From: Streptomyces sp. WMMC940
Lineage (GTDB): Bacteria; Actinomycetota; Actinomycetes; Streptomycetales; Streptomycetaceae
Reading direction: 5' to 3'
DNA length: 64,000 nt
Assembly (NCBI RefSeq): GCF_027460265.1
Contig: NZ_JAPZBC010000001.1
Span: forward strand, 7,428,001-7,492,000
The translations under genes and the position numbers were made by a program. Shown here one piece after another: positions 1-64,000 of this stretch (the stretch's first letter is position 1; each line of letters begins with the position of its first letter). The notes beneath the pieces were generated by a model, which worked only from the letters and a program-made list of their open reading frames with translations, did no database searches and was not told the origin of the DNA.

Positions 1-241
1 TGCCTCGGTCGGTGACCCGGGCCGCGCTGTGGTGCACGACGTCGATCCCTTCCGTCGCCCTTCGCAGGGACGCGGTGTCACGCAGATCCCCGTACGCGAA
101 CTCGATGCCCGTGACGGTGCGCAGATGGCTGAGGTCGCTCTCCTCGCGGACGAGGACCCGCACCTTGTCGCCCGCGCGCAGACAGGCATCGACGATGTGG
201 CTGCCCAGGAACCCGGACGCGCCCGTCACCAGTACCTTCAC
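1..241 (-). CDS. NAD-dependent epimerase/dehydratase, OleD-like (N-terminal part)
   Basis: The first 80 codons of a short-chain dehydrogenase/epimerase run off the left edge. The reading begins VKVLVTGASGFLGSHIVDAC, which is the Rossmann dinucleotide-binding start with the GxSGFLG loop. Further on comes a YGDLRD segment and an HHSAARV segment, as in the 3-beta-hydroxysteroid dehydrogenase/OleD family. The GTG start overlaps the TGA of the upstream ligase as GTGA, so the two are translationally coupled. In olefin/beta-lactone pathways OleD reduces the 2-alkyl-3-ketoacyl product of the ketosynthase. That role is inferred from the neighbours. The catalytic YxxxK motif lies outside the window. 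Confidence 0.85.
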   Translation of the reverse strand, partial: MKVLVTGASGFLGSHIVDACLRAGDKVRVLVREESDLSHLRTVTGIEFAYGDLRDTASLRRATEGIDVVHHSAARVTDRG

Positions 242-2196
242 GCCGCCGCCCCCTTCCGCCTGCCGCCGCGCCGGCGCCACCAGGTCGCACCGAACAGCAT
301 CGTCAGCGCGGCCGTCGCCCAGGGCCTTCGCCCGGTGGCCAGCTCCTGCTCCCTGCGCAGGGCGGACGGTATCTGGAGCGCATGGACGACGACGCTGAGG
401 AAGGCGTCGATCCACCACAAGGCCGTCAGCGCCACGTGGTCCCAGGGCAGCAGCGGCCAGGTCGGCAGATAGGCCCAGCCGAGCAGCGGGACGGTGCGCA
501 GCGCCCGGTCCGCGGCGGTCGGGCGGCGACTGCCGGTGAGCCGGTCCTCGGCCCAGCCGGCCAGCAGCTCCCGGCGGATCTTGGCGTTGTGGCGGATGTC
601 CACCGGGAAGGCGGGGTGCGGCAGGAAGTCCTCGATTGCCTTGGTCACCGGGTTGTCGGCGCCCAGAGCGCGCAACTCTCGCTCGATCCGCGGCCAGTGC
701 CCCGGACCTGTGCCCGGTTCGAGCTCCACGCACAGCACGGGTCGCTGCTCGCCATGCGGGCCGAAGCCCACCAGTGCGGTGCGTTTGACCTGCGGATGGG
801 CGTTGAAGACGCCTTCGCATCGCACGGTGTGCAGGTCGCCGTTCGCCGTGCGGACACGGTGGCTCTTGCGTCCGCAGAACCAGATGCGGCCCTCGCCGTC
901 GATCCATCCGACGTCACCCGTGCGGTGCCAGCGACGCCCGTCGTCCTGGATCTTGTGCTCGGCATCGGCCCCGGGTGAGCGGAAGTAGCGCGGGCTGACC
1001 GTCCGGCCGCTGACCACGATCTCGCCGATCTCACCTTCCGCGACGGGGAGCTCGGGCGTCCAGAGGGGTACCGGTCCGTCGCTGACCTCGATGGTGCGGA
1101 CCGTTGTGCCGGGTGCGGGCCACCCGACACAGACACCGAGGGCGGCGGCAGGGCCGTCGGCGCATCCGGCCAGTGCCTCCCTGCTCTCGACCAGCGCCAT
1201 CGGCAGGGCCTCGGTCGATCCGTAGGTGCTGAACACGTTCGCGTCGTCCGGCAGTACGGCACGCAGCGCTCTCATCAGCCCAGGGCTCACCGGGGCTCCG
1301 CCGGAGACGATCAGACGCAGTGACGGCACTCGGGCGCCGGATTCCCCCAGATGTTCCGAGAGCGGTCCCAGCAGGGCGGGCGAGGCGAACATGGCGTCCA
1401 CCCCGAAGCGCTGGATCGCGTCGGTGAGCAGCACCGGGTCGGCGGCGCCGACGCGGCCCATGTCCATCCTCGGCACCACCACCGTGCGGCCCGCCGCGAG
1501 GTCGAACACACCCATCAGCGGCATGGTGACCAGGGTGCTGGTCATGTCAGCGGTGAAGTGGCCGGCCTCGACGCCGTGCGCCATCCCCCGCAGCATGCCG
1601 ACGGTGATCTCGACCGGCTTGGCCGGACCCGTACTGCCGGTGGTGTAGCCGATCAGCGCGATGTCGTCCGGCCCGGACGCCTGCGGAGGCAGTTGCGGCT
1701 GGTCCGCGCCGAGGGCGGACAGCTGCTTGAGCCCGCTTCCCCGGGGCAGCGTGATCACGCTCTTCACTCCGGCGAAGGCACGCGGCCGAAGGCGCCGGAG
1801 CATGTGCGCGGACGGTACGCCGATGAAGGCCTGGACCCGCACCCGGCGGATGCAGTCCAGCATGCGGCCCAGTCCCATGCCGGGGTCGACCACCACGGGA
1901 ACCGCGCCTGTGTGCATCAGGGCGAGGACCAGGACGAGCAGATCGGCGCCGGGAGTGACCAGCAGGGCCGTACGGGTGCCACGGTCGATGCCCCGAGTCC
2001 TGAGACCGGCGGCGCATGCAGTGACCCGGGCGGCGAAGTCGCCGTAGCCGACCGAGGTGTAGGCGGGTGGCCCCGACGAGCCCTGCCTCCCGGCCGGATG
2101 GATGACGGCCGGCTTGTCGGGGGTACGGATGGCGTGCCGGGCGAGCAGCTCGGCCAGGGACGCGTTCCGGGGCGGCTCGGTCATGGTGCCGGACAT
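238..2196 (-). CDS. AMP-dependent acyl-CoA synthetase-like ligase, OleC-like
   Basis: A 652-residue member of the ANL adenylating superfamily. The visible core motifs are YTTGSTGPAKP (phosphate loop), FSTYGSTEA (A5), WHRTGDVGW (A7 region), FCGRKSHRV (A8 hinge) and NAKIRRELL, which holds the C-terminal catalytic lysine. After this comes a Trp-rich hydrophobic tail (about the last 80 residues), longer than in plain acyl-CoA ligases and suggestive of membrane association. The ATG overlaps the upstream ketosynthase stop as TGATG; an in-frame ATG four codons later (2184) is an alternative. Between a ketosynthase III pair and an OleD-like reductase, the best analogy is OleC, which forms a beta-lactone from a 2-alkyl-3-hydroxy acid. 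Acyl activation for another purpose is also possible. Confidence 0.83.
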   Translation of the reverse strand: MSGTMTEPPRNASLAELLARHAIRTPDKPAVIHPAGRQGSSGPPAYTSVGYGDFAARVTACAAGLRTRGIDRGTRTALLVTPGADLLVLVLALMHTGAVPVVVDPGMGLGRMLDCIRRVRVQAFIGVPSAHMLRRLRPRAFAGVKSVITLPRGSGLKQLSALGADQPQLPPQASGPDDIALIGYTTGSTGPAKPVEITVGMLRGMAHGVEAGHFTADMTSTLVTMPLMGVFDLAAGRTVVVPRMDMGRVGAADPVLLTDAIQRFGVDAMFASPALLGPLSEHLGESGARVPSLRLIVSGGAPVSPGLMRALRAVLPDDANVFSTYGSTEALPMALVESREALAGCADGPAAALGVCVGWPAPGTTVRTIEVSDGPVPLWTPELPVAEGEIGEIVVSGRTVSPRYFRSPGADAEHKIQDDGRRWHRTGDVGWIDGEGRIWFCGRKSHRVRTANGDLHTVRCEGVFNAHPQVKRTALVGFGPHGEQRPVLCVELEPGTGPGHWPRIERELRALGADNPVTKAIEDFLPHPAFPVDIRHNAKIRRELLAGWAEDRLTGSRRPTAADRALRTVPLLGWAYLPTWPLLPWDHVALTALWWIDAFLSVVVHALQIPSALRREQELATGRRPWATAALTMLFGATWWRRRGGRRKGAAA

Positions 2197-3143
2197 CAGC
2201 GGGCGGCTCCCTCGGTGTCGCCGGTCAGACGGTAGAGGGACGTCGCCGAGCTCAGGCCCGCGCCGACGGCGAGGAAGAGGATCCGGTCGTGGCCCGTGAG
2301 TCGTCCCGAGTCCCGAGCCTGTGCGAAGCCGTAGGTGAGTGCGGAGGTGTGCGGGTCGCCCTTGAGTCCTTCGACGGTCACCGCGGCATCGGATGCCAGG
2401 CCCAGGCGCTTGGACAGGCGGGCGGCGAAGTCGTGCGACGGCTGAGAGGTGATCAGCAGTGTGCGGTCCAGGACCGCCGGTGCCCGGGCCGCTTCCGCAC
2501 CGTACTCGGCTGCCAGCGCGTCGCGCACGGAGTCGACGGCGAGATCGAGCATCCGCTCCACCACGCCGCTGTCGAGGTCGACGGCTATGGTGTTCCGGCC
2601 TTCGGAGCCGGCCTCGTGCAGCGGCAGATACCCGTTGACGCCATGGCCGCCCGGCCGCGAACGGTGGCGCACCCGTCCGAAGCCGCGGGCGTCGTCGCTG
2701 CGTTCCAGCAGCAGTGCCGCACCGGTGCTCGCATACGGGAACTCGGCCGTCCCCGCTCTGGCCGGGTCCATCGAGGGGTGGGTGTCGGCCGAGACCACCA
2801 GCACCCGGCGGGCGCTGCCGGTCGCCAGCAGCGAACCCCCGGCCTGGACGGCGTTGAGCACGCCGCAGGCACCGTTCATCAGGTCGAACGAGAACGCGGC
2901 ACGCCTGTCGGTGGCGTGCAGGTAGTCCAGGTTGATGCCGATGCGCTTCTGGATCAGCGCGGCGACGGACGGCTCGGAGACGTTGGAGTCGCGGTAGACG
3001 CCGACGTTGATCAGCACGTCGACGTCCGCGGGGGTCAGTCCCGCTCGCCGCAGACACGCACTACCGGCGGATGCCGCGTATCCGATCGCGCTGCCGGTCT
3101 CGTCGGCCGGGCTGAGCGCCGTCGAGGTGATGACGGTGGCCAT
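2196..3143 (-). CDS. Ketosynthase III-like protein with altered active site
   Basis: A 315-residue thiolase-fold protein of the 3-oxoacyl-ACP synthase III family. The nucleophile region reads DLMNGACGVLNAV, so the cysteine is present. The position of the catalytic His (normally HQAN) reads SQPS, and the position of the catalytic Asn (normally GNTS) reads PHTS. The C-terminal glycine loop AVGAGLSSATSLY is intact. It therefore probably does not condense by the usual Cys-His-Asn mechanism and may act as a partner subunit or acyltransferase. An ATG six bases upstream (3149) overlaps the previous stop as ATGA, but GGAGG lies 7 bases from the ATG at 3143, which favours that start. It follows a complete ketosynthase, suggesting a heterodimer. 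Confidence 0.85.
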   Translation of the reverse strand: MATVITSTALSPADETGSAIGYAASAGSACLRRAGLTPADVDVLINVGVYRDSNVSEPSVAALIQKRIGINLDYLHATDRRAAFSFDLMNGACGVLNAVQAGGSLLATGSARRVLVVSADTHPSMDPARAGTAEFPYASTGAALLLERSDDARGFGRVRHRSRPGGHGVNGYLPLHEAGSEGRNTIAVDLDSGVVERMLDLAVDSVRDALAAEYGAEAARAPAVLDRTLLITSQPSHDFAARLSKRLGLASDAAVTVEGLKGDPHTSALTYGFAQARDSGRLTGHDRILFLAVGAGLSSATSLYRLTGDTEGAAR

Positions 3144-3145
3144 GG

Positions 3146-4201
3146 TCATACCTCCAGGGACGAGACGGTCGCGGACAGGAACCCGGTCACCACGCCGGAG
3201 GCGGCGGGCACCATGAGGATCTTCGAGCCCCTGGGTATGCGGCGCTCCTGGAGTGCCTGGTGCAGGACCAGGTAGTGGGATGTGGTCGCGGTGTTGGCGA
3301 ACTTCTCGACGACCGAGAGCGACTCGGGCATCGGTGTCCCGAAGTTGCTCTCGCCCACGTGGTTCATGAAATCGATGAAGCGACTGCCGACCTGGTGCTG
3401 GATCACGAAGTCGTACCCCTCGTCGATGAACCGGCGGCCGTCGTCGGCGAGTCTGTCGCGGTGGAAGGCGGGCCACAGCGAGAGACGGTCCTCGGCGTGC
3501 ATCTCTCTGTTGTTGGTGTACATGGCCAGATCGCCGGTGTCGTCGCTGGGCATGCCCAGGCACAGGTGGGAGTACTCCGAGCAGGTCATCAGCTCGATGT
3601 CGTGGATGACGTCGGCGTCGTCGGTGGCGCGGTCGACGAGGACGGCGACGGCGGAGTCACCGACGGAGAGTGAAGCGAACTGAGGGTCCCGGCTGTCCTC
3701 CATCTCGCGCGCGGCGGTGAAGGCGATGGGGGTGATGTGCTCTCCGCTGAGCACCAGACCGCTGCGCACCTCACCCGAGCGGATCATCCGGTCCAGCAGA
3801 TAGACACCGGTCATCATGCCTGCGCAGGCGTTGGACACATCGAAGTGAATCGCCCTGTCCGCGCCGAGTTCCCCGGCGATGCGGCGGGCGAACGAAGGCT
3901 CGAACTGGTGGCGTCGGCCGTCCGTCGTACGGCTGATGGAGCAGGAGATCACGATGTCGATCTCGTCGGCGGCGTGGCGCGACCGGCCGAGGCATGCGCG
4001 GGCCGCCGAGACGGCCATGGTGAGGCAGTCCTCGGGGGTGCCGGATGTGTCGTCCGCGACCCGTCGCTCGGCCATTCCGGTAATTTTCAGTAAGTCGAAT
4101 TCAGGCGCTTTCTCCATGCGGGCGAGGAGTTCCGGCGTACTCATGGAAGCCGATGGCAGATAGGCCCCGATGGACTCCAAGCGACTGGTGTACACAAACA
4201 T
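3146..4201 (-). CDS. 3-oxoacyl-ACP synthase III family protein (complete catalytic triad)
   Basis: A 351-residue KAS III/OleA-like enzyme and the first gene of the minus-strand operon. All three catalytic positions are visible: Cys in DVSNACAGM, His in VIQHQVGS and Asn in FANTATTS. The C-terminal PAASGVVTGF glycine loop is present. Such enzymes condense an acyl-CoA or acyl-ACP with malonyl-ACP or, in OleA, join two acyl-CoAs head to head. A GGGAG Shine-Dalgarno abuts the ATG at 4201, so the GTG at 4195 (spacing 6) may be the true start. Its stop overlaps the next gene. The pairing with a triad-deficient paralogue and an OleC/OleD-like pair suggests condensation of two acyl chains, or of an acyl chain with an unusual acceptor. 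Confidence 0.87.
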   Translation of the reverse strand: MFVYTSRLESIGAYLPSASMSTPELLARMEKAPEFDLLKITGMAERRVADDTSGTPEDCLTMAVSAARACLGRSRHAADEIDIVISCSISRTTDGRRHQFEPSFARRIAGELGADRAIHFDVSNACAGMMTGVYLLDRMIRSGEVRSGLVLSGEHITPIAFTAAREMEDSRDPQFASLSVGDSAVAVLVDRATDDADVIHDIELMTCSEYSHLCLGMPSDDTGDLAMYTNNREMHAEDRLSLWPAFHRDRLADDGRRFIDEGYDFVIQHQVGSRFIDFMNHVGESNFGTPMPESLSVVEKFANTATTSHYLVLHQALQERRIPRGSKILMVPAASGVVTGFLSATVSSLEV

Positions 4202-5005
4202 CTCCCGGTGGTTTCTCGTTCACGCGGCGCGGCGTCGCGGTGGATGATGAAACAGACGTCGGAGAATCTTTGTCCGCGTCATGTTCTCGTGCGGTGAAGC
4301 CATCGAAAAATTCTGGTTTCACCGTCGGCGGGACGTGGTCCGGCGACAGGAAATCCCGGACGTCGGTGCGCTGCACGCCGACGTTATCGCACCGGTCCGG
4401 GTGGTCTCACGCTGCGGGTCTGTGACGATCACCACTCGTCGTCGGCATGGGGTCGCTGTGAGTGATGGCGGAGAATCGGCGTCCGCTTATGGTGGCACGA
4501 TGGCGGCACATATTCGGAGCGTACGATTCCGTTGAATGCGGAAACTTCTCATGAGGCTGTTGCGGGCCGTTGACCGAACAGTGCCGCAGCCGAAATGCCG
4601 TCTCGTCGTTTCCGGTAGATCGACGGCGCGAGAAGAACGGCACCGTGGCCGATTGTTCACGATCGGCCCACGAGTCTGGCTGGATTTCGACCGGGTCGGG
4701 TGCCGGCGTCACGACCTGCTTCGGCCGGGGACGAGACGACCGTGGACGAGGCGGAGCAGTGCCGGCCGGCGCAGCGCGGGCAGAAAAGGCAGTCCCCGCA
4801 TCAGGCGTGTCGCGGCGGTGTCGTGGGCGACGCCGAACTGCGGCGAGGCGAGGAACGGCAGATGCCCGGAGACGTCCATGAGCGGATGGAACCGCCAATG
4901 GGTCAGACACGGCAGCTGTAAGTGGTTACATGTACCTGAGGGCCGGTGTGAACCCGTGCCGCAACAGGTGGGAGCGGCGCGCCGGATACAGGGACGGGGG
5001 TATCC
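4202..5005. other. Intergenic region, no gene recognised
   Basis: About 800 bases between the divergent ole-like operon and the anchored protein gene. It is less GC-rich in its middle (around 4290-4560) than the flanking genes, as expected of promoter DNA. Short frames exist on both strands but none has Streptomyces codon bias or a recognisable motif. Confidence 0.5.
4984..5005 (+). promoter_or_regulatory. Small inverted repeat enclosing the ribosome binding site
   Basis: GGATAC (4984-4989) and GTATCC (5000-5005) form a perfect 6-bp inverted repeat whose 10-base loop contains the GGGACGGGGG Shine-Dalgarno of the following gene. The second arm touches the ATG. It could be an operator or a hairpin that hides the ribosome binding site. 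Six bases can occur by chance. Confidence 0.3.
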
Positions 5006-5551
5006 ATGCTGAGTTCCGGCCCCGGGAAACGACCCGTATGGCCGTTCGTGGCGGCGGGCTCGGTTGTCGGTGTGCTGCTCCTGGTCGCCGGGGGCCTGTG
5101 GGCGTTCGGCGTGTACAGCATGTCCGTGCCGTCCAGGCCGCTGCTCATCGGCGTCAGGATCGACGGCGCACGCGTCACGGTGAAGGCACCGACGTGCCCC
5201 ACGGACACGGTGGTGCGGGTCGAGGTGTTCGACGGCGAGTCGACCGAGCCTCTCTGGCAGGCGCGCGAGCCGCGTACCTCCGAGGGGAGGAGCGGCGCCG
5301 TCACCCTCTGGGCCGACGACGAGTTCCTGAAACCCGGCTCGGGCACGCGGCCCGAGAAGCTGCCGCGGAGTCTCGACGTCCTCTTCGCCTACGCCGGGAC
5401 GGGTGACGGAACGGGCGGCGCCATCGACGTCGCCCAGGTCACCTCCACGGAGATCCCCGAGGGCCGGTACTGGACCGAGGACGGGCCGAGGACCGCTCAG
5501 GAGATCGACGAGCAGCTGAAGTGCGCTCCGGAGGGGACGACCGCCCCGTAA
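5006..5551 (+). CDS. Membrane-anchored hypothetical protein
   Basis: A 181-residue protein with a short cytoplasmic start (MLSSGPGKRPVW), one hydrophobic segment at about residues 13-36, and an extracytoplasmic domain of about 140 residues. The domain looks like a small beta-sandwich: it alternates short strands such as GVRIDGARVTVKAPTCP and VVRVEVFDG and ends at QLKCAPEG. Two cysteines (in APTCP and QLKCAP) could form a disulphide. No enzyme motif is visible and I do not recognise the family. It stands alone, and a strong hairpin terminator follows 27 bases after the stop. Confidence 0.75.
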   Translation: MLSSGPGKRPVWPFVAAGSVVGVLLLVAGGLWAFGVYSMSVPSRPLLIGVRIDGARVTVKAPTCPTDTVVRVEVFDGESTEPLWQAREPRTSEGRSGAVTLWADDEFLKPGSGTRPEKLPRSLDVLFAYAGTGDGTGGAIDVAQVTSTEIPEGRYWTEDGPRTAQEIDEQLKCAPEGTTAP

Positions 5552-5577
5552 CGGGGATTGTCGGCGTCGACATCAGC

Positions 5578-5615
5578 GGACGGCCGGAGAGGGGAACTCC
5601 CCTCTCCGGCCGTCC
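5578..5615 (+). terminator. Strong intrinsic-type terminator hairpin
   Basis: A perfect 17-bp inverted repeat: the left arm at 5578-5594 starts GGACGGCCGG, the right arm at 5599-5615 ends CCGGCCGTCC, and the loop is 4 bases. There is no long T run, which is normal in Streptomyces. It lies just after the stop at 5551 and before a pseudogene on the other strand, so it may act in both directions. Confidence 0.8.
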
Positions 5616-5760
5616 GTCCGCGCCCCCTCCGACATGGACGCCGTTCCACTCGGCGAGCCGACGGCAGGTGACCGGCCACCGCCGCGAACGACGCCCCGCG
5701 ACCGCCTGAAACGCGTGCGATCGACCGCGCCACCTCCGGCTGTTCGCGGGAGGGAACGGG

Positions 5761-5949
5761 TCAGCGCGGGTTCTGCCGGGCCTTCAGCGGGGTCGTCGGG
5801 AGTTCCGGGGCCGGAAGGCGGTCGCCCGGGTAGCCGATGACCTCGCCGAAACGGTCGGACGCGGCCGCCCAGTCCGCGCGGGCCCGGCGGACCTCCTCGT
5901 CCGTGCGGGCGACGAAGTTCCACCACATAGCACGGGTTTGCCGTTTCAT
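5761..5949 (-). pseudogene. Pirin family protein, C-terminal remnant
   Basis: About 60 codons read MWWNFVARTDEEV, then DRFGEVIGYPGDRLPAPELP. This is the characteristic end of pirin-family cupins (MWWNFVAR ... W ... RF ... GY.G.RLPAP.LP). The catalytic cupin domain with its metal-binding histidines is missing. Upstream on this strand, around 5950, the sequence changes into unrelated DNA, so the 5' part was lost by deletion or insertion. No function is expected. Confidence 0.7.
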
Positions 5950-6049
5950 CCCAGCTCAGGGGCTTGATCGACCATCCGGGGTCAGCAGAAGGTCAGCAAG
6001 ACGCCCGGGAGTCGACAAACATGGCCACCATCAACCTCGTCCGCGGCAT

Positions 6050-6316
6050 GGGCAGCTTTTCAGCCTGTTCGCCGCCGCCGTCCTCGCCGTCACCCACGCC
6101 CGCACCCGCACCGCCGACGGAGCCGGACACGGCCTGGAACTCGCCCCGGCCAGCGGCCGCGAACTCCTGGTCATCCTGCGGATCACCGCACTTCCGCAAC
6201 CCCGACGCGACCGGGACCACATCCTGCACTGGTCCGCCTGGCGCCGCCATCACCAGCACCAGGCCACCGAGGCCCACCTCCGGTGGAACAACATCACCGC
6301 CGCGGCGGCCACGTGA
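6050..6316 (+). pseudogene. Transposase C-terminal remnant
   Basis: The frame encodes LFSLFAAAVLAVTHARTR, then a LAPASGRELLVIL segment and HILHWSAWRRHHQHQATEAH. The pattern hxxLLxxL ... HxLHWSxWRRxHQ is the usual tail of several actinobacterial transposases. There is no catalytic domain upstream, and the frame changes before 6050. It sits beside the pirin remnant, so an insertion event may have broken that gene. I cannot assign the IS family. Confidence 0.5.
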
Positions 6317-6411
6317 CCGAAGCCCGTGGACCAAGACTTACAGCTGCCGTGTCAGACCGGCCGACGACCGGCCGGGACAGGGAATCCGGAGTGGTGCTGA
6401 ACTGCTCTCGC

Positions 6412-7077
6412 TCAAGTCGCGGCGGATGTGCGGCGAGTTCGGCCACGCCGGCGGATCGCGTGCTTCAGGGGGAGTGACAGAAGCCAGGTCCCCAGCGCCA
6501 CCCGAGGGGAGACGGCGAAGGCGATCACCACTGATGCCGCGCAGATCAGGGCGACGGCGCCCTGCTCCGTAACGGTGGTCCAGCCGACACGGTCGGGGAT
6601 CGGTCGGGCCTGAAGGCGTTCGCGCCGCCAGATGCCGGTGAACAGCGCGAGGTGCAGCAGGCTGATCACAGCGATGGTGGCCGCATAGGAGGACACGGCC
6701 AGTGGCTGCTCGCCTCCGTACTCGGACAGCAATGCGGTGGGAAACGGCAGCAGCGCGGCCGCGCCCAGGCCGGCCAGGGTGAGGCGTACCGTGAGGACGT
6801 CGGCAAGCCGCACCTGATGGAGGATCTGGCGCTGGTCGCGCCAGAAGGCGCCGAGAACGGCGAAGCTGAGCGCGTATGCACCGAGCTTGGGCCAGACCTG
6901 GCTCATCTCGTACCGGAAGCCCGTGGCGTCCAAGCCCTGGGGGATGGAGACATCGAGCACCAGCAGCGTCATGGCGATGGCGTAGATCCCGTCGGAGAGA
7001 GCGACCAGCAGTGCAGGGCTCTCCGCGTAAGGCGATTCACATGTGTCGCCCGTACTGCCCGTACCGGTCACAGTCAT
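6412..7077 (-). CDS. TMEM175 (DUF1211) family potassium channel-like membrane protein
   Basis: A 221-residue integral membrane protein. Near residue 27 it carries LSDGIYAIAMTLLVLDV, the bacterial TMEM175 signature (FSDGxxAIAxTLLxLDI) that forms the ion-conducting first helix. The second half of the first repeat follows, with WRDQRQILHQV, and then further hydrophobic segments, giving about six helices in all. Bacterial TMEM175 proteins are tetrameric potassium-permeable channels. The conserved first Phe is Leu here, which occurs in divergent members. It is monocistronic and the C-terminus is basic (RRRGRTRR). Confidence 0.85.
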   Translation of the reverse strand: MTVTGTGSTGDTCESPYAESPALLVALSDGIYAIAMTLLVLDVSIPQGLDATGFRYEMSQVWPKLGAYALSFAVLGAFWRDQRQILHQVRLADVLTVRLTLAGLGAAALLPFPTALLSEYGGEQPLAVSSYAATIAVISLLHLALFTGIWRRERLQARPIPDRVGWTTVTEQGAVALICAASVVIAFAVSPRVALGTWLLSLPLKHAIRRRGRTRRTSAAT

Positions 7078-7240
7078 GACCGCACGCTAGACCGCGATGA
7101 GCCCGGTGGCGGGCAATCGCGGCCCGTGTCCTCCGGACACGGACTCGAGGACGATTCCGACGCTTCGCAGGCCGAGCGGATCCGGATGAGCGAAGGCCCG
7201 CGCGACTGTTTCCCGTGCCAGACCGAGCGCATCCTCGCCC

Positions 7241-7270
7241 AGCTCCAGCTCCAGCTCCAGCTCCAGCTCC
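7241..7270. repeat. Hexanucleotide tandem repeat (AGCTCC)x5
   Basis: Five perfect copies of AGCTCC in a row, extended by partial matches on the left. On the minus strand one frame (7087-7275) reads it as Glu-Leu repeats within a 62-codon open frame. That frame has no ribosome binding site and no recognised family, so I do not call it a gene. The stretch 7082-7497 holds nothing else that I recognise. Confidence 0.85.
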
Positions 7271-7497
7271 GGCACCTGGCCGAACCTACTTCCGGGACGA
7301 CTGGACCGAGCGCAGGGACGAGTCCTCGCGGTGCCGCCGACGGCTCAATGCTCGTCGGGCATCGCGCTGGCCCGGCGTCGACGGGGCCCCAGGCCCCCAG
7401 CGCAACCGCCCGCTTCCTTCGATCGACTGTGAGCACGGTGTCGGCCGGACGCCGAGGTGACCACGTGACCGACCGTTGCGGCAGGTGGGCAGCGGAC

Positions 7498-8262
7498 TCA
7501 TCTTTCACCGACGACCAGGAGGAACGGTGGCGTCGTCCGCTCCGTCGCCCAGCGCTCCGGGGCGGTGGCCCCGGCGCCATGCCGCCGCCGGACGTCGGCC
7601 GGCAGCGGTACGGTCTGCCACACACGGGCGAAGCCTGCGTGGCTCAGCATCTCGTGGTAGCTCTCGGCGGGCCAGTACGTGTCCACGATGTCCACCCACG
7701 CGCCGTCCGTCCGACGCAGCCGTACCGGTATCTGGTCGCCCGCCCGGTAGGTCCCACCGGGTCGGCCGATCTGGAAGCTGTCGAAGGTCACGCCGACGTG
7801 ACTGGGGTGGGCGTTGAGGACGGCAAAGCGGCCACCGGGCCGCAGCACCCGGTGCGCCTCGGCCGCCATGGCCTCGGCTTGCTCCCGCCGCGCGATGCAG
7901 ACGAGCACGAAGCAGGACATCACCGCGTCCGCCGAGGCATGGTCAAGGAACGACAGGTCCCAGCCGAAGGCCTGGTGGAAGGTGATACGGGGTTGGCCGT
8001 GTCGGGCGGCCGCGAGGGCCAGCATCCTCGGAGAGATGTCCACCGCGTGCACCTGGAGGCCGTGGTCCTCGGCGGCACGGCGCGCGACCTTCCCGGGGCC
8101 GCAGCCCACGTCCACCAGGACCCTTACATCCGGTTGCGCCAAGCGCAGCTGCTCGAACACAAAGGGGTAGCCCCACAGCCACCCGACCGTGTCGTCCCAC
8201 AGGACGAAGTCGTCGGCAACCTCGGTGGTGTCCCAGACCGTCCGTCGGCCGGATGTGTCCAC
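7498..8262 (-). CDS. Class I SAM-dependent methyltransferase
   Basis: A 254-residue methyltransferase of the UbiE/Methyltransf_11 type. Motif I is VLVDVGCGPGKVA (residues about 48-60), and the acidic end of strand beta-2 is VHAVDISPRML. Motif IV/post-I features are seen in DAVMSCFVL, and HRVLRPGGRFAVL is the usual motif before strand 5. The C-terminal half carries a substrate cap with several aromatic residues. The substrate cannot be told. It stands alone, transcribed away from the endonuclease gene. The ATG is followed by DTSGRRTVWDTTEVADDFVLWDD, resembling stand-alone small-molecule methyltransferases. Confidence 0.85.
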   Translation of the reverse strand: MDTSGRRTVWDTTEVADDFVLWDDTVGWLWGYPFVFEQLRLAQPDVRVLVDVGCGPGKVARRAAEDHGLQVHAVDISPRMLALAAARHGQPRITFHQAFGWDLSFLDHASADAVMSCFVLVCIARREQAEAMAAEAHRVLRPGGRFAVLNAHPSHVGVTFDSFQIGRPGGTYRAGDQIPVRLRRTDGAWVDIVDTYWPAESYHEMLSHAGFARVWQTVPLPADVRRRHGAGATAPERWATERTTPPFLLVVGER

Positions 8263-8637
8263 GAGGACAAGTCAAGCAGACGTCCGCCCCGCAGGCCCGC
8301 CGACAGGAAGACATCGGGTGGACGGCAGCCGGCAGCGGCTGTGACTCCTGGCGGAGGGTCGGGCGTCCAGGCTGTCGGACTGCTGGTGAAGAAGCAGAAG
8401 CTCGCCATCCACGCGCTGTCCGGGCCGTTCGCCGTCGTGCGGCACGGGGCGGGGGCGGCAGCAAGAGGCGGTCACAGTCGCCGCCGCGCCCCCGCCGTCG
8501 CGGCCGCCCGGACAATGTCAGGACGTACAGCACTCCAGTTCCGTCGTGGGATGGCCGGTGCCGGAGAGTGGTTGCCGTGGTGAGGCGTGTCGATCAACGA
8601 CCCTCGGTATGCCGGTGCCGGTCGTTAGCCTGTTGGT
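8263..8637. other. Intergenic region between divergent genes
   Basis: About 375 bases with no convincing gene. The right end (8581-8637) presumably carries the promoter for the endonuclease gene: TAGCCT lies about 10 bases before its start and no good Shine-Dalgarno is seen, which would fit a leaderless transcript. Confidence 0.4.
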
Positions 8638-9990
8638 ATGGCAAAGCGTGTCACCCCCTGCCGTACGGGCGGCCTGATCCCTTTGGGCGCCGCCGACGCT
8701 CTGTGGGCCGGCTTGACGACCGACAGTGCCGTGCCGACGGCTTCCGCGGCGTTCACTTCCTCTCCTGCCGATGCCCGGGCGGGGTACGTCCTGCTCGGCG
8801 GTCGTGCGGTGGCGACGGTGCAGGCGAGCGGCGGGCAGTGGAGTGTTCCGGAGATCGAGGTGCGTCGGGCGGCAGCGGAACTGGACGCGGTGGAGATGGA
8901 CCGCCGGGACCTGGTTCGCGTCGGTCCGTTCCGTGGCGCACCGCAGGGCGACCACATGGAGCGGCAGCCGCTGCGATGGCGCCGGCGCATCATCCGGGAA
9001 CTGCAGGAGTTGGGCGACCCCGAGCGGGCAGCACGACATGACGGCGGTCGGCCGTACCATCTGGCGGGGATCGACTGGCGGCGGATACTCGTGGAACGAA
9101 CCGGCGACCGCACGGCGCGTACGTGGTGGCTGCCGCGCGCCGTGGTCAGGCTCCTGGACGCGGCCGAGCACACCGAAGCGCAGTGGCTGCGAGCCGCACG
9201 GACCCGTCAGGAAGGCGCAGCCGCCACCGACCCGCCCTCCCGCCACCGGCAGGCCCCAGCCGCCGACGGTCGGCAGACGACGAGCCCTCACTGCCCAACC
9301 ACCCCACCGCGCGCGTACGACGGGGAACTGCAGGGCCACCTGTACTCGGTGCTCAGCAGGAAACCCGGCATTTCCCGCAAGGTGGCCGGATGGATGTGTG
9401 CCGTCTGCCGCACCGCACCTGCCGCCGTACTCGACCACTGCCACGAACACGGCTATGTCCGCGCCCCCGTCTGCCACTCCTGCAACACACAAGAACGCCC
9501 CGACCACCTGTACCGCAACGACATCCGCGTGGCCGACCACTACACACCTCTCTTCCACACCCACGCCGTCGACTGGCTCCGCCACTGGCACCGCTGCCCC
9601 GGCTGCCGCACCCGCACGACCCTCCCACTGCCACACCTCGCCGCCTGGACCGCCCACACAGCGTGCCGATCACAGCGCCCGACCCACCGGGACCCCCGCG
9701 GCTCCCGCGCCCGCAAACCCTGCGGTGTGCTGCGCGTGTCCTGGACGGGTAGTCAGAACGCGCCCCGTTCCTGCCTGCTCACCGTTGCCGTCGACTTCTG
9801 CCCGTCCGGTGAGCACCGTGTCTTGGCGCGGGTCCCCTACCGTGAAGCCGCCCATCGGTTCGGCACCTGGCTGGCCGAGACCGCTCCTGCCGTGGCCGCC
9901 GCGGCCGGGCCCGACAGCCTGGACGGCCTTCCCACCCGGTTCCGGCCAGTCGTCGCGGACACCAGCAGTGAGGGCCTGGCACTGTTCTGA
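8638..9990 (+). CDS. Endonuclease VII (HNH-type) domain protein
   Basis: A 450-residue protein. The middle (residues about 225-300) is a recombination endonuclease VII domain with the zinc/HNH pattern CAVCRT ... LDHCHEHGYVRAPVCHSCN, in which paired CxxC cysteines hold zinc and DHCH/CN form the nuclease site. It is followed by another zinc-ribbon-like CPGCRTRT. Residues 1-200 form an uncharacterised N-terminal domain with MERQPLRWRRRIIRELQEL, and the C-terminal 80 residues are also unassigned. Phage T4 endonuclease VII cuts branched DNA, and free-standing actinobacterial homologues are often in defence or mobile regions. No phage genes are adjacent. The role is uncertain. Confidence 0.8.
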   Translation: MAKRVTPCRTGGLIPLGAADALWAGLTTDSAVPTASAAFTSSPADARAGYVLLGGRAVATVQASGGQWSVPEIEVRRAAAELDAVEMDRRDLVRVGPFRGAPQGDHMERQPLRWRRRIIRELQELGDPERAARHDGGRPYHLAGIDWRRILVERTGDRTARTWWLPRAVVRLLDAAEHTEAQWLRAARTRQEGAAATDPPSRHRQAPAADGRQTTSPHCPTTPPRAYDGELQGHLYSVLSRKPGISRKVAGWMCAVCRTAPAAVLDHCHEHGYVRAPVCHSCNTQERPDHLYRNDIRVADHYTPLFHTHAVDWLRHWHRCPGCRTRTTLPLPHLAAWTAHTACRSQRPTHRDPRGSRARKPCGVLRVSWTGSQNAPRSCLLTVAVDFCPSGEHRVLARVPYREAAHRFGTWLAETAPAVAAAAGPDSLDGLPTRFRPVVADTSSEGLALF

Positions 9991-10330
9991 GCAACAGCGG
10001 GCGCCTTCTCAAGCGTCCGGCCGCCGGCTCGAGTCCGTCTGGGAGCAATGCCTGACGCCAGTCACGGCCGGCGGAGACCCTGCCGAAGAGGAGACGCTGA
10101 CCGAGGCGCCGGAGCCGCCCCCGATGCTGCTTCCGCCCCCGCCCCTCCTGCCCCTCTGGCCTGTGCCGGGCCCCGGCTCCCAGGTCAGGGGGGCGCTCTG
10201 CCGTGACCGCAGCGACATGGGCACGCGGTGCCGGCGTGACTTCACCGACAACGGAGGCGGGGGCAGGTCCGCAGTACTAGGATGCGGAACTCGCCTACGA
10301 CCAGGGCGACATGCCGAAGGGGCGGGGGCC
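9991..10330. other. Intergenic region, promoter side of lipoprotein operon
   Basis: About 340 bases without a recognised gene. TACTAGGAT near 10275-10283 resembles a -10 element lying about 50 bases before the lipoprotein start. Nothing else is evident. Confidence 0.35.
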
Positions 10331-11242
10331 ATGGCCTACGGGAGAGTGTTACGAGCGGGGGCACCGGCGGCGCTGTTGGCCGTGCTTGCCCTGGGCGCTA
10401 CGGCGATCGGCTGTACGAAGGGCGAGCGGGCCCCGAACGGACGCGCCGATCCATCCACCGGAACCACCCCGTCCGTGTCCCCGGGAACGGCCACGCCCGC
10501 CCCGGCGCCCACCACGTCCGACCGCCGCAGCGTCGAGGCCGACCCGGCGAAGCTGCCCCGCACGGCGTCCGCCGCGACGGAACTGATCGGCGCCGCGCTG
10601 GCGGCACCGGAGGAGTTCGGCCACGGTGTGGTGCGGAGCGCTCCCCACGAGCGAGACCCCGGCTGGTGGCCGGTCCTCGCGGAGAACTGCGTCTGGCAGC
10701 GGGCCGGATTGCCCGCCGGCGTGCTGGCCAGCCGGACCCGGGACTACGAACTGCCCGCGGACGGCGGCAAGGGCGCGGTGCGGTTGACCGCCACCGTCAC
10801 CGTGTATCGCACCACGCACGCCGCCGACTGGGCGAACGCGGAGACCCTGGAGGAGACCATGCGCTGCCCCGACCAGCGGCTGGGCCAACGGGAACGCCTG
10901 AAGGCCGTGTTCTCGCAGGCGCACTACTTCGGCGAGGGACAGAACTCCTACGCCGAGGACTCGCTGCTCGAACGGGGCGGATACCTCCGCGACGGACAGG
11001 GCGGCCCGTACCCCTACATGTGGTGGCAGGCGCGGATCGGACCGGTGCAGGTGTCCGCCGCCGTGAAGGGTGCGAAGGGCCACTCCGAACAGGAGACCAC
11101 GGGTCTGTTGGTCAACCCGATGGTGCAGATGATCGCCCGCGTCAAGGCCCGGATCGGCACCACGGCACAGCAGGGGACAGCGAGCCCCCGGGAGCAGGAG
11201 ACGAAGGGCCGGGATGTGAACGGACAGGGGGCGCGGAGCTGA
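10331..11242 (+). CDS. Lipoprotein, first gene of the kinase operon
   Basis: A 303-residue lipoprotein. The N-terminus has a basic start, a hydrophobic stretch (APAALLAVLALGATAIG) and a lipobox-like AIGC near residue 26. A Pro/Thr/Ser-rich linker follows to about residue 65. The globular part has two cysteines (NCVWQ and MRCPD), many Trp/Tyr residues and no known motif. A GGGGCGGGGG Shine-Dalgarno precedes the ATG. The stop overlaps the kinase start as TGATG, so the two are co-translated. It is likely an outer-face partner of the receptor kinases, for example capturing a ligand or cell-wall signal. That is inference. Confidence 0.78.
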   Translation: MAYGRVLRAGAPAALLAVLALGATAIGCTKGERAPNGRADPSTGTTPSVSPGTATPAPAPTTSDRRSVEADPAKLPRTASAATELIGAALAAPEEFGHGVVRSAPHERDPGWWPVLAENCVWQRAGLPAGVLASRTRDYELPADGGKGAVRLTATVTVYRTTHAADWANAETLEETMRCPDQRLGQRERLKAVFSQAHYFGEGQNSYAEDSLLERGGYLRDGQGGPYPYMWWQARIGPVQVSAAVKGAKGHSEQETTGLLVNPMVQMIARVKARIGTTAQQGTASPREQETKGRDVNGQGARS

Positions 11243-13455
11243 TGGACAGGCTGCTGCCCTCCGACCCGCCGCGCATCGGCGGGTACCGTCTGCTGCGCCG
11301 CCTCGGTGCGGGCGGCATGGGCGTGGTGTACGCGGGACGGTCCGCCGGCGGGGACCTGGCCGCGGTCAAGGTGATCCAGCCGCAGTGGGCGGACGAGCCC
11401 GGCTTCCGCGCCCGCTTCCGTCGCGAGGTGGAGGCGGCCCGGCGGGTGAGCGACCCCTGGGTGGTGCCTCTGCTCGACGCCGACGTCGAGGCTCGCGCAC
11501 CGTGGCTGGCGACGGGCTACGTACCGGGACCTTCTCTCGCGGAGGCGGTTGCCGCGTGCGGCCCGATGCCCCCTCGCGCGGTGCGGCTCCTCGGCAAGGC
11601 GCTGGCCCGGGCACTGTGTGCCGTGCACGCCGCCGGGCTGGTCCACCGCGACGTGAAGCCCGGAAATGTCCTGCTCGCCCTCGACGGGCCCCGGCTCATC
11701 GACTTCGGCATCGCCCGGTTCGCCTCCCCGACGGCGGTCACCGGGGCTGCGGGGGAGCGCACCGATGACGGTGAACCGACCGGCACCGGCGTGGTGGTCG
11801 GTACGCCCGGCTTCCTGGCGCCGGAGCAGGCGCGGGCCGCGGAGACCGGCCGGCCGGGCGACGTCTTCTCGCTCGGTTGCGTACTGGCGTACTGCGTGAC
11901 CGGGCGGTTGCCGTTCGGTACGGGCGCGGTCGAGGCGCAGCTCTACCGGACCGTGCACGACGCCCCGGACCTGGAGGGCATCGTCGACGGCGAGCTGGCG
12001 GCACTGCTGGAGCGGTGCCTCGCCAAGGATCCCGCCGCCCGGCCGACCGCCGCCGAGGTGGACGCCTCCCTCGCCGAGGACGCCCCGGACGGAGCGACGC
12101 ACTGGCTGCCCGACCCCGTGGTCCGCCTGGTCGCCGGGCACTCGGCCGAGGCGCTGGCCCTCCTCGACGCCGAGGCCACCGTCGTCGACCCGTCCCGTGG
12201 GCAGCGGGCCGCGCCCGCCCGGCGGCGGGTTCTGGCCTGGGCGGCGGGTGCCACGGTCCTCGCCGCCGGGGGTGGTGCGGCGCTGTGGGCGACCATCGGC
12301 CCGGATGACACGGGCGCCGGTAACGCTGCGGCCGGCCGCCCCCGCAGGGTTCTCGGTCTCCAGGCCGACCTGACGGGCCCGGGCAAGGACGAGGGCAAGG
12401 CACAGGAGCGCGGAGCGCTGCTGGCCGTCAAGGAGTTCAACGCGCGCGGGGAGCGGCCCTTCACGGCAGTCCTGGAGGTCGCCGACGACCGCGGCGAGGA
12501 GGCCCGTGCGGTGACCGTGGCCCGGCGTCTCACCGGCCGCCTCGACATCCTCGCCGTGCTCGGGCCCACGAGCGACCGGACCGCGCTCGCGGTCCAGGGA
12601 GTGTACGACGAGGCGGGCCTGCCCCTGCTGAGCGTCTCCACGGGACTGGCCGTCTCGTACAACCTGACGCAGCCTCAATACCACTTCAGGGTCGCCCCGA
12701 CCTCCCGCGCGACCGTCATCGGCGAGGGGAAGGTGCTCAAGGAGCGCGGCGTCAGGCGCCTCGGGATGCTCTGGGACAGGTCCGGTACGACCGGCGCGTC
12801 CGAGACCGCCCTGCTCGGCCAGCGGGTCTTCGCCGAGAACGGGCTCGACGTCCACCCGCGGATCGTTCCGCGCGGTACGACGTCCTTCGGGGACGTCGTC
12901 GCCGAGATCCTGGCGCGCGGCGTGGACTCCTTCTTCTTCGCCGGCGCCCCGGCCGGTGCCGTCGCAGTCGTCCGGGAACTGTCCGAGCGCGGATTCGACG
13001 GGCTCCGGCTGCTCGGGCATGCGGCGGTGGACGCGGCGTTCCTGCGCGAGGCGGGCGCCGCCGCCGAAGGCTGGCTGACGGTCACCCCCTACCTCGCCCC
13101 GACGGCCGGCCCGCTGAAGGACTTCACCGCCGCCCACCAGGATCTCCACGGCCGGACGCCGGACGTCTGGGCGGCGGAGGCGTACGACGCCACCAGGATG
13201 GTCCTGGCCCGGCTCACCACCCTGGAGCGGCGGCAGCCCCCAGCGTCCCCGTCCGCACCGGCCTCCTCCGCAGCGGCCTCCGCACCGCCGACGCGTCCCA
13301 CCCGCGCCCAGGTGGGCGACGCGCTGGCACGCGGCACGTACAAGGGCGTCGTGCGCACCTACGCGTTCCAGGACGACCGCACACTGCACGCCGACGACGG
13401 GCAGCCGTATCTGCACGAGATCACCGGCGGCCGGCTGCGCCATGTGAGCGGGTGA
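11242..13455 (+). CDS. Bifunctional Ser/Thr kinase / periplasmic ligand-binding receptor (first)
   Basis: A 737-residue one-protein receptor. Residues 15-280 are a PknB-type kinase with Gly loop LGAGGMGVVY, ATP Lys43, catalytic HRDVKPGN (Asp137), DFG Asp154 and GTPGFLAPEQ after the activation segment. A membrane helix (VLAWAAGATVLAAGGGAAL) follows at about residues 328-350. Residues 370-737 are a type I periplasmic-binding domain of the branched-chain amino acid (LivJ) class, with QADLTGPGK, VLGPTSDRTALAV and AEAYDATRMVLARL. Such proteins sense an external ligand and phosphorylate cytoplasmic targets. A Pro/Ala/Ser-rich insert near residue 660 interrupts the binding domain. The start is coupled to the lipoprotein gene. 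Confidence 0.92.
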   Translation: MDRLLPSDPPRIGGYRLLRRLGAGGMGVVYAGRSAGGDLAAVKVIQPQWADEPGFRARFRREVEAARRVSDPWVVPLLDADVEARAPWLATGYVPGPSLAEAVAACGPMPPRAVRLLGKALARALCAVHAAGLVHRDVKPGNVLLALDGPRLIDFGIARFASPTAVTGAAGERTDDGEPTGTGVVVGTPGFLAPEQARAAETGRPGDVFSLGCVLAYCVTGRLPFGTGAVEAQLYRTVHDAPDLEGIVDGELAALLERCLAKDPAARPTAAEVDASLAEDAPDGATHWLPDPVVRLVAGHSAEALALLDAEATVVDPSRGQRAAPARRRVLAWAAGATVLAAGGGAALWATIGPDDTGAGNAAAGRPRRVLGLQADLTGPGKDEGKAQERGALLAVKEFNARGERPFTAVLEVADDRGEEARAVTVARRLTGRLDILAVLGPTSDRTALAVQGVYDEAGLPLLSVSTGLAVSYNLTQPQYHFRVAPTSRATVIGEGKVLKERGVRRLGMLWDRSGTTGASETALLGQRVFAENGLDVHPRIVPRGTTSFGDVVAEILARGVDSFFFAGAPAGAVAVVRELSERGFDGLRLLGHAAVDAAFLREAGAAAEGWLTVTPYLAPTAGPLKDFTAAHQDLHGRTPDVWAAEAYDATRMVLARLTTLERRQPPASPSAPASSAAASAPPTRPTRAQVGDALARGTYKGVVRTYAFQDDRTLHADDGQPYLHEITGGRLRHVSG

Positions 13456-13459
13456 CCGG

Positions 13460-15625
13460 ATGGGCGCACCACGGGGGCCGCTGAAGCCACTTCGTCCGGA
13501 GGACCCCCGTGAGGTCGGCGGTCACCGGCTGCTGGCCCGGCTGGGCGCGGGCGGCATGGGTGTGGTCTATCTGGCGCGGAGCGGCGGCGGGGCGCTCGTC
13601 GCCCTGAAGGTGATCCGCGCCGACCGGGTGTCCGACCCGGGCCTGCGCGCGCGTTTCGGGCGCGAGGCGGCGGTGGCGGCCGGACTGACCGGGCCCTGGC
13701 TGGTGCCGGTGACATCGGCCGACGCGGAGGCCGCCGAGCCCTGGCTGGCCACCTCTTTCGTGGCGGCCCCGTCGCTGGGGGAGGCGGTCGCCGCGTGCGG
13801 GCCGCTGCCCGAGTCCTCCGTACGGGTGCTGGGGGCCCGGCTCGCTGACGCGCTGGCCGAGGTGCACGCGGCCGGGCTGGTCCACCGGGACGTCAAGCCG
13901 GCCAACGTCCTGCTCGCCCTTGACGGTCCGCGCCTCATCGACTTCGGCATCGCCCGCCCCACGGGCGCCTCCGCGCTTACCGCACCCGGCGCGATCGTCG
14001 GCACGCCCGGCTATGTGCCGCCCGAGCAGGCGGGGGGCAAGGGCGCGGAACCCCTTCCGGCGGGCGACGTGTTCGCGTTGGGCTGTGTGCTGGTGTTCGC
14101 TGCGTCGGGTCGCCGGCCCTTCGGGGACGGCGACCCGTACGGCGTCTTCTACCGCACGGTCTTCGAGGGCCCGGACGTGGCCGGCGTCCCCGAAGGGCTG
14201 CGCATGCTGGTGATGCGCTGCCTGGCCAAGGAGCCGCGGGACCGACCGACCGCGGCGGCGGTGGCTTACGCTCTCGGCCCGGTGGACGGAGCCGGGGACT
14301 GGCTTCCTTCCCCCGTGCTGCGTCTGGTGGCGGAGCGCTCTTCGGTGGCGCTGGACCCCCCGCCCCCGGAGGAGCCCGCCCCTCCCGTGCCCGCGCCTGA
14401 GGGCCACAGGCCCGGCCGCCGAGGGGTGCTGTTCGCGGCGGGTGCGGCGGTGGCGGGCGTGACCGCGGGCGGCATTGCGTATCTGGTGAGCCGTCGTCGG
14501 CAGACCGGCCGGGCGGGCGCCGCCTCCCCGCCACCCGTGCACACCCTCGCCGTCCAGGCGGACCTGACCGGGCCGGGCCGTACGGACGGAGTCGCAGTGG
14601 AGCGTGGCGTCCGGCTGGCGGTGGCGGCGCACAACGCCCGTGCCGGCGCGGCCTATCGGCTCGCCCTCCGGGTGGTCGACGACGGCGGTGCCGCGGAGCG
14701 CGCGCGGACGGTGGCCCAAAGCCTCACGGCGGACGGAACGGTTACCGCGGTCATCGGCCCGACGACCGCCGCGGCCGCGGCGGCGGTGGCGGAGCTGTAC
14801 GAGAGGGCGCGGACGGCGATGCTCCTCGTCAACGTCTCGGACGGCACCACCCTCCACACGTCCCAGCACCGCACCATGGCGGTGACCAGGGCGGGCGAGA
14901 ACAATTTGCAGGCGGCCCTGATCAGCCACCTCACCCGGGAGGCGAAGGCCACCCGAACCGCTGTGATCGAGGACCGGGCGGCGGGCGCGGCCGGATGGGC
15001 GTGGGTGAGCGGACTACGCGCCACCCCGCCCAACGAGGGTACGGTGACGGTGCATTCGGTCGACGCCGGCACGGCCGACTTCGCCCCCGCCGTCCGGGAG
15101 GCCCTGGCGGCCGAGCCCCAGGCGGTCGTCCACACCGGTACCTCGCCCGGCCGGGCGGCGGCCTGCGCCCGCGAGCTGGCCCGCCTGGACTTCACCGGCG
15201 CGCGGGCAGGCATGTGGCACGTGATGACACCGACCTTCCTCAGCAGAGCGGGCCGGGCAGCGGAGGGCTGGGTGTTCAGCTCCCCCTTCACCGCTGCCGA
15301 CGCCCCCGGCCTGTCCGACTTCGCCAAGGCCCACCACGACCGCTACGACACGCCCCCGGCCCGTTGGTCGGTCGAGGCGTACGACGCGGTGGGCCTCCTG
15401 ACGGCCGCCCTCGACACGCTGCCCGCCCCCGACGCCACCGCCGCGACCCTGGCACAGCGTCTGTTCTCGACCACCCACCAGGGCCTGGCCAAACCCCTCG
15501 CCTTCGCCCCGGGCGCGACACACGCACTCCAGCTGAGCGACACGTCCCTGTTCCTGTACGAGGCCCGCGACCGGGCCTTCCACTTCCTGGGGCCGTACGG
15601 GAGCGCCCCGGCACGATCCGACTGA
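13460..15625 (+). CDS. Bifunctional Ser/Thr kinase / periplasmic ligand-binding receptor (second)
   Basis: A 721-residue paralogue of the preceding gene, starting 4 bases after its stop. Kinase features are LGAGGMGVVYLA, Lys50, HRDVKPAN (Asp144), DFG Asp161 and GTPGYVPPEQ. A membrane segment (RGVLFAAGAAVAGVTAGG) at about residues 314-340 leads to the LivJ-like domain, with QADLTGPGRTDG, VIGPTTAAAAA and SVEAYDAVGLLTAAL. The two outer domains clearly descend from one ancestor but differ along most of their length, so they probably bind different ligands or form a heteromer. A tandem duplication followed by divergence is the simplest origin. No separate transporter is encoded nearby. Confidence 0.92.
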   Translation: MGAPRGPLKPLRPEDPREVGGHRLLARLGAGGMGVVYLARSGGGALVALKVIRADRVSDPGLRARFGREAAVAAGLTGPWLVPVTSADAEAAEPWLATSFVAAPSLGEAVAACGPLPESSVRVLGARLADALAEVHAAGLVHRDVKPANVLLALDGPRLIDFGIARPTGASALTAPGAIVGTPGYVPPEQAGGKGAEPLPAGDVFALGCVLVFAASGRRPFGDGDPYGVFYRTVFEGPDVAGVPEGLRMLVMRCLAKEPRDRPTAAAVAYALGPVDGAGDWLPSPVLRLVAERSSVALDPPPPEEPAPPVPAPEGHRPGRRGVLFAAGAAVAGVTAGGIAYLVSRRRQTGRAGAASPPPVHTLAVQADLTGPGRTDGVAVERGVRLAVAAHNARAGAAYRLALRVVDDGGAAERARTVAQSLTADGTVTAVIGPTTAAAAAAVAELYERARTAMLLVNVSDGTTLHTSQHRTMAVTRAGENNLQAALISHLTREAKATRTAVIEDRAAGAAGWAWVSGLRATPPNEGTVTVHSVDAGTADFAPAVREALAAEPQAVVHTGTSPGRAAACARELARLDFTGARAGMWHVMTPTFLSRAGRAAEGWVFSSPFTAADAPGLSDFAKAHHDRYDTPPARWSVEAYDAVGLLTAALDTLPAPDATAATLAQRLFSTTHQGLAKPLAFAPGATHALQLSDTSLFLYEARDRAFHFLGPYGSAPARSD

Positions 15626-16964
15626 CCGAACATCCCGCGCCGTGCGGTTGCGGCCGCCGCCGAGGCGGTTCGTCAGGGCGTGCCGTGGGAGGACGGCCGG
15701 CAGGCGCAGGCAGCGATCACGACCGTGGCCCCGAACGCCCGTTCGTGCCGTGACCCGAGAGCCGCTGAGCAACTGGCAGGCAAGGGAGGTGATCCGGACC
15801 CGTCAGGGTGCCAGGGCGGTCCGCCGATGTCACGCGCCTGGCGAGGAGAGACTGCGTGGCGTGCGCTGCCGGGATCGGTGTTCGGCTCGAAGCCCCGGGC
15901 TCCGACCGGTCGACCTCCGGGCCACGGTCACGAGCAGCGCCCCACGGCCCCGCCCCGCCGCCGCGGCCGCCTTGGAGACCCCCAGCTCCCCGCGGCCCGG
16001 ACGGCGGATCCGGAGCCCACCCGCTGGTCCGGTAGCTCGTGGCCACCCGGTGAGCACCATTTGGCGATAATTTGGGGTGGTGTTCTGGCGCCGTTTCGGA
16101 ATGCGGGAATCCGATTCGGCGAAGAGCGTGCCGCGGTCGATCGGTGGCGCACCCTCTCCGTTCATTGGCCGGAAATATGCCATGGCGTCATGCGCTCGGC
16201 CCCGTAGTTCCGGGCGGAACGCACGCAGTGCCCCCGAGATTCGGCGTGTTTTCGCCTGGCGGAGAGTTCGCGGCGTTCTTCGCCGCTGCTCACGACCTCT
16301 TGACAAGTGATCAAGTGGGCTGTTGGACTGCCGTGCAGCGATTGGCTCCGGCCAAAGTGACGACGCTTTACTCGTCATGGACGAGGGCGGCATCGCTCCG
16401 TTCAGGTAGCCCACTGCACCCGCATCACGCAATGTTTATGCAGGTCGTGGCGCTGCCGGCCTGCTCCGGCGGAGTGACGTCGGGCTCTGACGAGCAGATG
16501 TCGAAAAGCGGTTGACGATGCATATCGGCCGTCACTAGCTTGTGTTCGGCCAGGTCACCCCGCCTGGCGGTGCTCACTGAAATACTGCTCGACTTCCTGT
16601 GGAGACCATCCCTTTCCGCAGGTCCGTATCTGGTTCATCCATCAGCCGGAGGCAGTGCGTTGTGTACCGTTCCGAAAGTGGCCCGGTGTGTGTTTCCTTC
16701 CATGCCGCGCCCAGTTTGTTGCACTTCCGTCCCGCTGGTCCCCGCTGATCTGTCAGCGGCTCTCCAAGTGAACCGCGTGACGTCGCCCGGCAGCCTCTTC
16801 TCGTAGAGCGCGCCGAACTTCCCAGTTTCTGCCGCAAGTGCCAGGTGTGCGCGCGGCGATGTGGCTGCGTGCCCTGACACCGAATTCGCACGCCTTGACG
16901 CGGACCGTATTGAGCACAGCACCGTCCGCGGGCTTTCATGCTGCCCAAATCATTCGAAAGGTCT
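15626..16964. other. Long intergenic region before the biosynthetic operon
   Basis: About 1.3 kb with no gene I can support. The left third is GC-rich. From roughly 16040 to 16960 the GC content drops and stop codons are frequent in all frames, as expected of a regulatory region or decayed DNA. It probably contains the promoter of the 13-gene operon that starts at 16965. I found no clear terminator, operator or RNA structure. Confidence 0.5.
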
Positions 16965-17792
16965 ATGGCTGAGATGACCACTGCCTCGAAGTTGCCCACC
17001 ACCACGCGGCGTGTGCTGCCGGTCGGAGAGAACGGCTCGCTCTGGGCCGCCCGGCCGGCGTACGGGATCTTTGAGTTCCGCGGCAAGCAGCTGCGGATCG
17101 CGGTCGCCGACCCTTCGGAAGTGCTCTTTCCCACCGACTGCGGTCTGAGCCTCGTCGCGGCCCTCGACGCCGAGGACGGGCCAGATCTCGACGGAGTCAA
17201 CGCGCTCGACCTCGGGTGCGGATCCGGGCTCTACACGGTCGCGCTGCTCGCTGCCGGGGCCGCACATGTGACCGCCCTCGACATCAACGCGGCCTCGGCC
17301 GGCCAGACCGCGGCCAATGTCGAGCGCAACGGCCTGGACACCGCACGCCTCTCGTGTGTCACCGCCGATCTCGCTTCGTACGAGCCGACCGGGAAATTCG
17401 ATTTGATCGTCACCAATCCGCCGCATCTTCCCTACGACCCCAGCTACGCCGCCGACAACGGCCTGGAGACGGCCCTGGTCGCAGGAGACGACGGCCGGAC
17501 GCTGTACGACGCGGTCGTGGCACGTGTGGACGATCTGCTCGTGCCCGGCGGGCGGCTGGTCATGGCGCATTCCTCGCTGGCCGACGTACCGCGCACCATT
17601 GCGGAACTGGAACTCCGCGGCTACGAGTGGCGAACGCTCGAGGTGTGCGAGATGGACATTCCGCTGCTGGCGTACGCCGAACACAAGAAGACGATGCTGG
17701 ACCTTCTCGAACGCCTGAGGGACCTGGGAAGAGCTGATTTCGAAGGAGAGCGGTTCAACGTGCACGCCTTGGAGTTCCGACGCGCTGCCTGA
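16965..17792 (+). CDS. N-type class I SAM methyltransferase (NPPH motif), first operon gene
   Basis: A 275-residue methyltransferase. Motif I is ALDLGCGSGLYTVALLAAG, motif II is VTALDINAASAGQTAANVERN, and motif IV is FDLIVTNPPHLPY. The NPP[YFH] tetrapeptide is typical of enzymes that methylate amide, amine or exocyclic nitrogens (HemK/PrmC, RlmG, TrmN6 types). Here the last residue is His. GAAAGG at 16956-16961 is 3 bases before the ATG at 16965; an upstream ATG at 16938 has no ribosome binding site. It opens the biosynthetic operon, so it probably N-methylates an intermediate rather than ribosomes. That is inference from context. Confidence 0.83.
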   Translation: MAEMTTASKLPTTTRRVLPVGENGSLWAARPAYGIFEFRGKQLRIAVADPSEVLFPTDCGLSLVAALDAEDGPDLDGVNALDLGCGSGLYTVALLAAGAAHVTALDINAASAGQTAANVERNGLDTARLSCVTADLASYEPTGKFDLIVTNPPHLPYDPSYAADNGLETALVAGDDGRTLYDAVVARVDDLLVPGGRLVMAHSSLADVPRTIAELELRGYEWRTLEVCEMDIPLLAYAEHKKTMLDLLERLRDLGRADFEGERFNVHALEFRRAA

Positions 17793-17840
17793 AATCGCCG
17801 CACAAGCCGATCCACACCGGAAAACAACGAGGGGAACCGG

Positions 17841-18632
17841 ATGACCACTGAGCAGAGCGCGCGACCTGTCGCGGCAGCCGACGTGAACGAACTGCTGGGC
17901 CGCCATTTCGCGGAGCAGTTCACGGAGGATCGGATGACCGCGCTACGCACGCAGTTCGAGGCCGAGCACATCGTGCCGCTCCGCCGGCTGTGTCCACCGG
18001 AACTCTTCGGCGCCATCAAGGACGAGGCCTGTGTCATCATGGACCGTCATGGCGTCAGCCACGACCTCGTATTCGAGATAACCGACAACACCCCGCGCAG
18101 CATGACCACCGTCGGGCAGCCGGTCATCAAGGACGAGGGACCGCTGATCGACGCTTTCTACTTCGCCCCGGAAATTCTGCGACTTGTCGGCGATATCGTC
18201 GGTGAGCAGGTGCACACCTGCCCCTACGAGGGCGAGCACTACGTCATCAGCCGGCTCGGGAAGTCGGGTGACACCCACGGCTGGCACTGGGACGACTACA
18301 CCTACGGCATCATCCTCGTTCTCGAAGCACCTCACTACACGGAGGGTGGGTTCGTCCAGGCGGTGCCCAACACCTCGTGGGACAAGAAGAATCCGGATGT
18401 CTACGGCGCGCTGATCAGCAGCCAGGTCCGGTCCTACGCCCTCGAACCGGGCGACGCCTACGTGGTGAAGACGAACACCACGATGCACCGCGTGCACCCC
18501 ATCCGGGGCGAAGGTCGACGCACCATCGTCAACATGACGCTGGTCAGCACCGAGGACCTGACCAAGTCGCTGACCCACGAGACCAACGACGCCCTCTTCG
18601 GCGGTGTCAGGGACACCCGTCATGCGGGCTGA
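17841..18632 (+). CDS. 2-oxoglutarate/Fe(II)-dependent oxygenase
   Basis: A 263-residue double-stranded beta-helix oxygenase. The iron-binding facial triad is seen as HxD in GWHWDDYTYG (His149, Asp151) and a distal His in TMHRVHPI (216 or 219). The Arg in GEGRRTIVNM should bind 2-oxoglutarate. The Trp-rich box and the following ILVLEAPHYTEGGFVQ strand resemble amino-acid or free small-molecule hydroxylases of the PhyH/ArpA-like group. It follows the methyltransferase by 48 bases with a GAGGGG ribosome binding site. It probably hydroxylates or desaturates an amino acid or peptide precursor in this pathway. Confidence 0.85.
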   Translation: MTTEQSARPVAAADVNELLGRHFAEQFTEDRMTALRTQFEAEHIVPLRRLCPPELFGAIKDEACVIMDRHGVSHDLVFEITDNTPRSMTTVGQPVIKDEGPLIDAFYFAPEILRLVGDIVGEQVHTCPYEGEHYVISRLGKSGDTHGWHWDDYTYGIILVLEAPHYTEGGFVQAVPNTSWDKKNPDVYGALISSQVRSYALEPGDAYVVKTNTTMHRVHPIRGEGRRTIVNMTLVSTEDLTKSLTHETNDALFGGVRDTRHAG

Positions 18633-18657
18633 ACCGCCGCCGCCCGGCGGAGACACG

Positions 18658-19797
18658 ATGACACGGCCACGCGAGACGATGCGTCGACTGCCGCGCCCCG
18701 TCCAGCCCTTCCTGACGTGGGTGACGGGCGTCCCGCTGGCCGGGGACCGGTTGAGGGTCCTCTGGAGACCCACACTCGCGCTGATCGCCGGGGTGGTCCA
18801 GACCGCCGTCGGTATCGCCGTCGGAGTGTACGGACTCACCCGGCCCTGGTACCTCCTGCTGCCGTTGGTGCTGCTCTCGTGGCCCACCACGGCCGGCGGG
18901 ATGCGCAGGCTCGACGTGGTCGTCGTCCACCAGACACTGCACCGCATGTTCACCGCGTCCACCGCGGGGAACCGGGTGGTCAGCGAGCTCGTCACGACGC
19001 TGCTGTGGCGGCCCCCGTACGACGGCAACCGTCAGGAGCACCTCACCCACCACGCCTTCCCCTGCTCGCTCAAGGACGGCGACACGCTCTACCTGCGGAG
19101 CACCGGGGCCCGGCCCGGCATGACACGGCAGCAGTTCCGCCGCTACCTGCTGCGAGCGGTCCTCTCCCCGGCCCACCACTGGGGGTTCTTCTCCAGTCGG
19201 GTCAAGGCCAACTTCCTGACCAGGAAGCCGCTCTACCGGGCCGTCATGGCGTATGCCCACCTCGTGGGCACGGTCGGGTTCCTCGTGCTCACAGGCTGGT
19301 GGCTGCAGTGGCTGCTCTTCTGGTTCCTGCCCGTCACGTTCTTCTTCCAGAACCAGACACTCCTCTACACGCTCAGCGAGCACCGGTGGTGGCTGTACGA
19401 CAACGCCGAGCGCCTTACCAAGGCGCAGCGCGACCAGCTCACCTTCGGCAGGTTCTGCGGCAGACCCGCCCCGGACACCGCGGGCAAGGGGGCCCTCACC
19501 CGCTGGGCCGCCTGGACCGGCTGGTGGCTGCGCATGGTCCTGCTCTACGCGCCGTACCGGATGTGGATCCTCGTCGGCGACACCGTGCAGCACGATCTGC
19601 ACCACGTACGTCCCAAGGTCGACTGGGCCAACTCGTCGTGGATACGCAACGAGGACCTCGCCACCGGCAACGCCGACCGCTACTTCGAGGCGTGGGGCGG
19701 CCTGCTCACCCACGTCTACGTCGGCAACAGCGTCCGCGACTGGACCGCAGAGCCGTCCGCCCCGCTCGCCCCGGCCCGAGCGGAGGCGAGCCGGTGA
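18658..19797 (+). CDS. Membrane fatty acid desaturase/hydroxylase family enzyme
   Basis: A 379-residue integral membrane di-iron enzyme. Three histidine boxes are visible: HQTLH, HLTHH and, near the C-terminus, HDLHH followed by VRP. At least four hydrophobic segments lie around them (for example about residues 40-75 and 205-240). This is the fatty acid desaturase/beta-carotene hydroxylase fold, which inserts a double bond or hydroxyl at unactivated carbon. The start follows GGCGGAG at a spacing of 6; an upstream in-frame ATG (18622) overlaps the previous gene and is less likely. The stop overlaps the next start as GTGA. Such enzymes in peptide clusters often act on amino-acid side chains, so an acyl substrate should not be assumed. 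Confidence 0.83.
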   Translation: MTRPRETMRRLPRPVQPFLTWVTGVPLAGDRLRVLWRPTLALIAGVVQTAVGIAVGVYGLTRPWYLLLPLVLLSWPTTAGGMRRLDVVVVHQTLHRMFTASTAGNRVVSELVTTLLWRPPYDGNRQEHLTHHAFPCSLKDGDTLYLRSTGARPGMTRQQFRRYLLRAVLSPAHHWGFFSSRVKANFLTRKPLYRAVMAYAHLVGTVGFLVLTGWWLQWLLFWFLPVTFFFQNQTLLYTLSEHRWWLYDNAERLTKAQRDQLTFGRFCGRPAPDTAGKGALTRWAAWTGWWLRMVLLYAPYRMWILVGDTVQHDLHHVRPKVDWANSSWIRNEDLATGNADRYFEAWGGLLTHVYVGNSVRDWTAEPSAPLAPARAEASR

Positions 19798-21182
19798 CCC
19801 GCACGACCGACAACGAGTCCCGCACGACGGCCGCCGGGGCGACCGGCAGGGTCCTCGTGGTGGACAGCACCGGGCGCGGACACGGCATCTGCGAGATGTT
19901 CACCCGCACCAATCCGCACGTGGTCGTCCACTACGGTCCCGGCTGCGATGTCATCGACCACCCGCGCATCCTCCCGGCTCCCTCCGTCGACTTGACGGAC
20001 CCGCGCACCGCAGCCGAATTCCTGGCCGACCACCCGGTCGAGTTCGTCTTCGTGTCCAACATCGACGCCCTGTCGCAGGGGTACGTCGACTTCCTCCGGG
20101 CCGCAGGGCACCGCGTGATCGGACCCACGGCCGCAGCGGCCGAACTGGAGTCCAGCAAGGCCCGCGGCAAGGAGTTCTGCCGCGACCACGGCATTCCGGT
20201 CGCGGAGTTCGAGGTGTTCACCGACCCGGCGAAGGCCAAGGAGTACGTGACGGCGGTGCCGTACGCGTGCGTCGTCAAGACCGACGGCTTGACCCCTGAC
20301 GGAGACGGTTCCGTGGTCTGCGACGACGCCGCCGACGCGGTCCGCGCGATCGAACGCTTCGCCGAGCGGGCCGCGCGAACCGGTGAGGACCTGCGGCTGG
20401 TCGTCGAGGAGCGGCTGACAGGCCACGAGATATCGGTGTTCGGCCTGCTCGACGGCCAGTCCGCCATGCTGTTCCCGACCGCGATGGACTACAAGCGCAC
20501 CCTCGAGGACGACGCGGGGAAGAACTGCGACGGCATGGGCTCCATCGCCCCGCACCCCCAGGACAGCTCCGCGCTCCGGGAGCAACTGCGCTCCGTGCTC
20601 GTCGACCCGCTGGTGCGCGGTCTGAAGGCGGACGGCCTCGACTTCACCGGCTTCGTCTACATCGGCGCCATGCTGACGTCGCGCGGGCCGGTCGTCATCG
20701 AGATCAACGCCAGGTTCGGCGACTCCGAGGCCGAAGTGGTGCTCCCCGGAGTGCGGAGCGACTTCCTCCAGCTGTGCCGGGCAGTTCTCGCCCGCCGGCT
20801 GGGCCGGCACCGGCTCGACACCGACGGTCTCGCCCGCTGCTCCGTCGCGCTGGTGCAGGGCTGCCTCGACCCCGAGGACCCCGGCGCCCTCGTCGGCTGG
20901 CCCTTCGGCCCCTTCGCCACCGGTCAGGCGGTACTCGGCATGGACCGCGTCGACCCCGAGGAGGCCGTGGTGTTCTGCGCGAACGTGCGCCGCGACGGCT
21001 CCGGGACACCGCGCACCACGGGCGGCCGGGTGCTCCACGTCGTGGGTGCCGGCCACACACTGGAACAGGCACGCCGTCGGGCCTACGGGCAGATCGAGCG
21101 CATCGCATTCGCCGGCATGCGCTTCCGTACCGACATCGGGGCGGGGGTCGCGGCGCACGTCGCGACCCCGGCCGGGAAGTGA
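19794..21182 (+). CDS. PurD-like ATP-grasp ligase (GAR synthetase paralogue)
   Basis: A 462-residue protein with the full PurD layout. The N-terminal domain has RVLVVDSTGRGHGICEMF, then GPTAAAAELESSKARGKEFC leading into the ATP-grasp domain. The metal-binding part has FVYIGAMLT and IEINARFGDSEAEVVLP, and the C-terminal domain ends GGRVLHVVGAGHTLEQARR ... FRTDIG. The glycine-rich ATP loop is altered: genuine PurD reads KADGLAAGKGV, here it is KTDGLTPDGDGSVV. The MDYKRTLEDDAGKNCDGMGS segment replaces the usual DHKR..D.GPNTGGMG. No other purine genes are nearby. It is probably recruited to join an amine to an amino acid in the pathway. The start overlaps the previous stop as GTGA. Confidence 0.85.
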   Translation: MTRTTDNESRTTAAGATGRVLVVDSTGRGHGICEMFTRTNPHVVVHYGPGCDVIDHPRILPAPSVDLTDPRTAAEFLADHPVEFVFVSNIDALSQGYVDFLRAAGHRVIGPTAAAAELESSKARGKEFCRDHGIPVAEFEVFTDPAKAKEYVTAVPYACVVKTDGLTPDGDGSVVCDDAADAVRAIERFAERAARTGEDLRLVVEERLTGHEISVFGLLDGQSAMLFPTAMDYKRTLEDDAGKNCDGMGSIAPHPQDSSALREQLRSVLVDPLVRGLKADGLDFTGFVYIGAMLTSRGPVVIEINARFGDSEAEVVLPGVRSDFLQLCRAVLARRLGRHRLDTDGLARCSVALVQGCLDPEDPGALVGWPFGPFATGQAVLGMDRVDPEEAVVFCANVRRDGSGTPRTTGGRVLHVVGAGHTLEQARRRAYGQIERIAFAGMRFRTDIGAGVAAHVATPAGK

Positions 21183-21191
21183 GATGGGCCC

Positions 21192-22508
21192 ATGCCACGC
21201 AGAAGAGCGTTCGTGTTCTTCGAGTTGATGAACGCCATGCTGTACACCGCGCAAGCCGTTCAGCGGCGCGGCTTCGACATCGTCGCCCTCAACCACAACC
21301 CGCTGTGCTCCGCCGGGCCGTTCGCGGTGCCCGACGGGCTCGTCGACGAGACCGTCCCCATCGCCTCCTGGTCCGACGACGCGGCGGTCGGCGGGGTGCT
21401 CAAGGACCTCGCCCAGCGGTACGACGTCGTCGGCACTCACAGCATGTTCGAGCCGACCCTGCCCCACCAGGCCGCGCTCCGGGAGCTCGCCGGTCTGCCG
21501 ACGACGGACCCGGCCACCCTGTCGCGCATCCTCGACAAGTCACGGGTGCGCGCCGAACTGCACGGCGCGGGGCTCACAGCCCTGCGCTGCGTCCCCCTGG
21601 AGGAGGCGCTCGCCTGGGAGAGCTGGCAGTTCTCCGGACCGGCGGTCCTGAAGCCCGCCAACGGAACCGGCAGCGCCCTCTGCTTCGAGGTCGCCACCAT
21701 CGCCGAACTGCACCAGGCGGCGGCCGCGGCTCGTACGGTCGACGTCGTCAACCCACTGATGCGGGAGTACATCCACGCCCGCGGCGGCTTCCTCGTGGAG
21801 GAGAAGGCCGAGGGCGAGCTCCTGTCGGTCGAGTCGATGGTGCACTGCGGCGACGCCGGCTTCGTGACCCTGACCGGCCGGTACGTGCTGGCCGGTGATC
21901 CGGTGGTCGAGCAGGGCATGCAGACGCCGTACCACCATCCGCACCTGGACGCCGTCGTCGCCAGGTCCCGGGCGATCCACGAATGTCTGGGGTTCCACCA
22001 CGGCGGCACGCACCTGGAGTTCATGGTCGCCGACGACGGCACCGCCGAACTCGTCGACTTCAATCCGCGGCCCGGCGGCTTCGCGTCCCCGGTCTCCATC
22101 GGCGAGGCGTACGGGGTCGACTACGCCGAAGTGCTCGTCGACGTCGGCTGCGGCATCAGGCCGGATCTGGGCTTCACCCGGCGCCCGCCGCGCTACGCCG
22201 TGGAGATGGTCGTCCTGCCGCCGCCGGACGCCACCGAGTTCCGCTCGATCGAGTTCCCCCCGGGCACCCTCGTCGCCCGGGCCACCAAGAACCCGGGGGA
22301 CCGGCTCAGCGGCCGCTCCGACCAGCTCGACGCGGTCGGCATGTTCATCGTGACCGCCGACACCGCCTCGCAGGCCCACCGAGCCGGCCTGGAGGCCCGG
22401 CGGGAGGTCGTGGTCAACGGGGTCCGGCTGGGCGACGGCCCGGCCAACACGGTCGCCTTCTCGCAGTACATCGGCCAGGACCTGCCCGTGCCGGAGCGAG
22501 GAAGGTGA
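21192..22508 (+). CDS. ATP-grasp carboxylate-amine ligase
   Basis: A 438-residue member of the L-amino acid ligase group (BacD/carnosine synthase-like). After an N-terminal Rossmann-like domain (RAFVFFELMNAMLYTAQAV), the ATP-grasp core shows TLSRILDKSRVRAEL, the ATP lysine in AVLKPANGTGSALC, the adenine-binding FLVEEKAEGELLSVES strand, and the metal-binding HLEFMVADDG then VDFNPRPGG. The C-terminal 130 residues form the usual lid domain. These enzymes make acyl-phosphates and join them to amines, giving dipeptides. It starts 9 bases after the PurD-like gene and is translated in the same operon. Confidence 0.87.
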   Translation: MPRRRAFVFFELMNAMLYTAQAVQRRGFDIVALNHNPLCSAGPFAVPDGLVDETVPIASWSDDAAVGGVLKDLAQRYDVVGTHSMFEPTLPHQAALRELAGLPTTDPATLSRILDKSRVRAELHGAGLTALRCVPLEEALAWESWQFSGPAVLKPANGTGSALCFEVATIAELHQAAAAARTVDVVNPLMREYIHARGGFLVEEKAEGELLSVESMVHCGDAGFVTLTGRYVLAGDPVVEQGMQTPYHHPHLDAVVARSRAIHECLGFHHGGTHLEFMVADDGTAELVDFNPRPGGFASPVSIGEAYGVDYAEVLVDVGCGIRPDLGFTRRPPRYAVEMVVLPPPDATEFRSIEFPPGTLVARATKNPGDRLSGRSDQLDAVGMFIVTADTASQAHRAGLEARREVVVNGVRLGDGPANTVAFSQYIGQDLPVPERGR

Positions 22509-22513
22509 CGGCC

Positions 22514-23875
22514 ATGACCGTATCGGAGACGGAGGGAAACGTGATCAAGGGTCGAGGCCAGGCCGAGGTGTTCGCGGACCGGGAGTCGGCGGTGCGCTCG
22601 TACTCGCGCGCGTTCCCCACGACCTTCGCGACCGCGCACCGCGAGTTCCTGGTGAGCGCCGACGGCACCCGCTACATCGACTTCCTCGCCGGTGCGGGAA
22701 CGCTGAACTACGGGCACAACCCGGATTTCGCCAAGCGGGCGCTGATCGACTACATCGAACGCGACGGGCTGACACACGGCCTCGACCTGGCGACCACCGC
22801 CAAGCAGAGGTTCCTGGAGCTCTTCGAGGAGCATGTGCTCCTGCCCCGTGGCCTGGACCACAAGGTGCAGTTCTGCAGCCCGTCCGGAACCAACGCGGTG
22901 GAGGCGGCGCTGAAGATAGCCCGCCTGGCGACCGGACGCAGCAACGTCGTGGCCTTCGGCGGCGGATTCCACGGGGTGAGCACAGGCGCGCTGGCCGCGG
23001 GCGGGTCCGTCTTCTACAAGCAGGGCCTGCACCCGATTCTGCCCCGGACCACGCACGTACCGTATCCCGACTCCCCGATGGGGCCCTTCGACAGCCTGGA
23101 CCTGCTCGACCGGCTCGTGGGCGACACGAGTTCCGGTGTCGAGAAACCGGCCGCGGTGCTGCTGGAGACCGTCCAGTGCGAGGGCGGCGTCTACGTCGCC
23201 CCCGATCACTTCCTGGCCGGCCTGCGCCGCTGGTGCGACACCCACAAGGTGCTGCTGATCGTCGACGACATCCAGGTGGGCTGCGGACGCACCGGATCGT
23301 TCTTCTCCTTCGAGCAGGCGGGAGTCCGACCGGACCTGATCGCCCTGTCGAAGTCGATCAGCGGTTTCGGCCTCCCGATGGCCCTGCTGCTGATCAGTCC
23401 CGAATACGACGTGTGGAAACCCGGTCAGCACAACGGGACGTTCCGCGGCAACCAGCTGGCGTTCGTCACGGCCGCGGAGACCGTGCGCACCTACTGGTCG
23501 GACGGTGCCGATCCGGCCTTCGGCGCCGAAGTGCGGCGCAAGGCAGGGCTCGTGGAGGACGTCCTGCAGCGGGAGGTGGCGGCCAGATTCGCCGCACGGG
23601 TACGGGGACGAGGCCTCATCCGGGGCATCGACCTGAGCGCCGCCGGCATCTCCGGGACGAAGGTGTCCCGTCGCTGCTTCGAGCGCGGCCTGATCGTGGA
23701 GACCTGCGGCCGCGACGGCGAGGTCATCAAGCTCCTCCCCCCGCTGACCGCAGAGGACGGCAGCCTGATGCAGGGCCTCGAAATCCTGGTCGAGGCCCTC
23801 TACGACGAGGCGCAGGGCGGTGACCGGCAAGCGACGCCCGTCGCCCCGACCAGGCCGGCCGCGGTGACATCATGA
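22514..23875 (+). CDS. ectB: Diaminobutyrate-2-oxoglutarate aminotransferase (EctB family)
   Basis: A 453-residue class III PLP aminotransferase closely resembling EctB. Diagnostic segments are VRSYSRAFP, YIDFLAGAGTLNYGHN, ERDGLTHGLDLAT, FCSPSGTNAVEAALKIAR, ETVQCEGGVYVA, LLIVDDIQVGCGRTG and the PLP lysine (about Lys280) in LSKSISGFGLP. EctB converts L-aspartate-4-semialdehyde plus glutamate into L-2,4-diaminobutyrate. In ectoine clusters it is flanked by ectA and ectC, but neither is here. Instead it sits between ATP-grasp ligases, so diaminobutyrate is probably a building block of the product. A GGAAGG site precedes the ATG, and the stop overlaps the next gene as ATGA. Confidence 0.9.
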   Translation: MTVSETEGNVIKGRGQAEVFADRESAVRSYSRAFPTTFATAHREFLVSADGTRYIDFLAGAGTLNYGHNPDFAKRALIDYIERDGLTHGLDLATTAKQRFLELFEEHVLLPRGLDHKVQFCSPSGTNAVEAALKIARLATGRSNVVAFGGGFHGVSTGALAAGGSVFYKQGLHPILPRTTHVPYPDSPMGPFDSLDLLDRLVGDTSSGVEKPAAVLLETVQCEGGVYVAPDHFLAGLRRWCDTHKVLLIVDDIQVGCGRTGSFFSFEQAGVRPDLIALSKSISGFGLPMALLLISPEYDVWKPGQHNGTFRGNQLAFVTAAETVRTYWSDGADPAFGAEVRRKAGLVEDVLQREVAARFAARVRGRGLIRGIDLSAAGISGTKVSRRCFERGLIVETCGRDGEVIKLLPPLTAEDGSLMQGLEILVEALYDEAQGGDRQATPVAPTRPAAVTS

Positions 23876-25131
23876 CGAGCGAAGGAACTTCCGAAGTGGA
23901 AAAGCCCGACACCATCCTGATCATCGGCGGACGGCTGGAGGCCATCCAGAAGGCCAAGGAACTCGGCCTGCGAGTCGTCTTCCTCCAGCACAAGGAGCGG
24001 CTGCTGCCCGGTCAGGCGGAAGCGGTGGACGTGCTGCTCCTGGTCGACTACCTGGACTGGAACGTCACCCGGCCGATCGTCCGCGCCGCACACGAGGCGT
24101 ACGGCTTCACCGCGGTGATGACCCTCGTGGAGCAGGCGACCGAACTGGCCGGGCGCATCAACGACATGCTGGGGCTCGGCGGCACCTCGTACGAAGTGGC
24201 CAGGCGCTTCCACGACAAGCTGCGGATGCGCGAGTGGTTGCACCGCACCGGGTTCGAGTCGGTGGGCTGTGCCGAGGTCAAGTCGGCGGAGGAGATCCGC
24301 AGGTTCGGCGAGCAACACGGCTTCCCCGTGGTCGTCAAGCCGATGGACGGCACCGCCAGCCGCGGCATCGCCGTGGTCCGCGGCCCGGAGGAGACCGAAG
24401 GGGCCTGGGCGGAGCTGACCGGACTGCGAGGCCGCGGCGACCTGCCCATGGCCACCTTCTACCCGGTGGACCGCTTCATCGCCGAGGAGTACATCGACGG
24501 CGTCGAGTACAGCGTGGAGAGCTTCTCGTTCGACGGCCACCACATCGTCGTCTCCATCACCGACAAGTTCCACGACGGCTGCGTCGAGATGGGGCACGCC
24601 CTGCCGGCGATCCTCGAGGACGAGAAGGAGAACACGATCGTTCGGCACGTGACCGGCTTCCTGACGGCCATGGGCCTCAAGGACGGCGTCGGGCACACCG
24701 AGGTCAAGCTCTCCGCCAAGGGCCCCCGGATCATCGAGGGCCACGACCGGGTCGCAGGTGACCGGTTGCTCGACTTCATGGCGGTCACCCACGGGTTCGA
24801 CATGGAGAAGTACGCATCCGGATGGCCGTTCCGGCGGCTGCCCGCGCTCACCGAGCGCCCCGTCCCGACGCTGGGGGCCGCCACCAAGTGGGTGAACGGA
24901 AGGCCCGGGATCGTCGAGGGGGTCGAAGGAGTCGAAGAACTCCGCTCCGAGGCAGGGGTGTTCGGCGTCGATGTCCATGTCCGTCCCGGCGAGGAGATCA
25001 CGGCGATGACCGACAACTACGGGCGCCACGTCCAGGTCCTGGTGACGGCCGAGACCACGGCCGCCGCGGTCGAACGCATCGACGCCCTGATCGACCGCGT
25101 ACGGGTCGTCACCCGTCCCGCATCGTCCTGA
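23872..25131 (+). CDS. ATP-grasp ligase
   Basis: A 419-residue ATP-grasp enzyme. The N-terminal domain begins TILIIGGRLEAIQKAKELG, a nucleotide-fold start typical of carbamoyl-phosphate-synthase-like ATP-grasp proteins. The core has YEVARRFHDKLRMREWLH, the ATP lysine in PVVVKPMDGTASRGI, the strand FIAEEYIDGVEYSVES and the metal ligands in GHTEVKLSAKGPRIIEGHDR, where the usual ExN is replaced by EGH. A small C-terminal domain follows (about residues 300-419). It overlaps the aminotransferase gene by 4 bases (ATGA). It probably forms one amide bond of the product. The partner substrates cannot be read from the sequence. Confidence 0.86.
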   Translation: MTSEGTSEVEKPDTILIIGGRLEAIQKAKELGLRVVFLQHKERLLPGQAEAVDVLLLVDYLDWNVTRPIVRAAHEAYGFTAVMTLVEQATELAGRINDMLGLGGTSYEVARRFHDKLRMREWLHRTGFESVGCAEVKSAEEIRRFGEQHGFPVVVKPMDGTASRGIAVVRGPEETEGAWAELTGLRGRGDLPMATFYPVDRFIAEEYIDGVEYSVESFSFDGHHIVVSITDKFHDGCVEMGHALPAILEDEKENTIVRHVTGFLTAMGLKDGVGHTEVKLSAKGPRIIEGHDRVAGDRLLDFMAVTHGFDMEKYASGWPFRRLPALTERPVPTLGAATKWVNGRPGIVEGVEGVEELRSEAGVFGVDVHVRPGEEITAMTDNYGRHVQVLVTAETTAAAVERIDALIDRVRVVTRPASS

Positions 25132-25173
25132 CCCTTCCCGCCCCGCGAGCGACACGAGAGAGAGCCGGGACAC

Positions 25174-26478
25174 GTGGCAACCACCATCGCCCCCGAGTCG
25201 ATATGGCAGAGATTCGGCGTACCACGACTGAAGGGGAACGGCAGGTTCGTCTCCGCGAGCCTCATCGACAGCCTCGGCACCGGGCTGATCATGGCGTTCA
25301 CACTGGTCTACTTCACCAGAACCACCGAGGTGTCCGTCACCGCGGTCGGTGCCGCGATGACCCTCGCGCGGCTCCTGGCCCTGCCCACATCGGTGATCGT
25401 GGGGCCGCTGATCGACCGGTTCACCGCACGCCGGACAGCCGCCTGGGGCAACCTCGTGTCGGTCGTCGGGTACCTCGGCTTCCTCGTGACCGACTCGGTC
25501 TGGCAGATCGTCGTGGTCGTCCTGCTCGTCCAGATCGGCCACACGACGTACTGGACGTCGAGCAGCGGGCTGGTCGTGCTGGCCTCGCCGGAGGACCGGC
25601 GCATCGCCTGGTTCGGCTTCATGACGGCTCTGCGCAACACGGCGATGGGCGTCGGCGGCGCACTCGCCGCGTTCGCGTTCGCTCTGGGCGAGGGCGCCGC
25701 GCTGCACGCCATCGTCATCGGCAACGCCGCCAGCTACGTCCTGGCCTCGGTTCTGCTACTGGCATGGAGGCCGCCGGAGCACGCGGCGGCGGTGCCGGAG
25801 GACACCGGGAGCCCGGACACCGACCCGGAACCGCCCACGCGGAACGCCGGGCAGCAGTCGGGGGCGGGTTACGCGGCGGTGCTGAAGGACGCCTCCTACG
25901 CCCTGCTGATCGGCATCAACGCCACGCTGGTCTTCGGACAGATGCTGATCAAAATCCTGCTGGCCATCTACATCGTCGACGTGCTCGGACTGCCGGCCTG
26001 GACGGCGGGAGCCCTGATCGTGGTCAACGCGGTACAGGTGTCCCTCACCCAGACACTGGTGGCCAAGCGGACGTCTCGAGCGAGGATGAGCCGGGTCGTC
26101 ATGCTGGGGTCGGTCCTCAACGCGGCGTCCTTCGGCATGTTCACGGTGATGTACGCGACGCCCGACGTCGTGACCTACGTCGGGCTGTTCCTCGCGATGG
26201 TCGTCTTCACGCTCGGCGAGGTCGTCGCCTTCCCCGCCATGGAGAACCTGAGCGTCACGATGGCCCCCAGTCACATCCGTGGCCGCTATCTGGCCACCTA
26301 CCAGTTGTCCTGGACCGTCGGCGAGATCGCCGCGCCAGGTCTGCTCACCTTCCTGCTGGCCCGCGGTGACGTCCTGCCGATGCTCTTCCTGCTCGGGCTG
26401 AGCCTGGTGGCGGTTCCGCTGCTGCTGGCCCTGGAACGTAGGGCACCCACCAAGACGAGCATGGGAGTAAGCGCGTGA
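25174..26478 (+). CDS. MFS transporter, probable exporter of the product
   Basis: A 434-residue major facilitator with about twelve hydrophobic segments in two halves joined by a charged loop (about residues 200-230, rich in Pro, Asp and Glu). The first helix region GTGLIMAFTLVYFTRTTEVS and the loop IDRFTARRTAAWGN correspond to the MFS signature between helices 2 and 3 (GxxxDRxGRR). It lies between two ATP-grasp genes and its TGA overlaps the next start as GTGA, so it belongs to the operon. Drug-efflux-type MFS proteins in such clusters usually export the metabolite and give self-protection. The start is GTG, 42 bases after the previous stop. Confidence 0.87.
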   Translation: MATTIAPESIWQRFGVPRLKGNGRFVSASLIDSLGTGLIMAFTLVYFTRTTEVSVTAVGAAMTLARLLALPTSVIVGPLIDRFTARRTAAWGNLVSVVGYLGFLVTDSVWQIVVVVLLVQIGHTTYWTSSSGLVVLASPEDRRIAWFGFMTALRNTAMGVGGALAAFAFALGEGAALHAIVIGNAASYVLASVLLLAWRPPEHAAAVPEDTGSPDTDPEPPTRNAGQQSGAGYAAVLKDASYALLIGINATLVFGQMLIKILLAIYIVDVLGLPAWTAGALIVVNAVQVSLTQTLVAKRTSRARMSRVVMLGSVLNAASFGMFTVMYATPDVVTYVGLFLAMVVFTLGEVVAFPAMENLSVTMAPSHIRGRYLATYQLSWTVGEIAAPGLLTFLLARGDVLPMLFLLGLSLVAVPLLLALERRAPTKTSMGVSA

Positions 26479-27749
26479 AGACGGTCGTAGTGATATCGAC
26501 GCGTGGGTTCGGCGTGTTCCGCCACGATCTGCTGGTGGAACCGGACCAGGTCCGGTTCGTGGGGATCTTCTCCGAGCAGGACAGCGTCAACGTCTCGGAT
26601 ACCGAGGGCTCCTACTTCCACCGCATCCACGTGGTGCCGTGCGGCCTCGACGACCCCTCGTACACCGAGTCGTCGATCGTGGACCCCGCCGCGACCCGGG
26701 CGATCGTGCACGAACTGGCCGGGCAGAGCGGCACCGGCGAACTCACGCTGCACTGCTTCGACGAGCGCAACCTGCTGCTGACCGCCGAACTGCGTGAGGA
26801 GCTGGGCCTTCCCGGGCCCACCTACGAGCAGTTGCTGCCCTATCGGGACAAGTGCCTGATGAAGGAGAGGCTGGCCGGCACCGGACTCCGCGTGCCCCGC
26901 TTCGGACGGTTCGACGAGCAGGGCTTCCGGGACGACCCGGCGGCCTGCCTGGACCGCATCACCGCGGACGTGGGCATGCCCTTCGTCCTCAAGCCGGTCG
27001 ACGCGGCCTCGGCAGACGGCGTCTACAAGATCTTCTCCGCCGACGAGTTCTTCGCCCTGCCGCACGACCTGGGCCGCAGCTACGAGTACGAGGAGCACAT
27101 CGACGGCACCATGTACAGCGTCAACCTGGTCGTCAAGGACGGGCGCACCGTGTTCGGAGGGGTGACCGAGTACTTGGTCAACTCGACCGAGGTGCAGCGC
27201 GGCCGGGTGAACGCCGACATCAACCTGATCGACACGGACCCCCGCGTCCCCCGGATGATCGCTTTCGCGGAGACGGTACTCGAAGCCCTCGGCAAGCTGG
27301 ACGGCGCCAGTCACCTGGAGCTGTTCCACACCGCGGAGGACGAGCTGGTCTTCCTGGAGGTCGGGGCCCGCTTCAAAGGCCTCGCGGGTCTTGCCGCCAT
27401 GCAGCAGAACTACCAGGTCGCCCTGCTCAACCTCGCCTTCGAGATCGAGGCGGGCCTCAAGAGCCACCCCTGGGACCAGGAGCAGATGTACTGCTTCGAC
27501 GCCGTGATGCCCAAGCGGCCCGGCATCGTCTCTGAACTGGTGGAGCCCGAGGTGGAGAGCGAAGTCGAGATCAAGTGGAAGGTGACGGTGGGGGAGGAGA
27601 TCAAGCAGGGCGCCTCACTCATCGACAACGGCGGCACCTTCCTGGTGCGCAACCACGACTACGAGACGCTCTACCGCGACTTCGAACGGCTCGCCACGTA
27701 CCAGCCGATCCGCTACGAGGACCAGCGTCGCGGGGGCCCTGGAAAGTGA
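26475..27749 (+). CDS. ATP-grasp ligase
   Basis: A 424-residue ATP-grasp protein and the fourth in the operon. Core features are YEQLLPYRDKCLMKERLAG, the ATP lysine in PFVLKPVDAASADGVYK, the strand YEYEEHIDGTMYSVN and the metal-binding pair HLELFHTAEDELVFLEVGARF. The last segment has ExGAR where many relatives have ExNxR, so the metal site may be unusual. The N-terminal domain (KTVVVISTRGFGVF) is a short Rossmann-like domain. The GTG start is coupled to the transporter (GTGA), and the stop is coupled to the next gene in the same way. It is probably a second or third amide-forming step. Confidence 0.86.
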   Translation: MKTVVVISTRGFGVFRHDLLVEPDQVRFVGIFSEQDSVNVSDTEGSYFHRIHVVPCGLDDPSYTESSIVDPAATRAIVHELAGQSGTGELTLHCFDERNLLLTAELREELGLPGPTYEQLLPYRDKCLMKERLAGTGLRVPRFGRFDEQGFRDDPAACLDRITADVGMPFVLKPVDAASADGVYKIFSADEFFALPHDLGRSYEYEEHIDGTMYSVNLVVKDGRTVFGGVTEYLVNSTEVQRGRVNADINLIDTDPRVPRMIAFAETVLEALGKLDGASHLELFHTAEDELVFLEVGARFKGLAGLAAMQQNYQVALLNLAFEIEAGLKSHPWDQEQMYCFDAVMPKRPGIVSELVEPEVESEVEIKWKVTVGEEIKQGASLIDNGGTFLVRNHDYETLYRDFERLATYQPIRYEDQRRGGPGK

Positions 27750-28186
27750 TACTCCGCAGACAGGGTGACGACGTCGACGTCGAGTCGGTCCGTTCCGCAG
27801 TAAGACACATCATCGAATCGAGACGATTCGACGGCTGGCTGATCGAGATGCCGGATCATGTACTGGTGCAGGTCGCGGCCCCACTCGAAATGCTCGGCTT
27901 CCAGCACTACATGACGCCGCCGCAGGACCGTCTGCTGGTCAGGGCGGCCCGGGTGGTGTGGGACGCTGTCGCAGGCCTCCTGGACGACTGCCCGGCCGAC
28001 CTGGCCGAGGGATTCGCCTCGCTCGGCGCGGCCCTCAGCGCCGCCCCCGCCGTGGCACGCGGCCAGGAGTGGGCCCCATCTCAGCCGCTGCAGCGAAGGA
28101 CAGGAGTTTCCCCGTGCACTACTCAGGGCTTGAACTCGACCGGGCCGGCGCCCGGCGGGCCGACGCCGCCTGGATCGCCGGGCTGA
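27746..28186 (+). CDS. Small hypothetical protein of the biosynthetic operon
   Basis: A 146-residue frame starting at GTG within the GTGA overlap of the preceding ligase. Residues 1-90 are well-behaved coding sequence (VILRRQGDDVDVESVRSAVR, WLIEMPDHVLVQVAAPLEM, DAVAGLLDDCPADLAEGFAS) and look like a compact alpha/beta domain. The last 24 codons overlap the NUDIX gene out of frame and are Pro/Gly-rich, so the true functional part may end near 28110. I do not recognise the family. Its exact coupling to both neighbours makes it a likely pathway component, for example a small carrier-like or accessory protein. Confidence 0.6.
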   Translation: MILRRQGDDVDVESVRSAVRHIIESRRFDGWLIEMPDHVLVQVAAPLEMLGFQHYMTPPQDRLLVRAARVVWDAVAGLLDDCPADLAEGFASLGAALSAAPAVARGQEWAPSQPLQRRTGVSPCTTQGLNSTGPAPGGPTPPGSPG

Positions 28187-29061
28187 CCGCCCGGCCCGGG
28201 ACCCGCGTCGTCCCCCTCTGGCGCGACCAGTGCCTGGTCCAGGACGGTTCACCGGTCGAACGCACCGGAAGGATGGCGCGGGCCCTGCTCGAGGCCGCTC
28301 CTGAACCCGTGTTCCTGGGACTGGACGGCGACCAGGCCGTATTCGCGGCCGATCTGTCGGAGTTGGCGGAGGACGAGGCGTCCGCCCTGGGCGCCGCCGA
28401 GGGCGTTCGGGACGTACGTGCCATGGTGTCCACCCTCACCCTCGCGGAGGCCGGCCTGCTGGCGTATGCCCGGGGCATCCTGCACTGGCACCGCAACCAA
28501 CGGTTCTGCGGTGCGTGCGGCGGGGTCGCCGCCAGCCGCGACGGCGGCCATCTGCGGGTCTGCCGCGGCTGCGGGAAAATGCTGTTCCCCCGGATCGAGC
28601 CGGCCGTGATCGTCCTGGTGGAGTGCGCACAGGAACCCCGGCGCTGCCTGCTGGGCCGACACGCCGGTGCCGGACCGGACAACTTCAGCACCCTGGCCGG
28701 CTTCGTCGAGGTCGGCGAGAGCCTGGAGGACGCCGTCCGGCGCGAGGTCCTCGAGGAGGCCGGTGTGGTCGTCAAGGACGTCGTGTACCAGGGCTCCCAG
28801 GCGTGGCCGTTTCCCGCCGGGCTCATGGTGGCCTTCCGAGCCGAGGCCGTCGGCGACGAAACCGACGTCGACGGAGCGGAACTGGTCGAGGCGCGCTGGT
28901 TCACCACGGCCGAGCTGCGTGACCACATCGACGCCGGAAACGGCTGCCGGCCCGACTCCATCGACAAGTTCCTCATCGAGAGCTGGATCGCGGAAAGAGC
29001 GGATGACCACACAGCACAGACAACACGAGCAGCGGCACGGAGAGCATTGGATGGACGGTGA
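28114..29061 (+). CDS. nudC: NUDIX hydrolase, NAD+ diphosphatase (NudC) type
   Basis: A 315-residue NudC-like enzyme. A zinc ribbon (CGACGG ... CRGCGK) precedes the NUDIX domain. The NUDIX box runs GFVEVGESLEDAVRREVLEE plus AGV, matching Gx5Ex7REUxEExGU with all catalytic acids. The NudC-specific SQPWPFPxS motif appears as SQAWPFPAG, so the Pro after Gln and the final Ser are changed. NudC splits NAD(H) to NMN(H) and AMP and removes NAD caps from RNA. The start is GTG with AGGAG at spacing 7. Why an NAD-hydrolysing enzyme belongs to a peptide operon is unclear: it may trim a nucleotide-bearing intermediate. Altered motif residues support a different substrate. Confidence 0.85.
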   Translation: MHYSGLELDRAGARRADAAWIAGLTARPGTRVVPLWRDQCLVQDGSPVERTGRMARALLEAAPEPVFLGLDGDQAVFAADLSELAEDEASALGAAEGVRDVRAMVSTLTLAEAGLLAYARGILHWHRNQRFCGACGGVAASRDGGHLRVCRGCGKMLFPRIEPAVIVLVECAQEPRRCLLGRHAGAGPDNFSTLAGFVEVGESLEDAVRREVLEEAGVVVKDVVYQGSQAWPFPAGLMVAFRAEAVGDETDVDGAELVEARWFTTAELRDHIDAGNGCRPDSIDKFLIESWIAERADDHTAQTTRAAARRALDGR

Positions 29062-29485
29062 ACCACCTCCGGGCAAAGGCGAGTTCTCCCGCGTCCTGGC
29101 AACACCCCCCGCACCGCCGCCGGCGGCGCTCGCCTACTTCCGGCAGGCGCGGCTGGCCTGCGAGACGGACCCCTTCGACGTGTACCACGATCTGGCGTCC
29201 CGGGCGGGCGGATTCGTGCTGGTGGACGCCCGCACGACGGACGTCTACGACGAGGAGTGCCTGCCCGGTGCGCTGAGCATGCCCCACGAGCGGATGACCG
29301 GCGAAGTCCTCCGCATGCTCGATCCCGCGCCGGTCTACGTCACCTACGGATGGGGTCCCGCCTGCAACGCGGGCACCAGAGCCGCCGCCCACCTCGCGGC
29401 GGCGGGCTTCCGGGTCAAGGAGATGATCGGCGGCCTCGAGTACTGGAAGCGGCAGAACTATCCCACGACGACGAAGAGGCGTTAG
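29051..29485 (+). CDS. Rhodanese-like domain protein
   Basis: A 144-residue single-domain rhodanese. It has FVLVDARTTDVYDEECLPGA, the usual strand and substrate-entry segment, then YVTYGWGPACNAGTRAAAHL, with the active-site loop C-N-A-G-T-R around Cys105, and the closing KEMIGGLEYWKR. Rhodaneses carry a persulfide on this cysteine and pass sulfur to acceptors. The ATG at 29051 overlaps the end of the NUDIX gene by 11 bases and follows GGAG; an in-frame ATG at 29003 with GGAAAG is an alternative. If part of the pathway, it could bring sulfur to the product. Detoxification is the other option. Confidence 0.83.
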   Translation: MDGEPPPGKGEFSRVLATPPAPPPAALAYFRQARLACETDPFDVYHDLASRAGGFVLVDARTTDVYDEECLPGALSMPHERMTGEVLRMLDPAPVYVTYGWGPACNAGTRAAAHLAAAGFRVKEMIGGLEYWKRQNYPTTTKRR

Positions 29486-29487
29486 CG

Positions 29488-30603
29488 GTGTCACACGAGA
29501 TCAAGCTCGTCATCGACGAGGTCAACGAGATACGAACGCAGCTCGCCAAGGACGCCGATGTCCGCAGCCCGGAGTTCCTGGCGGACCTGCTGCGGCGGCT
29601 GGAGTCCTCGGAGCACCTGCGCCGTCAGCCCGTCGTGCGGGCGTTCATGGACGACATACGGCAACAGGGGCCGCAGCCGCGCCTGACGCGCACCAAGGCG
29701 CACATCAACACCGAACGCGACAACCATCTGTTCTCGCTGTTCAACGCCTCGTACTTCCCCCGGCTCTCGCTGGACTACCTCACCTATGAGACGCTGCCGA
29801 CCGATCCGCACCTGGCCCAGCGGTACGGCAGCAACACCATGCCGGTGAACATCACCGCATGCTCGGACGGGTTCAACTCCAGGGTGGTCGTTGCGCTCTT
29901 CCCGGAGAACCACATCGACGGCCGACAGGACCCCGACGACCTCATCTTCTATTTCATCAACAAGTTCGTCGCCCGCCACAACCGCGTCACCCGCAAGATG
30001 ATCGACGAGGTCATGGCGCCCGGCAGCTTCCCGCTCATCCAGGGCGCCGACGACGACCGTGTGCAGGCCGCGTCGTCCTGGTGGGTGCGGCTGCACGAGT
30101 TCCACCACAGGCAGGGCGACATGCCGATCCCGGACTACCTGGACGCCAAGAAGCTCAAGCCGCTGGCCGGACTCGAGGAACTCCGCGTCGACGTCTCCGC
30201 CATGCTGGTGTGCCTGAACGACCACGATCTCCCCGGCGACCAGGCGCGTGCCGCGTACGAGTACATCCTCGCCGAACGGCTTCTGCGCTACGCCGTCGAA
30301 GGGATCCCCCGGCCCAACTACGACGCGGTCGCCTCGCAGGTCCTGTTCAACTACCTCTCCCAGAACGACGGTATCGAACTGAACGGCGACCGCATCCACC
30401 TCCGGCCGGAGCTGCCCCGGGTGCTGGCCGGCTTCCTCGGCGAGATCCAGGCCATCGAGCGGCGCATCCGCACGGAGGACGTGTCCGACGTCCGTGCCGG
30501 ACTGCTGGAGTTCACGAACCGCTACACCGACTACGACGAAGCGGCAGGCGACTACCGCCACATCGCGTTCTTCGCCGAGGTGAAGCAGCGCCTCGGCGTC
30601 TGA
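29488..30603 (+). CDS. DUF6421-like protein with HExxH motif, last operon gene
   Basis: A 371-residue protein. Its pattern matches what I know of the streptomycete DUF6421 family: NTMPVNITACSDGFNSRVV and a FPENHI strand, then a His-rich motif, then GLEELRVDVSAML. In this copy the His-rich motif is LHEFHHRQGDMP, a perfect HExxH zinc-peptidase signature, while DUF6421 members that I recall have HDRTHSHGD at this place. The downstream EELRxD could give the third metal ligand. A metal-dependent hydrolase or peptidase is therefore plausible, but no activity is established. The GTG start is 3 bases after the rhodanese stop. It closes the operon. Confidence 0.7.
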   Translation: MSHEIKLVIDEVNEIRTQLAKDADVRSPEFLADLLRRLESSEHLRRQPVVRAFMDDIRQQGPQPRLTRTKAHINTERDNHLFSLFNASYFPRLSLDYLTYETLPTDPHLAQRYGSNTMPVNITACSDGFNSRVVVALFPENHIDGRQDPDDLIFYFINKFVARHNRVTRKMIDEVMAPGSFPLIQGADDDRVQAASSWWVRLHEFHHRQGDMPIPDYLDAKKLKPLAGLEELRVDVSAMLVCLNDHDLPGDQARAAYEYILAERLLRYAVEGIPRPNYDAVASQVLFNYLSQNDGIELNGDRIHLRPELPRVLAGFLGEIQAIERRIRTEDVSDVRAGLLEFTNRYTDYDEAAGDYRHIAFFAEVKQRLGV

Positions 30604-30879
30604 CCGGCGGACCCCCGGTGCCCAGCGGGACCGAAGCCCGGGCCGGCGACTGCACACGTGCGGGAACCGGGCCGGAGTCGGTGTCAGTACGTGCGGGGTG
30701 ACGTCGTGGGTCCGGTCCCTCGGGGTGCGCTGATGGCGGCGGCGGGGGAGTGCCCGGGAACGGGCACCGCCGGTCTCCCACATGCCCGCCTGGTCCGTGC
30801 TCTGGTCGACGAGCCATGACGGGGACGGTGATCGGTGTCGCGAAGGCCGGCCGAGATGATGACGTTGGGACCGTACACC

Positions 30880-31823
30880 AGGGTGTGCGCGAGCCTTCGG
30901 GCCGCCCCGGCGCCCGCTTGGCAGCTGCCCTCGGGATCCGCATGGCCAAGGACGCGCTACTGGACTTGCTCCGCTCGGTTCCGCAGCCGCCGGTCGGTAC
31001 GGTCAGATCTCTGGGAGTGGACGATTTCGCTCTACGCAAGGGCGACTCCTACGCGACGATCCTGGTTGATCTGGAAGCCCGCCGCCCGGTCGATGTTCTG
31101 CCCGGCCCGGACTCCGAGCCCTTGGCCGCCTGGCTGCGCCGGCACCCGGAAGTGGAGGTGATCTGCCGGGACCGGGCCGGCTCCTACGAGGAGGGAGCGA
31201 GAACCGGTGCCCCGCAGGCGTTGCAGGTCGCCGACGCCTGGCACCTGTGGCGGAACATCGCCGAGGCGGTGGAGAGGACGGTCGGATCCCACCACGGGTG
31301 CATCCGGGCCGCTCTCGCAGAGACTCTGGTCACAGCGGAGGAAACCGTGAGGGACCCGGTCGTGCCGGAGCCGTCTGAGGCGGTGGCCGTGCCGTTCGTC
31401 CCACCTGACGGCTTGCTCGACGTCATGGGCCGGCCCCGGGGCCTGGTCGCCCGCACGGCGGAGAGATTCGCCGCGGTCCAGGCACTGCTGGCCAAGGGGC
31501 AGTCCCTGGCGGCGATCGGCCGGACACTGCGGCTCGACCACTCCACCGTCCGCCGCTTCGCCCGCGCTGGCAACCTCGAAGAACTCCTGGTCAAAGCCAC
31601 CGGACGGCTATCCGTGCTGGACGAGCACAAGCCCTACCAGCCCTCCCATTCCCTGGTCAACGGCCTACGACGAGATTTCGACGCCGCCACTGCCGGACTC
31701 TCCACATCATGGAGCTCCGGCCAGGTCGAGGGCCACGTCACCCGCGCCAAACTCCTCAAACGCATGGCCTATGGACGAGCCAACCTCGATCTCCTACGCC
31801 AACGCGTACTCCTCGGCCCATGA
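30880..31823 (+). pseudogene. ISL3 family transposase, internally deleted remnant
   Basis: The frame carries typical ISL3 segments: GARLAAALGIRMAKDALLDL, SLGVDDFALRKGDSYATILV, VEVICRDRAGSYEEGA with a catalytic Asp, VADAWHLWRNI, and at the end SSGQVEGHVTRAKLLKRMAY. The zinc-binding N-terminal domain is missing. After DEHKPY the sequence jumps to LVNGLRRDFDAATAGL, so roughly 100-150 residues of the middle are absent. The open frame is otherwise intact, which suggests a single deletion. It lies directly after the biosynthetic operon. Confidence 0.75.
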
Positions 31824-31836
31824 CCGTGCGACAGCG

Positions 31837-31855
31837 CAAGATCCCCGACAGAGCC
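31837..31855 (+). repeat. Putative ISL3 terminal repeat, copy 1
   Basis: The 19-base sequence CAAGATCCCCGACAGAGCC lies 14 bases after the transposase stop. It ends GAGCC, as expected for the right end of an ISL3 element whose terminus reads GGCTCT inward from the other strand. An identical copy lies 702 bases downstream in the same orientation. Confidence 0.6.
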
Positions 31856-31882
31856 CTATTGCGCGCACGTCCACAACACCCT

Positions 31883-32449
31883 TCAGATGTGGGAAGTGAG
31901 GCCGGTGACAGGGTCGTGGGAGATCAGCGTCGGCATCCCCGGGTCATACCGGACGGTCTCGCCGTTCAGCAGGGCCCGTCGTTGGCTGGCCGTCGCCACC
32001 TCGACCAGGAACCGCAGCACGGAGGCCACCCCAGCCCCGTCGAGGACGTCCTCGGGCCAGACGGAGAACTCGATCTCTTCTTCGTCGCAGGGCAGGGCGA
32101 AGAACCACACGGCGCCGAAGCGGGCCCGGAAGGAGAAACTCGTCCCCCGGCCCTCCGGGTCGTCTGCCCAGACGCGGAAGAGGTCGGCGAAGGGCGGACG
32201 CACGGGATCGAGCCGGGGGTAGGGGTGCTCCACCTCGGTCTCGTCGGCTACAACACGCAGGCGTTCGAGGACCGCGATCCACTCGCCGCGGGTCGTGTCG
32301 AGGACCCGAATGTCCCTCAGGCTGCCGTCGAGATGGAAGACATCGCACATCCACGGCTCGGGCAGGCACCGCGCGCGGGCGCCGTGCTCACCGGCGTGGA
32401 CGTCCTCGTGCGTCAACTCGACCCGCCGCCTCGCGTTCGACTCTCCCAT
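31883..32449 (-). CDS. Hypothetical protein between two IS ends
   Basis: A 188-residue protein rich in acidic and aromatic residues, with segments CLPEPWMCDVFHLDGSLRDI, WIAVLERLRVVADETEVEHP, RFGAVWFFALPCDEEEIEFS and GETVRYDPGMPTLIS. It looks like a soluble alpha/beta protein of the kind used as immunity or SUKH-like proteins, but I cannot place it in a family. The ATG at 32449 has no strong ribosome binding site; a TTG about 10 codons later, after GGGTCGAG, is an alternative start. It is bracketed by two copies of the same 19-base IS end and read toward the transposase remnant. Confidence 0.6.
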   Translation of the reverse strand: MGESNARRRVELTHEDVHAGEHGARARCLPEPWMCDVFHLDGSLRDIRVLDTTRGEWIAVLERLRVVADETEVEHPYPRLDPVRPPFADLFRVWADDPEGRGTSFSFRARFGAVWFFALPCDEEEIEFSVWPEDVLDGAGVASVLRFLVEVATASQRRALLNGETVRYDPGMPTLISHDPVTGLTSHI

Positions 32450-32538
32450 GGCACCAAGGTAAAGGTCGCCACTGCAGGGAAGGACCTGCCCGGCCGTTCA
32501 GGGGCGGCTGATCGAATATTCCGGGTCCTGCGGCACCA

Positions 32539-32557
32539 CAAGATCCCCGACAGAGCC
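32539..32557 (+). repeat. Putative ISL3 terminal repeat, copy 2
   Basis: A second exact copy of CAAGATCCCCGACAGAGCC in the same orientation as copy 1. The preceding bases (CTGCGGCACCA against GTGCGACAGCG) are also similar, so the shared region probably extends beyond 19 bases. Confidence 0.6.
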
Positions 32558-33022
32558 GAGTTACGTGATCGTTGACACCTGGTGCATGACTGGTCCGGTC
32601 CGGCGACCGCCACCGCCGGCAATCGCACCACCGTGCCGGGTCAGCCCACATGGGACGACCGGGTCAGCCTGGACGAGCCGCGCACTGCGTTCGCGAAGAC
32701 CTCGGGTGGCGAGGACAACGGCGCGAGCTGGAATCTCACTCTGGAGATCACCGTACCGCCGGACTCCGGCGGCGGGCTGCACAGCGGGACGTGACGCATT
32801 CGGTGGCGGAGCGTGTGACAGGCCGGCGTAACGCCCCAGGCCGGAGTTGCAGTAGGGGTTCAACTTCGCGATCCCCTACTACAGGGAGGGCGGCTACGAC
32901 CGGGGGACGCGGAACTCATCCATTGCTTTGACCGGGTAGGTTCGCCGGAAGCTCGCGGTGTTCGGCATGGACGGGCCTCGCCGACCCTCCGTAGGCTGGT
33001 GATCGCCTACGAAGGGGGCGGG
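32558..33022. other. Intergenic region with no supported gene
   Basis: About 460 bases. One plus-strand frame (32582-32794) has a plausible composition (HDWSGPATATAGNRTTVPG ... WNLTLEITVPPD) but no ribosome binding site or family. It could be the remnant of a secreted protein. Confidence 0.35.
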
Positions 33023-33421
33023 GTGAACGGCAATCCGCTGTACCACTGGATACTGCTGGCGGTGTCCACGGCGCTCATGCTGCCGGTGCCGGTGGCGATA
33101 CTGGCGGGGTGGACACCGCCGTGGCTGCGGAAGCGACAGGCCGGGTTGCGGCTTCGCGCCTACGGCATTCTGTGCATCTACGCTTTCATGCTCGTCAACG
33201 GCATCCCCCGGATCGCCGATGCCTCGTTCGAGACGGTCATGGTCTGCATGATCGTCGGGCTCGGCTGCACCGCCGCCGCTGCGGCCCTGTTCCTGCTCTC
33301 GGCACGCAAGGATTCAGGCGCCCGGACAGCCGGCCCAGTCGAACCTCGGGAAGGCGGTGGGCCGGATCCCGAGGGGTCCGAACTCGTCGAACCTTCCCGG
33401 TCAGAGCGCTATGAGATCTGA
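33023..33421 (+). CDS. Small membrane protein, unknown function
   Basis: A 132-residue protein with three hydrophobic segments, at about residues 7-30, 42-60 and 68-92, and an acidic, Gly/Pro/Glu-rich C-terminal tail (PREGGGPDPEGSELVEPSRS). GAAGGGGGCGGG precedes the GTG start. An upstream in-frame GTG at 32999 exists but would place the ribosome binding site inside the gene. The family is not recognised. Topology suggests the charged tail is cytoplasmic. Confidence 0.65.
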   Translation: MNGNPLYHWILLAVSTALMLPVPVAILAGWTPPWLRKRQAGLRLRAYGILCIYAFMLVNGIPRIADASFETVMVCMIVGLGCTAAAAALFLLSARKDSGARTAGPVEPREGGGPDPEGSELVEPSRSERYEI

Positions 33422-33544
33422 TCATGGTGCTGCCCGGGCCTGCTGAGCAACGCGCCCCCTGTACGCCCTTTCCTGTGGAGTCGCCACGAAGGCAATCTTG
33501 CAGGCAGCGATCGCTGGTGATTGAAGTGCTGAAGGGGGCGTCCC

Positions 33545-33727
33545 ATGGGCAGGAATCACGACGAGGCCGCGAGGGCGGCGGAGATTCGGCAACAGGAGGA
33601 AGAGGCGAGGCGACTCCAAGAAGAACAGGAGGCAGAGGCGAGGCGACTCCAAGAGGAGTCGGACCGCCTCAAGTTCATCGCCGGCGTGGCCGAGGCCGAC
33701 CTGCACGGACTTAACCCGGACAGGTGA
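33545..33727 (+). CDS. Small coiled-coil protein
   Basis: A 60-residue, highly charged protein with AAEIRQQEEEARRLQEEQEA and then a near repeat EARRLQEESDRL, giving a heptad-like helix over residues 8-42. The DNA behind it is a near-perfect duplication of GGCGAGGCGACTCCAAGA. The tail FIAGVAEADLHGLNPDR is not repeated. AAGGGGG lies 7 bases before the ATG, a good Streptomyces ribosome binding site. Function is unknown. Such small helices often act as structural or regulatory partners. Confidence 0.62.
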   Translation: MGRNHDEAARAAEIRQQEEEARRLQEEQEAEARRLQEESDRLKFIAGVAEADLHGLNPDR

Positions 33728-33893
33728 CAGGAGCCTGATCGCCCACAGCCTTCCGGGCACGCCCGCCGGGGTCCGGCGCCCCTCGCCATTCGGGGCGCCG
33801 GGACGTCTCCGACCGCCGCCGTGGCCCGGGGGTTACTGACGCCCGGGAAAAACAGTGGGCGGCGGCCGGGCCTGCGCCTATCGTCGTCCCTCG

Positions 33894-34364
33894 ATGGAGA
33901 TGTCCTTCCGGAAGCTGCCGGACAACCAGCACGAGATCCTGGTCCGCGCCCGCAAGGGGCCGGACGTCAGGCTGCCCGCCCAGTCCGTCGGCCCGACCAT
34001 GCCGCACGACCTCGTCCACGCCGTCGTGGAGACCGCCCTCGGCATCGACGACGGCTTCTGGGGCGCGATGGCGCGCGGCGCCACTTTCCAGGGGTTCGAG
34101 CTCGTCACGCCGAGGCGGCACCGCCGCTCCGGGATGAAGGTGCTGCGGAGGGGCGGCGCCGCCGTGATGGCCGCCGAACTCTCCGTGAACTGGGCCTACC
34201 GGGTGTGGCGCGGGCTGGCCACGGAGGGCCGTGGTGTCGGCCGGGCTCCGATCGACGCGGAGGCGCTGGCCAGGACGGGGCCCCGTCTGAGCGCCGCCGC
34301 CGCCCGCTGGGCCGCGCTGCCCGAAGGCGGGGAGCTCCTCTGGCGCTGGGGCTCGGACCGCTAG
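33894..34364 (+). CDS. Conserved hypothetical protein
   Basis: A 156-residue protein with MEMSFRKLPDNQHEILVRAR, a PTMPHDLVHAVVETALGIDD segment, GFWGAMARGATFQGFE and a basic middle (PRRHRRSGMKVLRRGG), ending ELLWRWGSDR. I have seen similar proteins in other actinobacteria but know no function. The MPHDLxHxVVE motif with conserved His residues is the most notable part. No ribosome binding site precedes the ATG, and TATCGT about 10 bases upstream could be a -10 element, so it may be a leaderless transcript. An upstream in-frame ATG at 33855 is less likely by codon use. Confidence 0.62.
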   Translation: MEMSFRKLPDNQHEILVRARKGPDVRLPAQSVGPTMPHDLVHAVVETALGIDDGFWGAMARGATFQGFELVTPRRHRRSGMKVLRRGGAAVMAAELSVNWAYRVWRGLATEGRGVGRAPIDAEALARTGPRLSAAAARWAALPEGGELLWRWGSDR

Positions 34365-34368
34365 GCTC

Positions 34369-34385
34369 CTCGCCTGGAAGGCGAG
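34369..34385 (+). terminator. Weak hairpin after the preceding gene
   Basis: CTCGCC and GGCGAG form a 6-bp stem with a 5-base loop immediately after the stop at 34364. It is short but well placed. The remaining 380 bases up to 34766 hold no gene that I can support. Confidence 0.4.
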
Positions 34386-34765
34386 TTGCCGGCCACCTCG
34401 GTGCGCCGCCGGCGGTCTGCCTGCACGTGATGGCGGTGCTCGACCCGTTCGACAACGCTCCCGCCGTACCGGAGACCGCGGAGCGGCCGGCGGCGGCCCA
34501 CCGACGCGGGGAGCACCGGAGCACCGTGCCGCTGGCGACGATCGCTACCCTTCGTCGATGTCGCCACCGACGGCGCGAGGAACTCCGCGCCGGTCGTGAC
34601 CCGATGCCGGGGACGCTCAGCGGGCGATACGTAAGCTGATGTCTGTTATGTCTTCGCCTGAAGGTGTGGCTCGGCGGGCCCGTAGCTGCGGGCAAAGCCG
34701 AGCCGTTGGGGGCAGCGACCACATACGCGTTCGCCGAGCGAGGGCAGTGCAAGCAATCATGAAGC

Positions 34766-35482
34766 ATGGCCCTTCAGCGCACGAAGCCGCACATCAGCAC
34801 ACTCTCCCTGCGGCACGTCCTGCCGGAGCCGTTGGCACTGGAACAGTGGGCGGAGATCCGCCCGGTGATCGATGGCCGCGATCTGCTCGCGGCGATCCAT
34901 CCCGACGGGGTCTCCAGCTGTTCCTACTACGGCTGGATCGGCGCAGTGGAGGACTGTCCGCTCGCGGCGACGCCGGAGGCCCGACAGGTCGAGTTGTCCA
35001 ACAACGACTGTGACACGGGCTGCTGCGGTGGCGTCTTCGTCACCGTGCGGCGTGACGGGCCCTTCGTGCTGTGGACGGGATGGAAGAACACCAACGACAT
35101 CCGGGTGCCTTACCCGCCCGAGCTCCGCTTCGACGCTGCCCAGTACGACGCCGCACTGACTGCCGCTGCGGACGACGTCAGCTGGGAGGACCCGGTGCAC
35201 ACTGCTGCCCGTCTGGTGGCACGGGCCCTGGGCGACGGTGAGTGGTTCGAGCGGTGGGGCTACCGGCTGGCAATGGTTCGGCCCTATCGCAGGGAGTTCC
35301 CGGCGGACAGGGAGTCGCCCTCGGTCAGCGTGCTCTTCCGCCCCATCGATTCCCGATGTACTTACTACAGTCTGGGATTCGCCGTCACCGGGGACGAGGC
35401 CGCCGAGGACCAGGCTCGGCAGTTCGTGACGCGCATCCTGGCAGACGATCCGCGCAAGTCCGCCAGGCTGTGCGGAACGTAG
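34766..35482 (+). CDS. Conserved hypothetical protein (Cys-rich centre)
   Basis: A 238-residue protein. Notable parts are VIDGRDLLAAIHPDGVSSCS, a cysteine cluster NNDCDTGCCGGVFVTV near residue 85, and WKNTNDIRVPYPPELRFDAA. The C-terminus is GEWFERWGYRLAMVRPYRRE and a FAVTGDEAAEDQARQF helix. It is probably a cytoplasmic protein of the kind encoded singly across streptomycetes. No enzyme family is recognised. DCDTGCCG could bind a metal or form a disulphide. It is the only intact gene between imperfect direct repeats near 34625 and 35492. Confidence 0.65.
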   Translation: MALQRTKPHISTLSLRHVLPEPLALEQWAEIRPVIDGRDLLAAIHPDGVSSCSYYGWIGAVEDCPLAATPEARQVELSNNDCDTGCCGGVFVTVRRDGPFVLWTGWKNTNDIRVPYPPELRFDAAQYDAALTAAADDVSWEDPVHTAARLVARALGDGEWFERWGYRLAMVRPYRREFPADRESPSVSVLFRPIDSRCTYYSLGFAVTGDEAAEDQARQFVTRILADDPRKSARLCGT

Positions 35483-35562
35483 CACCTCAGGGCATATGTG
35501 AGTTGATGCCTGTTTGCCCTTTCGGTTGGGGTGGGCGGCCTGTTCGCGGGCTCGCTGGGCGG

Positions 35563-35954
35563 CTATGGCTGCGGCCGGGTGCACAACCCCTGCTCGGTCT
35601 CGGCCGGGATCCCGCGCTCGGCCAGCCGCTTGAGCTTCAGGCGGACGTTGTTGACGTTGTTGGGCGCGATCTCCACGTCCATCGCCTCGCACACCGCCCG
35701 CGCCCGCAACGGGCGTCGGCTGCGGCGAACACCGCCATGATCTGCTGGTAGGCCGGATGGTCCGGCAGTTTCGTGGTCGGCGGCGCGGGCGGCTGCGGAT
35801 CGGGCAACTCCAGCAGCGTCTTGCGGGTGATCCGGATCTCCTCGGCAGCCTTGTCGAACCCGTCCAGCAGTGCGGTCAGCTCCGCGATCTTCTCCCGGGC
35901 CGCCTCGGCCTGCGCGGCGATCTCCCGCTCCCGCCCCTCCAGCCGCGCCAGCAC
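35563..35954 (-). pseudogene. Coiled-coil/winged-helix protein gene with one frameshift
   Basis: From the GTG at 35954 the frame encodes a coiled coil (LARLEGREREIAAQAEAARE, then EKIAELTALLDGFDKAAEEI) and DHPAYQQIMAVFAAAD. A single-base loss near 35715 then shifts the frame, and the correct continuation (LRARAVCEAMDVEIAPNN, KLKRLAERGIPAETEQGL) is read in the next frame down to the stop at 35563. Rejoined, it gives a protein of about 130 residues that occurs intact in other streptomycetes, with a winged-helix-like end. Without RNA or resequencing I cannot tell whether this is real decay or a sequence error. Confidence 0.65.
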
Positions 35955-35984
35955 CGCCCCCCAAGGTCAGCTCCCCGCCGGTCA

Positions 35985-36273
35985 TGCGCCGCGCCAGGTG
36001 GAGGCGGAGGTCCCCGTCAGCATCCTCGACATGCGGTCGCTTATGCCCACCTTCGCCCCGTGGTCCTGGACAATGCTCTTGAACCCCTGGTCCACCAGGG
36101 CTTTCTTCACGGCGCCCGGCTCGGTGCCGGCAATCACCCTGTCCAGCAGTGCGGTGCCGAAGGCGTTTGTCGTGGACGGAGGCGGCCAGCACCACCACCG
36201 CGATGACCCGGCCCAGCACGTCAACGGCAAGTCCCCGCTTGCGCCCCGGCACCTCAAGGGCACACTCCAGCAC
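35985..36273 (-). pseudogene. IS5 family transposase remnant, frameshifted
   Basis: The two frames together read GRKRGLAVDVLGRVIAVVV, LAASVHD, then NAFGTALLDRVIAG and VKKALVDQGFKSIVQDHGAK. This is the central DDE part of IS5-type transposases (KRHLxVDxxGLVLAVxVTxASVxD). The frame changes just after SVHD. Both ends are missing. It abuts the frameshifted coiled-coil gene, so this whole segment is decaying. Confidence 0.6.
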
Positions 36274-36556
36274 GGCCGGACCCTCTGTTCAGCGCCGATA
36301 CCGCGGTGCCACACCTTCCAGCGACGACAGATACGACATCACGTCACATCCCGCCCTCTCAGGCTGATGTCGGCGAGTTCGTGTTCGCGAAACCGGCCCT
36401 CGACGAGCTCGTCGAATGGGCTAGCATCGCCGGGCACCAACGGGTGATCGTCGCGGAGGCGCGGGCATACGGCACGGGCGAACGAGCGCGAGCCGCGCTC
36501 GCGGGCGTACCCGTCGCCACAGCCGCGCCTTCGCGCAGACCCCCCGCACCGACCGT

Positions 36557-37072
36557 ATGACGAGAACGGGACCGATGACCGACGAGATATCCGACCGCCA
36601 GGACCGCCCCGTGGTGCTGGAGGAGATCACGGACACGAACTGGCGCGACGTCGCCGATGTGGCCCCCGCCGACGACCAGCGCCGCTTCGTCGCCGCTCTC
36701 GGCGCGCGCTACCTGCTGTTGTCCATGCGGGGTGGGGTGTGGAACTCCCTGGCCGTGCGGGCCGGGGACGACGTCGTCGGCCATGTCATGTGGGCCTACG
36801 ACGACGAGGACGGTACCCACTGGATCGGCGGCATGATCGTCGATGCCGCCGAGCAGGGCCGGGGCGTGGGACGGGCCACGATGCGTGCCCTCATGCGGCG
36901 CCTCGCCGCGCAGCCCTCCTGCCGAGAGATCCGTCTCTCCTACCACCCCGACAACGCCTCCGCCGCGCGCCTGTACCAGGCTCTCGGCTTCGCTCCGACC
37001 GGCGATTTCGAGGATGAGGAGATCGTCGTGGCCGTGGCTGCCGAGGCCGCCGCCGCTTCCCTGCCCCGCTGA
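36557..37072 (+). CDS. GNAT family N-acetyltransferase
   Basis: A 171-residue acetyltransferase. The acetyl-CoA-binding motif A is IVDAAEQGRGVGRATMRALM (Q-G-R-G-V-G at about residues 101-106). It is preceded by the central strands HVMWAYDDEDGTHWIGGM and followed by motif B with LSYHPDNASAARLYQALGF. This is the typical fold that transfers acetyl groups to amines. An in-frame ATG at 36575 (MTDEIS), after GGGA, is a possible start. The substrate cannot be predicted. It stands alone ahead of the merR operon. Confidence 0.82.
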   Translation: MTRTGPMTDEISDRQDRPVVLEEITDTNWRDVADVAPADDQRRFVAALGARYLLLSMRGGVWNSLAVRAGDDVVGHVMWAYDDEDGTHWIGGMIVDAAEQGRGVGRATMRALMRRLAAQPSCREIRLSYHPDNASAARLYQALGFAPTGDFEDEEIVVAVAAEAAAASLPR

Positions 37073-37206
37073 CTCGCAGGTCGGACGTGACAACCGGCTT
37101 CGCATCTTCGCGTCCAACGTTCGGAGCGCAAGGCGGCCGCGTCATCGGGGAGTCGCTCAGGGGAACGGTTCCTGATGCGGTGTGGTGGAGGTCACGAGGG
37201 GAGAGG

Positions 37207-37236
37207 TTGAACCTGGAGCCGTGTCCAGGATCTAGC
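37207..37236 (+). promoter_or_regulatory. MerR-type promoter/operator
   Basis: TTGAAC (-35, 37207-37212) and TCTAGC (-10, 37231-37236) are separated by 18 bases, and the spacer holds the inverted repeat CCTGGA (37212-37217) and TCCAGG (37224-37229). A long spacer filled by a palindrome is the hallmark of promoters controlled by MerR family activators. The -10 ends 9 bases before the merR ATG, so transcription probably starts at or close to that ATG (leaderless). Confidence 0.6.
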
Positions 37237-37245
37237 GTCGAGTGC

Positions 37246-37692
37246 ATGACCACAGCCATCCTGCCGGGGGTATCCCGGTTCAGCATCGGGGCACTGGCGC
37301 GCGCCGGTGGTGTCTCGGTGGATGCCATCCGCTTCTACGAGCGGGAGGGACTTCTCCCGGCTGCGGAGAGGACCGTTGGCGACCACCGCCGATACCCGCC
37401 CGAGGCGCTCGACAGGCTCGACTTCATCCGGGTCGGCCAGCGCCTGGGCCTGAGACTGGACGAGATCAAGGAGCTCGCGGATGCCTGCGAGCAGGTCCCG
37501 GACTGCCCGGTGACCCACGCCGTCGAGTTGTTGCGCGGTCGTATCGCGGCCGTAGAGCGGCAGATGGAGGAACTCACCGGGCTGCGCGCTCGGCTTGTGC
37601 ACGTCGTCGAGCGGATGGAGTCCCATCGGGACGGCGGCGATCTCATCGCCGATGTCGTTCTTCCCGTCTCCGGAACGGAGAACGCCCGATGA
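37246..37692 (+). CDS. MerR family transcriptional regulator
   Basis: A 148-residue regulator. The N-terminal winged helix reads RFSIGALARAGGVSVDAIRF and YEREGLLPAAERT, with HRRYPPEALDRLDFIRVGQR as the second recognition element. A dimerising helix follows (AVELLRGRIAAVERQMEELT). Two Cys in the middle (ADACEQVPDCPVTH) have the spacing seen in metal- or redox-sensing members (ZntR/CueR-like near positions 80-90). A promoter with a MerR-type operator lies directly upstream, so it probably controls itself and the next gene, which overlaps by ATGA. Confidence 0.86.
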   Translation: MTTAILPGVSRFSIGALARAGGVSVDAIRFYEREGLLPAAERTVGDHRRYPPEALDRLDFIRVGQRLGLRLDEIKELADACEQVPDCPVTHAVELLRGRIAAVERQMEELTGLRARLVHVVERMESHRDGGDLIADVVLPVSGTENAR

Positions 37693-38372
37693 GCACACCC
37701 CTGACGCCCCCGGCCCGTGCGCTCCACCGCGCTGGTCTGATCGGGGCGCTGGTGACCTTCGCGTGTGCGGTCGCCTTCCAGATCCTTTCCGCCGTTCACT
37801 CGGATGTGCACCTTCAGCCCACTGACGCGCCACTGTCTCCCGACGCCTTCCTGCGGCCCCTCAACGGCAGTCCGGACGCCGTGTTGTTGTGGATGGCCTT
37901 CGACACGCTCTTCGTCGTCGCCTACCTGACCACGTTCGCCGCGGCCAGGGCTCTGACCGTCACCCGCCTGCTCGGTACGTTCAGCCTCGCCGCGATGATC
38001 GCGGCCGGCGCCCTGGACATGGTGGAGAACGCCGTGCTCGCCGTCCACGCGGCCCAGGCGTCCGTGATGGAGCCGGTCGCCGCGGCGCCGATGACGACCC
38101 TGTATGTGATCGCTCAGCTCAAGACGGCCGCGGCGGCCACCGGCATCGCCTTCCTCGCCCTGGCGCTTCCCTGGCGCACCCGGTTGCTGCGCGCGGCGAT
38201 CGTGGCGGCGGGCGCCTTCGTGCTGGTCACCGTGGCCGGTGTGGCCCGTCCCGAGCAGGCCGCGCTGGAGGCGTTGCCGATCCTGCTGCTCACGGGGTTG
38301 CTGGCGGCTGTCTTCGCCCGGCGGCTAAGGGCGTCAGCCGTGGCTCCTGCCGCCGTGGCCGAGGCGGCGTAA
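37689..38372 (+). CDS. Membrane protein, DUF4386-like, target of the MerR regulator
   Basis: A 227-residue membrane protein with about six hydrophobic segments: residues 17-33 (GALVTFACAVAFQILSA), 65-85, 93-113, 133-155, 163-182 and 190-207. It shows DTLFVVAYLTTFAAARAL and ALDMVENAVLAVHA, a pattern seen in short integral membrane proteins of DUF4386-type families. The ATG overlaps the merR stop, so both are made together. Function is unknown. Being paired with a MerR regulator suggests a response to a toxic compound or metal. Confidence 0.7.
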   Translation: MSTPLTPPARALHRAGLIGALVTFACAVAFQILSAVHSDVHLQPTDAPLSPDAFLRPLNGSPDAVLLWMAFDTLFVVAYLTTFAAARALTVTRLLGTFSLAAMIAAGALDMVENAVLAVHAAQASVMEPVAAAPMTTLYVIAQLKTAAAATGIAFLALALPWRTRLLRAAIVAAGAFVLVTVAGVARPEQAALEALPILLLTGLLAAVFARRLRASAVAPAAVAEAA

Positions 38373-38384
38373 CCGTACGGAGAC

Positions 38385-38413
38385 GCCGGGCCGTCCATAC
38401 CGGGCGGCCCGGC
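38385..38413. terminator. Bidirectional terminator between convergent genes
   Basis: GCCGGGCCG (38385-38393) and CGGCCCGGC (38405-38413) form a perfect 9-bp stem with an 11-base loop. It lies 13 bases after the membrane protein stop and 67 bases after (on the other strand) the AlkD-like gene stop. Confidence 0.7.
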
Positions 38414-38479
38414 TCGTTCTCCTCTCGGCGTCCGGAAGCGGGACGGTGAGCCATCGGCGCAAGGTCCGGTGGCCATGGA

Positions 38480-39652
38480 CTATCGGGTGGCCGGTCTGGG
38501 ACAGGCCGCCCTCTCGTGATGGCGGTCAGGAGAGCCGGACGGCCCGGCAGGGGCCGCGTCTGGTCGGGCGCCGAGGGTGAATTCGGCGGACCCGTGAGGC
38601 TGCCCGTTGATCTGGAGTTCCACGCGGTGAACGCCCAGGTGGTAGCGGCGAGTGCTGAGCTCTCGGAAGGAATGCCGCCGTACGGCCGACCAACGCTCGC
38701 CGGCGGCGAGGCTGCGGGTGGTCAGCTTGAAGACCTTCGGGGTGAGAGTGCCGTTCGCCTTGCGGTGGTGGACGACGTAGTCGATGACGAGGGGAAGGGT
38801 GCGGGGGCTCGTGTTGGTGACCTCGTAGCCGAAGACGAGATGCTCTCCGATGTGCACCTCGGGTGTGCGGATCTCGGGGCCGACGACCTGAACGGCGACG
38901 TCGGGATCGTGGCCGAGGAGTGCCAGGGCATCGGCGTGGCCGTTCTTGACGAGCGTCCGCAGGCCATGGCGGACCAGGGCCGTCGTGGTGGGCGCCGGAT
39001 CGGTGAGCCAGCGCGCGGCGGTGGCGACGGCCGTGCTCGGGTGGTCCCGGCTGATGTCGTTGAGATGGTTGGCCACCGAGCGTCTGACGTACTCGCTTGT
39101 GTCGCGGTACAACGCGTCCAGGACAGGCAGGGTCGGGGTCGGGTCGGCGACGAGGCGGGTCAGCCGCGCCGCCCACGGCAGCCGGGGCCGGGTGCCTTCG
39201 CTCGCCAGCCGGCGCACGTGCTCGTCGGGGTGGCGAGTCCACGCCAGGACCGCCGGCAGCGCCCGGGAGAGGTCGTGGCGGAGGAAGGGGCGTACGGCCA
39301 TCTCCGCGGTCAGCAGCGGGGTGAGCTCGGCGAGCAGGTCCAGCGCGGGCTCGAACACACCGCGTGTCAGGGCGCGTTCGCCGACCGCGGCGTTCACGGG
39401 AAAGGTCATCCAACCGGTGAAGGCGGAGTCGCGCAGAGCCGTGCGGACGACCTCCGCGAAGGCCGGGTAGGCGTCGGGCAGATCGGCGAGAACGGCCTCC
39501 TTCACCGCGTCGACCCGCTCGCTGAAGGTCAGGCCCTCCAGGAGCGGTCCGCAGTCGTGGATCGCGGTCGCAGGCGCAGCGCCCGCCGCCGCCATGACGG
39601 AGGCGAGCCTGTCGGTGGTGTGTGCGTTGATCAGTTCGTCGGCCGTGGGCAC
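38480..39652 (-). CDS. DNA alkylation repair (AlkD/HEAT-like) protein
   Basis: A 390-residue protein. Residues about 1-240 are helical repeats (DLPDAYPAFAEVVRTALRDS, LPAVLAWTRHPDEHVRRLAS, TSEYVRRSVANHLNDISRDH) of the AlkD HEAT-like fold. The WTRHPDEHVRRLASEG repeat is characteristic. Residues 250-390 add a beta domain (TPEVHIGEHLVFGYEVTNT, HLGVHRVELQINGQ) not found in classical AlkD. AlkD-type glycosylases excise alkylated bases by capturing distorted DNA. The GTG at 39652 follows GAAGAGGA at spacing 5, which is better than starts farther upstream. The extra domain is of the immunoglobulin-like type. Confidence 0.8.
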   Translation of the reverse strand: MPTADELINAHTTDRLASVMAAAGAAPATAIHDCGPLLEGLTFSERVDAVKEAVLADLPDAYPAFAEVVRTALRDSAFTGWMTFPVNAAVGERALTRGVFEPALDLLAELTPLLTAEMAVRPFLRHDLSRALPAVLAWTRHPDEHVRRLASEGTRPRLPWAARLTRLVADPTPTLPVLDALYRDTSEYVRRSVANHLNDISRDHPSTAVATAARWLTDPAPTTTALVRHGLRTLVKNGHADALALLGHDPDVAVQVVGPEIRTPEVHIGEHLVFGYEVTNTSPRTLPLVIDYVVHHRKANGTLTPKVFKLTTRSLAAGERWSAVRRHSFRELSTRRYHLGVHRVELQINGQPHGSAEFTLGARPDAAPAGPSGSPDRHHERAACPRPATR

Positions 39653-39729
39653 GGCAATCCTCTTCGTAGGGCTCCCGGCGGCGGTCGCGCGCCCTCCGGT
39701 GAGGTCGGGGCGTGACCGTGCCTCCTCGG

Positions 39730-40029
39730 TTACGGCCGGGCGCTGTGCAGTATCTGGGCGTGCCGCATCTCGTGGACCTCGCCGATCAGGCTGAAGAACC
39801 CCTCGGCGGCCGGATCCCCGGGCATCTCCTGCGCCGCGCGGGCAGCAGCTTCCGGGGAGGCCCAGAGGATGAAGTCGAGCAGGGAGCCGTCCTCGGAGCG
39901 GGCGAGGTGCGCGCCGAGGAAGTCGGACCCGTACCGCTCGCGCAGGAGGGCGATCAGACTGGCGCGGTGGGCGGTCAGCTGCTCGGGGTCGGCGCAGGCG
40001 AAGCGGACGTACTCGATGGTCGTGCTCAT
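39730..40029 (-). CDS. Antibiotic biosynthesis monooxygenase-like (ABM) protein
   Basis: A 99-residue dimeric alpha/beta-barrel protein. It has IEYVRFACADPEQLTAHRAS, then DGSLLDFILWASPEAAARAA and EGFFSLIGEVHEMRHAQIL. This is the ABM/YgiN-like fold, whose members oxidise quinols or phenolic compounds without cofactors or simply bind small molecules. It is divergent from the CGNR regulator gene, and the shared 105-base space holds two palindromes. It is therefore likely to be the regulated target. The substrate is unknown. Confidence 0.7.
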   Translation of the reverse strand: MSTTIEYVRFACADPEQLTAHRASLIALLRERYGSDFLGAHLARSEDGSLLDFILWASPEAAARAAQEMPGDPAAEGFFSLIGEVHEMRHAQILHSARP

Positions 40030-40048
40030 GGGCGTCCTTCCCTGATTG

Positions 40049-40115
40049 TCTCACGGAATTGTATCGATGAATCCGTGAGAGAAACCTATCACGGATTCGG
40101 GGCCGGGAATCCGTG
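40049..40115. promoter_or_regulatory. Two inverted repeats between divergent genes (CGNR operators)
   Basis: First repeat: TCTCACGGA (40049-40057) and TCCGTGAGA (40072-40080), a perfect 9-base match. Second repeat: CACGGATT (40090-40097) and AATCCGTG (40108-40115), a perfect 8-base match. All four half-sites share TCACGGATT-like cores. They lie between the ABM gene and the CGNR gene. The simplest reading is that the CGNR protein binds here and controls both. Confidence 0.65.
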
Positions 40116-40134
40116 GGTCCGGTAGGTTGATGAC

Positions 40135-40668
40135 ATGTCTCTCAAGAACCTGCGCGAGATGCCGTGGATCGGCGAGCGGCCGGTCCTCGACCTGGCCAAC
40201 ACCGTCGTCGTCGGAGCCGGTCACGCGGGTGGCGACGTCGACCTGCTGGCCGACCCGGAGCTGCTGGCGTCCTGGCGGGAGAAGGCGCTCGACCGGGAAC
40301 TCGCCGACCTGCCCCCGCAGGATCTGACCGAGCTGCGCGGCCCGGTCAGGGCCGCGCTGGACGCGGCGGCGCGGCAGGCGCCGCTGCCGGGGCCGGCGAG
40401 GGCACGGCTCAACGCGCTGGCCGCGCGGGCCCCGGTGACGTTCCAGGTCGACGACGCCGGCCACCTCGCGGAGCGGGAAGCCGGCGGGCCGGTCGCGGCG
40501 GCGGTCGCCCGGCAGGCGCTCGTGCTGGTCGCCGGGCCGGAGCAGGCGCGGTTGCGACGCTGCCCAGCGCCGAGCTGCGGGATGTTCTTCCTCGCGCGCA
40601 GGCGGGATCAGGCGTGGTGCTCGATCGGCTGCGGCAACAGGGCGCGTGCCGCTCGCCGAGGTGGATAG
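40135..40668 (+). CDS. CGNR zinc finger (ABATE domain) regulator
   Basis: A 177-residue protein of the CGNR family. The N-terminal ABATE domain reads RPVLDLANTVVVG and contains helix DLTELRGPVRAALDAAAR. The C-terminal zinc finger has CPAPSC followed about 16 residues later by CSIGCGNR, so four cysteines bind zinc. CGNR proteins are DNA-binding regulators that often repress a divergent gene. The ATG is 106 bases from the divergent ABM gene and shares two palindromic operators with it. Confidence 0.86.
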   Translation: MSLKNLREMPWIGERPVLDLANTVVVGAGHAGGDVDLLADPELLASWREKALDRELADLPPQDLTELRGPVRAALDAAARQAPLPGPARARLNALAARAPVTFQVDDAGHLAEREAGGPVAAAVARQALVLVAGPEQARLRRCPAPSCGMFFLARRRDQAWCSIGCGNRARAARRGG

Positions 40669-40736
40669 CGCGGGCTGAGCCCGCGCCGGTGCCCGCCCCG
40701 CCGCTTCCTCGGCGAGCCGTACCCGGTTCCGTCAGC

Positions 40737-41046
40737 CGTCGACGAGTGCGCCGGCGGGCCGCTTCATGTGGTTCGGGGAGCTGGGGTGGGCGTGGATCCG
40801 TCCCAGGTAGCCGCTGTCGTGGAGGCGGTGGAGGTCACGCTCCAAGGACGGTGCACCCTCCCCTCGTCCGCCGCCGTGCAGTCGGCGGGGCCGAGGGACG
40901 TGCCGTTGCGGCGGGTCACCGCCATCAGCTCCCGCCGCAGCAGGCGGAGGCGGAGCAGCTCGCTCGTGAACTCCCCTGGTCCGCAGCGCGTCCCGCACGC
41001 CTTGGAGCACCGCTGTGATCGGCGTCGGCTTGATACGCGGCGACAC
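40737..41046 (-). pseudogene. Small decayed protein gene with good ribosome binding site
   Basis: AAGGAG lies 6 bases before the GTG at 41046, which begins VSPRIKPTPITAVLQGVRDA. About 27 codons later the sensible reading moves to the next frame (FTSELLRLRLLRRELMAVTR) and later to another (LERDLHRLHDSGYLGRIHA). The pieces together resemble a helical DNA-binding protein of about 100 residues. Two frameshifts are needed, so it is probably broken. It is read away from the operator at 41099. Confidence 0.35.
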
Positions 41047-41098
41047 ATGGGTCTCCTTGTTCAGCTGCTCGGCGCGCAGAAGGTCCCCCTTTGGTCGT

Positions 41099-41131
41099 TG
41101 ATCACGGATTCGATTGTCAAATGCGTGATCA
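41099..41131. promoter_or_regulatory. Palindrome sharing the CGNR half-site
   Basis: TGATCACG (41099-41106) and CGTGATCA (41124-41131) are perfect 8-base arms, 17 bases apart. The left arm continues as TCACGGATT, the same half-site found in both palindromes at 40049-40115. It lies 53 bases before the decayed gene start at 41046. Confidence 0.5.
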
Positions 41132-41135
41132 CAGG

Positions 41136-41447
41136 TCAGGCCTGCGCCGTCGGGGCCGGCGCCGCGGGTCGAGGCTTGGGCGACCGGCCGTGCGAACTCC
41201 ACCAGGGCCGCGGCGATGCCCTTCGGGTCGGCCGCGCGGAGTTCCGCGAGATGTCGCGCACCTCGCGCCCGTGCCGCGCGGTGGCCTCCGTGGGCAGTTG
41301 GTCCTTGCCGCCGGGGAAGTGGTCGTGGACGGCACCGAGGGCCGCCCCGACCTGTGCGAGCACATCGGTCACCCCGGGTGAGTAGCTGGGCAGCCCGAAC
41401 GCCCGCTCCGGCACCTCGTACGAGGTGCCGGAGCGGGCGGGGTTCAT
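41136..41447 (-). pseudogene. TetR family regulator, N-terminal remnant
   Basis: The frame from 41447 contains VTDVLAQVGAALGAVHDHFP and GGKDQLPTEATARHG, which matches the helix-turn-helix of TetR regulators (VxxIVxxAGxSxGxLYHHFPGGKExL). Parts of the recognition helix have changed, and the following helical domain is seen only in another frame (ADPKGIAAALVEFARPVAQ). Both the frame change and the degenerate motif indicate a dead gene. Confidence 0.55.
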
Positions 41448-41504
41448 GGGGACCGGGGTGGGTGTGACCGGGTGCGGTTCGGCCGTGCCCGGCCGCGCCC
41501 ATGG

Positions 41505-43424
41505 TTACAGAGTGCGGGTCAGGTGGTCGGTGAGCAGCCGGGTGAAGCGGGCGGGGTCGGGCAGGTCGCCGCCTTCGGCGAGCAGCGCGCTGCCGTATGT
41601 CAGCTCGGCGATCTCCGCCAGTGCGGGGTCGTCGGCATTGGCGTTGTGCGCTGTGCGCAGGGCGGTGATCAGCGGGTGTGCGGGGTTGAGTTCCAGGATC
41701 CTCTTGACGGTGGGCAGTTGCTGTCCCATCGCCCGGTACATCTTCTCCAGGGTCGGGGTCATGTCGTGGGCGTCGCCGACGATGCATGCCGCCGAGGTCG
41801 TCAGGCGTGACGACAGGCGGACCTGCTTGACCTGCTTGGACAGGGTGGTGGTCAGCCACGGCAGGAGGGCGGCGTAGTCCTGCTCGCGCTGGGCCCTCTC
41901 GGCGTCGGTTTCCTGGTCGCCGTCGGCGGACTCGTCGAGGTCGACCTGGCCCTTGGCGATGGACTGCAGTCGGTGGCCTTCGAAGGCCGGGACCCGATCC
42001 ACCCACACCTCGTCGATGGGGTCGGTGAGGATCAGGACCTCGTACCCCTTGGCGGCGAAGGCTTCCATGTGCGGGGAGTTCTCCACCATCGCGCGAGTCT
42101 CGCCGGTCAGGTAGTAGATGGCGTCCTGGCCGTCTTTCATGCGCTCGACGTACTCGCGGAGGGTGGTGGTCCGCTCCGGGTCGTGAGTGGAGGCGGCCGA
42201 CACCAGCGCAAGCAGTGCCTCGGTGTTGTCCGTGTCCTCGACCAGGCCTTCCTTCAGCGCCCGGCCGAACTGCGTCCAGAGCTTCGTGTAGCGCTCGGTG
42301 TCCTTGGACTGCATGTCCTTGATGGCGCCGAGGACCTTCTTGACCAGGCGCCGGCGCACGCCGCGGATCTGGCGGTCGTGTTGGAGGATCTCGCGGGAAA
42401 CGTTCAGCGACAGGTCGTGGGCGTCCACGACACCCTTGACGAAGCGCAGGTAGTCGGGCATGAGCGCTTCGCAGTCGTCCATGATGAACACCCGTTTGAC
42501 GTACAGCTGCACGCCGCGCTTGGTCTCGCGGGCGAACAGGTCGAAGGGTGCCTGCGAGGGGATGAACAGCAGCGCCTCGTACTCGAAGGTGCCTTCGGCG
42601 CGCATACGGATCGTCTCGGCCGGGGGTAGCCAGTCGTGGCTGATCTGCTGGTAGAACTCGTTGTACTCGTCCTCGGTCACCTCGGTGCGCGGCCGGGCCC
42701 ACAGCGCCTTCATCGAGTTGAGCGTGTCGACGTCGAGGGCGGTCTCGCCCTCGGTGTCGGTGCGCTCGGTGGCCATCCGGATGGGCCAGCGGATGAAGTC
42801 CGAGTACTGCTTGACTATCTGACGGATCTTCGACTCGGACAGGTAGTCGGCGAGCCCGTCCTCGCTGTCGGCGGGCTTGAGGTGCAGGGTGACCGAGGTG
42901 CCCACGGGCAGGCCGTCGACGGCCTGGAGGTCGTAGGTGCCCTCGCCGTCGGACTCCCACTGGGTGCCGGAGTCGGTGCCGGCTCGCCGGGTGCGCAGGG
43001 TGACCTTGTCGGCAACCATGAACGCCGAGTAGAAGCCGACGCCGAACTGCCCGATCAGGCTCTCGACGGTGGCGGCGTCCTTGGACTCCTTGATCTTCTC
43101 CAGCAGTCCGGCGGTGCCGGACTTGGCGATCGTGCCGATCAGCTCCACGAGATCGTCCCGGCTCATGCCGATCCCGTTGTCACGTACGGTCAGTGTGCGG
43201 GCGTCCTTGTCGACTTCCAGCGAGATGTGCAGGTCGGTGGTGTCGATCTTGACGAGGCTGGAGTCGGTCAGCGATTCCAGCCGTAGCTTGTCCAGTGCGT
43301 CTGAGGCGTTCGAGATCAGCTCGCGCAGGAAGATGTCCTTGTTCGAATAGATCGAGTGAATCACCAGTCGGAGCAACTGGCGTGTCTCGGCCTGGAATTC
43401 CAGCGTCTCGACACTGCTGCCCAT
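41505..43424 (-). CDS. htpG: Molecular chaperone HtpG (Hsp90)
   Basis: A 639-residue Hsp90. The N-terminal GHKL ATPase domain shows LRLVIHSIYSNKDIFLRELI and NASDALDKLRLES, then DNGIGMS and GQFGVGFYSAFMVAD, which bind ATP. The middle domain has LYVKRVFIMDDCEALMPDYL and VSREILQHD, with the catalytic Arg region of Hsp90. The C-terminal dimerisation domain ends at TDHLTRTL. Length is normal for bacterial HtpG. It is an ATP-driven cytoplasmic chaperone induced by heat. AAAGGG lies 7 bases before the ATG. Its proximity to the hsp18 regulator and hsp18 groups three heat-shock genes. Confidence 0.97.
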   Translation of the reverse strand: MGSSVETLEFQAETRQLLRLVIHSIYSNKDIFLRELISNASDALDKLRLESLTDSSLVKIDTTDLHISLEVDKDARTLTVRDNGIGMSRDDLVELIGTIAKSGTAGLLEKIKESKDAATVESLIGQFGVGFYSAFMVADKVTLRTRRAGTDSGTQWESDGEGTYDLQAVDGLPVGTSVTLHLKPADSEDGLADYLSESKIRQIVKQYSDFIRWPIRMATERTDTEGETALDVDTLNSMKALWARPRTEVTEDEYNEFYQQISHDWLPPAETIRMRAEGTFEYEALLFIPSQAPFDLFARETKRGVQLYVKRVFIMDDCEALMPDYLRFVKGVVDAHDLSLNVSREILQHDRQIRGVRRRLVKKVLGAIKDMQSKDTERYTKLWTQFGRALKEGLVEDTDNTEALLALVSAASTHDPERTTTLREYVERMKDGQDAIYYLTGETRAMVENSPHMEAFAAKGYEVLILTDPIDEVWVDRVPAFEGHRLQSIAKGQVDLDESADGDQETDAERAQREQDYAALLPWLTTTLSKQVKQVRLSSRLTTSAACIVGDAHDMTPTLEKMYRAMGQQLPTVKRILELNPAHPLITALRTAHNANADDPALAEIAELTYGSALLAEGGDLPDPARFTRLLTDHLTRTL

Positions 43425-43551
43425 GTGGGGCCCTTTCTGTGGGAACGTCATGAACCTATTGGACTCTGGCCGAGACGAAGCGTTGCCCGCCGTCGGCGTG
43501 ATTCGGGCAGTCCGGATTGCACCCGCATTCCGTGACTCTCTGTGGTGGGAG

Positions 43552-44202
43552 TCAGGCATCGTCGGCTGCTGTCGCCGTGAGCCGGTCGGCGAGGGTGTCC
43601 AGGCATTCGACGAGGTCGGTGTGGTGGGCATCGAGGTAGGGGCGCATGCCGGTCAGAGGGGCGATGAGCTCGGCGGCGTCGGTGGAGCCGAGGGCGGCAT
43701 GCAGGGCGGCCTGGGCTGAGCTTGCTTCGGGCGCGAGGTGGGCGAGCGAGGTGATCTGTCCGGCGAGGCGGCGCAGGTCGGCCGCGTTGGCGCGGGCCCA
43801 GGTGGCGGTGGCGCGTTCGGCGGCCCTGGCCTGGCGGGTGGCCGTCACGCGCTGCTCGCCGGTGGTGCCGACGGCGCCGGGGCGGCCGCGCAGGTATCGG
43901 CGTTCGGCGGCCTGGCGGCTGGCGACGCCGAGGGGGCGGGCGAGGTCGGCCCAGCTGGCGCCCGCGGCGCGGGCGGTTTCGATCAGACCGGTCTCCCAGC
44001 CGGCGAGCTGCTCGCGCACCTGCCGCAGCAGCACCAGGGAGGCCAGTGCCTGCTCGGGACCGGGGCCGGCGGCGTCGGGCGTCTCGTGCTGGGCATCGCG
44101 CAGGGCGTCGTCTATGGCGGCAAGGGCCGCCGCGGCGGCGAGGAAGGACGCCGGGCTGTGGGCGTCGGTGCCGGCCGTGGGCGGCTGGTCGGCTGCGGTC
44201 AT
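43552..44202 (-). CDS. HSP18 transcriptional regulator, divergent from hsp18
   Basis: A 216-residue, Ala-rich protein. It has LVLLRQVREQLAGWETGLIE, ARAAGASWADLARPLGVASR and QAAERRYLRGRPG, a helix-turn-helix of the kind found in streptomycete HSP18 regulators. The end is a helical region rich in Ala and Leu. It is divergent from hsp18 with the operator between them, the arrangement known for RheA and hsp18 in Streptomyces albus. I do not claim that it is RheA itself. GGGGAGG is 5 bases before the ATG at 44202; an upstream ATG at 44226 is an alternative. Confidence 0.75.
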   Translation of the reverse strand: MTAADQPPTAGTDAHSPASFLAAAAALAAIDDALRDAQHETPDAAGPGPEQALASLVLLRQVREQLAGWETGLIETARAAGASWADLARPLGVASRQAAERRYLRGRPGAVGTTGEQRVTATRQARAAERATATWARANAADLRRLAGQITSLAHLAPEASSAQAALHAALGSTDAAELIAPLTGMRPYLDAHHTDLVECLDTLADRLTATAADDA

Positions 44203-44246
44203 GGGCACCTCCCCTCGGCTGGTCGTCATGTAGACGACATCATGTT

Positions 44247-44265
44247 TGTCATCCATCGGATGACA
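44247..44265. promoter_or_regulatory. hsp18 operator (TGTCATC-N5-GATGACA)
   Basis: TGTCATC (44247-44253), five bases, then GATGACA (44259-44265). This matches the operator described for the heat-shock repressor RheA at the hsp18 promoter of S. albus. It lies 66 bases before the hsp18 ATG and 45 before the divergent regulator start. A related partial half-site (GTCATGTAGACGACAT) lies immediately to its left. Confidence 0.8.
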
Positions 44266-44330
44266 TGGTACAACAGTGTCAGTGAAGCGCATTGGCAGCA
44301 ACCGCCTGACCTGCTGGAGGTGTTCTCACG

Positions 44331-44762
44331 ATGTTGATGCGCACCGACCCCTTCCGTGAGCTGGACCGGCTGGCGCAGCAGATGATGGGCCCGGGCACCT
44401 GGTCGAAGCCGTCGGCGATGCCGATGGACGCCTACCGCGAGGGCGACGAGTACGTGGTGGCCTTCGACCTCCCCGGTGTCACCGCGGACGCGATCGACGT
44501 CGACGTCGAGCGGAACATGCTCACCGTCAAGGCCGAGCGCCGGTCGGCGGTCAAGGCCGACGACGTGCAGATGGAACTGTCCGAGCGGCCGCTGGGCGTC
44601 TTCTCCCGCCAGATCGTGCTCGCCGACACCCTCGACACCGAGCACATCCAGGCCGACTACGACGCGGGCGTGCTCACCCTGCGCATCCCGATCGCCGAGC
44701 GCGCCAAGCCTCGCAAGATCTCCATCGGGGTCGGCACCGGCCGCAAGGAGATCTCCGGCTGA
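44331..44762 (+). CDS. hsp18: Small heat shock protein Hsp18 (Hsp20/alpha-crystallin)
   Basis: A 143-residue alpha-crystallin domain protein. The N-terminus is MRTDPFRELDRLAQQMMG, as in streptomycete Hsp18. The alpha-crystallin core has YVVAFDLPGVTADAIDVDVE, RNMLTVKAER, RPLGVFSRQIVL and the C-terminal GVLTLRIPIAE, with the I-x-I/V motif in RKISIGV. It binds unfolding proteins and forms oligomers without ATP. GGAGG is 10 bases before the ATG; the ATG two codons later is possible. The RheA-type operator upstream indicates repression at normal temperature. Confidence 0.93.
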   Translation: MLMRTDPFRELDRLAQQMMGPGTWSKPSAMPMDAYREGDEYVVAFDLPGVTADAIDVDVERNMLTVKAERRSAVKADDVQMELSERPLGVFSRQIVLADTLDTEHIQADYDAGVLTLRIPIAERAKPRKISIGVGTGRKEISG

Positions 44763-44859
44763 CACCAACCCGGAGACGGTGCGGAGGACGGGCACCTGAT
44801 CTCCCCCTCCCCCCGCCCTCCGCACCCCTGTGGACACTCCGAAGAGGAAGGGGCGGCCG

Positions 44860-45255
44860 ATGACCCTGCGACACCAAGCGTTCCTCGACCGCGTGACCGA
44901 GCGAGGCGAGTACGCCACTCCGAAGGAAGCCGACCGTGCGGCCCGCGTGGTGCTCGCCCTGCTCGGCGCACACCTGGTCGGCGAGGTCCGCGCCCAGCTC
45001 GCGGCACGCCTGCCGGAGAGCTTCGCCCTGATCCTGCTCAACCCGCTGCAGAGCGCCGAGCCGCTGCCCCCGGAGCGGTTCGTCCGCGCGACCGCCGCCT
45101 GGATCGAGGGCGCCACCGAGCAGACCGCGACCTGGGACGTCAGCGCCGTGCTGTCCACCGTCGCCGACACGGCAGGCGAGGACCTGATGGAGCAGATCCT
45201 GCTCCAGCTCCCCGCCGGCTACGACCTCCTCTTCGGCCGCCCCCAGCCCACCTGA
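44860..45255 (+). CDS. DUF2267 family protein
   Basis: A 131-residue protein with FLDRVTERGEYATPKEADRA, AARVVLALLGAHLVGEVRAQ, LAARLPESFALILL and LLQLPAGYDLLFGRPQP. This is the DUF2267 pattern (helices with a LxxxLPxxF motif). These proteins are small, helical, often found with heat-shock or stress genes, and have no established role. GGAAGGGG precedes the ATG at 44860. It lies 98 bases after hsp18 and may be co-transcribed. Confidence 0.82.
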   Translation: MTLRHQAFLDRVTERGEYATPKEADRAARVVLALLGAHLVGEVRAQLAARLPESFALILLNPLQSAEPLPPERFVRATAAWIEGATEQTATWDVSAVLSTVADTAGEDLMEQILLQLPAGYDLLFGRPQPT

Positions 45256-45368
45256 CCAAGACCGGGCGGGCCGCACCCGGCAGCCCCATGGCTCCACGAC
45301 AGGCATGCCCCGTAGTGACCTCCGACGCGGGTTGATCGAAACGGGGAGACGCGGCTTCTCGATCCGAG

Positions 45369-45554
45369 GTGCGTGCTTCCCCGGCCTGTGTCCTGGAGCT
45401 CTTGGATCCGGAGTTCACCGGGATCGGAGCGGCTGGGTGCCGGTGGGATGTGGAGTGGATCCTCACGGCGGCGAGCGGCGCCTCGGCGCCCGCGGAGTCT
45501 TGGGGCGCAAGCCCTGCAGCCCAGCGAGTGCTGTCACGATGTCGGGCCCTGTGA
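45369..45554 (+). pseudogene. DUF4440/SnoaL-like protein remnant
   Basis: The frame reads LELLDPEFTGIGAAGCRWDV, then EWILTAASG. This matches the N-terminal strand of DUF4440 proteins of the NTF2-like fold (LLhPDFxEIGxSGRxWDRxxI). Only about 35 residues are recognisable, and the rest of the domain is missing. It lies in a run of short decayed pieces. Confidence 0.45.
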
Positions 45555-45666
45555 CTGCATCACCCGTTGCAAGCGCAGGATCTCGCCGTGTGCGGCGGCT
45601 GACGGTGTGAGGTCCCGCGACGTCTTGGGCAGATTGACTGCAGGGGATGCCGGATGTCACCGGTAG

Positions 45667-45894
45667 ATGCCGGACAGCCGCTACTTCTTCTTCGGTGGGG
45701 TCGGCTACCTGCCGAACGAGCACCCCCGCTGGCCCCTGTACCGGGCCGAGCTGCTCGAGTGCGAGGAAGACCTGGTGCCGGCGGCGGCGGGACTGCCCGC
45801 ACCGGACCGGGAGCCGGTCAGTGTGCTCTACTCGCCGGGCGTCCCAGTCCGTCTGGGCCGTCCCGCCAGGCCGGCCGGCATCCCTACCCCGTGA
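45667..45894 (+). pseudogene. DUF2071/YqjF family protein, C-terminal remnant
   Basis: Recognisable segments are HPRWPLYRAELLECEEDLVP, AAAGLPAPDREPVSVLYSPG and a VPVRLGRP ending. These are the last conserved parts of YqjF/DUF2071 proteins (W.L..A.....DLL.AAGLP ...VHFSPGVDVRxGRP). The N-terminal two thirds are absent. It may have been cut by the event that joined it to the DUF4440 piece. Confidence 0.55.
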
Positions 45895-45962
45895 CCTGCC
45901 ACCGCCATGGGCGATCCGAGGTCCGCCCGAATGCGAAGGATCTCACGGAGCTTTCGCACGAG

Positions 45963-45998
45963 CCTCGAGGGCTCTGCGCGTTCGCAGAGTCCTCGAGG
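45963..45998 (-). terminator. Terminator of the secreted beta-helix gene
   Basis: A 16-base stem with one mismatch: CCTCGAGG at each end (45963-45970 and 45991-45998), then CTCTGCG against CGCAGAG, with a 4-base CGTT loop. It lies 26 bases after the minus-strand stop at 46024. Confidence 0.75.
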
Positions 45999-46023
45999 GG
46001 TGGGCAAGGGGTGGCGCCGGGCA

Positions 46024-47265
46024 TCACCTCCGGTATTCGAAGGCCCCGATGTCACACGCCGGCCCTTGAGGCCGCAGGACGCCGCGCTGGTCTGCGGAGG
46101 GGCAGTCGGAGGCGGTGTCGAGGGCGGGGCTGTCGGGCAGCAGTGCCACGGTGTCCGTCGGCCCGCCGTAGTCACCGAGGGGCGCGAGGCGGGGATCACG
46201 GCTGGGGAGATCACCTTCGGCCGTGAGGTGACAGCTGTTTCCGCTGTCGAGGTTGTTGCCCCGTGACTCGATGGTGGCGAAGACGTTCTTGCAGTCGCTG
46301 GTGGCCTGGCCGATGGTGTTCTTGGCGATGATGGTGTTCTGCAGGGCGAGGTGACCCAGCGGCAGATTGATGGGGTCGGTGATGGGCCCTGGCAGGCTGT
46401 CCAGGTAGGCGGGGGCAATGTTGATCCCGCCGCCGCCGTCGGTGGCGGTGTTGCCGGTGATCGTGGAGTTGCGGATGTCCACCAGGCCGCGGCCGCGTAT
46501 GTCGATGCCGCCGCCGTATCCGGACAGGCTGCCCGGCCGGTCCCAGTCGTCGGTCACACGGTTGTCGGCAATCGTGGAGTTGACCACGGTACCGGTGTCG
46601 TCGAACCGGATGCCTCCGGCCTCACCCGCTGTGTTGCGGCTGACGGTGCTCTCGATCAGCGTCAGGTGGGAGCCTGGGATGTTGAAGATGCCTCCTCCGT
46701 AGCCGGCGCGGTTCCCCGTCACGGTCACCCGGCGCAGCGTCATCTTCTTGCTGTTGGCGATGCCGCCTCCGCCGGGGTCGGTGATGGGTACTTCCCGCTG
46801 CTTGGCGTCTCCTCCCGTGATGGTGAGGTCGGACAGCGAGGTGTCGGCACCCATGCGGAAGACCCGATCGACGTGGTTGGCGTCGATGATGGTCTTCCTC
46901 GCCCCGGCTCCCAGGATGGTGGTCGGCTCGAGGATGTTCAGATCGCCTGTGGTCGGGTCGGCGGTGCGCCCGTTGAGGTGGTCGGGATTGGGGGGAATGG
47001 TCAGCCGGTATCGGGCGGCGGGTAGCTCGATCGTGCTGCCGGGCCGGGCGTTTGCGGCCATGACCGCGGCGCGCAGGGTGCAGGTTCCGGTGGCGGTGCG
47101 GCAGATCCCGTCGGACGCGTCGGCATCCACGGCGTCTTCGGCGGAGTCGACCGTGAAGGTCGCGGGCGCGGAGACTGCTTGCGCAGGGGACGGGGGAGCG
47201 GCCACGGTTCCCGCGAGGGCCGCCAGCAGGACGGTCAACGCCGAGGGGGCAGTCGATCTTCTCAT
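46024..47265 (-). CDS. Secreted right-handed beta-helix protein (CSLREA / choice-of-anchor Q)
   Basis: A 413-residue secreted protein. The signal peptide is MRRSTAPSALTVLLAALAGT up to about AQAVSA. Then comes a CSLREAI-type start (CRTATGTCTLRAAVMAANAR) and a parallel beta-helix built of NxTIxGN repeats (VTGNRAGYGGGIFN, STVSRNTAGEAGGIRFDDT, STITGNTATDGGGGINIAP). The end has SPALDTASDCPSADQRG ... GACDIGAFEY-like text, a choice-of-anchor Q domain. Such proteins are surface or extracellular, often polysaccharide-binding. No catalytic residues can be assigned. A strong terminator follows. Confidence 0.85.
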   Translation of the reverse strand: MRRSTAPSALTVLLAALAGTVAAPPSPAQAVSAPATFTVDSAEDAVDADASDGICRTATGTCTLRAAVMAANARPGSTIELPAARYRLTIPPNPDHLNGRTADPTTGDLNILEPTTILGAGARKTIIDANHVDRVFRMGADTSLSDLTITGGDAKQREVPITDPGGGGIANSKKMTLRRVTVTGNRAGYGGGIFNIPGSHLTLIESTVSRNTAGEAGGIRFDDTGTVVNSTIADNRVTDDWDRPGSLSGYGGGIDIRGRGLVDIRNSTITGNTATDGGGGINIAPAYLDSLPGPITDPINLPLGHLALQNTIIAKNTIGQATSDCKNVFATIESRGNNLDSGNSCHLTAEGDLPSRDPRLAPLGDYGGPTDTVALLPDSPALDTASDCPSADQRGVLRPQGPACDIGAFEYRR

Positions 47266-47309
47266 GGGGGTGGTCTCCTACTTCCTCGCTAGGTGACGCA
47301 AGATCAGAA

Positions 47310-47330
47310 ACACTTGTGTATATAACGTGT
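47310..47330. promoter_or_regulatory. Putative TetR operator between divergent genes
   Basis: ACACTT at the left and AACGTGT at the right form an imperfect palindrome, with TATATAA in the middle. It lies 20 bases before the TetR gene and 45 before the beta-helix gene. The TATATAA could be part of a -10. The regulator probably represses both genes through this site. Confidence 0.4.
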
Positions 47331-47349
47331 ACCAAACTGTTCCTCACCT

Positions 47350-48048
47350 ATGAAAGATTCATTCCGGCCGCTGCTGCAGCCGAGTCTGACCGACCTACCG
47401 CGCGGGCCGCACGGGCTTGCGCGGGAGCTCGTAGCGGGCTCGCAGCGCCAGCGGCTGCTCTACGCGATGACGGTCGTAGTCGCTGAGAAGGGCTATGTCG
47501 CCGCGACCGTCGCCGATGTGACGGCACGGGCGGGCGTGTCGCGCAAGACGTTCTACGAGCTGTTCGCGGACAAGGAAGAGTGTTTTGTCGCAGCGGCGGA
47601 CAAGGGCCGTGAGCTGACCGTCAAGCGGCTTGAGGCGTCGTTCGCACGCTCATCGGCGCAGTCGCTCACTCCGGTGGCGACGTTTCGTGCCTCTGTCCGC
47701 GCCTATCTCGGGCTGATCGCCGAAGAGCCGGAATTCGCCACAGCGTTCTTCCTGGAGACGGCGGCGGCCGGCGGCCGAGCGCGGGAGCACCAGGACTCCT
47801 GCCGCTCCTGGTTCGCCCAGACGATGCGCGCCTGGCACGCGAAGATTCCCGGCCGCCGCCGTGTCCCCCCTGAGACCTACATGGCCGCCGCAGACGCCAC
47901 ACACGAAGCTGTCTGCCGCTGTCTGCGCCAAGGGCGCATCGGTGAGGTCCCTGCCCTGGAGGACACGGTGCTGTACATCTGTCTCGCCCTGCTGGGCGTG
48001 GCCCATCCGGTGGCGGACGCCGAAGAGGGTGGGCCGGGAGAGATGTGA
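47350..48048 (+). CDS. TetR family transcriptional regulator
   Basis: A 232-residue regulator. The helix-turn-helix is RLLYAMTVVVAEKGYVAATV, then ADVTARAGVSRKTFYELFAD and KEECFVAAADKG, the canonical TetR motif. The C-terminal helical ligand-binding domain starts with RASVRAYLGLIAEEPEFATA. It diverges from the secreted beta-helix gene with a palindrome between them, so that gene is a likely target. An N-terminal extension of about 35 residues (SFRPLLQPSLTDLPRGPHGL) precedes the DNA-binding helix. Confidence 0.88.
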   Translation: MKDSFRPLLQPSLTDLPRGPHGLARELVAGSQRQRLLYAMTVVVAEKGYVAATVADVTARAGVSRKTFYELFADKEECFVAAADKGRELTVKRLEASFARSSAQSLTPVATFRASVRAYLGLIAEEPEFATAFFLETAAAGGRAREHQDSCRSWFAQTMRAWHAKIPGRRRVPPETYMAAADATHEAVCRCLRQGRIGEVPALEDTVLYICLALLGVAHPVADAEEGGPGEM

Positions 48049-48374
48049 GGACCGGGCCGGGCACGGTCCGCTCAGCACCACCCAGCGCCACCTCCACCCG
48101 GACCGCACTCGATCGAACGCCGTCAGGCGAGGTCCCGCACCACCACCCCGAACCCTCAACGCGGCCAGACCGTCCCCCCGAGGCCACAGCCAGTCCGCCG
48201 CACCGCCCCACTCACGCTGCACTGCAACAGCGCGCCGCCCTGGCCGACCACGCCACCGGGCCGGCCGTCCGCAAGGCGCACCGGGTGTACACCGCCCGCA
48301 TCGCCGCCGTGGATCCGCCACTGCCACCAGGCAACTGACCCTCGGAGACGAAGTACTTGTCCAGGTGCCGCGGG

Positions 48375-48495
48375 CGCCGCCACCATCGACCGGATCAAGA
48401 CCCCGATCGGCATCCCCGAGATCACCGGCAGGGAACCCGCCACGATCGCCGTGAGTGTCATCGCCGACCTGATGCGGAGCTTCACTTCCGGATGA
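48375..48495 (+). pseudogene. XdhC family protein, C-terminal remnant
   Basis: The last 39 codons of a frame ending at 48495 read IDRIKTPIGIPEITGREPAT, then IAVSVIADLMRSF. This is the C-terminal tail of XdhC/CoxI proteins (RxxxPIGLxIGxxTPEEIAxSIxAExI). The rest of the gene is gone. The preceding stretch 48049-48374 contains no gene that I recognise, and a 36-codon frame at 48548-48658 is too short to call. Confidence 0.5.
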
Positions 48496-48865
48496 CAACC
48501 CCGCCGGGCTCACTCCGCGGGACCATGTTCGTCTTCCGGGGGGAACCATGAGCCGTGAGTCCGTGCGCGCAGGCCGCACCAAGGCCATTTCCGTCGTCGA
48601 GCCGCCCCACGGGCGGCAGACCGGCATCCCCGAGCCCGTGAGCTGCTTCACCGGCTGAGAGCCCAAGCCCGGCCCGCCCCTCGCGGCGAGGGCGCCCCGC
48701 GGCATGCCACCGCGCGAAGGCGTGAGGACTCTCGTACGCGGACCCGCGCCTTCCCACACCCCTGCCCGTACCGGTGTCACCACGCGACAACTCCCTCATC
48801 GTCGCCTCCCGATCTGCCTCGCCCGCATCCACGTCGGACATCCCAGAAAGAAGAGAACGGACCCC

Positions 48866-49420
48866 ATGAAGTTCCACAGACGCCGCTCAGCCCTGGCAGT
48901 CGGTGCCGCCGTGACCGCCCTCATGGCCTGCACGGGCACCGCTCAGGCGTGCCCCTCCGCGCCCACGCCCGCCGCCACCGCCGGCGGCATGGACACGCGG
49001 CTCCAGGTGAAGTACGGCAGCAAGTGCCTCACGATCGCGAACGGAAGTCTGCGCAACGGGGCCCACGTCGTCGAGGGCACCTGCGACAGCACCGCACTCC
49101 ACCAGGTCTTCACGCTGAGGGTCGGGGAGGCGTCGGGCTGGGAGCTGGTCGCCGCCCACAGCGGCCGATGCCTCACCTACCGCCCTTCCGGAAGGGTCGG
49201 CGTCGTACAGGACTGGTGCAACGGCTCCACCGCTCAGCGCTGGACGACGCAGTTCCTGGACGGCGCCGAGAAGAACCGTCTGCAGCTGCGTCCGGTCGAC
49301 GCCCCCAACGAGTGTCTGTCCATGGGAGGTACCCCCGCAGGGCAGGAACCGACCGCCTACGTCGTGGCCTGCTTCGACAACCTGCCCAGCCAGGAATGGC
49401 GTCTCGCCTTCATCAACTGA
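48866..49420 (+). CDS. Secreted ricin-type beta-trefoil lectin
   Basis: A 184-residue secreted lectin. The signal peptide (MKFHRRRSALAVGAAVTALM) ends near ACTGTAQA. The beta-trefoil has repeated motifs: SKCLTIANGSLRNGAHVVEG, GRCLTYRPSGRVGVVQDWCN and NECLSMGGTPAGQEPTAY, each with the Cys and hydrophobic core of ricin B repeats, and QxW near the ends (QRW, QEW). It probably binds carbohydrate outside the cell. No enzyme domain is attached. The ATG at 48866 follows an AAAGAAGAG stretch as a weak ribosome binding site. Confidence 0.82.
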   Translation: MKFHRRRSALAVGAAVTALMACTGTAQACPSAPTPAATAGGMDTRLQVKYGSKCLTIANGSLRNGAHVVEGTCDSTALHQVFTLRVGEASGWELVAAHSGRCLTYRPSGRVGVVQDWCNGSTAQRWTTQFLDGAEKNRLQLRPVDAPNECLSMGGTPAGQEPTAYVVACFDNLPSQEWRLAFIN

Positions 49421-49502
49421 CCACTCCCGCTTGCTCATCTCGCTAGGCACCTGAACGCATTGTGTCGCCGGCCCATGGAGACGGAGGGGTTTCGACATCA
49501 GC

Positions 49503-51076
49503 ATGAACACCAATCACGGGGCTGCTCCCCGAATGCGGTGGACCGTCTCCCGCGGGCTCGTCACCGCGACCGCGCTGGCCGCCGTGACCGCGCGGTGACG
49601 CCGAGTACGGCCATGGCCGAAAGCCCCGCCGCGACGCGGGACATGGTGGCCCGCGCGGCCGGCATCGGCACGACCGACACGCAGCGGGTGGAGGCCGCGG
49701 CCGTGGTCCGGCTGGACCCGACGGCGGACGTGCTCCTGCTCAGCGACTACGACTTCGTGCACGCGCTGTGGCAGAAGGCCCGGGACGCGGGCGAGAAGCT
49801 CGACGCGGTACGGACGGCGGCCGAGCAGGCCATGGCCGGTACGGCGGCCGAGGACCACGTGCGGTTCATCGTCACCGGCGTCCATGAGGCGTACCGGCTC
49901 GATCAGCAGCGCGAGCGGGACAAGGCCGAGGCGGAGCGTGTCGCACAGCTCGCCAGGTCGCGGGTGCTGCTGGCCATCGGCATCCCCGGCAACCCCGACC
50001 TGCTCGCGCTGACGGACGACAACTTCATCCGCGCGGTCGCCAGGCACCCCGCATCCGGTCCCGAAGTGCGGGCCGCCGCGCTGAAGGCACTGGTCGGGGA
50101 GGCGGCGGACTGGCGGGAGTTCATCGTCAACGGTGCCCGCGAGGCGCACGGGCGGGACGTGGCCAAGGAGCTCGAGGAACTGGAGGAGCAGAACCGCAAG
50201 GAGGCCGAGCGCCCCAAGGAGCTGGCCGCCCGCAACAACACTGCGGCCCTGTTCCGGCTCACACCCTCCCCGGCCATGCTCACGCTGAGCGACGACAACT
50301 TCATCCGCGAACTCCTCCGCCTGGCCCCGGCCGACCTCAAGGGGTCCGAACTGTCGCGGCCGCGCAGCGCGCGGTCCTGAGCTCCAACGCCGTGGACTGG
50401 AAGACGTTCATCCACGACGGCGCCGACGCCGCGTACAAGCGGGACGACGAGAACCGCCGCAAGAAGCTCGCGGAGGCCAATCGCAAGCTCGCCTGCAGAT
50501 CCAGGCCGCCGCCGCGAACAGCGGAGTGAACCCCCACCTGGTCGCCGCCGCGAAGAAGGTGCTCGCCGGGACCGACGACGCCGCCGTGGCGGAGTTCCTC
50601 AAGGAGGACACCCAGTACCGGCTCAAACGCCAGTCGCTCCAGGCAGGGGACAAGAAGCTCACGGGCTGGTTCGCCCGTCAGTCCAGCCCGGACGGCGGCG
50701 AGGGCTTCATAGGCCCCCTGGACACCAAGAGCAGGCAGTCCGATCGCGAGGACGCCACCTGGGTCATCGTGCCCTCCCTCGCGGGCATGCCGGGCTGCTA
50801 CTCCTTCGAGTTGGTCAGCAAGCCGGGCCACTACCTGAAGGGCGACAAGCCGTCGCTGCGCGTACGGATCGCCGCCGACGACCGCAGCGCGGCCTTCAGA
50901 CAGAGCGCGACCTGGTGCGCGACCAAGGGCCAGAACGGCTCGGGTACGTCCTTCAAGTGGGCCGTCGGACCTGAGGAGCGCTCGCTGCGCCACATGGCCG
51001 GCGAACTCTACGTGGCGCAGCACCACACCACCGACGACGCCCGACAGGCCTCCAGTTGGCAGATCACAGCCCCTCG
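49503..51076 (+). pseudogene. Secreted ALF-repeat/AbfB-domain protein with three frameshifts
   Basis: From the ATG at 49503 a signal peptide is read (RMRWTVSRGLVTATALAAVT), then TGA near 49598. In another frame the protein continues: VTPSTAMAESPAATRDMVAR and several ALF repeats (ALTDDNFIRAVARHP, REFIVNGAREAHG, TLSDDNFIRELL). A second shift near 50350 restores AVLSSNAVDWKTFIHDGADA, and a third near 50491 leads into QIQAAAANSGVNPH and an AbfB-like domain (SFELVSKPGHYLKGDK, RQSATWCATKG). ALF repeats are found in secreted actinobacterial proteins, and AbfB binds arabinofuranose. Three single-base shifts point to decay, though sequence errors are not excluded. Confidence 0.7.
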
Positions 51077-51367
51077 CTCCCTGAGCTGGAAGTGCGCGGC
51101 CCGCTGGGGGACCAACCAACAGGGCCCCGCGGTGTCCGGCCGTGATGAATCTCGAAGTCCAACGCATCCCCTGAGCTGGGGTGTTGCGACGTCCACTGGA
51201 ACGGAAGCCCGAGGGGGCCGGTCGGCGGGTCAGAGGCGTATCGAAGGTTCCCCAGCCGCTGCTCAGCGAGGCGCGACTCACACGGATGTCCCCAAGAGCC
51301 TGGGCAACAACCCGACACCTCACGAAGCCCAGTCGCAGGACCGACGCTGTTGTGTGGGGTGGTGCCG

Positions 51368-51541
51368 ATGTCGATGCGGCTGAAGGGTTCGGGGGAGATT
51401 CCGGCGGAGACGGTACGGGTGGCCCGGGCCGCGTTCCCGAAGGGAAGCCCGGCGATCAGGGTCCCGGACGAGTTGGGGCCGACGTGCCGCGATGAAGGAC
51501 TTCCCGATCTGCTCGCCTCCCGGGGGCGGCAGCCTTGGTTC
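51368..51541 (+). pseudogene. IS1182 family transposase, N-terminal remnant
   Basis: The frame encodes GEIPAETVRVARAAFPKGSP, then AIRVPDELGPTCRDEGLPDL and LASRGRQPW. This is the conserved start of IS1182-type transposases (ETxRVARAAFPKGxxxMRLRDELG). No catalytic part follows, and the frame loses similarity after 51541. It adjoins the frameshifted secreted gene. Confidence 0.55.
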
Positions 51542-51669
51542 CTGCCGCGGTCCGGAGATGCATTCGGGAGCGCGCACTGGGGTGCCACCTCGCCCTGTGA
51601 CAACCGCGCAACCTTCCGGGCCGCACCGGAGTCTGAAGGGGAAATACGGTCGTCGCAAGGAGGATGCCG

Positions 51670-51795
51670 GTGGACGAGGTCCTGGTGAAGGCAGTGAAGT
51701 GGGCTGCCCGCAGGGTGGCACTCGCACTCGACTACCTCAACCTGCGCGCTGGATTCGAGCAGTCGCGACGCGACGTTCGAAGGAGCCGGCGCTAG
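51670..51795 (+). CDS. Very small protein with excellent ribosome binding site
   Basis: A 41-residue frame from a GTG preceded at 6 bases by AAGGAGG. It reads VDEVLVKAVKWAARRVALAL, then DYLNLRAGFEQSRRDVRRSR. The first half is an amphipathic helix with alternating Ala/Val/Leu and Lys/Arg, and the end is strongly basic. The ATG at 51664 is also possible but too near the ribosome binding site. The size and charge suggest a DNA- or membrane-binding peptide. It is not a transposase piece that I recognise. Confidence 0.4.
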   Translation: MDEVLVKAVKWAARRVALALDYLNLRAGFEQSRRDVRRSRR

Positions 51796-52112
51796 TTGTT
51801 CCGCCCGGAGGGCCAGGTCAGCGACTCAGCGCACCTTCGGTGCGCGCCGGGGGCGTGGTAAATGCCGTGGCGCGCACCGGAGGTGCTTCTGTCCGCCCTG
51901 ACGTGAGCTGAGGCCGGTCCGGGAGGCTGAAGGGGTTCGTTCCGGCCGAAACCGAGGCTTCTGTGATGCCGGTGAGCTCGCAGGTCAGCATGGTACCGAG
52001 GGCCGTCCACGGGGAGTGTTGCTGTGAGCACGCGCGTCAGAATTCCTGATCCACCCTGGCCCTCCCGGAACGGCGAGTCGCCCGGCCATCCGGTGAGGGA
52101 GGGAGCAAGGCC

Positions 52113-53400
52113 GTGGACGTGCTGCACGAACGCTGTGCCGGCCTGGACATCAGCAAGAAGGACGCCAAGGTGTGCGTCCGCACTCCGAGCACGAAGCGGC
52201 GGGGAACGTTCACCGCCCAGACCACGACCTGGGGTTCGACGACGAACTCCGTACTCGCCCTGCGGGAGCATCTGCTCGCCGCCGAGGTCACCCTCGTCGT
52301 GATCGAGGCGACCTCGGACTACTGGAAGCCCTTCTATTACCTGCTGGCGCCCACGGCCTGGTACGGCCCTCGTTCGTGCCACCCGCACCGGTGCGCGAGC
52401 TGCGGGATCTGACCCGGGCGCGCACCCAGATGACCCGCGAGCGCGGGCAGATCGTCCAGCGTCTGGAGAAGCTGCTGGAGGACACCGGGATCAAGCTTGC
52501 CGCGGTCGCCTCCGACATCATGGGCGTCTCCGGGCGGGCCATGCTGGAGGCCTTCATCGCGGGTGAGCGCGACCCACAGGTACTGGCGGACCTGGCCAAA
52601 CGCAAGCTCCGCAACAAGATCCCCGAACTCACCGAAGCCCTGACCGGCCGCTTCCGCGCCCACCACGTCTTCCTCACCCGGCTGCACCTGGACCACTACG
52701 ACCAGCTCACCAGCGCCATCGGTCAGCTGGACGAGCGGATCGAGGAGGCGATGGCTCCCATTCGAGGCGCCCTTGAGCTGCTGGACACCATCCCCGGCAT
52801 CAACCAGGCCGTCGCCGAAGTGATCATCGCGGAGACCGGGGGCGACATGACCCGGTTCGCCTCCGCCAAGCATCTCGCCTCCTGGGCCGGCGTGTGCCCC
52901 GGCCACCACGAGTCCGCCGGCCGCACCAAGAACACCAAGGTCCGGCCGGGCAACCCGTATCTCAAGGGCGCCCTCGGACTCGCTGCCTTCGGCGCCGCGA
53001 GAACCAAGGACACCTACCTGCAGGCCCGCTACAAACGGCTGACCGCCCGCCGCGGACCGATGAAGGCCCTGGTCGCCGTCGAACACTCGATCATCACCGC
53101 GATCTGGCACATGCTCACCGACCACGTCCCCTACCACGAACTCGGCGGCACCTACTTCGCCCAACGCGACCCCGAACGCGCCACCCGACGCGCGATGGAC
53201 CGATGAAGGCCCTGGTCGCCGTCGAACACTCGATCATCACCGCGATCTGGCACATGCTCACCGACCACGTCCCCTACCACGAACTCGGCGGCACCTACTT
53301 CGCCCAACGCGACCCCGAACGCGCCACCCGACGCGCGATCACCGCGCTCAACCAACTCGGCTACACCGTCACCCTCAACCCGATCGAAGGCGCGGCCTGA
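52113..53400 (+). mobile_element. IS110 family element with defective transposase
   Basis: From the GTG at 52113 the frame has the IS110 start GLDISKKDAKVCVRTP and VIEATSDYWKPFYYLL (the first Asp and the Glu of the DEDD catalytic set). The segment that should carry the last two Asp (KTDVSDA) is absent: after about 52345 the reading shifts to a frame with RARTQMTRERGQIVQRLEKL. The C-terminal serine-type domain is there (LELLDTIPGINQAVAEVIIA, FASAKHLASWAGVCPGHHES, NPYLKGALGLAA). A 143-base tandem duplication near the end shifts the frame again. The element cannot make an active transposase. Confidence 0.8.
53054..53339 (+). repeat. Perfect 143-bp tandem duplication inside the IS110 element
   Basis: Positions 53054-53196 and 53197-53339 are identical, each starting GGACCGATGAAGG. 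As 143 is not a multiple of 3, the duplication shifts the reading frame: the transposase now ends RAMDR at 53206, whereas the original end (ITALNQLGYTVTLNPIEG) is read after the second copy to 53400. The identity shows that the event is recent. Confidence 0.92.
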
Positions 53401-53489
53401 CCGGTCACAGACCAAATGCCCGGCGGTCTCGACGGCCACCGGGCATCCAACCCTGCCCAAACAGACCCTGACCTGGACCTATTTACGCG

Positions 53490-53700
53490 TCAGAACCACT
53501 CGTTGAGGCCTGCGACCAGCACCGTCGCTTCGTAGCGGACGGCGAGTCTGTCGTATCCGGTAGCGACGGCACGGTGGCGCTTGAGCCGGTTGATTCCGCA
53601 CTCGACTGCGTGCCGCTGCTTGTCGTCGGTCTCTGTCGGACTTCGGCGGTCGGCCGCCCCGTGATCCGTTTGAGGCGGTTGCGGACCCGGTCCGCAGGCA
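53490..53700 (-). pseudogene. IS5 family transposase, C-terminal remnant
   Basis: The best frame reads [20 protein letters not shown] and [20 protein letters not shown], ending NEWF and a stop. This is the standard tail of IS5-type transposases (VExxIxxLKxxRxIAxRYDKLAxxxxAxxxLA). The catalytic Glu lies in AVEC. Upstream the frame breaks. About 90 bases separate it from the IS110 end. Confidence 0.65.
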
Positions 53701-53818
53701 CCGGAATCGTGGCCTTGACCTCGCGTCTACGTAATGGTGGAGTCGGGTATTGGAACTCTCTGAATGCCTCCCGTCCTCGGGGCTCCGCGTGGGTCCCCGG
53801 CGTGCTGCGGACCTGTAG

Positions 53819-54328
53819 TCAGGTCAGGTCGGTACGAGGGTCGATAGCCCAGTGGTTGGTTTGCAGGACTCGACCGGCGAAGGGCACGTCTTGCTTGCCC
53901 AGGAATCGGAAGCCGAGGGCTCGGCAGATGCCGTTGGACGGGGCGTTGGTTGTTGCCGGAAATGCGTGTATCAACCCCCACCGGCCGTCGTCGCGGGCCA
54001 GCTCAAGCAGCGTGCGGACGCCCTGCTTCGCGAGTCCCCGTCCCTGGTACTCCGGCAGCACCATCCAGCCGATCTCGGAGATGCGCTCGCCGTCTGCGTC
54101 GTGGGGCCACAACGTCACGGTTCCCGCGACCACGTCCAGCTCGGCCTCACCGGGCACGATCATCTTTGTCCAGTCGGTGTCCGCTGCCACCCGTTGAACA
54201 TCACGCTGGACCTTCGCCTCCATGTCCTCGCAAGGCAGCGGCCCGCCCAGCTCGGCCATCATGACCGGGTCGCATCGCATCCGGACGTAGGCGTCGACGT
54301 CGCCGTACTCAACATCACGTAGCAGCAT
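53819..54328 (-). CDS. GNAT family N-acetyltransferase
   Basis: A 169-residue acetyltransferase of the RimJ/RimL-like class. It starts MLLRDVEYGDVDAYVRMRCD and has GTVTLWPHDADGERISEIGW, then motif A in VLPEYQGRGLAKQGVRTLLE (Q-G-R-G-L-A at about residues 105-110) and FPATTNAPSNGICRALGFRF. AAGGGAG precedes the ATG at 54328. Such enzymes acetylate alpha-amines of proteins or small molecules. It lies just downstream of the recombinase module and in the same direction, 26 bases after it, so it may be read through from that operon. Confidence 0.82.
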   Translation of the reverse strand: MLLRDVEYGDVDAYVRMRCDPVMMAELGGPLPCEDMEAKVQRDVQRVAADTDWTKMIVPGEAELDVVAGTVTLWPHDADGERISEIGWMVLPEYQGRGLAKQGVRTLLELARDDGRWGLIHAFPATTNAPSNGICRALGFRFLGKQDVPFAGRVLQTNHWAIDPRTDLT

Positions 54329-54353
54329 CTGTGTTGCTCCCTTGCCTTTGGAT

Positions 54354-56774
54354 TCAGACGTCATGATGGCGGCGGCTGACCTCGGCCGCGTAGGCGCCCC
54401 AGTCCCCGGCGGCGGCTCGCTGCCATTTGACGGCGACGGTGATGTCGATGCCGAGGGTGCGGGCGAGGACGGCGGCGGGCAGCTCGGTGGCGAGCTGGAA
54501 CAGCGCGGTCGAGCGGGCTTCCGCGAGCCGGATGCCGAGTTTGCGGAGTCGTTCGCCCATGGCCCAGGCACTGATCGGACGGCCGGGCTGACCGCCGGGA
54601 AAGAGCCAGGGTGACTCTGTCCGGCCGAGGACAGCATGGCTGCGGCGAACCGCGACCTGTTGCAGGGCCAGGTCAGCGACGGGTGCGGGAAGCTCGAGCG
54701 GGACGGCGCCGAGGCGGATACGGACGGCTCCGTCCGTCTCCTCAATGTGGTCGATGGTGAGGCGGGAGATCGCCGCGGGCCACTGGGCATAGAGGAGCAA
54801 CAGCAGTCCGGCCAGGCGGTCCTCGGGCTTGACGGTGTCGTCGTGCAGCAGGCGACGGGCGGTGTCCCAGCGGGCCTCGTCGTCCATGGCCTGGGAGGGG
54901 CCGTTCCATCGCTCGGCCGGGAAGCTGAGATCGCGGGCGATCTTCTGGGAAAGGGCCCAGCGCACAAAGTGGCCTGCCTCCCGGCGGTGACGGATATCGT
55001 CGCTGGTCATCCAGCGTTCGAGGTCGACCTGACGGCAGGTGGCAATGCTCAAATTCTGGTCTTCGAGCCAGTCCAGGAGATGGACGGCCGCTCGCAGATG
55101 TTGCCGTGCGCCCGCGAGTTGGTAGTGCGTGATCTCCTTGCCGCGGCTGCGTCGGCGAAGCCGGCGCAGGAGGTGCCACGTCGCGTACCGATGCAGGATT
55201 TTCCGTCCCTCGGCAATCGCGTGGGAGGCGATGAGGTTCTCCACGTGCCGTTCGAGACGGACCATCTGCTCGTCCCGCGGAGGCAGGGTTCCGGTGGCGA
55301 CGAGGACGCTGCGGATGTGCTCGACGACCTTGCCTTCAGGAAGCTCGTCCAGGGCCTCATGGGTGAAAGGCCGGCGGCCGGAACCGAGATCGGACAGGAC
55401 GGTGGCGACGATGCCCTTGGAGAGCCAGCGCATCGCGGTGCCGGCTCGTTCGGTGTCGGCCAGGGCGTCGTGAAGGGACTGGAGCTTCGGGTTTATGGAA
55501 CCCGTGTCATCGGCGAGGAGTTCGTGGAGCCGCTGCTTGAGGCTGCAGCGGGGGCACGGGCCCGGCGCGTGCAGCCGTTCGGCTTGTCCGCAGGTGGGAC
55601 AGGGGCGCCAGAGCTCGGCATCCGGCGTGGTGCAGGGGCCGCAGACGGGGGCGTCCGCAGTGCCGGCGTGAATGCCGCGCATTCGTCCGCAGACGGTGCA
55701 GTGAGCTTGGCGCCTGTCACAGCCGCCGCAGCGGGGCAAGCCGGTGAGCTTCGAGAGCATGCAGGGTGCAGTGCGGCCGCAGATCGAGCAAAGCAGGATG
55801 GGCAGGGGACGGCAGTTCGGGCAGATCGGCCCGTCCGCGGTGCGGTTGCTGACCATGCGTGACTCGCCGCAGACGATGCAGGTCTCCAGGTTCGCCGGGT
55901 CCTTGACCAGGCAGCTCGGACACAGCGGTCGCCCCTCGGCGTCGCGGGTAGCCGGCTCGCGCCGAGCACCGCAGCGTACGCATTCTTCGAAGCGGGACTT
56001 GGCGATGCAGTTGCGGCAGACCCGCTGCCCGTCGAGCGGCTTGTCGATGCGGACCACCCGGTGGCAGCGAGGGCAGGCGGGCCGGACGATCCCGGCGACG
56101 CCGGCCTCGACCAGCAGGTCGATGAACCGCAGGATGGCGCGATGCGGCGCCAGGAATCCCTCCCCGGTCAGCAGACGAGGGTTCTCCTCCAGAGCCCAGA
56201 CCAGTCTCTGCCGGTAGGTGGGACGGCTGGGTGCCGTGCGGCGAAGGGCTTCGGCGATCACATCGCGGTCGGCGCCCGGGCCGATCGCGGTGATCAGTTC
56301 GTGGACGACCGCGGCAGGATCACGGTCATCGTTGTCGGGACACATCGAACAGCGCGGCAGGCCCCTGCGGTCCCGGAAGCTGACGCGTCGGACGTTTCCG
56401 CAGGCGGTGCACTCGGCTCTCTCCTGCCCGCAGACCGAGCAGTACCAGTCCTGGCCCTTGCGCTGGAGAGTTCGCAGCTTCTTGCCGCACTCCGCGCAGA
56501 CCGGTGCCGCGATCGCCAAGGCGCCGGCCTTGCGGAGCTCGATGAGCAGATCACCGATCGCCCGGGGTGCTGGGGACCGGCCGTCGGTCAGGAGCGCGGG
56601 TCGCATCGCCAGGGCCTTGGCCAGGCTCCGCGACTTCGCGCGGCCGCCCGCGACCGCGGTGACCACGGCCCGGATCCTCTCGGCGTCGAGTTCCTTCTCG
56701 ACATCGGTGACGAGGTCTGTGATCAGGCCGATCGGGTCCGCGACGGCGCGATCAAGCTGGTCAGCCGTGGTCAA
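54354..56774 (-). CDS. Zinc-ribbon protein with degenerate recombinase-like C-terminus
   Basis: An 806-residue protein, the third gene of a recombinase module. Residues about 90-410 contain a long series of CxxC pairs (CAECGKKL, CSVCGQ, CTACGN, CPRCHR, CVRCGA, CIVCGE, CSICGR, CTVCGR, CPTCGQ), giving about ten zinc ribbons. The rest is helical. Residues 560-806 follow the layout of a tyrosine recombinase domain (LLLLLYAQWPAAISRLTIDH, SPWLFPGGQPGRPISAWAMG, ELPAAVLARTLGIDITVAVK) but the Arg of the first box is missing and HxxR and the terminal Tyr are not seen, so it is probably inactive. TTG at 56774 overlaps the previous stop. Confidence 0.8.
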   Translation of the reverse strand: MTTADQLDRAVADPIGLITDLVTDVEKELDAERIRAVVTAVAGGRAKSRSLAKALAMRPALLTDGRSPAPRAIGDLLIELRKAGALAIAAPVCAECGKKLRTLQRKGQDWYCSVCGQERAECTACGNVRRVSFRDRRGLPRCSMCPDNDDRDPAAVVHELITAIGPGADRDVIAEALRRTAPSRPTYRQRLVWALEENPRLLTGEGFLAPHRAILRFIDLLVEAGVAGIVRPACPRCHRVVRIDKPLDGQRVCRNCIAKSRFEECVRCGARREPATRDAEGRPLCPSCLVKDPANLETCIVCGESRMVSNRTADGPICPNCRPLPILLCSICGRTAPCMLSKLTGLPRCGGCDRRQAHCTVCGRMRGIHAGTADAPVCGPCTTPDAELWRPCPTCGQAERLHAPGPCPRCSLKQRLHELLADDTGSINPKLQSLHDALADTERAGTAMRWLSKGIVATVLSDLGSGRRPFTHEALDELPEGKVVEHIRSVLVATGTLPPRDEQMVRLERHVENLIASHAIAEGRKILHRYATWHLLRRLRRRSRGKEITHYQLAGARQHLRAAVHLLDWLEDQNLSIATCRQVDLERWMTSDDIRHRREAGHFVRWALSQKIARDLSFPAERWNGPSQAMDDEARWDTARRLLHDDTVKPEDRLAGLLLLLYAQWPAAISRLTIDHIEETDGAVRIRLGAVPLELPAPVADLALQQVAVRRSHAVLGRTESPWLFPGGQPGRPISAWAMGERLRKLGIRLAEARSTALFQLATELPAAVLARTLGIDITVAVKWQRAAAGDWGAYAAEVSRRHHDV

Positions 56775-57121
56775 GGCCGGTCAACTCCTCTGATCCGAGC
56801 ACGCTTCGGGCGCAGTCCGCCGAGTCCCTCTGCGTCGGGTGCCGAGCCGCCGGCGGCTGCCTTCTTCGGCTTCTTCACGGCCCCGGCCGCCGCGATGGGC
56901 TCGATGAGGTCGCCCATGGTGCAGTCGAGGATGTCGAGCAGGGCCATGAGGATTCTCAGGCTCAGTCGCTCCGGCCGCTCGACGACGAGCCGGTAGACCT
57001 GGCTCGTGGACAGCGTGATGCCGCGTTCGGCGAGCGGAGGAAGGAGGTCGGTGGTGGAGAACATCCCGCGGTCGGCCATGACCTTGCGCAGGTGCCAGTG
57101 GTAGTCGAGCTTGGCGGCCAT
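56771..57121 (-). CDS. Small XRE-like helix-turn-helix protein
   Basis: A 116-residue protein. It begins MAAKLDYHWHLRKVMADRGM, and the helix-turn-helix is seen in LLPPLAERGITLSTSQVYRL with VVERPERLSLRILMALLDIL after it, as in short XRE-type DNA-binding proteins. The C-terminal third is basic and Ala/Gly-rich (AGAVKKPKKAAAGG). It lies between the recombinase (17 bases) and the zinc-ribbon protein (overlap). It is likely the regulator or accessory factor of the module. GGAGGG is 9 bases before the ATG. Confidence 0.8.
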   Translation of the reverse strand: MAAKLDYHWHLRKVMADRGMFSTTDLLPPLAERGITLSTSQVYRLVVERPERLSLRILMALLDILDCTMGDLIEPIAAAGAVKKPKKAAAGGSAPDAEGLGGLRPKRARIRGVDRP

Positions 57122-57137
57122 CGTCGGATCCCTCCTG

Positions 57138-58241
57138 TCAGGCCCCAGCGAACGCCGGGGCCAGTGCCTTATGCAGGGAAGTGTTCATGAAGTCGTCGCT
57201 GACGTGCGTGTAGATGGCCAGGGAGCTGTCGCACTCGTGGCCGACCTGCTGCTGGATGAAGCGGCGGTCAACCCCGTCCTCGGTCAGGTGCGTGACGTAC
57301 GAATGCCGAAGACTGTGCGGGGTCAGCTCTTTCGTCAGTCCGAGAGCGTCCCGGTATGCCTCGAACCGGTCGTTGATCGAGCCGGGCTGCAGGCGGCCCC
57401 CGCGCTCGGTGATCCACAGAGCAGGGTGATCGGGGAACCCGAAGCGCGGGCGGACGTTCTCGACGTAGTCGGCGACCGCCTCGACGGCCCAGTCCATCAC
57501 CGACAGCACGTTCCGCCGGCGCGGCGGCTGCCCCTTCTTGGCCTTGCCGTAGCGGACGTTGAGCGTGCCGTACCGGCCGAACTGGCAGGCCTGCGGGTTG
57601 CGTCCGAAGTCGACCACATCGAGCTTGGAGGTCTCGGTTCGGCGAAGTCCCCACCCGTAGATCACCTTGAAGAGGGTGGCGTCGCGGTAGGCCGCGAGGG
57701 CTCCCTTGCGTTTCGCCCGTACCGCTCGTTCGACCTGGTCGTCGGCGTAGTCGAGGAAGAGCTGCAGCTCTTCTCGCGTGAAGGGCCTGGCCTCGGGGTC
57801 TCCTTCGTAATCCTGCAGGTGAGGGAGGGTATTCCACTCATGGCAGATCGCCACCGGGAAGGTGCCGAAGGCTTCCTCGCAGGCCGGGGCCCAGCCGTAG
57901 CGGGCGTCGATGAGGAGCTCGGTGAACAGTCGGACGATGCCCTGGTAGCTGCGGACCGTGGACGGCGCCAAGTGTCTCTCGCTCGTCAACGAGGCGGACC
58001 ACTCGTCCAGGTGGGCGGGCGTCCATCGCCACGGGTACTCGTTCGTGAAGTCGAGAAACCGGCGGATCAGCCGTTCCCTCGGGTCGATCGTGTCGTCCTT
58101 CAGCCCTCGTGACTTCTGCTGAGCCCGCCAGCCCCGCAGCATCGCGTCGAGCATCGCGTCCTCGGGACGCAGCTGGACCACCCCGGAGACGAGCTCCAGT
58201 TGAGCCGACCCGGCCAGGGCCACCTTGCGCTGATGCACCAC
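57138..58241 (-). CDS. Tyrosine recombinase/integrase (XerC/D-like)
   Basis: A 367-residue site-specific recombinase. The N-terminal core-binding domain (SAM-like) includes ERHLAPSTVRSYQGIVRLF. The catalytic domain has Arg in IYGWGLRRTETSKLDVVDF, Lys in VRYGKAKKGQPPRRRNV, HxLR in LTPHSLRHSYVTHL, His in QQVGHECDSSLAIYTHV and the nucleophilic Tyr in AIYTHVSDDF. All six active-site positions are seen. The start is GTG at 58241, with GGAGGG 7 bases before it inside a small hairpin. It heads the module, read toward the small HTH and the zinc-ribbon gene. It is not next to a tRNA. Confidence 0.9.
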   Translation of the reverse strand: MVHQRKVALAGSAQLELVSGVVQLRPEDAMLDAMLRGWRAQQKSRGLKDDTIDPRERLIRRFLDFTNEYPWRWTPAHLDEWSASLTSERHLAPSTVRSYQGIVRLFTELLIDARYGWAPACEEAFGTFPVAICHEWNTLPHLQDYEGDPEARPFTREELQLFLDYADDQVERAVRAKRKGALAAYRDATLFKVIYGWGLRRTETSKLDVVDFGRNPQACQFGRYGTLNVRYGKAKKGQPPRRRNVLSVMDWAVEAVADYVENVRPRFGFPDHPALWITERGGRLQPGSINDRFEAYRDALGLTKELTPHSLRHSYVTHLTEDGVDRRFIQQQVGHECDSSLAIYTHVSDDFMNTSLHKALAPAFAGA

Positions 58242-58412
58242 TTCAGACCCTCCCTTCTGGAGGGCAGATCATGCATCAGATGGGATCAACTCGGCAACAT
58301 ACCTGCTCAGGAAGCCAGTCCATAGACCCTACGAACTCGTTCCACTTCCCGCATCGACCAGGCCACCTGCAGTTCCTCGCCCGCCTGATGCAATTCCCGA
58401 GGGTTCAGGTAG

Positions 58413-58640
58413 TCAGCGGTTGCTGCCGGCTTCGGATGCCTTGTCCGCGCGGACCCGATCGAGGCGCAGGCGTGGTCGGCGGCACGCGGACCTTTCCAGC
58501 ACGGGTTCGAACTGTGGCGGGTCTCCGTGCTGTCCGGCCGCGATCACGATCGCCATGGGCTTCTGACCCTGCTCGACGGCCAAGTGGAATTGGGTGGTGA
58601 ACCCGCCTCGCGACCGTCCCAATCCATACCGTCCCAATCC
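58413..58640 (-). pseudogene. IS5 family transposase fragment
   Basis: The frame reads GRSRGGFTTQFHLAVEQGQK, then PMAIVIAAGQHGDPPQFEPV, as in IS5 transposases (GRSRGGLTTKxHLAxDxxGxPLxxxxTxGQxxD). The Asp in this part is catalytic in the full protein (in the AGQHGD segment). Both the N- and C-terminal parts are missing. Confidence 0.65.
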
Positions 58641-58769
58641 ATGATCACGGGGCTCGGTGGGCGTACAGGACCAGGACGCCGCCGTCCGCGCCCCGCGCCG
58701 CCTGGGCCCCGGAGGGCGCCGTGCCGTAGCCCCGGCCACCATGGCGATCCTGGACGCGGCGACCATGTG

Positions 58770-59228
58770 ATGGAGGGCCGTGCTCGAACTGTGCTCTCGG
58801 CGAAGCGGAACTTCGACGCCCAGGTGCCCGTGGTCCCGTACGTCCGCAAGCCGTCACGCACGGCCAGGTCGCCCTCTCCGAGCACATTCAGCGGCGACCC
58901 GGCCAGCAGGACGATCGCGTCGGGCCGGCGCTTCCAGGCGACGGCACGAGGCGCAGCGCCACCGTGAGGAGGCAGGGTCGTCGCGGAGCGTCTGGGCCAC
59001 GTGCGCGGCGCACGCCACGACGAGCTCCTCGACGCCGAGGCGCTGGGCCGCGTGCCACTGGAGTTCCGCCGCCAGTCGGCGGGCCCGGTCGGCGTCGCCT
59101 CCGTCGAGCAGTGCGAAGACGACGTCGTAGAGCGCGGGGGGAGGTGGGCGGGCCGGATCCCGTTCCGCCCGTCGCCCCCCACCGGGGTAGCCCGACCACT
59201 CCCCAGTGGCCACCGGTGAGTGGAGCAT
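58770..59228 (-). pseudogene. Hypothetical protein, frameshifted
   Basis: The first part, in the frame starting near 59228, has good codon use (YDVVFALLDGGDADRARRLA, AELQWHAAQRLGVEELVVAC, AHVAQTLRDDP). It then shifts near 58970, and a second frame continues with AIVLLAGSPLNVLGEGDLAV and RTYGTTGTWASKFRFAEST. The two together would be a helical protein of about 150 residues. The family is not recognised. Confidence 0.4.
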
Positions 59229-60412
59229 CTGGCTCGCCGGAGGCGGGTCTCCAGAACTTCAACTGTTCGAAGGTGCGTTCAGTCGGAACTCGTAGCCGGG
59301 CGTGGTCCCGGTTGAACTGTTGAATCGAACACCGAATATCTCGAAGGCATCAATACTCGCGTGGATGGCCGGAGGGGGCTTTACCGGCCGTTTCACAGAG
59401 GGGCAGGGAGTGTGACAGGGCTGTCGGTGGAGGTGAGGCGAGCGAGAGCCCGCAGTGGCGAATGGCGGAGATCCAGTGGTTCTGGGGAGTGGGCGTGGTG
59501 CGTATGGCTCCGAACTGCCGTGTGCTGACCGCGGCTTCCGTATCTGGCTCACGACCTCTCTGCGGGACTCTTCGTCCCGGTCGGCAGTGCCGTCATCGAA
59601 CACTCTCCGGGATTCCCGACGTCACCGCCGTCAGCCTCGCCGCAGACCGTTTGCCACGGGTGAGGAGAATGCTGCCGCTCCGTGTCCGGAGTTGCGCGGG
59701 CTCGGAGCGGTGACCGAATACTGCCCTGTGTGGGGGCGTGGCCGAATGTGAAGCCTCTGTGTTGTCGCGGAGTTGGCACCGGGACATGATCTGTTCTCGT
59801 ACAACCTGACTATTCATGCGGGAGTCGAGATGTGATGAACCAACCCCTCCACAGGATGGGCTGGACAGCCTGCGAGCCGGCTTCCGATCCCTGTGTCCTC
59901 GGGGCGGCTGTGCAGGGGGCGGTTCCTGGACCGTTGGACACCTCCCCACAGAGGAAGCCAAGGACGGTCCTTGGCCTGGGACCCAACGCGGGCGATCTCG
60001 GTTTCCTCCGCGCCACGGACACCGTGCACGCGCATGTTCACCCGGGTCGGGTGCGCCTGACGGCGTCAGTTTCATGGGCTCCGCCTCGCGCGTCGGCGTC
60101 CGCTACCGCAGCCCAGGCCACCCGGTCCGGGATGCGTCGTCGTCTCGGGGGCCCGAGGTAGCGCGGCCGGCGGCCCTGCCTGATCGGGCCGGCTCGACAG
60201 AGCCCTGATCGTGGTGGCCTCCGGTCGGCAGAGACGACGTGGCCGTCGGTCCGGCCACTCACCACCACCGTCTCGCGCATCCTCTACGTCTCCTTCTGCC
60301 GGTGCCTTACCGCTTCCGGCGCAGCGACGCAGGGGTGGGCTGCCCAGGCCCCGCACCGCGTTGTCCCTCTCGCAATGCCATCGCTTCATGACGTTTCACT
60401 GCAAAGGAGTTC
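59229..60412. other. Intergenic region before the transglutaminase
   Basis: About 1.2 kb with no gene that I can support. Several short frames exist on both strands, and none has biased codon use over its length. The last part is the leader of the transglutaminase gene. Confidence 0.45.
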
Positions 60413-61678
60413 GTGACTTTCATGCACAAACGCTCGAGATTTCTCGTCTTCACCACTGTGGGCGTAGTGATGTGCACCGCTGGTCTCATACCTTCGGTCA
60501 GCCAGGCCGCCAACAGGGTCGAGGGCGAGAAGAGGGGGTCCTTTGCCGAAGAGCACGGCCTGACGGCAGATGATGTCAGGTACATCAACGCACTGAACGA
60601 GAAGGCTCTGAGCCTGGGTCAGCCCGGCAAGCCCTCAGGGGCGTCACTGCCGAGTGCCGTCGAATCCCGCAGGGCCTCCGCGGCGGCGAGTGGCAGGGTG
60701 ACGCCTCCCGCCGAGCCGCTTGACAGCATGCCTGACGCGTACCGGACGTACGGGGGCAGGGCGACTACGGGCATCAGCAACTACATACGCAAGTGGCAGC
60801 AGGTCTACAGCCACCGCGATGGCCAGGCACGGCAGATGACCGAAGAGCAGCGAGAACAGCTGTCCTACGGTTGCGTGGGCATTACCTGGGTCAACTCAGG
60901 CCCCTACCCGACCAACAGACTGGCGTTCGCCTCCTTCGATGAGAACAAATACCGTAACGCTCTGGAGAACACCACTCCCCGGCCAGGCGAGACGCAGGCC
61001 GAGCTTGAAGGGCGCATCGCCAAGGAGAGCTTCGACGAGGGAAAGGGATTCAAGCGGGCTCGTGATGTGGCATCCATCATGAACAAGGCCCTGGAGGACG
61101 CACACGACGAGGGGACCTATCTCAACAACCTCAAGGCGGAACTCACAAGAAAGAACGACGCTCTGCGCAACGAGAACGCCCGCTCGAACTTCTACTCGGC
61201 TCTGAGGAACACCCCTTCCTTCAAGGACAAGGATGGGGGCAACTACGACCCGTCCAGGATGAAGGCGGTCATCTACTCCAAGCACTTCTGGAGCGGACAG
61301 GACCCGCGGAGCTCCTCCGACAAGAGGAAGTACGGCGACCCGGAGGCTTTCCGCCCCAACCGGAGCACAGGTCTGGTCGACATGTCGAAGGACAGGAACA
61401 CCTCGCGCAGCCCCGGCAACTCCGGTGAAAGCTATGTCAATTTCGACTACGGATGGTTCGGTGACCAGAAGGAAGCAGATCACAACCAGACCGTGTGGAC
61501 CCACGCCAACCACTATCACTCGCCCAACGGGGGCATGGGCCCGATGAAGGTATACGAGAGCAAGTTCCGGAACTGGTCCGCCGGATACGCGGACTTCGAC
61601 CGCGGGACCTACATGATCACGTTCATACCCAAGAGTTGGAACACCGCCCCCGCCAAGGTGACGCAAGGCTGGCCGTAA
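60413..61678 (+). CDS. Secreted protein-glutamine gamma-glutamyltransferase (microbial transglutaminase)
   Basis: A 421-residue precursor. The signal peptide (RFLVFTTVGVVMCTAGLIPS) is cut near SQAA. A pro-region follows (GLTADDVRYINALNEKALSL), and the mature enzyme starts near GRVTPPAEPLDSMPDAY. The catalytic Cys is in LSYGCVGITWVNSGPYPTNR (about residue 154), Asp in VNFDYGWFGD and His in WTHANHYHSPNG. It corresponds closely to Streptomyces mobaraensis MTG, with His-Ala-Asn in place of His-Gly-Asn. The enzyme cross-links glutamine and lysine side chains without calcium. AAAGGAG is present, and the start is GTG 60413 or ATG 60422. Confidence 0.95.
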   Translation: MTFMHKRSRFLVFTTVGVVMCTAGLIPSVSQAANRVEGEKRGSFAEEHGLTADDVRYINALNEKALSLGQPGKPSGASLPSAVESRRASAAASGRVTPPAEPLDSMPDAYRTYGGRATTGISNYIRKWQQVYSHRDGQARQMTEEQREQLSYGCVGITWVNSGPYPTNRLAFASFDENKYRNALENTTPRPGETQAELEGRIAKESFDEGKGFKRARDVASIMNKALEDAHDEGTYLNNLKAELTRKNDALRNENARSNFYSALRNTPSFKDKDGGNYDPSRMKAVIYSKHFWSGQDPRSSSDKRKYGDPEAFRPNRSTGLVDMSKDRNTSRSPGNSGESYVNFDYGWFGDQKEADHNQTVWTHANHYHSPNGGMGPMKVYESKFRNWSAGYADFDRGTYMITFIPKSWNTAPAKVTQGWP

Positions 61679-61739
61679 CGTCTGACCCTCTCACAGGAAC
61701 ACGGCCTGGCGCAGTGGCCCTCACACAGGGCTCCGGCGT

Positions 61740-62090
61740 AGTCGCGTGACGTCGACGTGCTGGTCGCGACCACGCCCCGCCAGGTCGGCGAGGGTCTCCA
61801 GCAGAGGCTGGAAGGAGGCGACCTCGTTGGTCTTCTGGCCAACGTCGAGTTGGGCCAGGACCAGGCCGGAGAGGTGGTCGCAGGTGGCGGGCAGATGAAT
61901 CCTGCGGCCCGTGGCCCTGGGCGCTCCGGTCAGAACCGCGCACGCGGTCAGCGCGTGTACGACGACCGGAGCCTTCCGTATGCCGCGCGGATCGCGAGGG
62001 TCGGGCACCTCGGCCAGTCGCTCCAGCAGGCCCGGGGCCTCCTCGGGCACGGCCCGAGACGCTCGCGGAGTTGCTGAAAGGGAGGCGGGA
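61740..62090 (-). pseudogene. ISAs1 family transposase remnant
   Basis: The frame reads [40 protein letters not shown], then jumps to [20 protein letters not shown] and [20 protein letters not shown]. These are the N-terminal (VPDPRDPRG) and central (VHLLxAxxHxxGxVLxQxxVxxKTNEI) motifs of ISAs1 transposases, with roughly 80 residues between them missing. The end of the protein is also absent. The adjoining stretch up to 62400 is similarly decayed. Confidence 0.65.
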
Positions 62091-62481
62091 TCGGCGATGA
62101 TGCGTCGGCAGGCACGGTTTTCCACTCGGATCACGGGGCGTCGAGAACTCCGTGATCCTGGAAGCCCGTGCCTGTCGCGTTCCCGGAAGCCCCCGTCGAA
62201 CTGACAGGTCGCTATGAATCGGGCGTCAAGCGACTGCGGCGAAGCCCTGGCTGCCCGCCCAACGACGAACCCCGGCCCCTCCGCGCTGGGGACGGGTTTC
62301 GCGGTGGGGCGCGTTCGCAGGTCGCGAATCGTCGGCCAGGACGGTGCGATGCAGGTCAACCGGAATCCACCCAACGGGGCGGAGCGGTGCGGCGGGTGAT
62401 CGGCGATCCATGTCCATGCGGTCCACGTGCCGTGTCACGGGCCGGCGCTGCTGGCGATTTCACGCCGGTCCTGGGGACGCG

Positions 62482-62703
62482 TCATCCGCCTGCGGCGTCC
62501 TCGGCCTCCCAGCGCAGCAGGTCGCCCGGCTGGCATTCGAGCACCTCGCAGAGCGAGGCGAGCGTCGCGAAGCGTACCGCCTTCGCGCGGCCGTTCTTGA
62601 GTACCGCCAGGTTGGCGGGCGTGATCCCTACGCGGTTCGCGAGTTCGCCCACGGACATCTTCCGCCTGGCCAGCATCACGTCGATGTCGACGGCGATCGG
62701 CAT
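62482..62703 (-). CDS. Small XRE/YozG-like helix-turn-helix regulator
   Basis: A 73-residue DNA-binding protein, almost all helix-turn-helix: VDIDVMLARRKMSVGELANR, VGITPANLAVLKNGRAKAVR and FATLASLCEVLECQPGDLLR. It is the Cro/C1-type (YozG) family, always short and commonly paired with DUF2975 membrane proteins. The start overlaps the DUF2975 stop as TGATG, so the two are co-translated. It probably represses its own operon by binding the TATCGA palindrome upstream. Confidence 0.88.
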   Translation of the reverse strand: MPIAVDIDVMLARRKMSVGELANRVGITPANLAVLKNGRAKAVRFATLASLCEVLECQPGDLLRWEAEDAAGG

Positions 62704-63194
62704 CAGATCACCTCGTCCAACTCGGCCTGCATCTGCGCCGCTTCGACGTCGCGCGCAACGGCCTGGGCGAGCAGCATCCGCAACACGAGCACGATGAGCG
62801 CGACCCCCAGGATGGCCACGCCGATTCCGCCCATGATGACGGTGACGCCCGGATCGTCCCGCTGGCCCGGCGCATTGAGGGCCGTGACCGCGAACCACGC
62901 GAGGGCAGCCGCCACGATGGCGCCGATCACGAGGTCCACGTACCGGAAGGCGGCGTGGGAGAACACGGTTCCCCGTCGCACCATCGTCACCAGTCGCCAT
63001 ACACAGACCAGGGCGACCTGGACCGACACCATGCCCAGGATCGTGATCACTCGCAGCGGGGTCAGCGGGAGCGACCCGTCCTCCGGGTCGCTCCCGCTGA
63101 CCAACGCCCACACCATCCCTGCCTGTACGAACACGGTGCCGGCGAGCACCACCACGAGCACGGCGCGCAGCGCACCCACCGTCAGCTTTCCCAT
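62703..63194 (-). CDS. DUF2975 domain membrane protein
   Basis: A 163-residue protein with four hydrophobic segments, at about residues 8-30, 45-70, 86-108 and 120-142. The start is MGKLTVGALRAVLVVVLAGT, and the middle shows RRGTVFSHAAFRYVDLVIGA, the typical DUF2975 pattern (G.pFt..n....r.ig). These proteins are always paired with YozG-like regulators and have no established role. GAAGG lies 7 bases before the ATG. A perfect palindrome lies 31 bases upstream of the start. Confidence 0.85.
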   Translation of the reverse strand: MGKLTVGALRAVLVVVLAGTVFVQAGMVWALVSGSDPEDGSLPLTPLRVITILGMVSVQVALVCVWRLVTMVRRGTVFSHAAFRYVDLVIGAIVAAALAWFAVTALNAPGQRDDPGVTVIMGGIGVAILGVALIVLVLRMLLAQAVARDVEAAQMQAELDEVI

Positions 63195-63224
63195 GCTCCA
63201 TCCTTCCATCGAGTCGCGATGATA

Positions 63225-63245
63225 ATCTATCGACCTTCGATAGAT
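63225..63245 (-). promoter_or_regulatory. Perfect palindromic operator of the DUF2975/HTH pair
   Basis: ATCTATCGA (63225-63233) and TCGATAGAT (63237-63245) are perfect 9-base arms separated by 3 bases. The site stands out as AT-rich in GC-rich DNA. It lies 31 bases before the DUF2975 start, where a repressor site would overlap the promoter. The co-encoded helix-turn-helix protein is the probable ligand. Confidence 0.7.
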
Positions 63246-63826
63246 GGGGCAATGGTGGGACGGAGAGTCGGCGACGGTTTCGCACCGTAAGGGGACGCCG
63301 CCTCCCCCCCTCCATGGGGGCATCCGTGCCTTCTGCCCCGAACCCCGTGGGCCCGGTCCTCCGCCGGCCGCGGCGACCCTCGTGCACCAGAACGGCGCCT
63401 GTCGGCAGCGCGGGCGCGGGGAGGGGACCGGCGTAATCACAGGGAATTCCCAGAGACGGCCGCTGGCCTCCGCTGCCATGGCACGTCATCGAGCCCATCG
63501 GCGGTCGCGCCCGTACGCCGCCACTGGCCTGGTACTCCTCCCCGTGAGCGCGGTGGCGGGCAGTGCCGTCCCCGACCGTCGCCACATCACAGCAGGCCGC
63601 CGACCGGGAGCAGTCCGGTGAGGCGAAGGACGAACCGTCCCGCAGCAGCGGCTCAGGACGGTCCTGAACGCCTGCGCCACGAGTCGATGCAGGTCGTCGG
63701 CCTGCCCGGGCCCGGCCTGTGCGCTGCGGCCGCACCGGAGCGGGAGGCCCGTCAGGGGTTCTGTGAACCTTTCAGGCCGGAATGCCGACTGTCTGTGTGA
63801 CGGACGGCGTGGGACAGGGAGGCGCG
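63246..63826. other. Intergenic region before the sigma factor
   Basis: About 580 bases without a supported gene. It should contain the promoter of the sigma factor gene, but I see no clear -35/-10 pair. Confidence 0.4.
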
Positions 63827-64000
63827 GTGAGCGGTGACGTGCGCGACGGGCTGCTCGTGGTTCGCTGCCAGCTCGGGGAGCGGGAGGCGTTCCGCGAGCT
63901 GGTGGGCGTCTGGCATGTCCCGCTGTGTCGCTACCTGCAGGGCATGGTCGGATCGCCCCACCTCGCGGACGATCTTGCTCAGGAGGTGTGGATCGCGGTG
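63827..64000 (+). CDS. ECF RNA polymerase sigma factor (N-terminal part)
   Basis: The first 58 codons of a sigma-70 family protein that runs off the right edge. It begins with GTG (VSGDVRDGLLVVRC) and has QLGEREAFRELVGVWHVPLC, RYLQGMVGSPHLADDLAQEV. This is region 2.1-2.2 of ECF sigma factors, where DDLAQExW is the core RNA polymerase-binding helix. GAGG lies 4 bases before the GTG. The promoter-binding part is outside the window, so group and target cannot be told. Confidence 0.83.
   Translation, partial: MSGDVRDGLLVVRCQLGEREAFRELVGVWHVPLCRYLQGMVGSPHLADDLAQEVWIAV

What the first reader, a model, noticed from the sequence alone, without database searches (positions are those of the whole stretch)
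16965..30603. Unassigned 13-gene biosynthetic operon with four ATP-grasp enzymes and an EctB-type aminotransferase
Thirteen genes on one strand, most with 4-base overlaps, combine a diaminobutyrate aminotransferase, four ATP-grasp enzymes, an Fe(II)/2-oxoglutarate oxygenase, a membrane desaturase, an N-type methyltransferase, an MFS exporter, a NUDIX enzyme, a rhodanese and a DUF6421-like protein. No NRPS or PKS is present. The set suggests a non-NRPS peptide containing 2,4-diaminobutyrate, heavily tailored. I recognise no known pathway with this exact set.
Basis: partly seen in the sequence, partly recalled or inferred. Interest (0 to 1): 0.9.

Follow-up and report, generated by a model that had tools for sequence, protein, structure and literature searches.

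The report
Uncharacterised ATP-grasp peptide biosynthesis operon
A Streptomyces chromosome carries a 13-gene operon, found again in related bacteria, that probably makes a small, oxidised and possibly sulfur-containing peptide without the usual peptide-making megaenzymes; the enzyme combination was not found in the papers searched, and the product is unknown.

Summary
The 13 same-strand genes at 16965-30603 are real and operon-like. Their order is kept 13 of 13 in three other loci; twelve loci from twelve genomes share a core: g2 (BesD-clade Fe/2OG enzyme), g3 (membrane diiron oxygenase), g4 (PurD-like ATP-grasp), g5 and g9 (ATP-grasp), g12 (rhodanese) and an MFS exporter. All genes compared are under purifying selection. 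Additions: (1) DUF6421 is the PolE family of Fe/pterin-dependent L-Ile desaturases; one operon copy's PolE is solved (9J3G, 371/371 identical). (2) g2 has HxD, not halogenase HxG, in 120 of 120 listed homologues and keeps BesD's lysine contacts: probably a diamino-acid hydroxylase. (3) 'PurD' g4 has six PurD motifs altered in 8 of 8 aligned orthologues: probably a repurposed ligase. (4) In 5 of 5 reduced copies g9 and g12 are one fused ATP-grasp-rhodanese protein, so g9 may pass sulfur to an activated carboxylate. (5) EctB is not invariant (10 of 12). Best reading: ATP-grasp assembly of a small exported peptide from oxidised amino acids. Product, step order and target are unknown. New variant of a known kind; the fusion is the boldest lead.

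The parts
16965..17792 (+). g1, PrmC/MTS-like methyltransferase (NPPH motif), probably N-methylation
   Evidence: Pfam MTS 49 bits, PrmC-type hits below cut-off (run from the alternative start 16938); present in 5 of 12 loci, the same five as g13
17841..18632 (+). g2, Fe(II)/2OG enzyme of the BesD/HalD clade with HxD triad: predicted free diamino-acid hydroxylase
   Evidence: HalD 319 bits; HWD in 120 of 120 listed homologues, own included; BesD Lys-contact R, E, H, D kept in 119 of 119; 12 of 12 loci
18622..19797 (+). g3, membrane diiron FA-desaturase-superfamily oxygenase, weakly GntB-like
   Evidence: FA_desaturase 60.8 bits, GntB 33.5 bits vs cut-off 380; three His boxes in the 8 of 8 orthologues examined; 12 of 12 loci
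19794..21182 (+). g4, PurD-derived ATP-grasp ligase with altered PurD motifs
   Evidence: TIGR00877 318 bits vs cut-off 288; six motifs changed in the 8 of 8 orthologues aligned; a separate PurD elsewhere in the genome; 12 of 12 loci
21192..22508 (+). g5, ATP-grasp ligase
   Evidence: ATP-grasp_4 45.8 bits; 12 of 12 loci
22514..23875 (+). g6, EctB-like L-2,4-diaminobutyrate aminotransferase
   Evidence: NF006733 569 bits vs 438; TIGR02407 536 vs 552; 10 of 12 loci; a second EctB-type gene (51%) in the host genome
23872..25131 (+). g7, ATP-grasp ligase with LAL_C2 domain
   Evidence: ATP-grasp_4 65.7 and LAL_C2 60.3 bits; nearest PDB sequence 3vot L-amino acid ligase 99.9 bits; 7 of 12 loci, the same seven as NudC and the g8-type MFS
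25174..26478 (+). g8, MFS exporter
   Evidence: MFS_1 116 bits; an MFS gene in 12 of 12 loci, of two types (L038's by eye)
26475..27749 (+). g9, ATP-grasp enzyme; in 5 other loci fused to the rhodanese domain
   Evidence: ATP-grasp_4 32.6 bits; 12 of 12 loci; fusion with g12 in L006, L038, L096, L097, L098; also in a separate small cluster in L040/L041 without a rhodanese
27746..28186 (+). g10, small helical protein of unknown function (88-117 aa in relatives)
   Evidence: no Pfam/NCBIfam; 31 homologues in all, itself included; five helices predicted, mean pLDDT 70, no PDB match at E<=0.001; 6 of 12 loci
28114..29061 (+). g11, NudC-type NAD(H) diphosphatase, cluster paralogue
   Evidence: NF001299 195 bits vs 158; second NudC (41%) elsewhere in the genome; 7 of 12 loci
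29003..29485 (+). g12, rhodanese-domain protein with active-site-like Cys (start 29003 or 29051); separate gene here, fused to g9 in 5 other loci
   Evidence: PF00581 35 bits; CN(A/G)GT in the 8 of 8 orthologues examined; 12 of 12 loci; fusion
29488..30603 (+). g13, PolE family (DUF6421) Fe/pterin-dependent amino-acid desaturase
   Evidence: PDB 9j3g SmPolE 658 bits, SnPolE 560 bits; HEFHH...E metal motif kept in 5 of 5 orthologues; 5 of 12 loci
30750..31823 (+). ISL3-family transposase bordering the operon; not part of it
   Evidence: NF033550 202 bits vs 180; no match in the nine other loci searched with it

Best explanation
The operon encodes an NRPS-independent pathway to a small exported peptide. 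Step 1 (inferred): EctB-type g6 makes L-2,4-diaminobutyrate from aspartate semialdehyde, or the cell borrows another EctB. Step 2 (inferred from residues): BesD-clade g2 hydroxylates a free diamino acid (DAB, ornithine or lysine) and membrane diiron g3, next to g2 in all 12 loci, oxidises the same or a second residue. Step 3 (inferred from the PolE paper): PolE-type g13 desaturates L-Ile, or a close relative, in the full version. Step 4 (inferred): ATP-grasp enzymes g4 (a repurposed PurD) and g5, plus g7 in the full version, activate carboxylates as acyl phosphates and join residues one amide at a time; g9 does the same, or, given its fusion to rhodanese g12 in 5 loci, hands a persulfide sulfur to its acyl phosphate (about 0.3). 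Step 5 (inferred): g1 N-methylates and the MFS protein exports. NudC (g11), which travels with g7, has no assigned step. Shown: gene content, conserved order, selection, motif states, the fusion. Not shown: any reaction, the product, its target.
For: Families and motifs. Order kept 13 of 13 in three loci, 12 of 13 in L005. Six genes plus an MFS in 12 of 12 loci. Purifying selection on every gene in the pairs compared. Extra copies beside PurD, EctB and NudC elsewhere in the genome. g9-g12 in one frame without stop or N in 5 of 5 reduced loci, both domains above Pfam's cut-off in each. PolE is Fe-, O2- and BH4-dependent and specific for L-Ile (PMC12614342, sections read); L004's g13 equals the PDB 9J3G protein, 371/371. 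BesD contacts R77, H137, D143, E123 to L-Lys (PMC13244439, passage) are all conserved in g2 and 119 homologues. Both loci without g6 sit in genomes with an EctB-type gene elsewhere; for G145 it lies in an ectABCD-like operon, read by eye.
Against: No product, transcript or assay. A second EctB (48-52%) is also present in 8 of the 9 genomes examined that do carry g6 (all but G046), so the in-trans argument is weak. L095 has DegT and OCD-like genes and no EctB, which could mean another building block. ATP-grasp enzymes also make non-peptide bonds, cyclise or phosphorylate. g9 reads EVGAR or EVAAR where ATP-grasps usually have E-x-N-x-R (recalled), so its metal site may differ. g9 relatives (52-53%) in L040/L041 have no rhodanese in the 20 kb read, so g9 does not always need one. 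BesD's further contacts D239 and W241 lie outside the alignment I saw.
Confidence: 0.6

Rival explanations
1. The pathway makes a modified single amino acid or cyclic amino-acid antimetabolite: the ATP-grasp enzymes protect, cyclise or carry the residue (as gamma-glutamyl or lactam-forming steps) instead of building a chain.
For: Core rich in free-amino-acid oxidases (g2, g3; PolE in the full version). The closest oxidase relatives act on free amino acids: BesD (PMC13244439, passage), PolE (PMC12614342). BesA and DcsG precedents are recalled, not tested.
Against: Three ATP-grasps in every copy and four in seven of twelve is more than one protecting or cyclising step needs; g7 has a LAL_C2 dipeptide-ligase domain. 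The count shrinks if g9 is a sulfur-transfer enzyme.
Confidence: 0.22
2. A nucleotide- or NAD-linked product: PurD-like g4 still uses a phosphoribosylamine-type amine and NudC supplies or trims a nucleotide, giving a glycosylamine or nucleoside peptide.
For: g4 exceeds the NCBIfam PurD cut-off (318 vs 288); a dedicated NudC paralogue lies in 7 of 12 loci.
Against: Six PurD motifs are altered in 8 of 8 g4 proteins aligned but kept, with small variants, in the 3 PurDs aligned; NudC is absent from the 5 reduced loci; no glycosyl- or phosphoribosyl-transferase family was found among the 13 proteins.
Confidence: 0.12
3. NudC is self-protection, hydrolysing a toxic NAD adduct of the product, as mycobacterial NudC does with isoniazid-NAD. 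This can be true together with any of the other readings.
For: NudC hydrolyses drug-NAD adducts (title and start of abstract of PMC3283747 and PMC12772312 in the listing); the cluster copy is an extra one and travels with g7 and the g8-type exporter in 7 of 7 loci.
Against: No warhead known; 5 of 12 loci lack NudC; NudC may as well act on a biosynthetic nucleotide.
Confidence: 0.12

Closest known systems
PolE (DUF6421), polyoxin pathway, Streptomyces cacaoi
   Same: g13 is in the family; L004's g13 is the solved SmPolE (9J3G)
   Different: No PolF-like DUF6202 match among the 13 proteins; substrate not tested
BesD L-lysine 4-chlorinase / HalB / HalD
   Same: Same Pfam family (PF23169); Lys-contact residues that align are kept
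   Different: HxD instead of HxG, so hydroxylase-type; far below the BesD equivalog cut-off (176 vs 450)
PurD, phosphoribosylamine-glycine ligase
   Same: All three GARS domains; above the NCBIfam cut-off
   Different: Six conserved motifs altered in the 8 orthologues aligned; the host has another PurD elsewhere
EctB (ectoine pathway)
   Same: About 50% identical to the host's other EctB; EctB makes L-DAB in ectoine synthesis (recalled)
   Different: Just below the EctB equivalog cut-off (536 vs 552); no ectA or ectC beside it
ATP-grasp L-amino acid ligases (bacilysin BacD, dapdiamide DdaF, BL00235)
   Same: g7 matches the BL00235 (3vot) and BacD structures; acyl-phosphate ligation expected
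   Different: Far below BacD/DdaF equivalog cut-offs; partner enzymes differ
Rhodanese-coupled sulfur transfer (ThiI, MoeZ; recalled)
   Same: A rhodanese domain joined to an enzyme that activates a substrate with ATP
   Different: There the activating domain is PP-loop or ThiF/MoeB-type; here it is ATP-grasp; no activity shown
Guanitoxin GntB
   Same: Same superfamily of membrane diiron oxygenases; GntB acts on an amino acid
   Different: 33.5 bits vs cut-off 380; no guanitoxin family above cut-off in the operon

Membership tests
PolE / DUF6421 Fe-pterin oxidase | Pfam DUF6421 match and HE/DxxH-X(21-23)-E motif | tested here: met
   PF19985 48.3 bits vs 25; HEFHH then E after 22 residues; 658 bits to 9j3g
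PolE / DUF6421 Fe-pterin oxidase | L-Ile 3,4-desaturation with BH4 | not testable with these tools
   SnPolE residues mutated in the PDB set (F140, Y157, Y280) are conserved in g13, read off the alignment by hand
BesD-type halogenase | HxG/A facial triad leaving a halide site | tested here: not met
   HWD in g2 and in 120 of 120 listed homologues, own included, of 212 hits
BesD clade, free diamino-acid substrate | R77, E123, H137, D143 (BesD) conserved | tested here: met
   R86, E132, H146, D152 in g2 and 119 of 119 homologues; contacts from PMC13244439; D239 and W241 not compared
PurD (GAR synthetase) | Equivalog score | tested here: met
   318 vs 288 bits
PurD (GAR synthetase) | Conserved motifs GGREHA, GPExPL, GSK, GKG loop, GPNTGGMG, GDPE | tested here: not met
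   Altered in the 8 of 8 g4 proteins aligned (of 12 loci); conserved forms stand in the host PurD, 2yw2 and 2ip4, with small variants such as GGAREHA and GPMTGGMG
EctB | TIGR02407 equivalog cut-off | tested here: inconclusive
   536.1 vs 552.2, but above the subfamily model NF006733 (569 vs 438)
NudC | Equivalog score, Nudix box, SQPWPFP motif | tested here: met
   195 vs 158 bits; Nudix box kept; the motif reads SQAWPFP in five and SQGWPFP in one of 6 orthologues
Rhodanese sulfurtransferase | Domain score and active-site Cys | tested here: met
   PF00581 above cut-off in g12 and in 5 of 5 fusions; CN(A/G)GT in the 8 of 8 examined; catalysis not testable here
Known biosynthetic pathway in print | Same gene set described | tested here: inconclusive
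   No paper found in the searches (open-licence PMC only); MIBiG and antiSMASH-DB not available

The most novel reading that the evidence does not exclude
g9 and g12 form a new kind of sulfur-inserting enzyme: an ATP-grasp domain makes an acyl phosphate and the rhodanese domain, fused to it in 5 loci and encoded separately in the others, delivers a persulfide sulfur, giving a thiocarboxylate or thioamide. The pathway, with a PurD turned into an amide ligase, would then make a thio-peptide antimetabolite against amino-acid-handling enzymes; the S. bathyalis-type copy even ends in a dedicated second alanine racemase overlapping the rhodanese gene.
Probability: 0.2. Interest if true: 0.8.

Novelty: new variant of a known kind. 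Interest (0 to 1): 0.58.

Why it matters
If right, it is a recurrent family of peptide pathways that cluster finders keyed on NRPS/PKS genes may miss, with three oxygenase types acting on amino acids (Fe/2OG, membrane diiron, Fe/pterin), a repurposed PurD and an ATP-grasp-rhodanese pair whose chemistry can be tested directly. It also shows that two automatic names mislead here: 'HalD/BesD family halogenase' for an HxD hydroxylase-type clade, and 'phosphoribosylamine-glycine ligase' for g4. The 9J3G structure gives a ready entry for testing.

Tried and rejected
Halogenation by g2: rejected on HxD. Plasmid-borne spread: 14 plasmid records match g9, all below 60% identity and none covering 80% of it. 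g2 search over the phylum: only the window's own genome among 396. g10 function from structure: moderate model, no PDB match at E<=0.001. g9 structure: mean pLDDT 51, so no fold search was made. The first alanine racemase search with the L099 protein found only itself; the family model found a second Alr in G1002, so one search missed it. L040/L041 share g9 but none of g2-g6 and were not counted among the twelve loci; L007 (30% over part of g9) was not used. In the pattern check the g5 pattern matched 3 of 8, the EctB Lys pattern 4 of 7 and the g7 pattern 0 of 6; I did not follow up whether this is pattern strictness. BesD residue names searched in two papers under other numbering and not found. 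Open frames g5-g2 in L006 (708 aa) and g12-g13 in L005 (527 aa) were seen but have possible internal starts; I do not claim them as fusions. The script stopped with an error before its alignment; one search repeated that part. Literature searches. Because of the fusion I put a sulfur-transfer step into the mechanism and the novel case and raised interest from 0.52 to 0.58.
Full report
OBSERVATION. Thirteen + strand genes run from 16965 to 30603. Of 12 junctions 4 are exact 4-nt overlaps, 3 longer overlaps and 5 gaps of at most 48 nt. The window is C1:7428001-7492000 of a 7.63 Mb contig, so the operon lies about 170 kb from a contig end. The genus is taken to be Streptomyces because G041, 'same genus', has the coordinates of L004, Streptomyces sp. 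ms191. An ISL3 transposase (30750-31823) follows directly.

CONSERVATION. A named-genome scan with g9 found L003 (Streptomyces sp. NK15101), L004 (S. sp. ms191), L005 (Streptomycetaceae bacterium MP113-05), L006 (Wenjunlia tyrosinilytica) and a weak hit, L007, not used. In 392 genomes of the genus, 60 have some g9 match at E<=1e-20, of which 8 genomes (own included) have one at 50% identity or more; g2 at E<=1e-80 occurs in 6 of the 392 and in 7 of 394 genomes of the family sample, samples that share genomes. Reading neighbourhoods gives twelve loci from twelve genomes: the window, L003, L004, L042 with 13 of 13 genes in the same order (L004's g7 is cut by 100 N); L005 with 12 of 13 (no g6); L006, L038, L096, L097, L098 with MFS-g5-g2-g3-g4-g6-g9-g12; L039 and L095/L099 mixed. 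Counts: g2, g3, g4, g5, g9, g12 and an MFS in 12 of 12 (L038's MFS typed by eye); g6 10; g7 and g11 7, the same seven, which also hold the g8-type MFS; g10 6; g1 and g13 5, the same five. Every gene is under purifying selection in the four pairs compared (dN/dS 0.13-0.47), also in L005, which lacks g6.

ENZYMES. g2: Pfam HalD 319 bits, but below NCBI's BesD equivalog (176 vs 450). The triad is HWD, not HWG, in all 120 listed homologues, own included (212 hits in all, 120 listed). According to a computational paper (PMC13244439, passages) BesD binds lysine through E123, D143 and D239 (amino group) and R77, H137, W241 (carboxylate); the four that align are kept in g2 and 119 of 119 homologues. 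So I predict a hydroxylase of a free diamino acid. g3: the three His boxes of the desaturase superfamily are kept in the 8 of 8 orthologues examined; only a weak link to GntB. g4: above the PurD cut-off, but GGREHA, GPEAPL, GSK, the GKG loop, GPNTGGMG and GDPE are altered in the 8 of 8 orthologues aligned and not in the three PurDs aligned; another PurD lies elsewhere in the host. g6: EctB-like; the host has a second EctB (51%). The genomes of L005 (G145) and L095 (G1002), without g6 in the cluster, each have one EctB at 50-53%; G145's lies in an ectABCD-like operon, read by eye. This is weak evidence, since 8 of 9 genomes that carry g6 have a second EctB too. g11: of six genomes examined, five carry the cluster NudC plus a second one at 41-43%; G303 has only the second. 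g13: PolE family; in PMC12614342 (abstract, passages, sections 16 and 17) PolE desaturates L-Ile with Fe, O2 and BH4, and many DUF6421 enzymes are said to colocalise with amino-acid-modifying enzymes. PDB 9J3G (SmPolE) is identical over 371 of 371 residues to the g13 of L004, so one member of this operon family has a solved structure; I found no paper on it in the library. g10: 31 homologues, itself included; of 30 contig lengths compared with 26 from the g2 list, 9 recur, which suggests but does not prove restriction to this cluster family.

FUSION. In 5 of 5 reduced loci g9 and g12 are one frame of 547-554 codons with no stop and no N, and Pfam finds ATP-grasp and rhodanese domains above cut-off in each. 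In the window, L003, L004, L005, L042 and L099 they are separate (L039's g12 lies on the other strand). So the two probably work together. A rhodanese carries sulfur as a persulfide and an ATP-grasp enzyme makes an acyl phosphate (established for the families, recalled), so a thiocarboxylate or thioamide is a natural guess. Against: g9 relatives in L040/L041 have no rhodanese in the 20 kb read.

VARIANTS AS CLUES. L095/L099 (contig length as for Streptomyces bathyalis protein P0139, an inference) has no EctB but a DegT aminotransferase and an OCD-family protein, and after g12 an alanine racemase (289 bits, over the cut-off; a second Alr lies elsewhere). L039 has an asparagine-synthetase-A-like class II aaRS paralogue (429 bits vs 368) and an FMN-type enzyme. 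L040/L041 pair g9 with another AsnA-like protein (below cut-off) and a tRNA-editing domain. These point to amino-acid metabolism as the theme, possibly with self-protection.

MECHANISM. Best reading (0.6): amino acids are made and oxidised free, then joined by ATP-grasp ligases, methylated and exported, with g9-g12 as a possible sulfur step. Rivals: a single modified or cyclised amino acid (0.22); a nucleotide-linked product (0.12); NudC as protection against NAD adducts (0.12, not exclusive of the others).

NOVELTY. ATP-grasp peptide pathways are known; this combination was not found in open-licence papers, and MIBiG could not be searched. I rate it a new variant of a known kind. The repurposed PurD, the ATP-grasp-rhodanese fusion and the three oxygenase types are the surprising parts; without a product, interest stays a little above one half.

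Noticed in passing
window 60413-61678 (+): Microbial transglutaminase gene (PF09017, 777 bits).
   Followed up: no
window 10282-15625 (+): Two adjacent AfsK-like Ser/Thr kinases fused to periplasmic ligand-binding domains (Peripla_BP_6), upstream of the operon.
   Followed up: no
window 238-4201 (-): 939-aa AMP-binding protein next to a KAS III-like gene.
   Followed up: no
window 41505-43631 (-): HSP90-family protein.
   Followed up: no
window 52172-58241: IS110-type transposase and a phage integrase within 6 kb; with the ISL3 gene this suggests a mobile chromosome arm.
   Followed up: no
L003:14149-14706, L004:14194-14748, L042:15127-15606: A GPP34-family gene directly follows the operon in the three complete relatives; it gives no match in the window, where an ISL3 transposase stands.
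   Followed up: partly
L040, L041: Separate small cluster: YbaK-type editing domain (fused to the next gene in L040), AsnA-like class II aaRS paralogue, MFS, g9-type ATP-grasp and an aminotransferase-like gene, the last by eye.
   Followed up: partly
window 26475-27749 and 23872-25131: g9 has EVGAR or EVAAR in 10 of 10 sequences where ATP-grasps usually have E-x-N-x-R (recalled); the pattern tried for g7 matched 0 of 6.
   Followed up: no
window 27746-28186: g10 is 146 aa here but 88-117 aa in the 30 other homologues; the extra C-terminus overlaps the start of g11.
   Followed up: no
L005:12401-13984; L006:3915-6041: g12-g13 (527 aa) in L005 and g5-g2 (708 aa) in L006 are open in one frame; internal starts are possible. 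A 512-aa MP113-05 protein, P0009, matches all of g13, so an annotator may have read the L005 pair as one gene.
   Followed up: partly
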